From contig PNJO01000011.1 in assembly GCA_013821905.1 (NCBI GenBank), positions 1 to 34,204 on the forward strand: a stretch of 34,204 nucleotides of DNA, in the 5' to 3' direction. Origin of the DNA: Sphingopyxis sp. GTDB taxonomy: Bacteria > Pseudomonadota > Alphaproteobacteria > Sphingomonadales > Sphingomonadaceae. The notes beneath the pieces are model-generated. The model made no database searches, was not told the origin of the DNA, and worked only from the letters and a program-made list of their open reading frames with translations. Positions 1 through 34,204 of this stretch are shown one piece after another. The translations under genes were made by a program, and so were the position numbers. The first letter of the stretch is position 1, and each line of letters starts with the position of its first letter.

Positions 1-416
1 GGGGGGCAACGGCCACTCACCACCCCATTGCCGTCATTTCTGCGCTGATCCGGACGAATGACAGCAATCGGCCAACGCCGACATGTCCGCCATCGACCCG
101 AACAGCATCGCCAAACGGCAAGGTCGCTGCCTCACCCCGCCGACGCTGCGCCATTTTTCGCTGTCCTACATTATTCGCGCCGCATAACGTCGCCCGATGA
201 TCCGCTCCGCCCTTCCCCTCTCCCCGCCCTCACCCCCGCCGCCACCCGCAGGGGAAGCGAAACAGAGGGGGATGTAGTGTGACCTTTGTGACCTTCCGGG
301 CAGAATGGCGCGGCGCGGCAATCCGGCGGCGACTCCCGTCTTCGCCGCGCGGACTTGCCCAGCCGCCAAAGCCCGCTAGACAGGCACATTAAACTCGCGG
401 GGGACGCAGCTATATT

Positions 417-1778
417 ATGGAACGCCTGATCGGTCTGCTCGGCATTGTCGCATTGCTTGCGATTGCCGTGCTTTTTTCCTCGAACCGCCGCTGGATTCGC
501 CTGCGCGTCGTCGTCCCCGCTTTCCTGCTCCAGGCCGGTTTCGCGCTGCTCGTCCTCGGCACGCCGTGGGGCCGCAAGGTCATCCAGGCGATGTCGAGCG
601 GCGTGTCGAACCTTTTGAGCTATGCCGACGAGGGTACGCGCTTCCTCTTCGGCGAGGTGCTGACGCAGCCGCCTTACGGCAAGGCGGTGTTCGCGATCGG
701 CGCGCTGCCCGTCATCGTCTTCTTCGCCTCGCTGATCTCGGTCCTCTATTATCTGGGTGTCATGCAGCAGATCATCAAATGGGTCGGCGGCGCGATCCAG
801 AAGATCACCGGCGTGACCAAGGTCGAAAGCCTCGGCGCCGCGGCGAACATCTTCGTCGGGCAGAGCGAAAGCCCGCTCGTCATCCGCCCCTATCTCGCCG
901 GGCTCACCCCGTCGCAGCTTTTCACGGTAATGACCGTCGGCATGGCGGGCGTCGCCGGGACGATCCTCGGCGCCTATGCCGGGATGATCGGCGAACATCT
1001 GCTCCCCTATCTGCTCGCCGCGAGCTTCATGTCGGCGCCGGGCGGCATCCTGATGGCCAAGATCATGATGCCCGACGATCCCAAGGATATCGGGATCGAA
1101 CCCGTGGTGATGCCCGAGGCGAGCCACGACGAGGAAAAGCCCGCAAACATCATCATGGCGGCGGCGCAGGGCGCGCAGACCGGTGTGCGGCTGGCGGTCG
1201 CAGTCGGCGCGATGGTGCTCGCTTTCGTCGCGCTCGTCGCGCTCGCCAACGGCCTGCTCGCCGGGATCGGCGGCTGGTTCGGCTATGAAGGCTGGTCGTT
1301 CCAGTCGATCATCGGCCAGATCTTCCGCCCCGTCATGTGGCTGATGGGCGTGCCCTGGGCCGAATCGGACAGCGCCGGCGCGCTGTTCGGGACCAAGGTG
1401 GTGCTCAACGAATTCGTCGCCTTCATCGACCTCGGCAACATGCAGAAAGCCGGCGCGCTGTCGCCCGCGGCGATCGCGATCGGCACCTTTGCGCTGTGCG
1501 GCTTCGCCAATTTCAGCTCGATCGCGATCCAGATGGCGGTGACCGGCGGCCTCGCCCCGAACCAGCGCCCGATGATCGCACGGCTGGGGCTGAAGGCGCT
1601 GCTCGCGGGCAGTCTTTCGAACCTGATGTCGGCGGCGCTCGCCGGCCTGATCCTCAGCGTCACGCCGCCGCTGACGACGCCCGAGACCGCCGGACCCGCA
1701 ACCGCGGATCCCGCTCCGAAGGCTGCGGCTGCCCCAACCGCCGAAACACCGGCGGCGCCCCCCGCCAAGGCGCCCTGA
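417..1778 (+). CDS. Concentrative nucleoside transporter (NupC/CNT family)
   Basis: 453-aa hydrophobic ORF with CNT-like segments (NIFVGQSESPLVIRPYL, GTKVVLNEFVAFIDL, CGFANFSSIAIQ). Confidence 0.93.
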   Translation: MERLIGLLGIVALLAIAVLFSSNRRWIRLRVVVPAFLLQAGFALLVLGTPWGRKVIQAMSSGVSNLLSYADEGTRFLFGEVLTQPPYGKAVFAIGALPVIVFFASLISVLYYLGVMQQIIKWVGGAIQKITGVTKVESLGAAANIFVGQSESPLVIRPYLAGLTPSQLFTVMTVGMAGVAGTILGAYAGMIGEHLLPYLLAASFMSAPGGILMAKIMMPDDPKDIGIEPVVMPEASHDEEKPANIIMAAAQGAQTGVRLAVAVGAMVLAFVALVALANGLLAGIGGWFGYEGWSFQSIIGQIFRPVMWLMGVPWAESDSAGALFGTKVVLNEFVAFIDLGNMQKAGALSPAAIAIGTFALCGFANFSSIAIQMAVTGGLAPNQRPMIARLGLKALLAGSLSNLMSAALAGLILSVTPPLTTPETAGPATADPAPKAAAAPTAETPAAPPAKAP

Positions 1779-1907
1779 CGCACCGCAACCGGCGCAGCAC
1801 CGCTCCTTGAGGGAGCGGGCTTGGGAGAATTTGCAAGCGACCTCCGCTTGGCGTAAGCTTCGGGGATAACGAGAATCCCGGATCGCATTCGCTCAAGGGA
1901 GGTTGTC

Positions 1908-2519
1908 ATGAAAAACGCCTATCGTTTGTCGGTCCTCGCCGCGGTCGTCGCGGTTGCAGGCGCCGGATCGCTCGCCACCTCGACTGCCCAGACCCCCGAA
2001 GACCGCATGTACCGGCCGCCCGAGGCGACGATCTATCGCGACGCCGCCTACAAGGGGCCGGCGGTTTTCATCGGCGAAGAGAAACCGAATCTGGGCCTCA
2101 GCTGGCCGGTCAACTCGATCCGCGTCGCGAGCGGGCGCTGGGAGCTGTGCGAGCGCACCCGCTTTCGCGGCCAGTGCCGCACCGTCGATCGCGACACGCC
2201 GATACTGAACAATGTGCTGCGCGGCCTGACGATCCAGTCGATCCGTCCCGTCGGCACCGGCGGCGGATGGAATCCCAATCCGCCCGCGAACGACCAGGTT
2301 GCGCGCGGCAATTTTGCGGAATTCCATACCCAGCCGTCGGAGCGCAGTGCGCGCGTGCTTGCCTGCGCACGCGGTTCCGCCACCGCCAATTGTGCAGCGC
2401 AGACCGCCGATAGCTGGTGCCGCTCGATCGGGTGGAACGGCTCGGCGCGCGAGCATTTGGAAACCGTCAGCGGCCGCGTCTATCTGGCCGACGTGCTGTG
2501 CGTCCGCTCGGGCTATTGA
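1908..2519 (+). CDS. Secreted beta/gamma-crystallin-like protein
   Basis: N-terminal signal peptide; crystallin-like ATIYRDAAYKGPAVFIGEEKPNL...SIRVASGRWELCERTRFRGQC; RBS ggagg upstream. Confidence 0.75.
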   Translation: MKNAYRLSVLAAVVAVAGAGSLATSTAQTPEDRMYRPPEATIYRDAAYKGPAVFIGEEKPNLGLSWPVNSIRVASGRWELCERTRFRGQCRTVDRDTPILNNVLRGLTIQSIRPVGTGGGWNPNPPANDQVARGNFAEFHTQPSERSARVLACARGSATANCAAQTADSWCRSIGWNGSAREHLETVSGRVYLADVLCVRSGY

Positions 2520-2533
2520 AGGGGGGAGCGGCC

Positions 2534-2857
2534 ATGATGCAGACTGCGCGAATCCTGTCGGCAGCCGGCGCGATCGGCGCGCTGGCCGCCTGCGCCTCGA
2601 TCGGCGGGCCGGGCGTCAGCACCTATTATGAATGCGAGCGGGGAACGCGATTGAAGGTCGATTTTCTTCGCGACGGCGCGCTTGTCAGCGTGAATGGCGG
2701 GCCCGCCCGTCCGCTGCGCCAGGTTCCCGCCGCCAGCGGCACCGCCTATGAAAATGCCAATGGCTGGCGCCTGCACACCAAGGCCGGCGAAGCGGTCTGG
2801 AACACCGAATTGCGCACAGCGCCCGAAAGCTGCCGCACGATCGCCGTTCCCCGCTGA
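2534..2857 (+). CDS. Lipoprotein with MliC-like (C-type lysozyme inhibitor) domain
   Basis: Start at ATG 2534 (MMQTARILSAAGAIGALAACAS lipobox) rather than the track start 2417; YYECERGTRLKVDF motif. Confidence 0.65.
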   Translation: MMQTARILSAAGAIGALAACASIGGPGVSTYYECERGTRLKVDFLRDGALVSVNGGPARPLRQVPAASGTAYENANGWRLHTKAGEAVWNTELRTAPESCRTIAVPR

Positions 2858-2876
2858 GATCGGCGGGCGTGCCGGT

Positions 2877-3365
2877 TCAGGGCCGCGCCGGCGCCTTGCA
2901 GCCGCGCTCGAGCCCGACGCCTTTCAGAAAGCCGCGGCGCACCGTTCCCGCATAGACGGCCAGCGCATAACGCCGCCGTTCGGCATTGGCGCCGGTGACT
3001 TCGCCGATCAGGCCGCGAAAGGGGATGATCGACCCCGCGACCGACCCGGCGACGCGGCCAGCGGTTTCCTCGCGCTTTTGCCCGCGACTCTTATCGACCT
3101 GCTCGTTGACGTCGGGGCCGAGCACTGCGTCGAGTTCGCCGATCTCGCGCACGATCGCCGCGCATTTGCCGAGGCCGGCGAGCGAATAGGGATCGCCCTG
3201 GATCGACAGCAGTTTCGCCGGGACCTCCTTGCCGTCAAACGGCTCGGCAACGGTGTTTGCAGTGTCCTTGATCGTCGAATCCTCGGGCGCGCCCTGTTGG
3301 GCAGCGACGCCGGCCGGCAGGACGAAAGCGACAATCGCGGCGGCCATCAACATGTTTCTGCGCAT
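2877..3365 (-). CDS. Hypothetical secreted protein
   Basis: Signal peptide MRRNMLMAAAIVAFVLPAGVAAQ, glycine-rich hydrophobic segment AGRVAGSVAGSIIPFRGLIGEV. Confidence 0.7.
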   Translation of the reverse strand: MRRNMLMAAAIVAFVLPAGVAAQQGAPEDSTIKDTANTVAEPFDGKEVPAKLLSIQGDPYSLAGLGKCAAIVREIGELDAVLGPDVNEQVDKSRGQKREETAGRVAGSVAGSIIPFRGLIGEVTGANAERRRYALAVYAGTVRRGFLKGVGLERGCKAPARP

Positions 3366-3502
3366 GATCCGTTCCCTGTCATTCGAGCGATTTCGTCAGG
3401 AATTCAACGATCTGTCCGGCCGTTCGTTCCCCCGTCCCGACGCGTCCGCGATTGTGCCCCCCGCGCCGACGCCCGTCCAGACCTTATTCGGACGCGCCGG
3501 CG

Positions 3503-4042
3503 TCAGGCCGTCAAGGCGAGCAGGGCGGCACCGGCGAGCGCGGCCGCGGTCGGATAGGCGGTCAGCCCGAAGCCGAAAGCGCGACCCGCGGCGCCGCGCG
3601 CATAGCCGATCGCGAAGGCGATGCGACCGGCGACGAAGAGCAGGACGAGCGCCGCGAGCACCGCCATCCGGTCGGGCGGCAGCAGCGACGCCAGCGCCAT
3701 ATGCGTGGGCAGCGCGAGCACGACCTGCTCGAGCGTGTTCTGGAGGATCGCGCGCGACCGGCGGACGGCGGGGCTTTCGGACGGCGACGCGCTGCCGCCG
3801 ATATCCTCGGCCGACAGGAAACGCTGGGTCGCGACGCGGCCGATGGCGACGCCGAGGCAAAGCAGCACGGCGAGATCCAGCCGGAGCGCGAGCGCGAGGC
3901 GCACCGCGAGGTCGTCGGTTCGCGCCATCCAGGCGTCACCCGCCCCCCAGGCGAGCCAAAGCACGAGCGCCGTGACCGCGGCCGCCGCGAACGAATGCCG
4001 GGCGACGCCGCGCTGTTCGCGGGCCAGATCGCCCGGCGCCAT
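3503..4042 (-). CDS. MAPEG family membrane protein
   Basis: Four hydrophobic segments, RAILQNTLEQVVLALPTHMALA and AGRIAFAIGYARG resemble MAPEG signatures. Confidence 0.72.
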   Translation of the reverse strand: MAPGDLAREQRGVARHSFAAAAVTALVLWLAWGAGDAWMARTDDLAVRLALALRLDLAVLLCLGVAIGRVATQRFLSAEDIGGSASPSESPAVRRSRAILQNTLEQVVLALPTHMALASLLPPDRMAVLAALVLLFVAGRIAFAIGYARGAAGRAFGFGLTAYPTAAALAGAALLALTA

Positions 4043-4044
4043 AG

Positions 4045-4911
4045 TCAGCGCGTCGGCACAGGCGTCTCGCCCGTCCAGTCATAAAAGCCGCGCCCCGCCT
4101 TTTTGCCGACCCAGCCCGCCTCGACATATTGGACGAGCAGCGGCGCTGGGCGGAATTTGGGATCGCCGGTACCCGACTGGAGCACGCGGATGATTTCGAG
4201 GCAGGTATCGAGCCCGATGAAGTCGGCGAGCGTGATCGGGCCCATCGGATGGTTGAGGCCCAAACGACAACCCGCGTCGATGTCCTGCATCGTCGCAACG
4301 CCCTCGCCGAGCGCGAAGATGGCTTCGTTGATCAGTGGCATCAGCACGCGGTTGACGATGAAGCCCGGCGCGTCGTTGGCGTGGACGATCTCCTTGCCGA
4401 GCCCGCGGCCATAGGCCTCGACCTTGGCCAGCGTGTCGTCGCTGGTCGCGAGGCCGCGGATCAGCTCGATCAGGCCCATGACGGGAACCGGGTTGAAGAA
4501 ATGGACGCCGATGAAACGCGCCGGATCGGGCGCCGCCTGCGCGAGGCGGGTGATCGGGATCGAGCTGGTGTTCGACGCGAGGATCGCGTTCGTCGACAGA
4601 TGCGGGCCGACGCTGGCGAAGATCGCGCGCTTGATCTCCTCGCGTTCGGTCGCCGCCTCGACGACGAGATCGGCGGGGGCGAAAGCGGAATGATCGGCGA
4701 CGGGCGTGATGCGGCCGAGCAGTGCGTCGGCGTCGCCCTGGCTCATTTTCTCCTTGGCGACGAGGCGGCCGAGCGCCTTGGCGATGCCGGCCTTGCCCGC
4801 TTCGGCGCGCGCGAGATCGATGTCGGAGAGCAGCACGTCGTGGCCGGCGCCTGCCGACACCTGCGCGATGCCCGCGCCCATTTGCCCTGCCCCGATGACG
4901 CCTACGATCAT
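4045..4911 (-). CDS. 3-hydroxybutyryl-CoA dehydrogenase
   Basis: GVIGAGQMGAGIAQV Rossmann motif, IGVHFFNPVPVMGLIELIRG, NHPMGPITLADFIGLD. Confidence 0.93.
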   Translation of the reverse strand: MIVGVIGAGQMGAGIAQVSAGAGHDVLLSDIDLARAEAGKAGIAKALGRLVAKEKMSQGDADALLGRITPVADHSAFAPADLVVEAATEREEIKRAIFASVGPHLSTNAILASNTSSIPITRLAQAAPDPARFIGVHFFNPVPVMGLIELIRGLATSDDTLAKVEAYGRGLGKEIVHANDAPGFIVNRVLMPLINEAIFALGEGVATMQDIDAGCRLGLNHPMGPITLADFIGLDTCLEIIRVLQSGTGDPKFRPAPLLVQYVEAGWVGKKAGRGFYDWTGETPVPTR

Positions 4912-4968
4912 TGCCTGCCCTTTCGCTGGAAACCCTGCCCCGTGCCCCTACGGTCTGGGGCATGAGCG

Positions 4969-5955
4969 TCAAGGGGCGGAACGGAATTCGGTCGCTTCGG
5001 CGAGGATGAGCGCGAAGGCCGGATCGACATCGTCCCACGTCGCGAGCGGGGTCCAGCCGCCCGCGCGGAGGAGCAGGTTGGCGTCGCGCACGCCATATTT
5101 ATGGCTGTTCTCGCTGTGGATCGTCTCTCCCTTCGCCATATGATAGGCGCGGCCGTCGACGGTGAAATCCATGTCGCACGCGGCGACGAGGTGCATTTCG
5201 ATCCGCGCATGAACATCGTCCCAGACCGCGCGGTGGGAGAAATTGTCGACCGGAATGTCGCCGCCAAGCTCGCGGTTGATGCGTTCGAGCAGGTTGAGGT
5301 TGAACGCCGCGGTCACCCCCGCCGGATCGTCGTAGGCGCGTTCGAGCACGCCGATATCCTTGATCCGGTCGACCCCGATCAGCATCAGCGCCCCGTCGCC
5401 GAGCGTCCCGCGCCAATTCCGCAGCAGGTCGACGCCGGTGCGCGCCACCATGTTGCCGATCGTGCTTCCCGGAAAGAAGCCGAGCTTGGGCAGCGGACAG
5501 ATTTCGCGCGGGAGCGCGACCTTCTGGGTGAAGTCGGCCTCGACCGGATAGATGGCAAGCCCCGGAAAGCGCGCGGCGAGCGCCGCGGCGCTGTCGCGGA
5601 GGAAATCGCCCGAAATATCGACCGGCACATAGGCGGCGGGCGCGATCGCGTCGAGCAGCAGCGGGGTCTTGGTCGAGCTGCCCGAACCCAGTTCGACAAC
5701 CGCGCGGCCCGGCCCGATAATGGCGGCCATTTCGCCCGCGTGGCGCGTCAGCAGGTCGGTTTCGCTGCGCGTTGGATAATATTCGGGTAGCGCGGTGATA
5801 TCCTCGAACAGCGCCGAGCCGGTCGCGTCGTAGAACCAGCGCGCGGGCACCGCCTTCTGCAGTTGCGACAGGCCGGCGTGGACGTCGGCGCGAAAGGCGA
5901 TGTCGACGCCTGCATCGTCCGCCGAAACCTGACGAAGATTGCGCACGACGCTCAT
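4969..5955 (-). CDS. egtD: L-histidine N-alpha-methyltransferase
   Basis: FYDATGSALFEDITALPEYYPTRSETDLL, ELGSGSSTKT, FFPGSTIGN: EgtD hallmarks; 16 bp downstream of egtB. Confidence 0.95.
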   Translation of the reverse strand: MSVVRNLRQVSADDAGVDIAFRADVHAGLSQLQKAVPARWFYDATGSALFEDITALPEYYPTRSETDLLTRHAGEMAAIIGPGRAVVELGSGSSTKTPLLLDAIAPAAYVPVDISGDFLRDSAAALAARFPGLAIYPVEADFTQKVALPREICPLPKLGFFPGSTIGNMVARTGVDLLRNWRGTLGDGALMLIGVDRIKDIGVLERAYDDPAGVTAAFNLNLLERINRELGGDIPVDNFSHRAVWDDVHARIEMHLVAACDMDFTVDGRAYHMAKGETIHSENSHKYGVRDANLLLRAGGWTPLATWDDVDPAFALILAEATEFRSAP

Positions 5956-5971
5956 GATCGGGGGGCCATGA

Positions 5972-7243
5972 TCAAAGATCCTTCGCGAGACGGAGGCCGG
6001 TGAATTGCCAGCGCTGGTGGGGGTAGAAGAAATTGCGGTAGGCGGCGCGCATATGGCCGCGCGGGGTCGCGCAGCTGCCGCCGCGCAGGACGAACTGGCC
6101 GCTCATGAACTTGCCATTATACTCGCCGACCGCGCCCGGCGCGGCGCGGAAACCGGGATAGGGGCGATAGGCGCTGCCGGTCCATTCCCACACGCTGCCG
6201 AACATCTGTTGCAGATCGGCGTCACCGTCGGCGGCGAGCGGCTGAACGGGTCCCGCCGCATCGAGTTGCTGGCCGCCCGACGGATCGAGCGCGGCCGCCG
6301 CGGCTTCCCATTCAAACTCGGTGGGCAGGCGCGCACCGGCCCATGTCGCAAAGGCGTCGGCCTCGAAAAAGCTGATGTGCGTCACGGGCGCGGCGGGGTC
6401 GATGTCCTGCCATCCCGACAGGGTGAAAGTTTGGCCGCCCTGCCAATAGGCGGGTGCCTCGACGCCCCCGGCCTGCACCCAGGCCCAGCCGTCGCTGAGC
6501 CAGAGCGAGGGGGCATGATAGCCGCCGTCGTCGATGAACTGGCGCCATTCGCCGTTGGTGACCGGACGGCTGGCGAGCGCGTGCGGGGCGAGCAACACCG
6601 CGTGGCGCGGCCCTTCGCAGTCGAAGGCGAAACCGTCGCCCGCATCGCCGATCTCCACGATGCCCTCGGCACCCTTCACCCATTTTACCGCGGAAAACTG
6701 CGTAACTTCACTCGCGATCACGCCTTCGCGCGGCCACACTGCCGGGCCGAGGGGGTTCTGCGCGAAGAGATGCTTGAGGTCGGTGAGCAGCAGTTCCTGA
6801 TGCTGCTGCTCGTGGTGGATGCCGAGTTCGACCAGCGCCCGCGCCGCGGGCGGCAGGTCGGGCAGCGCGGTCTGCACCGCGACGTCGACATGCGCGCGCC
6901 AGACGCAGATTTCGTCGAGCGAGGGACGCGTCAGCAGGCCGCGCTGCGGGCGCGCGTGGCGCGGTCCCTCTGCCTCATAATAGGAGTTGAAAAGATAGGG
7001 ATAGCGCGCGTCGAACAGCGCATAGCCCGGCACATGGTCGCGCAGGACGAAGGTTTCGAAAAACCATGTCGTGTGCGCGAGGTGCCATTTGGCGGGCGAT
7101 GCATCGGGCATCGACTGTGCGCTCGCATCGGCGTCGGACAGGTTGGCGACGAGGTCGAGCGACAGGCGGCGCGTCGCGGCGAAGCGACGGGCCAGATCCT
7201 CCACCGGATCGGTAAGGGTCGAGGCGGCGGTGCGGCTGGCCAT
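5972..7243 (-). CDS. egtB: Ergothioneine biosynthesis sulfoxide synthase EgtB
   Basis: DinB-type HLAHTTWFFETF and HHEQQHQELLLTDLKH iron ligands plus FGE-sulfatase domain (FGSVWEWTGSAYRPYPGF, LRGGSCATPRGHMRAAYRNFFYPHQRWQFTGLRLAKD). Confidence 0.96.
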   Translation of the reverse strand: MASRTAASTLTDPVEDLARRFAATRRLSLDLVANLSDADASAQSMPDASPAKWHLAHTTWFFETFVLRDHVPGYALFDARYPYLFNSYYEAEGPRHARPQRGLLTRPSLDEICVWRAHVDVAVQTALPDLPPAARALVELGIHHEQQHQELLLTDLKHLFAQNPLGPAVWPREGVIASEVTQFSAVKWVKGAEGIVEIGDAGDGFAFDCEGPRHAVLLAPHALASRPVTNGEWRQFIDDGGYHAPSLWLSDGWAWVQAGGVEAPAYWQGGQTFTLSGWQDIDPAAPVTHISFFEADAFATWAGARLPTEFEWEAAAAALDPSGGQQLDAAGPVQPLAADGDADLQQMFGSVWEWTGSAYRPYPGFRAAPGAVGEYNGKFMSGQFVLRGGSCATPRGHMRAAYRNFFYPHQRWQFTGLRLAKDL

Positions 7244-7344
7244 GCTGAGACAATCCCCCGAGGTTCGATTCGGTTTCGCGTCGGACCCGATTATGGTTAC
7301 GCCGCGACCGAAAGTCTAGAACATTAAGGGAACAATATCATTGC

Positions 7345-7421
7345 TTCGTCATGCCGGACGTGATCCGGCATCCATTGTCCCGACGTCGCGGTGGACCCCG
7401 GATCAAGTTCGGGGTGACGAA
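7345..7421. repeat. REP/BIME-like bipartite palindrome (element a)
   Basis: GTC-ATGCCGGA-CGTGA-TCCGGCAT ... CCCCGGATCAAGTTCGGGG-TGAC. Confidence 0.85.
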
Positions 7422-7441
7422 ATTTTGCGATCGACCCGCGC

Positions 7442-7558
7442 TTACCAGTCAGCAAAGACCCACCCGACAAAGAGGAGGAACGCGCCGACAAGACCCAGCA
7501 GTACCGCAACCGTCGCGACGACGCCAAAGACCCGGGATTTCCTGTCCGAATAGCTCAA
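7442..7558 (-). CDS. Small single-pass membrane protein, 38 aa (TTG start), not in the ORF track
   Basis: Translates as (M)SYSDRKSRVFGVVATVAVLLGLVGAFLLFVGWVFADW*; TTG start overlaps the TGA stop of the upstream adenosyltransferase (TTGA). Confidence 0.6.
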   Translation of the reverse strand: MSYSDRKSRVFGVVATVAVLLGLVGAFLLFVGWVFADW

Positions 7559-8136
7559 CGCGTCGCGCCGGGTTTCCAGAGGACATCGCCGCCGGCCGCC
7601 GCGTTAATGTGGCGCGTCATCACGAAAAGATGGTCCGACAATCGGTTGAGATAGTTGAGGGCGAGCGGGTTGAGGTCCCGTTCCGCGTTCGCCGCGACGG
7701 CCGCGCGTTCGGCGCGGCGTGCGACCGCGCGCGCCAGATGCAGCCGCGCCGCCGCCTCGGTCCCGCCGGGCAGGATGAAGCTTTTGAGCGGTTCGAGCGC
7801 GTCGTTCATCCGGTCGATCTCGTCCTCCAGCCGCGCGATCTGGCCCGGCACGATGCGCAGCGCCATGTCGTGCGGGCCGAAGCCGAACTGGATGTCGGGC
7901 GGGGTGGCGAGGTCGGCGCCGAGGTCGAACAGCTCGTTCTGGACGCGGACAAGCATCGCCGCCTCTTCGCTCGCCGGATCGAGCGCGGCGGCGGCGAGGC
8001 CGACCGCGCTGTTCGCTTCGTCGACGTCGCCGATCGCCGCCATCAGCGGTGCCGACTTCGCGATGCGCGAGCCGTCGACGAGGCCCGTCGTGCCGTCGTC
8101 GCCAGTGCGCGTGTAGATCTTGTTGAGCTTGACCAT
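7555..8136 (-). CDS. Cob(I)alamin adenosyltransferase, PduO type
   Basis: MVKLNKIYTRTGDDGTTGLVDGSRI N-terminus and RLSDHLFVMTRHIN C-terminal motif. Confidence 0.95.
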   Translation of the reverse strand: MVKLNKIYTRTGDDGTTGLVDGSRIAKSAPLMAAIGDVDEANSAVGLAAAALDPASEEAAMLVRVQNELFDLGADLATPPDIQFGFGPHDMALRIVPGQIARLEDEIDRMNDALEPLKSFILPGGTEAAARLHLARAVARRAERAAVAANAERDLNPLALNYLNRLSDHLFVMTRHINAAAGGDVLWKPGATR

Positions 8137-8155
8137 CGGAAAAGGCCGGCCGGCC

Positions 8156-8380
8156 TTATGAACCGGCGGCAGTGACGCCGATGATGATCAGCAGGATGAT
8201 CGTGATCGCCTGCCACTTCACGCGGGCCATCATCATCTTGTTCTGCATCACCTGGTTTTCGTGGACATTGCCGTCGATCGCGGCCTGATGCCCCTTGGCG
8301 AAATAGAGGAGCCCGCGCGCGAGCGAGAAGAGGACGAGGCCGGCGGCCGCGACGACCGCAAGGACGAGGATGATCTGCAT
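8156..8380 (-). CDS. HIG1-domain / twin transmembrane protein
   Basis: Two hydrophobic helices separated by GHQAAIDGNVHENQVMQNKMMMARVKWQA. Confidence 0.8.
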   Translation of the reverse strand: MQIILVLAVVAAAGLVLFSLARGLLYFAKGHQAAIDGNVHENQVMQNKMMMARVKWQAITIILLIIIGVTAAGS

Positions 8381-8389
8381 GGTCCCATT

Positions 8390-9253
8390 TTAGGGATTTT
8401 GCAGCGAATAGCCAGCGGGAAGCCGCTCGGCGAGCAAATCGGCCGCGAGCGCCCGGCCGTCGACGCCCGCATCGCGGAGCGAAGCGAGCGAGGCGGCGGC
8501 GTCTCGCTTGGCGAGGCGCTTGCCGTCGGGACCGCAGATCAGGCGGTGGTGGCGATAGGCGGGGACCCACAGGCCGAGCAGCGCCTGGAGCAGGCGGTGG
8601 ACATCGGTCGAGGCGATCAGGTCGGCGCCGCGGATGACATGCGTCACCCCCATATCGGCATCGTCGAGGGTGCTCGCGAGATGATAGCTGGCGGGCGCGT
8701 CCTTGCGCGCGAGCACGACATCGCCGTGCGCGGCGGGGTCGGCGCGGCGCATCCCCCGCCCCTGCTCTTCCCAGTCGAGTTCGCCTGCCAGCGCGACCGC
8801 GCGCGCCATGTCGAGACGCCAGGCGTGCGGCTCGCCGTCCAGGCGGCGTTCGCGTTCGGACGGCGCCAGCGAGCGGCAGGTGCCGGGATAGAGCACGCCG
8901 GAGGGCCCGTGCGGCGCGGCGAGGCTCGCGGCGATATCGGCGCGGGTGCAGAAGCAGGGATAGACCAGCCCCCGCGCGCCGAGATCGGCGAGCGCCGCCT
9001 GATAGGCGCCGAGCCGCTGCGACTGGCGGACGGGCGCCCCGTCCCAGCCGATCCCGAGCCAGGCGAGATCGGCGAGCGACGCCGCGACATATTCCTCGCG
9101 CGAGCGGCTGCCGTCGATATCGTCGATGCGGATGCGGAACTGCCCGCCCGCCGCGCGCGCCGCACTGTGGGCGAGCAGCGCGCTATAGGCGTGACCGAGG
9201 TGCAGCTCGCCGGTGGGGCTGGGGGCGAAGCGGGTCAGCATCGCCGGTCCCAT
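8390..9253 (-). CDS. gluQRS: Glutamyl-Q tRNA(Asp) synthetase
   Basis: FAPSPTGELHLGHAYSALLAH HIGH motif, CFCTRADI, GPDGKRLAKRD; short class I GluRS-like protein without an anticodon domain. Confidence 0.94.
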   Translation of the reverse strand: MGPAMLTRFAPSPTGELHLGHAYSALLAHSAARAAGGQFRIRIDDIDGSRSREEYVAASLADLAWLGIGWDGAPVRQSQRLGAYQAALADLGARGLVYPCFCTRADIAASLAAPHGPSGVLYPGTCRSLAPSERERRLDGEPHAWRLDMARAVALAGELDWEEQGRGMRRADPAAHGDVVLARKDAPASYHLASTLDDADMGVTHVIRGADLIASTDVHRLLQALLGLWVPAYRHHRLICGPDGKRLAKRDAAASLASLRDAGVDGRALAADLLAERLPAGYSLQNP

Positions 9254-9327
9254 GAATCCATATGCTGTGCCGAGTCAAAGCGAATCATTCCATATCTTGC
9301 GACATATGCCCCCTTGACGCCAGAATC
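9254..9327. promoter_or_regulatory. Cluster of four GANTC (CcrM-type) sites upstream of the HNH gene
   Basis: GAATC 9254, GAGTC 9272, GAATC 9282, GAATC 9323. Confidence 0.5.
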
Positions 9328-9412
9328 TGATGCGGCATGTAATGATGGTGTCACGCAGGGAAGGCAGTGGCGCGCCATCCCGCGCAGCATAAGGGGGCAG
9401 CGTTACCTAGCC

Positions 9413-9979
9413 ATGTTCCATCCCGATCTTGCCCGGCATCCCGATTCCTGTCCGGCTCTCGTCCTCAACGCAGACTATACGCCGCTGAGTTATTACCCGC
9501 TGAGCCTGTGGCCGTGGCAGACCGCGGTCAAGGCGGTGTTCCTCGACCGGGTGACCATCGTCGAGAATTACGAACGCGAAATCCATTCGCCGACGCGGAC
9601 GATGCCGATCCCCAGCGTGATCGCGCTGCGGCAATATGTGAAGCCGTCGGAGCATCCCGCCTTCACGCGCTTCAACCTGTTCCTGCGCGACCGCTTCGCC
9701 TGCCAATATTGCGGGTCGGGCAAGGATCTGACCTTCGACCATGTGGTGCCGCGCCGGCTCGGCGGGCGCACGACGTGGGAAAATGTCGCCACCGCCTGCG
9801 CACCGTGCAACCTGAAAAAGGGAGGCCGCACGCCGCAGCAGGCGCATATGCCGATCTATCGCCAGCCGTGGCGCCCGACGAGCTGGCAGCTGCAGGACAA
9901 TGGCCGGGCCTTCCCGCCGAACTATCTGCATACGAGCTGGATCGACTGGCTCTATTGGGACGTTGAGCTGGAAGGGTAG
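9413..9979 (+). CDS. HNH endonuclease
   Basis: RFACQYCGSGKDLTFDHVVPRRLGGRTTWENVATACAPCNLKKGGRTP: CxxC...DH...N...CxxCN HNH zinc core. Confidence 0.93.
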   Translation: MFHPDLARHPDSCPALVLNADYTPLSYYPLSLWPWQTAVKAVFLDRVTIVENYEREIHSPTRTMPIPSVIALRQYVKPSEHPAFTRFNLFLRDRFACQYCGSGKDLTFDHVVPRRLGGRTTWENVATACAPCNLKKGGRTPQQAHMPIYRQPWRPTSWQLQDNGRAFPPNYLHTSWIDWLYWDVELEG

Positions 9980-10031
9980 GCTTGGGCGATCCTAGGCGCA
10001 AACCCTCGCTCATTGCGCCGCGCCAGTTGGA

Positions 10032-10049
10032 CCCCGGCTTTCGCCGGGG
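10032..10049. repeat. Single REP-like hairpin (element b, half unit)
   Basis: CCCCGGC-TTTC-GCCGGGG. Confidence 0.75.
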
Positions 10050-10084
10050 ATCACCGGAAGAGCTCGCAGCGCGTCGTCCCTTTG

Positions 10085-10162
10085 TCGTCACCCCGGGCTT
10101 GACCCGGGGCCTGCCTGACTTGAAAACAAGGCGGATCCCGGATCAGGTCCGGGACGACGAGG
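10085..10162. repeat. REP/BIME-like bipartite palindrome (element b)
   Basis: GTCA-CCCCGGG-CTTGA-CCCGGGG ... CCCGGA-TCAGG-TCCGGG-ACGACG. Confidence 0.85.
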
Positions 10163-10179
10163 TTGGGAAGGAGAAGATC

Positions 10180-10590
10180 ATGCTCCGCATTGCCGCCCCT
10201 GTTGCGCTTGCCCTTTCGCTGACCGCCTGCGCGACCGCGCCCGCCGAGCGGACGATCGCCGTCACCGGCAGCATCACCTATCGCGAGCGCATCGCGCTGC
10301 CGCCGACCGCGCGGATCGAGGTGCGGCTCGACGATGTCAGCCTGGCCGATGCGCCGGCCAACAATATGGCGACGCAGAGCTTCGCGAGCGAGGGCAGGCA
10401 AGTGCCGTTCGCCTTCAGCCTGACCGTCGACCGCGCCGACATCGACCCGCGGCACAGCTACGCCGTGTCGGCGCGCATCACCGACGCGTCGGGCAAGCTG
10501 ATGTTCGTCACCGATACGCGCAACTCTGTTGCGTTCGACAGCGGGTCGGCGGTCGATATGGGCATGCTGACCCTCGTCAGGACGCACTGA
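10180..10590 (+). CDS. YbaY-family lipoprotein
   Basis: MLRIAAPVALALSLTACATAP lipobox; VTGSITYRERIALPPTARIEVRLDDVSLAD ... PFAFSLTVDRADIDPRHSYAVSARI. Confidence 0.85.
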   Translation: MLRIAAPVALALSLTACATAPAERTIAVTGSITYRERIALPPTARIEVRLDDVSLADAPANNMATQSFASEGRQVPFAFSLTVDRADIDPRHSYAVSARITDASGKLMFVTDTRNSVAFDSGSAVDMGMLTLVRTH

Positions 10591-10649
10591 TCTGACATTG
10601 CGGGTTTTCGGCGCATAGCTATGCGTCGCTTGACCCTGCGTCTTCGCAG

Positions 10650-13337
10650 GTGCAGCAAGCTGGGCCCATGGGCCCGCCGATCCAGATCTCGCAAAATCCC
10701 GACATCCGCTATCTCGGGCGGATTCTCGGCGACGTCATCCGCGCCTATGGCGGCGACAAATTGTTCCGCCAGACCGAATATATCCGCTCGTCGAGCGTCG
10801 ACCGGCACCGCGGCATCGCGGGGGCCGAGGCGATCGACCCGGGGCTCGATGCGCTGGGGCTCGACGATACGATCGCCTTCGTGCGCGGCTTCATGCTCTT
10901 TTCGATGCTCGCCAATCTGGCCGAGGACCGGCAGGGCGTGGCGGCCGAACCCGAGGCGACGGTCGCGGCGGCGCTCGAGAAATTGCGCGCCGACGGGATC
11001 GACGGCGACGCGGTCGCGGCGCTGCTCGACGCGTCGCTCGTCGCGCCGGTGCTGACCGCGCACCCGACCGAGGTCCGCCGCAAGTCGGTGCTCGACCACA
11101 AGAACCGTATCGCCGAACTGATGCGGCTGCGCGACAACGGCGCCGCCGAGACACCCGAGGGCGATGTGGTCGAAGAGGCGATCCGGCGGCAGGTCGCGCT
11201 GCTGTGGCAGACGCGGCCGCTGCGCACGCAGAAATTGTTCGTCGCCGACGAGATCGACAATGCGCTCACCTATTTGCGCGACGTTTTCCTGCCGGTGGTG
11301 CCCAAACTCTATGCGCGCTGGGAGAAGGAGCTGGGGCACCGCCCCGCCAGCTTCCTGCGCGTCGGCAGCTGGATCGGCGGCGACCGCGACGGCAATCCCT
11401 TCGTCACCGCCGAAACGCTGCACATGGCGACCAGCCGCAACGCCGCCGCGGTGCTCGGCCATTATGCCGATGCCGTCCACGGGCTCGGCGCCGAACTGTC
11501 GCTGTCGTCGACGCTCGCCCCCGTATCCGAAGCGGTCGAAGCGCTGGCCGAGGCGAGCGGCGACAACGCCCCGAGCCGCCGCGACGAGCCCTATCGCCGC
11601 GCGCTGTCGGGTATCTATGCGCGCCTCTGTGCCACCTATGCCGAAATCGTCGGCAAGGCGCCGCCGCGGCCGTCGGCGCTCGCCGGCGCGCCCTATGCGA
11701 CGCCAGGCGACTTCCGCCGCGATCTGGTCGTCATTGCGAACGCGCTGTCGGCGGGCGGCGGCGGCCAGCTCGAAGGAATCGGCGCGCTCGGGCGGCTGAT
11801 CCGCGCGGTCGAGGTTTTCGGTTTCCACCTCGCGACGCTCGACATGCGGCAGAACAGCGCGGTGCACGAACGCGTGCTCGCCGAATTGCTCCGGGTGTCG
11901 GGGGTCGAGGGCGATTATCTGGCGCTGGACGAGGAGGCGCGCGTCGCGCTGCTGCGCCGCGAGCTCGCGGTCAACCGCCCGCTCGCCGCGCCGTGGCACC
12001 GGTGGAGCGAGGAGACTGCGGGCGAGCTCGCGATCGTCCACGCCGCCGCCGCGATCCGCGCCCGGCTCGGCAATCAGGCGATCCTGCAATGGATCATCAG
12101 CAAGGCCGAGAGCCTGTCCGACCTGCTCGAAGTCCATGTCCTCGCGCGCGAGGCCGGGCTGTGGTCGGCCGAGGGCACCGACGACCTGATGGTCGTGCCG
12201 CTGTTCGAGACGATCGCCGACCTCGACGACGCACCCGCGATCATGGCGCGCTATCTCGCGCTGCCCGAGATCGCGCCGCATATCGCCGCGCGCGGGCATC
12301 AGGAAGTGATGATCGGCTATTCGGATTCGAACAAGGACGGCGGCTATCTGACCTCGACCTGGGGGCTGCATCAGGCGTCGGCGGCGCTGACCCCGGTGTT
12401 CGAGGCGGCCGACACCGCGATGCAGCTGTTCCACGGCCGCGGCGGGGCGGTGGGGCGCGGCGGCGGCAGCGCCTTTGCGGCGATCCGCGCGCAGCCCGCG
12501 GGCACGGTGCAGGGGCGCATCCGCATCACCGAACAGGGCGAGGTGATCGCGGCGAAATATGGCACGGGCGACAGCGCGGCGACGAACCTCGAGGCGATGG
12601 TGTCGGCGAGCCTGCTCGCCAGCCTCGAGCCCGAGGCGCTGAGCGACGCCGACGCGGCGCGCTTTGCCGGCGCGATGGACGCGCTGTCGGACAGCGCCTT
12701 CGCCGCCTATCGCGGGCTGGTCTATGACACGCCGGCGTTCCGGGATTTCTTCCGCGCGATGACCCCGATCGCCGAGATCGCGACGCTGAAGATCGGGTCG
12801 CGGCCGTCGAGCCGCACCAAGAGCAGCGCGATCGAGGATCTGCGCGCGATCCCCTGGGTGTTCAGCTGGGCGCAGGCGCGCGCCATGCTGCCGGGCTGGT
12901 ACGGCACCGGCGAAGGCTTTGCCGCCTTCGGCGACAAGGCGCTGCTCGCCGACATGGCGGCGGGCTGGCCCTTCTTTGCGGCGCTGCTGGGCAATATGGA
13001 GATGGTGCTGGCGAAGTCCGACATGGGGATCGCGGCGCGCTATGCCGAGCTGGCGGCGCATATCGACGGCCATGACACGATCTTCACGGCGATCCGCGAC
13101 GGCTGGCACCGCGCGCATGACGGCCTGCTCGACATCACCGGCCAGACGCGGCTGCTCGAGAAGAATCCGGCGCTCGAGGCGTCGATCCGCCTCCGCCTGC
13201 CCTATATCGAGCCGCTTAACCTGCTGCAGATCGAACTGATGAAGCGCCACCGCGCGGGCGAGACCGACCCGCGCATCGCCGAGGGCATCCAGCTGACGAT
13301 CAACGCGATCGCGACGGCGCTCAGGAACAGCGGGTAG
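10650..13337 (+). CDS. ppc: Phosphoenolpyruvate carboxylase
   Basis: VLTAHPTEVRRKS, GSWIGGDRDGNPFVT, MIGYSDSNKDGGYLTSTW, FHGRGGAVGRGGG; start is GTG 10650 or in-frame ATG 10668. Confidence 0.97.
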   Translation: MQQAGPMGPPIQISQNPDIRYLGRILGDVIRAYGGDKLFRQTEYIRSSSVDRHRGIAGAEAIDPGLDALGLDDTIAFVRGFMLFSMLANLAEDRQGVAAEPEATVAAALEKLRADGIDGDAVAALLDASLVAPVLTAHPTEVRRKSVLDHKNRIAELMRLRDNGAAETPEGDVVEEAIRRQVALLWQTRPLRTQKLFVADEIDNALTYLRDVFLPVVPKLYARWEKELGHRPASFLRVGSWIGGDRDGNPFVTAETLHMATSRNAAAVLGHYADAVHGLGAELSLSSTLAPVSEAVEALAEASGDNAPSRRDEPYRRALSGIYARLCATYAEIVGKAPPRPSALAGAPYATPGDFRRDLVVIANALSAGGGGQLEGIGALGRLIRAVEVFGFHLATLDMRQNSAVHERVLAELLRVSGVEGDYLALDEEARVALLRRELAVNRPLAAPWHRWSEETAGELAIVHAAAAIRARLGNQAILQWIISKAESLSDLLEVHVLAREAGLWSAEGTDDLMVVPLFETIADLDDAPAIMARYLALPEIAPHIAARGHQEVMIGYSDSNKDGGYLTSTWGLHQASAALTPVFEAADTAMQLFHGRGGAVGRGGGSAFAAIRAQPAGTVQGRIRITEQGEVIAAKYGTGDSAATNLEAMVSASLLASLEPEALSDADAARFAGAMDALSDSAFAAYRGLVYDTPAFRDFFRAMTPIAEIATLKIGSRPSSRTKSSAIEDLRAIPWVFSWAQARAMLPGWYGTGEGFAAFGDKALLADMAAGWPFFAALLGNMEMVLAKSDMGIAARYAELAAHIDGHDTIFTAIRDGWHRAHDGLLDITGQTRLLEKNPALEASIRLRLPYIEPLNLLQIELMKRHRAGETDPRIAEGIQLTINAIATALRNSG

Positions 13338-13339
13338 GC

Positions 13340-13430
13340 CATCGCCCCCGCGCAGGCGGGGGCCGCTGCCGGCCCGTCCCTACGGCGCCGCATAAGCCGC
13401 TGGCGGCCCCCGCCTTCGCGGGGGCGACGA
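13340..13430. repeat. REP/BIME-like bipartite palindrome (element c), between convergent genes
   Basis: CCCCCGC-GCAG-GCGGGGG ... CCCCCGC-CTTC-GCGGGGG-CGACG. Confidence 0.85.
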
Positions 13431-13438
13431 TATAGCGT

Positions 13439-13960
13439 TCAGCTCTTGACGATCACCACCTCGCCCTTGGCGGCCTTGCCGTCGGGACCGAAGCTGATCG
13501 TGAAATCCTCGCCGTCGCTGGTCTTGCCCGCGAGCGTGTCGCCCGTGCGCGTGACCTTGACGCCCTGCTTGCCGAATTCGCCCGCCATCCAGTCGGCGGC
13601 GACCTTGGGCGCGGCGGGCGAGGTGAAGCCGAGCTTGACGGTCGCCTTGTCGGTGCCGCCCCTGTCGGTCGCATTGACGTCGACCTTGGTCACATGGCTG
13701 CCGGGGTAGAGCTTGACGCCGTCGATGTCGAAATCGCCTTCGATATCGAGGTCGACGAAGTCGGGCACGTCGATGTTGATCGCGGTGCCGTCCTCGCCGT
13801 CGATCTTGATCTTGCCGCCGTCCTTGCCGGCGTTGATCTTCACGCCGCCGCTGTCGCCGTCGGCGTTGATCGAGATTTCGGTGCCTTCGCCCGACGTCTT
13901 CTCGCCCGACCCGCAGGCGGCGAGGAGCATCATCGGGGGGATGAGGAACGCGAGACGCAT
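13439..13960 (-). CDS. Acidic repetitive lipoprotein, function unknown
   Basis: MRLAFLIPPMMLLAACGSGEKTSG lipobox, then short acidic/Gly repeats ISINADGDSGGVKINAGKDGGKIKIDGEDGTAINID. Confidence 0.75.
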   Translation of the reverse strand: MRLAFLIPPMMLLAACGSGEKTSGEGTEISINADGDSGGVKINAGKDGGKIKIDGEDGTAINIDVPDFVDLDIEGDFDIDGVKLYPGSHVTKVDVNATDRGGTDKATVKLGFTSPAAPKVAADWMAGEFGKQGVKVTRTGDTLAGKTSDGEDFTISFGPDGKAAKGEVVIVKS

Positions 13961-14029
13961 GGTCGTTCTCCTTGGTGCATTAGTTAGATAATACACCGTG
14001 GTTGTGATCGAGTCAATCTGTCCCCTTTT

Positions 14030-14106
14030 CGTCATGCCGGGCTTGACCCGGCATCCCGCTTTTCGACGCCGCTAGGCGGGAGCCCGGATCAAGTCCGGGG
14101 TGACGG
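14030..14106. repeat. REP/BIME-like bipartite palindrome (element d)
   Basis: GTC-ATGCCGGG-CTTGA-CCCGGCAT ... CCCGGA-TCAAG-TCCGGGG-TGACGG. Confidence 0.88.
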
Positions 14107-14116
14107 AGATGGGAAA

Positions 14117-14920
14117 TCAGGCGTCGATGCTGGTTTTCAAATCGCCGTGGACGAGCCCGCCGTCGACAGTGATCGTGTCGCCGACGACATAGTCACCCGC
14201 CTTCGACGCGAGGAAGATCGCGGCGCCCGCCATATCTTCGGGCACACCGATGCGCTTCACCGGGATGCTCTTCGCGACCGCGTCGCCATGATCGCGCGCC
14301 GCCTTGTTCATCTCCGACTGGAAGGCGCCGGGGGCGATCGCGGTGACGAGGATATGGTCGGTGACCAGCCGCGCCGCCATGCGCTTGGTGAGGTAGAGGA
14401 TCGCGGCCTTCGACGCGTGATAGCTGTATGTTTCCCAGGGGTTCAAGCGCATCCCGTCGATCGAGCCGATGTTGATGACCTTCGCCGGGCGGTCGGCGGT
14501 GCCGGCGGCCTTCAGCAGCCCGTGCAGCGCCTGGGTCAGGAAGAAAGGCGATTTGACGTTGATGTCCATCACCTTGTCCCAGCCCGCTTCGGGGAAGCCT
14601 TCGAAGGGTTCGCCCCACGCCGCGCCGGCATTGTTGACGAGGATGTCGAGGCGTTCTTCGCGCGCCTCAAGCTCCTTGGCGAGCGCGCGGCAGCCCTCGA
14701 CGGTCGAAAGGTCGACGGGAAGTCCGATCACCTTGCCGGGGTAGCGCGTCTCGAAATCGGCGACGGCTTCCTCGATCTGCGCCGTCTTGCGCGCCGAGAT
14801 ATAGACGCGCGCGGCGCCCGCGGCGAGATAGCCTTCGACGATCATCTTGCCGATGCCGCGCGAGCCGCCGGTGACGAGCGCGATGCGGCCCGAGAGGCCG
14901 AACATGTCATTGAGGTTCAT
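14117..14920 (-). CDS. SDR family oxidoreductase
   Basis: ALVTGGSRGIGK, NNAGAAWG, YSYHASKAA, DGGLVHGD. Confidence 0.93.
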   Translation of the reverse strand: MNLNDMFGLSGRIALVTGGSRGIGKMIVEGYLAAGAARVYISARKTAQIEEAVADFETRYPGKVIGLPVDLSTVEGCRALAKELEAREERLDILVNNAGAAWGEPFEGFPEAGWDKVMDINVKSPFFLTQALHGLLKAAGTADRPAKVINIGSIDGMRLNPWETYSYHASKAAILYLTKRMAARLVTDHILVTAIAPGAFQSEMNKAARDHGDAVAKSIPVKRIGVPEDMAGAAIFLASKAGDYVVGDTITVDGGLVHGDLKTSIDA

Positions 14921-14939
14921 TTGTCATTCTCCGATCATT

Positions 14940-15072
14940 CCCCTCCCCGCTGGGGAGGGGTTAGGGGTGGGGAGCCGCAGGCGTTCTTTTCTGTCTTCCT
15001 GCCCACCCCGCTGCGACTAGCGGACAAGTCCGCAAGTCTCGCGGCCCCTCCCGCTTGCGGGAGGGGATGGGG
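14940..15072. repeat. CCCCTCCCGC-type palindromic repeat (element e)
   Basis: CCCCTCCCCGCTGGGGAGGGG ... CCCCTCCCGCTTGCGGGAGGGG. Confidence 0.8.
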
Positions 15073-15077
15073 TCAAA

Positions 15078-16196
15078 TCAATACCCGTTCATCCGCGCGA
15101 CCTGGTCGATGTGATAATGCACGTCGCCCATAAATTCGGCGAGCGCGCGGTCGCGTTTCATATAGAGGCCGATGTCATATTCGTCGGTCATGCCGATGCC
15201 GCCGTGCATCTGCACGCCTTCGCGGACGGCAAGATTGGCGGCGCGGCCGGCTTTGGCCTTGGCGACCGAGACCATCAGCTTTGCGCCCTCGCTGCCCTCG
15301 TCGAGCAATTGCTGCGCCTTCATCACGGTGGCGCGCGCGACTTCCATCTCGCCATAGAGATGCGCAGCGCGGTGCTGGAGCCCCTGGAACTCGCCGATCA
15401 GCTTGCCGAACTGCTTGCGTTCCTTGAGGTAGGTGACGGTCATGTCCATCGCGCCCTGCCCGACGCCGACCATTTCGGCCGCGGCGCCGGTGCGCGTCGC
15501 GGCGAGCAGCGCATCGAGAATCTCGCCGCCGGCATCGACCTCGCCGATCACCGCGTCGGCATCGACCTCGACGCCGTCGAGCGTGACATGGCTCGCGAGC
15601 GAAGAATCGACCAGGCGGCGCGGGTCGGCGGTAACGCCCTTCGCATCCTTGGGCACCGCGAACAGCGTGATGCCGCCGTCGGTCTTCGCGGCGACGATGC
15701 TCATGTCGGCGACATGGCCGTGAAGCACGAAGCTCTTCTTGCCGTCGAGACGGAAGCCGTTGCCGGCGCGCGTCGCGGTCGTCGCAATGCGGTCGGGGCG
15801 ATGCTTCGCGCCTTCGTCGATCGCGAGCGCGACGATCGCCTCGCCCGATGCGATCGCGGGGAGCCAGCGGCTCGCCTGCGTACCGCCGGCCTTCGCGAGC
15901 GCGGCGACCGCGCCGACGCTCGTCGCGAGGAAAGGCGACGGGGTCAGGTTGCGGCCGATTTCCTCGAGCACGATGCCCGCCTCGATATGCCCCATGCCGA
16001 GCCCGCCATGCGCCTCGGGAACGAGCATGCCGGGCAGGCCCATTTCGGTGAACTGCGCCCAGAGGTCGCGCGAGAAGCCCGTGGCGTCGGCGCTGTCGCG
16101 GAGGCTGCGGAGGTGTGCGACCGGCGCCTGTTCGGCGACGAAGGGCGCGACGTTGTCCTTGAGCATCGCCTGGTCGTCATTGTGATAGAGCGGCAT
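15078..16196 (-). CDS. Acyl-CoA dehydrogenase-fold protein, likely non-catalytic subunit
   Basis: ACAD fold (YLKERKQFGKLIGEFQGLQH, QMHGGIGMTDEYDIGLYMKRDRAL) but lacks Glu at both usual catalytic positions (LAEFMGDVH in place of IYEGTNE; AATRT in place of LDLER). Confidence 0.9.
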   Translation of the reverse strand: MPLYHNDDQAMLKDNVAPFVAEQAPVAHLRSLRDSADATGFSRDLWAQFTEMGLPGMLVPEAHGGLGMGHIEAGIVLEEIGRNLTPSPFLATSVGAVAALAKAGGTQASRWLPAIASGEAIVALAIDEGAKHRPDRIATTATRAGNGFRLDGKKSFVLHGHVADMSIVAAKTDGGITLFAVPKDAKGVTADPRRLVDSSLASHVTLDGVEVDADAVIGEVDAGGEILDALLAATRTGAAAEMVGVGQGAMDMTVTYLKERKQFGKLIGEFQGLQHRAAHLYGEMEVARATVMKAQQLLDEGSEGAKLMVSVAKAKAGRAANLAVREGVQMHGGIGMTDEYDIGLYMKRDRALAEFMGDVHYHIDQVARMNGY

Positions 16197-16213
16197 GTCT
16201 GTCCCAATCTGTT

Positions 16214-16300
16214 GTCGTCATCCCAGCGAAAGCTGGGATCGTTGGCGGCGTGAACCGTCCTATTCCGATAGCGGCCCCAGCTTTCGCTGGGGCGACGGGT
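16214..16300. repeat. REP/BIME-like bipartite palindrome (element f)
   Basis: GTCAT-CCCAGC-GAAA-GCTGGG ... CCCCAGC-TTTC-GCTGGGG-CGACG. Confidence 0.88.
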
Positions 16301-16302
16301 TG

Positions 16303-17484
16303 TTAAGCTCCCGGCAAATCCAAAATCCGCTTGGCGATGACGTTGAGCATGACTTCGCTCGTCCCGCCTTCGATCGAATTGGCCTTGGTGCGGAGCCAGC
16401 TGCGCGCCCGCGCGCCGCCCTTGCTTTCCTCGCTGTCCCATTCGAGCGCGTCGCTGCCGCCGCCCGACATGACGAGTTCGTGGCGGCGCTTGTTGAGTTC
16501 GGTGCCGACATATTTCATCATGTTCGACGAGGCCGGATGCGCGCGGCCTGTTTTCCACATGTCCATGAAGCGCTCGCCCATCGCGCGATAGGCGAAGACG
16601 TCGGTGTCGAATGCCGCCATTTCGGCGCGCAGGATCGGGTCGTCGAGTTCGCCGTGGTCGTTCTTGCCGAGCGATTTGGCGAACAGCGCGCCAATGCTGA
16701 CCATGTCGCCGCCTGCGCCGCCGCCCGAGATCATCTCGCGTTCGTGGCCGAGCAGATATTTGGCGACGTCCCAGCCGCGATTGACCTGCCCCACGAACTG
16801 CGTCTTGGGCACTTCGACATCGTCGAAGAAGGTTTCGCAGAAGGGCGAGTTGCCCGAGATCAGCAGGATCGGCTTGGTCGTGACGCCCTTGCTCTCCATG
16901 TCGAAGAGCATGAAGGTGATGCCCTGATATTTGTTCGCCTTGTCGGTGCGGACGAGGCAGAAGATCCAGTCGGCCTTGTCGGCATAGCTGGTCCAGATCT
17001 TCGACCCGTTGACGACCCAGTGATCGCCCTTGTCTTCGCCGAAGGTCTGCAGCGAGACGAGGTCGCTGCCCGAGCCGGGTTCCGAATAGCCCTGGCACCA
17101 GCGGATTTCGCCGCGCGCGATCTGGTTCAGATAATGGACCTTCTGCTCCTCGGTGCCGAACTGGAGCAGCGCGGGGCCGAGCATCCAGATGCCGAAGCTG
17201 TCGAGCGGCGAGCGCGCGTTGATGCGCTTCATTTCCTGTTTGAGGATCTTGGTCTGCTCGGCGGTCAGCCCGGCGCCGCCATAGGCCTTGGGCCAGTCGG
17301 GGACGGTATAGCCCTTTTGGACGCAGGCTTCGAGCCACTGCTTCTGGGCGTCATTCTTGAACACCCATTTGCGGCCGCCCCAGCAGATGTCATTTTCATC
17401 GCGCACGGGCTCGCGCATTTCGGGGGGGCAATTGGCCTGCAGCCATTCGCGCACCTCGGTGCGGAAAGCGTCCACTTCGCTCAT
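16303..17484 (-). CDS. Acyl-CoA dehydrogenase, likely catalytic subunit of a heteromer
   Basis: CQGYSEPGSGSDLVSLQT, WVVNGSKIWTSYA, NSIEGGTSEVMLNVIAKRIL; E248 in LLGHERE matches the alternative catalytic Glu position. Confidence 0.94.
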   Translation of the reverse strand: MSEVDAFRTEVREWLQANCPPEMREPVRDENDICWGGRKWVFKNDAQKQWLEACVQKGYTVPDWPKAYGGAGLTAEQTKILKQEMKRINARSPLDSFGIWMLGPALLQFGTEEQKVHYLNQIARGEIRWCQGYSEPGSGSDLVSLQTFGEDKGDHWVVNGSKIWTSYADKADWIFCLVRTDKANKYQGITFMLFDMESKGVTTKPILLISGNSPFCETFFDDVEVPKTQFVGQVNRGWDVAKYLLGHEREMISGGGAGGDMVSIGALFAKSLGKNDHGELDDPILRAEMAAFDTDVFAYRAMGERFMDMWKTGRAHPASSNMMKYVGTELNKRRHELVMSGGGSDALEWDSEESKGGARARSWLRTKANSIEGGTSEVMLNVIAKRILDLPGA

Positions 17485-17530
17485 CCTTTGGCTCCTCTTC
17501 TCTGCGGCGAACCTACGTCCGCTTCGCTGC

Positions 17531-17546
17531 TTTACGCAAGCGTCAA
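17531..17546. promoter_or_regulatory. Operator-like inverted repeat in divergent intergenic region
   Basis: TTTACGC-AA-GCGTCAA, 7-2-7 architecture with one mismatch. Confidence 0.55.
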
Positions 17547-17598
17547 CTTGGCGCGGCGAGCCTGCCGTTACGGCGCCGTAGCGTCGGATCGACCGGCG

Positions 17599-17626
17599 TT
17601 GACGCGGCTTTCTGCGCCCCTAAGCT
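17599..17626 (+). promoter_or_regulatory. Possible sigma70-type promoter for the plus-strand SDR/MFS genes
   Basis: TTGACG-N16-TAAGCT about 30 bp upstream of ATG 17657. Confidence 0.3.
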
Positions 17627-17656
17627 AAGTGGCAAAAGAAAACGGGAGAATGGGTC

Positions 17657-18514
17657 ATGCGATTCGCAGGAAAGATTGCCGTCGTCACCGGCGCGGCGTC
17701 GGGCATCGGCAAGGCGGCGGTATTGAAACTCGCGGGCGAAGGCGCGCATGTCTTCGCCGCCGACATCGACGAGGCGGGCGGACAGGCGCTCGCCGAACAG
17801 TCGAACGGCAAGATCGACTTCGTCCGCTGCGACGTCACCGTGCCGTCGGATATCGAGGCACTGATGGACGCGGCCGCGGCAAAGGCGGGCGGGATCGACA
17901 TCGTCTTCAACAATGCGGCCGCGGGCGGCGACCGCGCGCCGATCGACGAGATTACGCCCGAAGGCTGGGACCGCACGATGGATCTGGTGCTCAAGTCGGT
18001 CGCGATGGGCATCCGCTATGCCGCGCCGCACATGAAGGGGCGGAAAGGCGCGTCGATCGTCAACACCGCGAGCGTCGCGGCGCTCGGCGCGGGCTATTCG
18101 CCGATCGCCTATGCGGTGGCGAAGGCGGGCGTGCTGCACCTCAGCAAGGTCGCGGCGACCGATCTGGCCCAATATGGCATCCGCGTGAACGCGATCTGCC
18201 CGGGCTTCATCAACACCAATATCTTCACCGCGTCGCTCGAGGTGCCCGGCGAGATGAAGGAGCAGGCGAATGCCGCGATCGCCGCGATGAGCGCGAACGC
18301 CCAGCCGGTCGCGCGCGGCGGCCAGCCCGAGGATATCGCCAACGCGGTCGCCTATCTCGCGAGCGAGGAATCCTCTTTCATGACCGGCACGCACCTGCTG
18401 GTCGACGGCGGGCTGACGATCGGCCAGCGCCATGCGTGGGACAAGGAAACGCCGGGCATGTTCGACGCCCTGCTCGCTATGGAGGAAGCGGCGAAAGCCG
18501 GAGCCCCGGCGTGA
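17657..18514 (+). CDS. SDR family oxidoreductase
   Basis: AVVTGAASGIGKAAV, NNAAAGGD, YAVAKAGV, VDGGLTIG. Confidence 0.93.
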   Translation: MRFAGKIAVVTGAASGIGKAAVLKLAGEGAHVFAADIDEAGGQALAEQSNGKIDFVRCDVTVPSDIEALMDAAAAKAGGIDIVFNNAAAGGDRAPIDEITPEGWDRTMDLVLKSVAMGIRYAAPHMKGRKGASIVNTASVAALGAGYSPIAYAVAKAGVLHLSKVAATDLAQYGIRVNAICPGFINTNIFTASLEVPGEMKEQANAAIAAMSANAQPVARGGQPEDIANAVAYLASEESSFMTGTHLLVDGGLTIGQRHAWDKETPGMFDALLAMEEAAKAGAPA

Positions 18515-19971
18515 ACGCAGCGAGCATCGCGGCACCCAAGGCCGAGCGCCTGCCCGTCTGGCTGAAGGTCACGCACGGGCTCGGCAGCATCGCCTATGGC
18601 GTCAAGGACAATGGCTTTTCGACCTTCCTGCTGCTGTTCTACAATCAGGTGATCGGGCTCGATGCCGGCATCGTCGGGCTCGCGATCATGGTCGCGCTGA
18701 TCGCCGACGCCTTCGTCGATCCGGTGATCGGCGAGCTGACCGACCGCACGCGCAGCCGCTGGGGGCGTCGCCTGCCGTGGCTCTATTTCGCGCCCGTCCC
18801 GCTTGCCATCGCCTGGATGCTGCTGTGGAGCCCGCCCGCGATGAGCGACGCGATGACGATCGCCTGGCTGATCGGCTTTGCGATCATCGTGCGCTCGCTC
18901 GTGTCGATGTGCGAAGTGCCGTCGGTGGCGATCGTCCCCGAGCTTTCGTCCGATTATGACGAGCGCACCGTCGTGATGCGCTATCGCTATCTGTTCGGCT
19001 GGGGCGGCGGATTGCTGATCCTCTGGCTCGCCTACGCGATCTTCTTCAACGGCAAACTCGGCCTCGTCGATCCGGCGGGCTATTTCCCCTATGCGCTGAC
19101 CGGCGCGCTGCTGATGGCGGGCGCAGTGCTGGTTTCGGCGGCGGGACAGCACAGCCGTATCGCGGTGTCGAACCTCGACCAGCCCAAGGCGACGGCGAAG
19201 CTCAGCCATGTGCTGCGCGACATGCGCGACACGCTGTCGAATCGCGCCTTTCTCTGGCTGACCTTCGCGGCGCTCTTCGCCTTCATCAACCAGGGCATCA
19301 CCTTTTCGATGACCAATTATCTGCTCGGCTTTTTCTGGCAGCTGACGGGCGCGGAGATGAGCCTTTACGTCTTTCTGCTGTTCGGAACGATGATCGCCGC
19401 CTTTCTGCTCGTCGCGCCGCTGTCGGCAAAGATGGGCAAGAAGGGCGGCGCGATCCTCGCGGGCGCGATCGCGCTGCTCGTCAACAGCGGCATGTATCTC
19501 GCCTGGATTCAGGGCGTCTTCCCCGGCCTGCCGGGCAAGCCCAGCGTCGCGGCCTTTTTCGGCCTGGTCTTCGTCGGCAACAGCTTCTCGATCATCCTGA
19601 TGATCCTCTCCTCGTCGATGATGGCCGATGTCGTCGAAGCGTCGCAGGGCGAGACGGGACGCCGGTCCGAGGGGCTGTTCTTCGCGGGCTATTTCTTCAT
19701 GCAGAAATGCGCGACCGGCGTCGGCATCTTCCTTGCCGGACAGATATTGTCCTTCGCGGCTTTCCCCGCCGCCGCGAAACCGGGCGAAGTCGGCGATGCG
19801 GTGCTCACCAGCCTCGCCTCGGGCTATGCGCTGGCGATCCTCGCGATCGGCACGATCGGCCTGATCGTGATGCGCAAATTCCCGATTTCGCGCGCCGATC
19901 ATGAGGCACGGCTCGCGCTGCTCGACGACACCGCGCGCGCCGAGCCCGATGCGAGCGGGGCGCACCCATAA
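18511..19971 (+). CDS. MFS transporter, GPH (MelB-like) family
   Basis: GTG start overlapping the previous TGA (GTGA); YGVKDNGFSTFLLLFYNQVIGL, DPVIGELTDRTRSRWGRRLPWL. Confidence 0.9.
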   Translation: MNAASIAAPKAERLPVWLKVTHGLGSIAYGVKDNGFSTFLLLFYNQVIGLDAGIVGLAIMVALIADAFVDPVIGELTDRTRSRWGRRLPWLYFAPVPLAIAWMLLWSPPAMSDAMTIAWLIGFAIIVRSLVSMCEVPSVAIVPELSSDYDERTVVMRYRYLFGWGGGLLILWLAYAIFFNGKLGLVDPAGYFPYALTGALLMAGAVLVSAAGQHSRIAVSNLDQPKATAKLSHVLRDMRDTLSNRAFLWLTFAALFAFINQGITFSMTNYLLGFFWQLTGAEMSLYVFLLFGTMIAAFLLVAPLSAKMGKKGGAILAGAIALLVNSGMYLAWIQGVFPGLPGKPSVAAFFGLVFVGNSFSIILMILSSSMMADVVEASQGETGRRSEGLFFAGYFFMQKCATGVGIFLAGQILSFAAFPAAAKPGEVGDAVLTSLASGYALAILAIGTIGLIVMRKFPISRADHEARLALLDDTARAEPDASGAHP

Positions 19972-20050
19972 GCGAAAAATGCGCGCCATGACCAAATGAG
20001 GTAATTTTCGGACCGCAGGACTTGGCAAGGCCGGCGAATCGGTCCAAGGG

Positions 20051-20066
20051 TTTACGTGAACGTAAA
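20051..20066. promoter_or_regulatory. Perfect operator-like inverted repeat upstream of acyl-CoA dehydrogenase
   Basis: TTTACGT-GA-ACGTAAA, perfect 7-2-7 palindrome 15 bp before ATG 20082. Confidence 0.65.
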
Positions 20067-20081
20067 GGGAAGGATGCGGAG

Positions 20082-21371
20082 ATGGATTTCGATCTCACCG
20101 ACCGGCAGGTCTATTGGCGCGACCGGGTGCGCGACTTCATCGAGCGCAAGGTGCGCCCCGCCGTCCCGATCTATGAAGAACAGGACAAGGCCGGCGACCG
20201 CTGGAAGGTCATCCGGATCGTCGAGGATCTGAAGGCCGAGGCGAAGGAAGCCGGCATCTGGAACCTGTTCATGCCGCCGCGCAGCGCCGCGCACCACCAT
20301 GTCGACGAGACGTTCGAATTCGAGGGACCGGGGCTCACCAACCTCGAATATGCGCTCTGCGCCGAGGAAATGGGCCGCGTCGGCTTTGCGAGCGAAGTGT
20401 TCAACTGCTCGGCGCCCGACACCGGCAATATGGAGGTGTTCCACCGCTATGGCACGCGCGCGCAGAAGGACAAATATCTCGGCCGGCTGATGAACGGCGA
20501 GATCCGGTCGGCCTTTCTGATGACCGAGCCGCGCGTCGCCTCGTCCGACGCCACGAACATCGAGACGCGGATCGAACGCGACGGCGACGATTATGTGATC
20601 AACGGCCGCAAATGGTGGTCGTCGGGCGCGGGCGACCCGCGCTGCGAGGTCGCGATCGTGATGGGCAAGACCGACTTTGCCGCCAAGCGCCACGCGCAGC
20701 AGTCGATGGTGCTGATGCCGCTGAAGGCGCCCGGCGTGACCATCCTGCGCCACCTGCCCGTCTTCGGTTATGACGACGCGCCGCACGGCCATATGGAAAT
20801 CGAGCTGAAGGACGTGCGCGTCAATGCCGAGGAAGCGATGCTGCTCGGCGAGGGGCGCGGTTTCGAGATCGCGCAGGGGCGCCTCGGGCCTGGGCGCATC
20901 CACCATTGCATGCGCACCATCGGTGTGGCGGAAGAAGCGATCGCCAAGATGGCGAAGCGGCTCCAGTCGCGCGTCGCCTTCGACCGCAAGGTCGCCGAAT
21001 ACAGCATCTGGGAGCATCGCCTGGCACGCGCGCGCATCGACATCGAGATGACGCGCCTCCTGTGCCTCAAGGCCGCCGACATGATGGACAAGGTCGGCAA
21101 CAAGGCCGCTGCCGCCGAGATCGCGATGATCAAGGTGCAGGCACCGACGATGGCGCTGCAGATCATCGACGATGCGATCCAGGCGCACGGCGGCGCGGGC
21201 GTGTCGGAGGATTTCGGGCTCGCCAAGGCCTATGCGCACCAGCGCACGCTTCGTCTGGCCGATGGCCCCGACGAGGTCCACGAGCGCGCGGTCGCGCGGA
21301 TCGAATTCGCCAAGCACAGCGAAGCGAGCGACCCCGGCTTTTCGTCGGGCGACATCGGCGTATCGCGTTAG
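20082..21371 (+). CDS. Acyl-CoA dehydrogenase, ACAD10/11-like subgroup
   Basis: Start at ATG 20082; [62 protein letters not shown] (ADGPDEVH C-terminus). Confidence 0.93.
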
Positions 21372-21393
21372 AAACTGAATTCGGAGAGATGTT

Positions 21394-22485
21394 GTGACCA
21401 AAGCCGCCGTTCTCATCGAAACCGGAAAGCCGCTGCAGATCGAGGAGGTGATCGTCGCCGATCCCGGTCCGCACGAGGTGCGCATCCGCACCGCCGCCTG
21501 CGGGCTCTGCCATTCGGACCTGCATTTCATCGACGGCGCCTATCCGCATCCCCTGCCCGCGATCCCGGGGCACGAGGCTGCGGGCATCGTCGAGGCGGTC
21601 GGCAGCGAAGTGCGCACGGTGAAGGTCGGCGACGCGGTCGTTACCTGCCTGTCGGCCTTCTGCGGCCACTGCGAATTTTGCGTCACCGGCCGCATGTCGC
21701 TTTGCATGGGGGGCGATACGCGTCGTCCGGCCGGCGCCGCGCCGCGCATCACCCGCCCCGACGGATCGCCGGTGGGCCAGATGCTCAATCTCTCGGCCTT
21801 TTCCGAAGTCATGCTGGTCCACGAACATGCGTGCGTCGCGATCGATCCCGACATGCCGCTCGACCGCGCGGCGGTGATCGGCTGCGCGGTGACGACCGGC
21901 GCGGGGACGATCTTCAACGCGTGCAAGGTGACGCCGGGCGAGACGGTCGCGGTCGTCGGCTGCGGCGGCGTCGGGCTGGCGACGATCAACGCCGCGAAGA
22001 TCGCAGGCGCGGGGCGCATCATCGCCGCCGACCCGGTCCCCGAGAAGCGCGAACTGGCGAAGAAACTGGGCGCGACCGATGTGGTGGACGCACTTGCCGA
22101 CGATGCCGCGAAGCAGATCGTCGAACTGACCAAGGGCGGCGTCGATCATGCCATCGAAGCGGTCGGACGACCGGCCTCGGCCAGCCTCGCGGTCGCCTCG
22201 CTGCGCCGCGGCGGCACCGCGACGATCCTCGGCATGATGCCGCTCGCCGAAAAGGTCGGCCTCGGCGCGATGGACCTGCTGTCGGGCAAGAAATTGCAAG
22301 GCGCGATCATGGGCGGCAACCGCTTCCCGGTCGATATCCCGCGTCTCGTCGATTTCTACCTGCGCGGGCTGCTCGACCTCGACAGCATCGTCGCCGAGAC
22401 GATCCCGCTCGCCAAGGTCAACGAAGGCTTCGACAAGATGCGAAAGGGCGACGCCGCACGGTCGGTGATCGTTTTCGGCCAGTGA
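21394..22485 (+). CDS. Zinc-dependent medium-chain alcohol dehydrogenase
   Basis: GTG start; CGLCHSDLHFIDG, GHEAAGIVEAVG, structural zinc CGHCEFCVTGRMSLC, VVGCGGVGLATI. Confidence 0.94.
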   Translation: MTKAAVLIETGKPLQIEEVIVADPGPHEVRIRTAACGLCHSDLHFIDGAYPHPLPAIPGHEAAGIVEAVGSEVRTVKVGDAVVTCLSAFCGHCEFCVTGRMSLCMGGDTRRPAGAAPRITRPDGSPVGQMLNLSAFSEVMLVHEHACVAIDPDMPLDRAAVIGCAVTTGAGTIFNACKVTPGETVAVVGCGGVGLATINAAKIAGAGRIIAADPVPEKRELAKKLGATDVVDALADDAAKQIVELTKGGVDHAIEAVGRPASASLAVASLRRGGTATILGMMPLAEKVGLGAMDLLSGKKLQGAIMGGNRFPVDIPRLVDFYLRGLLDLDSIVAETIPLAKVNEGFDKMRKGDAARSVIVFGQ

Positions 22486-23549
22486 CGCTCGACGCGCAGA
22501 AGGCCTTCAGCGGCACCGTCGCGCCCGAAGGTGCCGACATCCTCGACGAGGCGAAGCTGACCGCGTGGATGGAGGCGAATGTCGCGGGCTTCGAGGGACC
22601 GCTGACGCAAAGCAAATTTGCTGGCGGCCAGTCGAATCCGACCTACAAGATTTCGGCTCCTTCGGGCAATTATGTCCTGCGCCGCAAACCCTTCGGCCCG
22701 CTCCTCCCTTCGGCGCATGCGGTCGACCGCGAATATAAGGTGCAGGCGGGGCTCCATAAGATGGGTTTCCCCGTCGCACGCCAATATGGCCTGTGCACCG
22801 ACGATGATGTGGTCGGCAGCTGGTTTTACGTGATGGCGATGGTCGACGGCCAGACGATCTGGGACGGCGCGATGCCGGGATCGACCCCCGACAATCGCCG
22901 CGCCACCTACGAGGCGATGATCGACACGCTCGCCGCGCTGCACAGCGTCGATGTCGAGGCGGCGGGGCTGTCCGATTTCGGCAAGCCGGGCAATTATTTC
23001 GGCCGCCAGGTCGAACGCTGGACCAAGCAATATCGCCTCTCCGAAACCGAGACGATGGACGAGATGGAGCAGCTGATCGCCTTTCTGCCGGCGAGCCTGC
23101 CCGAACAGACGCGCACCAGCGTCGTCCACGGCGACTATCGCATCGACAATATGATCTTTGCCAAGGACCGTCCGCAGGTTCTGGCGGTGCTCGACTGGGA
23201 GCTGTCGACGCTCGGCGATCCGCTCGCCGATTTCACCTATGTCGCGATGGCGTGGGTGACCGAAAATGGCGGGCGTTCGGGCGTCATGGATCTCGACCGC
23301 AAGAGCCTCGGCATTCCCGAACTCGACGAGGTGGTCGAACGCTATTGCGCCGCCACCGGCCGCGACGGCGTGCCCGACATGAACTGGTATTTCGCCTATA
23401 ATTTCTTCCGCCTCGCCGGGATTCTGCAGGGGATCAAGAAGCGCGTCATCGACGGCACCGCCTCCTCGGCGCACGCCAGGGCGATGTCCGAACGCGTCCG
23501 CCCGCTCGCCGAGACGGCGTGGAGCTTTGCCCGAAAGGCCGGAGCATGA
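22482..23549 (+). CDS. APH-fold phosphotransferase, ACAD10/11 kinase-domain-like
   Basis: GTG start in GTGA overlap; GGQSNPTYKI, YVLRRKPFGPLLPSAHAVDREYKV, VVHGDYRIDNMIF, VLDWELSTLGDPLADFTYVAMAW. Confidence 0.93.
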   Translation: MTLDAQKAFSGTVAPEGADILDEAKLTAWMEANVAGFEGPLTQSKFAGGQSNPTYKISAPSGNYVLRRKPFGPLLPSAHAVDREYKVQAGLHKMGFPVARQYGLCTDDDVVGSWFYVMAMVDGQTIWDGAMPGSTPDNRRATYEAMIDTLAALHSVDVEAAGLSDFGKPGNYFGRQVERWTKQYRLSETETMDEMEQLIAFLPASLPEQTRTSVVHGDYRIDNMIFAKDRPQVLAVLDWELSTLGDPLADFTYVAMAWVTENGGRSGVMDLDRKSLGIPELDEVVERYCAATGRDGVPDMNWYFAYNFFRLAGILQGIKKRVIDGTASSAHARAMSERVRPLAETAWSFARKAGA

Positions 23550-24322
23550 GCCTGTTCGACATGAGCGGCCAGGTCGCGCTGATCACCGGATCGTCGCGCG
23601 GCATCGGCAAGGCGACGGCAGAGGCGATGGCCGAACAGGGCGCGAAGGTCGTGATTTCGAGCCGCAAGGCCGACGCCTGCGAAGCGACCGCGGCGGAGAT
23701 CAACGCGAAGCACGGCGCGGGCGCCGCCATCGCCGTGCCCGCGAATATTTCCTCGAAGGACGATCTGCAAAACCTCGTCGCCGAAACGCGCCGCGCCCTC
23801 GGCAAGATCACCGCGCTCGTCTGCAACGCCGCGTCGAACCCCTATTATGGTCCCGGCCTCGATATCGGCGACGAGCAGTTCCGCAAGATCATGGACAATA
23901 ATATCCTGTCCAACCACTGGCTGATCTCCATGGTCGCGCCCGAAATGGTCGAACGCGGCGAAGGCGCGATCACGATCGTCAGCTCGATCGGCGGACTGAA
24001 AGGATCGCCGATCATCGGCGCCTATTGCATCTCCAAGGCGGCCGACATGCAGATGGCCCGCAATTTCGCGGTCGAGCTCGGCCCGAAGGGCGTGCGCGTC
24101 AACTGCATCGCGCCGGGGCTGGTGCGCACCGACATGGCGCGCGCCTTGTGGGAAGATCCCGAGACGCTCAAACGCTCGACCGCCGCATCGACGCTGAAGC
24201 GCATCGGCGAACCGCACGAGATCGCGGGCGCGGCGGTCTTCCTCGCCAGCAAGGCGGGGGCATTCACCACCGGCCAGGCCATCGTCTGCGATGGCGGGGC
24301 CACGATTTCGGGAGGCGCATGA
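23546..24322 (+). CDS. SDR family oxidoreductase
   Basis: ATGA overlap with preceding gene; ALITGSSRGIGKATA, NAASNPYYG, YCISKAAD. Confidence 0.93.
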   Translation: MSLFDMSGQVALITGSSRGIGKATAEAMAEQGAKVVISSRKADACEATAAEINAKHGAGAAIAVPANISSKDDLQNLVAETRRALGKITALVCNAASNPYYGPGLDIGDEQFRKIMDNNILSNHWLISMVAPEMVERGEGAITIVSSIGGLKGSPIIGAYCISKAADMQMARNFAVELGPKGVRVNCIAPGLVRTDMARALWEDPETLKRSTAASTLKRIGEPHEIAGAAVFLASKAGAFTTGQAIVCDGGATISGGA

Positions 24323-25125
24323 TGGGCGCATTGGACGGCAAGGTTGCAATCATCACGGGCGCGGGCAGCGGCATCGGCCGCGCGAGCGCGCTGCGCTTCG
24401 CCGCCGAGGGCGCGAAGCTCGTCATCGGCGACAAGACGGCGGCGGTGCATGAGACCGCGAAGCTGGTGAAGGACGCGGGCGGCGAGGTCGTCGCGATCGA
24501 GATCGACGCGGGCGTCGAGGCCGACGTCGCAAAGCTCGTCTCGGCTGCGAAAGACAGCTTCGGCGGGCTCGACGTTGCCTTCGCCAATGCCGGGATCATC
24601 GGCGACATGGGCGGCATCTTCGATTTCGATCCCGCCGCCTGGGCCGAGACGCTGCGCGTCAACCTGATCGGCCCCGCGCTGATGGTGAAACATGCCGGCA
24701 AGGCGATGGTCGATCAGGGCCGCGGCGGCGCGATCGTGCTGACCGCGAGCGTCGCCGGGATCAATTCGGGCGCGGGTCCGGGCGCCTATTCGGCGTCGAA
24801 GGCGGGCGTCATCAATCTCGCCAAGGTCGCGGCGCAGCAGCTGTCGACGAGCGGCGTGCGCGTCAACGCGGTGTGCCCGGGCCTCACCGAAACGGGGATG
24901 ACCAAGCCGACCTTCGATTATGCCAAGGCGAAGGAGGTCACGCACAAGCTCGGCCAGCTCAATCCGCTGCGGCGCGCGGCGCAGCCCGAGGAGCTGGCGA
25001 ACGTTGCCCTCTTCCTTGCAAGCGACCAGGCGAGCTATGTCAACGGTCAGGCCATAGCGGTCGACGGCGGACTCACCAGCTCGCATCCGGTGACGCGTCA
25101 GCTGCTGGGCCAGACCTCGCACTGA
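24319..25125 (+). CDS. SDR family oxidoreductase
   Basis: ATGATG start overlapping previous TGA; AIITGAGSGIGRASA, NAGIIGDMG, YSASKAGV; start 24319 or 24322. Confidence 0.93.
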   Translation: MMGALDGKVAIITGAGSGIGRASALRFAAEGAKLVIGDKTAAVHETAKLVKDAGGEVVAIEIDAGVEADVAKLVSAAKDSFGGLDVAFANAGIIGDMGGIFDFDPAAWAETLRVNLIGPALMVKHAGKAMVDQGRGGAIVLTASVAGINSGAGPGAYSASKAGVINLAKVAAQQLSTSGVRVNAVCPGLTETGMTKPTFDYAKAKEVTHKLGQLNPLRRAAQPEELANVALFLASDQASYVNGQAIAVDGGLTSSHPVTRQLLGQTSH

Positions 25126-25137
25126 CGGAGCAAGCCC

Positions 25138-26085
25138 ATGCAATATCGTGACCTTGGCGACAGCGGCATCAGCGTTTCGGCGATCTGCCTCGGCAGCTGG
25201 CTGACCTATGGCGCCGGGGTCGACGACAGCGCGGGGCGCGCCTGCGTCGATGCGGCCTTCGACGTCGGCATCAATTTCATCGACACCGCGAACATCTATG
25301 GCCGGGGCGCGGCGGAGAGCTTTCTCGGCGACGTGTTGAGCGGTCGGCCGCGCGACTCCTATGTCCTCGCAACCAAGCTCTTCTTCCCGATGACCGAGAG
25401 CGATCGCGGCCTGTCCGCCGCGCAAATCGCGAAACAGATCGACGCGAGCCTGACGCGGCTGCGCACCGATTATATCGACCTTTATCAATGCCATCGCTAC
25501 GATCCCGAAACCCCGCTTAAGGAGACGATGGCAGCGCTCTCCGGGGTCGTGCGCAGCGGCAAGGCGCGGGCGATCGGCTTTTCCGAATGGTCGCCCGAAC
25601 AGATCGAGGCGGCGCTCGCGCTCGCGCCGCCCAGCGTCAAATTCGTGTCGAGCCAGCCGCAATACAGCCTGCTCTATCGCCGCGCCGAAAAGAAGGTCAT
25701 CCCGATCAGCATCGCGAACGGCATCGGCCAGATCGTCTGGTCGCCGCTCGCGCAGGGCGTGCTGAGCGGCAAATATCTGCCGGGCGCGGCGCTGCCCGCG
25801 GGCAGCCGCGCAACCGGCGACGACGCGCATTTCATGCAGCAGTTCCTGACCGATCCCGTGCTCGAAGCCGTGCAGGAGCTGAAGGCGGTCGCCGGCAAGG
25901 CGGAATGCTCGCTGGCGCAGCTCGCGATCGCGTGGGTGCTCGCGCAGCCCGGCATCACCAGCGCGATCGTCGGCGCGAGCCGCCCCGACCAGTTGCGCGA
26001 GACTGCGAAGGCGGCCGACCTGACCATCGACCCCGCGCTGCTCGCGGAGGCCGCTGCCATCCTCGAAGGAGTCCGCATTTCGTGA
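25138..26085 (+). CDS. Aldo/keto reductase
   Basis: [75 protein letters not shown]. Confidence 0.94.
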
Positions 26086-27284
26086 GTCACGGTTTCGACA
26101 AGGCGCGCCTCGACCGCATCCCGGCTTTCCTCAAGGCCAAATATGTCGACACCGGCCGACTGCCGCACGCGGCGACGCTCGTGTCGCGGCACGGCGAGAT
26201 CGCCCACGAGTCGGTGATCGGCGAAGCGCGTCCCGGCGCGGCGCTGAAGGCGGATGCGATCTTCCGCATCGCCAGCATGACAAAGCCGGTCACCAGCATC
26301 GCCTTCATGATGCTGGTCGAGGAGGGCAAGGTCGCCTTGTCCGACCCGCTGGTGAAGTTCTGCCCCGAATTCAGGGATACGGGCGTTTTCGTCGCGGGCG
26401 GCGGCAACGTCCCCTTCCTGACGCGGCCACCGGCGCAGCCGATCCGCATGGTCGACCTGCTGCGCCACACCGCGGGGCTGACCTACGGCTTTCAGGAGCG
26501 CACGCCGGTCGATGCCGCCTATCGCAAGGCGCGGATCGACGATTTCGATGCCGATTACACGATGGACAGCTTCCTCGCCGGGCTCGCGAAAATCCCGCTG
26601 CAGTTCGACCCCGGCGCGCACTGGAATTATTCGATGGCGACCGACGTGCTCGGCGCGGTGATCGAACGCATCGAGGGCAAGCCCTTCGCGCAGGTTCTGC
26701 AGGAACGGATTTTCGGCCCGCTCGGCATGAAGGACACGGGCTTCAAGGTGCCCGCCGACCAGCAGCACCGGCTGACCGACTGCTACGCCTTCGACCCGAA
26801 AGAAAAGATGAAGCTGTTCGACAGCGGCGACAAGAGCCGCTGGGCCAAGGACCGCAGCTTTCATTCGGGCGGCGGCGGCCTTGCCTCGACGCTCGACGAT
26901 TATCACCGTTTCTGCCTGATGCTGCTCGGCGGCGGCAAATATGGCGACACGCGCCTCATCAGCCGCAAGACGCTCGCGCTGATGACCTCGAACCACCTCG
27001 TCGGCGGCGGCGACCTGACGCAGCACAGCGTCGGCATCTTTTCCGAGGACGAGAATGCGGGGGTCGGCTTCGGGCTCGGCTTCGCGGTCACGCTCGACCC
27101 CGCGCGCGCCGGCATCCCCGGCTCGGCAGGCGATTTCTATTGGGGCGGCATGTTCTCGACCGGCTTCTTCGTCGATCCGGTCGAGCAGATCTGCATGGTC
27201 TTCATGACCCAGCTCATGCCCTCCTCCACCTATCCCGTGCGGCGCGAGGTCAAGACGCTTGTCCACGCCGCGCTCGACGACTGA
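26082..27284 (+). CDS. Serine hydrolase, beta-lactamase/EstB-like family
   Basis: GTGA overlap; SxxK motif [32 protein letters not shown]. Confidence 0.92.
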
Positions 27285-27308
27285 CAACCAGACCCAAGGA
27301 GTTCCCCC

Positions 27309-29342
27309 ATGTCCGAAGACACCCCCGTTTCCGTCACGCTGGAAAAGGACGGCGACGTCGCCGTCATCATCGTCAACAACCCGCCGGTGAACGCCCTGAG
27401 CTGGCACGTCCGCCAGGGCCTCGAAGACCAGTTCAAGGCCGCGCTGGCCGATGACGGCGTCAAGGCGATCGTCCTGCGCTGTGCGGGCGCGACCTTCATC
27501 GCGGGTGCCGACATCAGCGAATTCGGCAAGCCGCCGCGCGGCCCCGATTTCAACGCAGTGCTCAACAGCATCGAGGCGGCGCCCAAGCCGGTCGTCGCGG
27601 CGATCCACGGCACGGCGCTCGGCGGCGGGCTCGAAACCGCGCTTGTCTGCCACTATCGCGTCGCGGTGCCGTCGGCGAAGCTCGGCGTTCCCGAGGTGAA
27701 GCTCGGCCTGCTGCCCGGCGCCGGCGGCACGCAGCGCCTGCCGCGCGTCGTCGGCGTCGAGGCCGCCGCGACGATGACCTCGACCGGCGATCCGCTGCCC
27801 GCCGCAAAGGCGAAGGAGCTTGGCCTCGTCGACGAACTCGCGGGCGAGGACAGCCTTGCCGCCGACGCGATCGCCTTTGCACGCGCGAAGATCGCCGACG
27901 GCCCGCGCCCGACGCGCGAACGCCCGGTGTTCGGCGACGTCGCGGTGATCGAACAGCTGAAAGCCGCCAATGCCAAGCGCTGGCGCGGTTTCGAGGCGCC
28001 CTACGCCAACCTCGCCTGCGTCGAGGCGGCGACGCGGCTTCCTTTCGAGGAAGGTCTGGCCTTCGAGCGCGAACAGTTCATGAAGCTGATGTTCGGCAGT
28101 CAGTCGGCGGCGCAGCGCCACATCTTCTTCGCCGAGCGCCAGGCCGCGAAGATCGACGGCCTGCCCAAGGACACGCAGCTGCGCGACATCAGGAAGGTCG
28201 GCGTGATCGGCGCCGGCACGATGGGCGGCGGCATTTCGATGAACTTCCTGCAGAAGGGCATCCCGGTCACGATCGTCGAGATGGCGCAGGACGCGCTCGA
28301 CCGCGGCGTCGGCGTGGTTCGCAAGAATTACGACGCGAGCGCCGCGAAGGGCCGCTTCAAGCCCGAACAGGTCGACGCGATGATGGGGATCCTCACCCCC
28401 AGCCTCAGCCTCGACGATCTCGCCGACTGCGACCTCATCATCGAGGCGGTCTATGAGAATATGGACGTCAAGAAGGACATCTTCGGCAAGCTCGACAAGA
28501 TCGCAAAGCCCGGCGCGATCCTCGCGTCGAACACCAGCTATCTCGACATCGACGAGATCGCGACCGCGACGAGCCGCCCCGGCGACGTGCTCGGCATGCA
28601 CTTCTTCTCGCCCGCCAATGTCATGAAGCTGCTCGAGGTCGTGCGCGGCGACAAGACCGCGCCCGACGCGCTCGCGACCGCGATGGCGATCGGCAAGAAG
28701 ATCGGCAAGGTCGCGGTGGTCGCGGGCGTGTGCGACGGCTTCATCGGCAACCGCATGCTCAAGCCCCGCCAGGTCGAGGCGATGAAGCTGCTGCTCGAAG
28801 GCGCGACCCCGGCGCAGGTCGACAAGGTGCATGTCGATTTCGGCATGCCGATGGGGCCGTTCCAGATGAGCGACCTCGCGGGCGTCGATATCGGCTGGCA
28901 CCGCGACCCGAACCGCATCGAGAGCATCCGCGACGCACTCGCCGCCGAAGGCCGCTGGGGTCAGAAGAAGCAGGCGGGCTTCTACGACTATGACGAGAAG
29001 CGCAATCCGTCGGAAAGCCCGCGTGTCGCCGAGATCATCGAGGAGTTCCGCAAGCGCGAAGGCGTCGCGAAGCGCGAGATCAGCGCGCAGGAAATTATCG
29101 AGCGCACGCTTTATCCGATGGTCAACGAAGGTGCGCTGATCCTGTCCGAGGGCAAGGCGCAGCGCGCGTCGGACATCGATGTCGTGTGGATCTATGGCTA
29201 TGGCTGGCCGGTCTATCGCGGCGGCCCGATGTTCTGGGCGGGGCTCGAGGGCACCGACAAGATCGTCGCCGCGCTCGAAAAACATGGTTTCGAGATCGCG
29301 CCGCTGCTCAAGGAGAAGGCGGAGGCGAAGGCGGGCTTCTAG
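27309..29342 (+). CDS. Bifunctional enoyl-CoA hydratase/3-hydroxyacyl-CoA dehydrogenase
   Basis: ECH N-terminus ([33 protein letters not shown]) fused to HAD ([31 protein letters not shown]). Confidence 0.96.
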
Positions 29343-29366
29343 GCCGCCTTTCGCGCAGAAAAGGAT

Positions 29367-29405
29367 GGCCGTCTGTCCCGCCGTGGGGCAGGCGGCCTTT
29401 CTTTT
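29367..29405 (+). terminator. Rho-independent terminator after the bifunctional FadB-like gene
   Basis: GGCCGTCTGTCCC-GCCGT-GGGGCAGGCGGCC stem (two G.U wobbles) followed by TTTCTTTT. Confidence 0.85.
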
Positions 29406-29486
29406 GCCCCGCCGCCGCCGCGGGCATGAGCAAAAACTTGCGATTCAGGGTTAAAGCACTGGCAAGACCTGCCGTCAGGGCAGAGC

Positions 29487-29717
29487 ATGAACGCCATGTC
29501 CGCCCTCGCCGTCCTCCTGCTCGCCGGCAGCGCGCCGGCCGCAGCCCCCGTGCCGCAGGCGACCGCGGTCGGCGTGGCGCGCGCGCGGATCATCGCGCCC
29601 GCCGAGGTGCGGCGCGTGGAAGGCCGCATCGAAGTGCGCACCGGCGATGGCAAGGCGCCGACGCAGGTGCACCGCACCGAGCGCCGCGATGGCGGCGAGA
29701 CCGCGGATTTTTATTGA
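29487..29717 (+). CDS. Small secreted hypothetical protein, 76 aa
   Basis: Signal-peptide-like N-terminus MNAMSALAVLLLAGSAPAAA; plausible but short. Confidence 0.5.
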   Translation: MNAMSALAVLLLAGSAPAAAPVPQATAVGVARARIIAPAEVRRVEGRIEVRTGDGKAPTQVHRTERRDGGETADFY

Positions 29718-29753
29718 GACACTTGTCGCAACAGCGACGTTTCAGCCAACCCT

Positions 29754-29833
29754 CGTCATTCCCGCGAAGGCGGGAATCCCGCTTTTTCCTTCGCCGTCGT
29801 CAAGCGGGATCCCCGCCTTCGCGGGGATGACGA
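29754..29833. repeat. REP/BIME-like bipartite palindrome (element g), between convergent genes
   Basis: GTCA-TTCCCGC-GAAG-GCGGGAA ... CCCCGC-CTTC-GCGGGG-ATGACG. Confidence 0.88.
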
Positions 29834-29854
29834 AAGAAGAGCCAAAGGCGGCTC

Positions 29855-30730
29855 TCAGCCCTGCAACGTCGTGATGATCGCCGAAAAATCGCGGCCGTCC
29901 TTGTCGGCTTCGACAAAGGCTTCGTAGAGTTCGCGCGCCTTCGACCCCATCGGAACATCGGCATCGACGCTCGCCGCCGCCTCCATCGCCAGACGCAAAT
30001 CCTTGAGCATCAGCGCCGCGGCGAAGCCGCCGCGATAGCCATTGTCGGCGGGCGTCGTCGGACCGACGCCGGGCAGCGGCGCATAGCTGGTCAGCGACCA
30101 GCACTGCCCCGACGACACGCTAGCGATGTCGAAGAATTTCTGCGGATCGAGGCCGAGCTTCTGCGCGAGCGCCAGCGTCTCGCACGTCGCGATCATCGAC
30201 GCACCGAGCAGCATGTTGTTGCAGATTTTCGCGCCCTGCCCCGCGCCCGCGTCGCCGGCGTGGATCACCGCCTTGCCCATTTTCGCGAGGATCGGTTCGG
30301 CGCGCGCGAAACCCTCGTCGGTACCGCCGACCATGAAGGTCAGCGTGCCCGCATTGGCGGCCGCGATGCCGCCCGACACCGGCGCGTCGACCGCGACGAG
30401 GCCCTTTGCGGTCGCCGCCTCGATATTGGCGCGCGTGGTCGCGACGTCGATCGTCGAGCAATCGAGGAGCAACGTGCCGGGTGCCGCGTTCGGGAAGACA
30501 TCGCCTTCATAGACGCCCGCGACATGCTTGCCCGCGGGAAGCATCGTCACCACCGCTTCGGCGCCGGTCACGGCTTCGGCCGTCGATGCGGCGCGGGTGC
30601 AGCCCGCCTCGACCGCACGCGCCAGCGCCTCTTCGCTGAGGTCGAAGGCGCGCACCTCATGCCCCGCCTTGGCGAGGTTGGCGGCCATGCCGCCGCCCAT
30701 ATTGCCGAGTCCGATAAAGGCGATTTTCAT
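29855..30730 (-). CDS. mmsB: 3-hydroxyisobutyrate dehydrogenase
   Basis: IAFIGLGNMGGGMAANLAKAGHEV, DAPVSGGIAAANAGTLTFMVGG, GAKICNNMLLGASMIATCE. Confidence 0.94.
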   Translation of the reverse strand: MKIAFIGLGNMGGGMAANLAKAGHEVRAFDLSEEALARAVEAGCTRAASTAEAVTGAEAVVTMLPAGKHVAGVYEGDVFPNAAPGTLLLDCSTIDVATTRANIEAATAKGLVAVDAPVSGGIAAANAGTLTFMVGGTDEGFARAEPILAKMGKAVIHAGDAGAGQGAKICNNMLLGASMIATCETLALAQKLGLDPQKFFDIASVSSGQCWSLTSYAPLPGVGPTTPADNGYRGGFAAALMLKDLRLAMEAAASVDADVPMGSKARELYEAFVEADKDGRDFSAIITTLQG

Positions 30731-30737
30731 AGTCTCT

Positions 30738-30840
30738 CCCCTCCCGCTTGCGGGAGGGGCCGGGGGAGGGCCTGTCCCGAATATTGCAATGGCGAGGAGG
30801 AAACAGGCCCTCCCCTGACCCCTCCCGCAAGCGGGAGGGG
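30738..30840. repeat. MITE-like 103-bp inverted repeat (element h)
   Basis: Two 38-bp arms, inverted with 2 mismatches, around a 27-nt loop; each arm contains CCCCTCCCGC/GCGGGAGGGG. Confidence 0.88.
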
Positions 30841-30848
30841 AACCCGGC

Positions 30849-31631
30849 TCACCGCCCCTTCCACACGCCTTCGCGTTTCTCGATGAAGGCGGCCATGCCT
30901 TCGGCCTTGTCCTCGGTCGCGGCGAGGATCTGGAACAGGCGGCGTTCGTAGATCAGCCCCTGATCGAGCGTCGTTTCGAACGCGGTGTTGACCATGTCCT
31001 TGTTCACCATCGCGGCCATCGGCGGCATTGCGGCGATCGTGGTTGCGGTCTTCACCGCTTCGTCGATCAGCGTTTCGTGCGAGACAACACGCGCAACGAG
31101 GCCCGAACGTTCGGCTTCGGCGGCGTCCATCATCCGGCCGGTCAGGCACATTTCCATCGCCTTCGCCTTGCCGATCGCGCGCGTCAGCCGCTGCGACCCG
31201 CCCATGCCCGGCGCGACGCCGAGCTTGATTTCGGGCTGGCCGAATTTCGCCTTGTCCGACGCGATGATGAAGTCGGCCATCATCGCGAGCTCGCAGCCGC
31301 CGCCCAAGGCAAAGCCGTTGACCGCGGCGATCCACGGCTTGCGGACCTTCTTCACGAAGTCGCTCGTCCATTTCGAGAAGAAATCCTCGAGATAGAAATC
31401 GGCGGCGGGCTTTTCGGCCATTTCCTTGATGTCGGCGCCCGCGGCGAACGCCTTGTCGCCCGTTCCGGTGAGCACCGCGCAGCGCTGGCTGTCGTCGGCC
31501 TCGAACGCGGCAAAGGCCGCGATCAGGTCATCGAGCACGCCCGAGTTCAGCGCGTTGAGCGCCTGCGGGCGATTGAGCGTCACCAGCGTGACGGCGCCGC
31601 GCGTTTCGACGAGGAGGGTTTCGTATGTCAT
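30849..31631 (-). CDS. Enoyl-CoA hydratase
   Basis: [57 protein letters not shown]. Confidence 0.94.
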
Positions 31632-31644
31632 TCGGCAATCTCCT

Positions 31645-31705
31645 TCGTCATTCCGGCGAAGGCCGGAATCTCGACGGTGAGACCCCGGCCTCCGCCGGGG
31701 TGACG
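31645..31705. repeat. REP/BIME-like bipartite palindrome (element i)
   Basis: GTCA-TTCCGGC-GAAG-GCCGGAA ... CCCCGGCCTCCGCCGGGG-TGACG. Confidence 0.88.
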
Positions 31706-31707
31706 AT

Positions 31708-32754
31708 TTAGGTTAGAGGGGTCCATTTCTCGGCTTCGGGCAGCGGCGCGAAGATCGCGTCGATCCAGTCGTCAGTGACGGCTTCGGGGGTCGGCGGATC
31801 CCATTTCGGACTGTTGTCCTTGTCGACGATCAGAGCGCGGACGCCCTCGATGAAGTCGTGCATCCGGACGACGCGGCTGCCGATCGCATATTCCTGCGTC
31901 ATCTGCGCCGTAAAGTCGTGCATCACGGCACCTTCCTTGAGCTGGCGCAGCGCAACCTTGCAGGTTTGCGGCGACTTGCCGTGCAGCGCCGCCAGTTCCT
32001 TCTCCGCCCATTCGCCGCCATCGGTTTCGAGCGCCGCAAGGATGTCCTCATAGGTGTCGCTCGCAAAGAGCCGGTTGATCTTGTCGATCTGGCCGGTGAT
32101 CGCAGCGGGCGGCGCGGTGACAGACAATTCGCCGAGGATGCCGCCGATGCGGTCGGGGTGCGCAGCGATGCGCTCCTTGGCTTCGGTCAGCCGCTCGGAC
32201 GGCAGATAGTGTGTCGCGAGGCCGAGCGCGAGGCACTCTGCCCCGTCGAGCCGCGCGCCGGTGAGCGCGAGGAAGACGCCGACGCGGCCTTCGAGCCGGG
32301 GCAGATACCAGCCGCCGCCGACGTCGGGGAACAGGCCGATCCCCGTCTCGGGCATAGCAAACCGCGTATGCTCGGTCGCGACGCGATATTTCGCGGGCTG
32401 CGAGATGCCGACCCCGCCGCCCATCGTGATGCCGTCCATGAAGGCGACGACGGGCTTGGGATAGGTGAAGAGCAGATGGTTGAGGCGATATTCGGTGTGG
32501 AAGAAGAGGCGCGCTTCGACTCCGTCCTTCGCGCCGCTTGTCGCCAACATGCGGATATCGCCGCCCGCGCAGAAGCCGCGGCCCTCGCTGTGGTCGATGA
32601 TCACCGCCTCGACGGCGCCGTCGTCGCGCCACGCCAGCAGCGCCTCGATCATCGCCTGACACATCGGCAGGTTGAGCGCGTGGATCGCCTTCGGGCGGTT
32701 GAGCGACAGCCGGCCGATACGGCCATCGGTCGAAATCAAGACATCTTCGGTCAT
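31708..32754 (-). CDS. 3-hydroxyisobutyryl-CoA hydrolase (enoyl-CoA hydratase/isomerase family)
   Basis: [64 protein letters not shown]. Confidence 0.92.
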
Positions 32755-33896
32755 TGGCGCAGCAGGTCCCTTCCGACGATCATCCGCATCACCTGATTGG
32801 TGCCTTCAAGGATCGAATGGACGCGCAGGTCGCGCCAGAAACGCTCGATGGGATAATCCTTCAGATAACCGTAGCCGCCGAACAGCTGGAGCGCGTCGTT
32901 GACGATCTTGCTGCCGTTGTCGGTCGCGAGCCGCTTCGCCATCGCCGAGAAGCGCGATTTATCGGGCGCGTTCGCGGTGACCTTGGCCGCCGCGAGATAG
33001 AGCAGCGCACGCGCGGCTTCGAGGTCGGTCGCCATGTCGGCGAGCGTGAACTGCGTGTTCTGGAAATCGGCGATCGGCTGCCCGAACTGCTGGCGGTCCT
33101 TGGTGTAGGCAATCGCCTCGTCGAGGCAGCGCTGCGCGCCGCCGAGCGAGCAGGCGCCGATGTTCAGGCGGCCGCCGTCGAGCCCCGCCATCGCGAAGCG
33201 GAAGCCGTCGCCCTCGGCGCCGACGAGATTTTCGACCGGCACGCGGCAATCCTCGAAGATCACCTGCGCGGTCGGCGAGGCATTCCAGCCGAGCTTCTTT
33301 TCGGGCGCGCCGAAGCTGAGGCCGGGCGTATCCTTCTCGATGACGAGGCAGGAAATGCCTTTCGATTTTTCCTCGCCGGTACGGACCATGCAGACATAGA
33401 TGTCGTTATAGCCCGCGCCCGAGATGAACTGCTTGGTGCCGTTCAGGACATAATGGTCGCCGTCCTTCTTCGCGGTCGTCTTGAGCGCCGCGGCGTCCGA
33501 GCCCGAACCGGGTTCGGTCAGGCAGTAGCTCGCGATCTTCTGCATGCTCACGAGCTCGGGCAGGAAGCGCGCCTTGATCTCGGCGCCGCCGAAGCGGTCG
33601 ATCATCCACGTCGCCATGTTGTGGATCGAGACATAGGCGCTGGTCGCGGGGCAGCCATAGGCCATCGCCTCCATGATCAACGCGGCCTCCAATCGGCCGA
33701 GTCCGATGCCGCCCGACTCCTCGGCGACGTAGATCGCGCCGAAGCCGAGTTCGCCCGCGGCCTTCCACACGTCGAGGGGATAATGATGCGTCTCGTCCCA
33801 TTCGGCCGCGAAGGGTGTGATGCGGTCGGCGGTGAACTTGCGCGCCATATCCTGGATGGCGAGCTGGTCGTCGGTAAGCTGGAACTGGTCGGTCAT
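32751..33896 (-). CDS. Isobutyryl-CoA dehydrogenase-like acyl-CoA dehydrogenase
   Basis: Start MTDQFQLTDDQLAIQDMARKF at 33896; CLTEPGSGSDAAALKT, RFWRDLRVHSILEGTNQVMRMI (canonical Glu); ATGA overlap with the hydrolase. Confidence 0.92.
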   Translation of the reverse strand: MTDQFQLTDDQLAIQDMARKFTADRITPFAAEWDETHHYPLDVWKAAGELGFGAIYVAEESGGIGLGRLEAALIMEAMAYGCPATSAYVSIHNMATWMIDRFGGAEIKARFLPELVSMQKIASYCLTEPGSGSDAAALKTTAKKDGDHYVLNGTKQFISGAGYNDIYVCMVRTGEEKSKGISCLVIEKDTPGLSFGAPEKKLGWNASPTAQVIFEDCRVPVENLVGAEGDGFRFAMAGLDGGRLNIGACSLGGAQRCLDEAIAYTKDRQQFGQPIADFQNTQFTLADMATDLEAARALLYLAAAKVTANAPDKSRFSAMAKRLATDNGSKIVNDALQLFGGYGYLKDYPIERFWRDLRVHSILEGTNQVMRMIVGRDLLRQ

Positions 33897-33910
33897 TTCT
33901 TTTTCTCTTG

Positions 33911-33938
33911 CGTCATGCTGACGAAAGTCAGCATCCAT
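33911..33938. repeat. Single REP-like hairpin (element j) next to the GIY-YIG gene
   Basis: GTC-ATGCTGAC-GAAA-GTCAGCAT-CC, perfect 8-bp stem, GAAA loop. Confidence 0.8.
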
Positions 33939-33944
33939 TCCGAA

Positions 33945-34204
33945 CTAAGGTAAAGGCGAAAAACCGAGCCCGACGGCCCGATCCTCCCAAAAGGGGTTTT
34001 CCTTCTCGATCAGGGCGATCTTCCAGTCACGCTTCCACGCCTTGAGCTGTTTTTCGCGCGTGATCGCCGCATCCATCGAGCCGTGCATCTCGTGGAAGAC
34101 GAGCCGCTTTACGCCATAATGCTTGGTGAAGCCGCCTGCCAGGCCTTCGCGATGTTGATGAATGCGCGCCATCAGGTCGGACGTCACGCCGATGTAGATG
34201 GTGC
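33945..34204 (-). CDS. GIY-YIG nuclease family protein, N-terminus truncated by window edge
   Basis: TIYIGVTSDLMARIHQHREG ... AAITREKQLKAWKRDWKIALIEKENPFWEDRA; frame stays open past 34204. Confidence 0.9.
   Translation of the reverse strand, partial: TIYIGVTSDLMARIHQHREGLAGGFTKHYGVKRLVFHEMHGSMDAAITREKQLKAWKRDWKIALIEKENPFWEDRAVGLGFSPLP

Follow-up and report, generated by a model that had tools for sequence, protein, structure and literature searches.

A kinase and an acyl-CoA dehydrogenase of the ACAD11 type, encoded by separate genes in a conserved Sphingomonadales cluster and predicted to deoxygenate 4-hydroxyacyl-CoAs

An APH-fold kinase gene and an acyl-CoA dehydrogenase (ACAD) gene lie close together in a Sphingopyxis locus, which raises the question of whether they encode the two halves of ACAD11, a single polypeptide in mammals, and on which substrate such a pair would act. 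The window, i.e., the whole stretch of 34,204 nucleotides that was analyzed, is contig C11 of a genome totaling 3.35 Mb, and its kinase is ~90 to 95% identical to counterparts in Sphingopyxis, the nearest named relatives. An earlier note had placed the dehydrogenase at 20082 to 21371 and the kinase at 22482 to 23549, and both open reading frames were confirmed in coordinates and frame. It was also right in putting the dehydrogenase two genes upstream of the kinase, with a Zn-dependent medium-chain alcohol dehydrogenase (Zn-ADH, 21394 to 22485) in between. As detailed below, we are confident that the two genes together encode an ACAD11-type module, one half each, with deoxygenation of a 4-hydroxyacyl-CoA as its predicted function.

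Sequence features of the dehydrogenase and the kinase

The dehydrogenase (429 amino acids, plus strand) matches all three acyl-CoA dehydrogenase domains of Pfam and is 54.6% identical to the dehydrogenase domain of mouse ACAD11. Among solved structures, it is closest to human and mouse ACAD11 (421.5 and 420.5 bits), with the top ordinary ACAD at 130 bits. The assignment to the ACAD11/LvaC type comes from the alignment to 2wbi and 8v3u, a residue map, and a tree. Cryo-EM and mutagenesis of ACAD11 found the 4-phosphate bound by R626, H634, and R637, substitution of any of which disrupts the second step in ACAD10/11, with R631 as a general ACAD residue and D753 as the base (PMC12440821). With the window proteins mapped onto the mouse ACAD11 chain, and with residue roles (shown or modeled) taken from that study, R267, R272, H275, R278, and D394 of the window dehydrogenase correspond to R626, R631, H634, R637, and D753. 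All five are kept, among them the phosphate residues of the HCMR motif (R267, H275, and R278) and the general R272. The catalytic D394 lies in LADGPDEVH; the stretch ADGPDEVH, which the earlier note had described as the end of the protein, is indeed present with its catalytic Asp, but ~35 residues before the C terminus.

The kinase (355 amino acids, plus strand) belongs to the APH family (PF01636, 170.6 bits) and contains all of the motifs attributed to it beforehand, YVLRRKPFGPLLPSAHAVDRE, HGDYRIDN, and DWELSTLGDP. The solved structures closest to it are 3dxp (383 bits) and the ACAD11 kinase domain 8v3v (242 bits), and it is 40.4% identical to the mouse ACAD11 kinase domain. The key residues of the latter, D220, N225, and R176 (PMC12440821), are conserved as D218, N223, and R175. 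In the chain numbering used here, Arg86 of ACAD11 (PMC12440821) does not coincide with an arginine; the conserved Arg by the alphaC Glu (DRE) stands two residues earlier. Chance resemblance is excluded, because the full dehydrogenase motif together with ADGPDEVH is kept in 72 of 73 related Sphingomonadales ACADs (the remaining row fits neither pattern) and HGD[YF]RIDN in all 80 related Sphingomonadales kinases.

Phylogeny and pairing across genomes

The phylogeny proposed in the earlier note, against ACAD10/11 and LvaA/LvaC, bore out the grouping of both proteins with ACAD11, in trees built without LvaA, LvaC, and ACAD10. The ACAD tree comprised 62 rows, human and mouse ACAD11 included and LvaC and ACAD10 left out. 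All ACADs with the R....R..H.MR pattern formed one clade (98/93), and within a 40-row ACAD11-type clade (99/98) the window dehydrogenase appeared together with the human and mouse proteins, animal ACAD11 being nested among its bacterial relatives. ACADs without the motif fell outside, including the PimC/PimD-like and IBD-like proteins of the window. In the kinase tree, from which LvaA and ACAD10 were likewise left out, the window kinase, 3dxp, and the ACAD11 kinase were grouped (95/97) apart from more distant kinases, with long branches that make the deepest joins unsure. The ACAD11-type membership of both proteins is thus upheld by residues, identity, and trees.

To describe co-occurrence, we used an even sample of 120 Pseudomonadota genomes (E ≤ 1e-70 for the ACAD and ≤ 1e-40 for the kinase). 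The ACAD was found in 29 genomes and the kinase in 30; every genome with the ACAD had both, and one had the kinase only. The corresponding Fisher P value of ~5e-27 is descriptive, as the genomes are related and kinship was uncorrected. By the listed coordinates, ACAD and kinase lie within ~5 kb of each other in well over half of the genomes with the pair. The 29/29 co-occurrence supports the claim that they are a functional pair. However, the division into two genes, presented beforehand as a peculiarity of this locus, was overstated: ACAD and kinase are separate ORFs in every locus read, where no fused kinase-ACAD polypeptide was met, and separate genes are the ordinary bacterial state. Homologs of lvaABCD had already been noted across Alpha-, Beta-, and Gammaproteobacteria (PMC6692424).

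These data also bear on an alternative reading, a phosphotransferase for antibiotics or small molecules that lies by accident next to an ordinary ACAD. Both families are large, with many other functions, and no ACAD11-specific NCBIfam match was obtained, as such a reading would expect. Nevertheless, the APH(3') model of NCBIfam gives 31 bits where its cut-off is 205, and the HCMR motif, the trees, and the 29/29 co-occurrence all argue the other way. We consider this reading very improbable, and an antibiotic phosphotransferase was rejected on NCBIfam scores far below the cut-offs.

A conserved divergent cluster

The gene neighborhood was compared across 80 related loci, each gene being scored only where the locus was long enough. 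The conserved unit is 14117 to 29342, divergent and on both strands, and thus wider than the operon first described, the boundaries of which were too narrow: a heteromeric ACAD pair, a core short-chain dehydrogenase/reductase (SDR) oxidoreductase, and a transporter had been missed. The minus arm contains the PimC-like large subunit (16303 to 17484; 64/64 loci; best solved relatives 6wy9 and 4x28) and the PimD-like small subunit (15078 to 16196; 62/62 loci) of a heteromeric acyl-CoA dehydrogenase and, as its final gene, the SDR oxidoreductase (14117 to 14920; 61/61 loci).

The plus arm opens with another SDR oxidoreductase (17657 to 18514; 54/67 loci) and a GPH-family MFS transporter (MFS_2; 18532 to 19971; 66/68 loci), followed by the ACAD (68/68 loci), the Zn-ADH (69/69 loci), whose 3' end runs 4 bp into the kinase gene, and the kinase (71/71 loci). 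Downstream come the SDR oxidoreductases SDRb (23546 to 24322; 51/73 loci), which overlaps the kinase stop in ATGA, and SDRc (24319 to 25125; 54/76 loci), an accessory aldo-keto reductase (AKR; 25138 to 26085), a family VIII esterase of the beta-lactamase fold with SxxK (26082 to 27284; 50/66 loci), the GTG start of which overlaps the AKR stop, and a FadB/FadJ-like enoyl-CoA hydratase plus 3-hydroxyacyl-CoA dehydrogenase (27309 to 29342; 40/60 loci). Four junctions of this arm are 4-bp overlaps: ADH/kinase, kinase/SDRb (at 23546), SDRb/SDRc, and AKR/esterase (at 26082). A terminator-like hairpin on the same strand (29367 to 29397; 14 pairs and then a T-rich tail), 25 bp 3' of the FadB-like stop, likely marks the operon end.

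Always present where testable were the minus-arm SDR, the PimD-like and PimC-like subunits, the ACAD, the Zn-ADH, and the kinase. The AKR, counted earlier as an operon member, is incidental, being found in only 13 of 74 loci. Novosphingobium and Tsuneonella loci have no esterase or FadB, their plus arm stopping at the kinase. Three more distant operons, on Sphingomonadales plasmids (L105, L106, and L108), bring a CoA ligase and a thiolase together with the ACAD11-type ACAD, the kinase, SDRb, SDRc, and FadB; L105 and L108 also have an ACAD pair.

No thiolase or regulator was recognized in the cluster, and the earlier observation that the window has no CoA ligase was correct, with zero AMP-binding genes on contig C11 and 19 elsewhere in the genome. 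When the CoA ligase of L105 was searched against the window's genome, the best match, on another contig, had 36% identity, and no clear ortholog candidate emerged.

Comparison with known systems and proposed mechanism

With mammalian ACAD11 and ACAD10 (PMC12440821, PMC11342911), the window pair has in common both domains, the catalytic residues, and the phosphate-binding motif. However, the mammalian proteins are fusions, while here there are two genes with a Zn-ADH between them and no HAD domain. P. putida LvaA and LvaC (Rand et al. 2017, as conveyed in PMC6692424) are, like the window pair, a separate kinase and ACAD with the same predicted two-step chemistry. The LvaA/LvaC orthologs of Burkholderia pseudomallei (kinase Q63VL0) are likewise free-standing and can replace the mammalian halves; in vitro, Burkholderia orthologs replaced each half of ACAD10, and no electron acceptor was required (PMC11342911). 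The closest solved bacterial relatives of the window pair, the kinase 3dxp and the ACAD 4hr3 (383 and 394 bits), are both named in their entries only as putative acyl-CoA dehydrogenases. The chemistry of the pair is not new: bacteria normally carry kinase and ACAD as separate genes, as in LvaA/LvaC, and the Burkholderia orthologs have already been assayed. We found no literature on this kinase/ACAD pair in Sphingopyxis.

By strong analogy with characterized homologs, the pair very probably converts a 4-hydroxyacyl-CoA to a 2-enoyl-CoA, a step that had been proposed in the earlier note and that is supported through class membership and pairing. The kinase would phosphorylate the 4-hydroxyl at the expense of ATP while the acyl chain is held as a CoA thioester; ACAD10/11 do not accept the free 4-hydroxy acid (PMC12440821). 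In the dehydrogenase, Asp394 would then take the alpha proton, with Arg267, His275, and Arg278 clamping the 4-phosphate. The phosphate would leave without an external electron acceptor, the electrons being thought to stay with FAD and substrate, to yield the 2-enoyl-CoA, which the operon's own FadB-like protein could hydrate and oxidize. Upstream of these reactions, the context would allow for an esterase that frees the acid or opens a lactone and for a CoA ligase unlinked to the cluster. Within the larger catabolic cluster on the chromosome, 14117 to 29342, the kinase/ACAD pair would account for one step.

Candidate substrates

Given the shared two-enzyme chemistry, the cluster could in principle be a levulinate (Lva) operon, in which the SDRs might replace LvaD. 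However, the window kinase is 40% identical to ACAD11, versus a published 29% for LvaA against ACAD10/11 kinases (PMC11342911), which places it with the ACAD11 type and not with the divergent LvaA type; this and the other LvaA/LvaC comparisons use published identities, not sequences. Compared with the P. putida lva operon as conveyed in PMC6692424, the window operon has other neighbors and neither a gene of LvaB size (gaps are at most ~110 bp) nor an LvaE-like ligase, a ligase of this kind being likewise missing from the cluster as a whole. In P. putida, LvaA cannot do without LvaB, a 12-kDa partner (PMC6692424), but the absence of LvaB here is not decisive, because the P. citronellolis cluster also lacks it. 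We take DUF6285 (PF19802) to be the LvaB family. The source genome has a single gene of this kind, on contig C41, and its neighbors are an APH kinase and an ACAD; that ACAD lacks the motif, so the locus gave no Lva reference. The Lva operon was rejected for want of an LvaB-size gene or ligase in the operon and has a very small probability; levulinate is an unlikely substrate, and we infer a 4-hydroxyacyl-CoA other than 4-hydroxyvaleryl-CoA.

For this substrate, there is little to choose between straight-chain 4-hydroxy acids or lactones on the one hand and bulkier acyl-CoAs on the other, neither reaching an even chance. The esterase and FadB favor the former, the invariant heteromeric ACAD pair the latter. 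A lactone or 4-hydroxy fatty acid is a possible source: the esterase would open a gamma-lactone, an unlinked ligase would activate the acid, the pair would dehydroxylate it, and FadB would continue. In line with this, ACAD10/11 act on C5-C10 4-hydroxyacyl-CoAs (PMC12440821, PMC11342911). The operon itself includes the FadB-like protein and the family VIII esterase, a candidate ester or lactone hydrolase with 7pp3 as best PDB relative (361 bits). We know of no lactonase activity for this esterase, and the Novosphingobium and Tsuneonella versions, which do without esterase and FadB, speak against a straight-chain substrate.

Equally, ACAD11 chemistry could serve a cluster for the breakdown of a bulky compound, be it cyclic, terpenoid, steroid-like, or with a dicarboxylic side chain, the chain of which would become a 4-hydroxyacyl-CoA. 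The invariant partner, the PimC/PimD-like ACAD pair at 15078 to 17484, accompanies the ACAD11-type ACAD and kinase in all 62 to 64 testable loci, as well as in distant Sphingomonadaceae and plasmid loci. Its adjacent, divergent subunits match the large-subunit (TIGR03204 pimC_large, 284 bits) and small-subunit (TIGR03203 pimD_small, 221 bits) models, and its best PDB matches include 6wy8/6wy9 and 4x28, which we take to be steroid-type alpha2-beta2 ACADs. Judging from this context, the pair would handle another acyl-CoA step in the pathway. Both model scores are below the equivalog cut-offs, however, and hence assign no substrate. Also against a bulky substrate, PimCD itself takes a linear dicarboxylate, the window pair reaches only ~130 to 145 bits (a low similarity) with any solved heteromer, and the cluster has no ring-cleavage genes. 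A bile-acid role was considered separately and is unsupported; the Sphingomonadaceae bile-salt literature (PMC12882949) has heteromeric ACADs and no kinase.

Implications

The chemistry of ACAD10/11 was assigned only in 2024 to 2025. It is conceivable, though doubtful, that the conserved cluster represents an undescribed core catabolic pathway of the Sphingomonadales, in which ATP-driven removal of a 4-hydroxyl is coupled to a heteromeric ACAD of the steroid/PimCD type and the ACAD11 reaction is applied to bulky substrates other than fatty acids. The ACAD11-type assignment of the window pair suggests that many genes annotated as "phosphotransferase" or "aminoglycoside phosphotransferase" beside an "acyl-CoA dehydrogenase" should be re-annotated. 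The locus offers a tractable bacterial system, with a core fully syntenic in cultivable Sphingopyxis and Novosphingobium, so that the substrate could be found by knockouts.

Gene context of the window and related loci

On the minus strand of the window, an EgtD-like histidine methyltransferase gene (PF10017) and a neighboring EgtB-like one, encoding FGE-sulfatase and DinB_2 domains, are ergothioneine biosynthesis genes (4969-7243). Bordering the conserved cluster (14117-29342), genes for a 3-hydroxyisobutyrate dehydrogenase-like protein, an enoyl-CoA hydratase, an ECH_2 protein (3-hydroxyisobutyryl-CoA hydrolase type), and an acyl-CoA dehydrogenase (ACAD) probably form a valine catabolism operon (29855-33938, minus strand).

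On hexachlorocyclohexane-degradation plasmids, an ACAD11-type ACAD (70% identical; L103:9001-10239 and L104:12001-13239) adjoins linX/linA, with no kinase adjacent at either locus. Contig C41 of the genome holding the window (G000) carries consecutive genes for an APH kinase, DUF6285, and an ACAD (269-2843; L128), the latter without any phosphate-binding residue (SFVHQNRIRQAAS, ITEGAEEIQ). A further catabolic cluster on its contig C1 (48000-75000; L125, L126) includes three PimC/PimD-like ACAD pairs, one SHCMR-type ACAD, and an HHAMR-type ACAD adjoining an APH kinase with the catalytic loop HGDVGTPN.

A second clade of ACADs with the predicted phosphate-binding motif

The motif-bearing ACADs include a second deep clade, ca. 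30% identical to the window ACAD, that carries RLSPARL[ST]HCMR and YDGPTEVH (L099:10784-11998, L101:6811-7992, L102:8802-10004, L159:10235, and, at ca. 57.3 kb of G000 C1, L125:9305-10477), and a sister group has RLGTARLTHCMR and VDGASEVH. Kinases ca. 50% identical to the window kinase adjoin the ACADs of the second clade, on Acinetobacter, Novosphingobium, and Sphingobium plasmids. We found no description of this clade in the accessible parts of published ACAD10/11 accounts; its members may be a further lineage of enzymes that carry out the ACAD10/11-type reaction.
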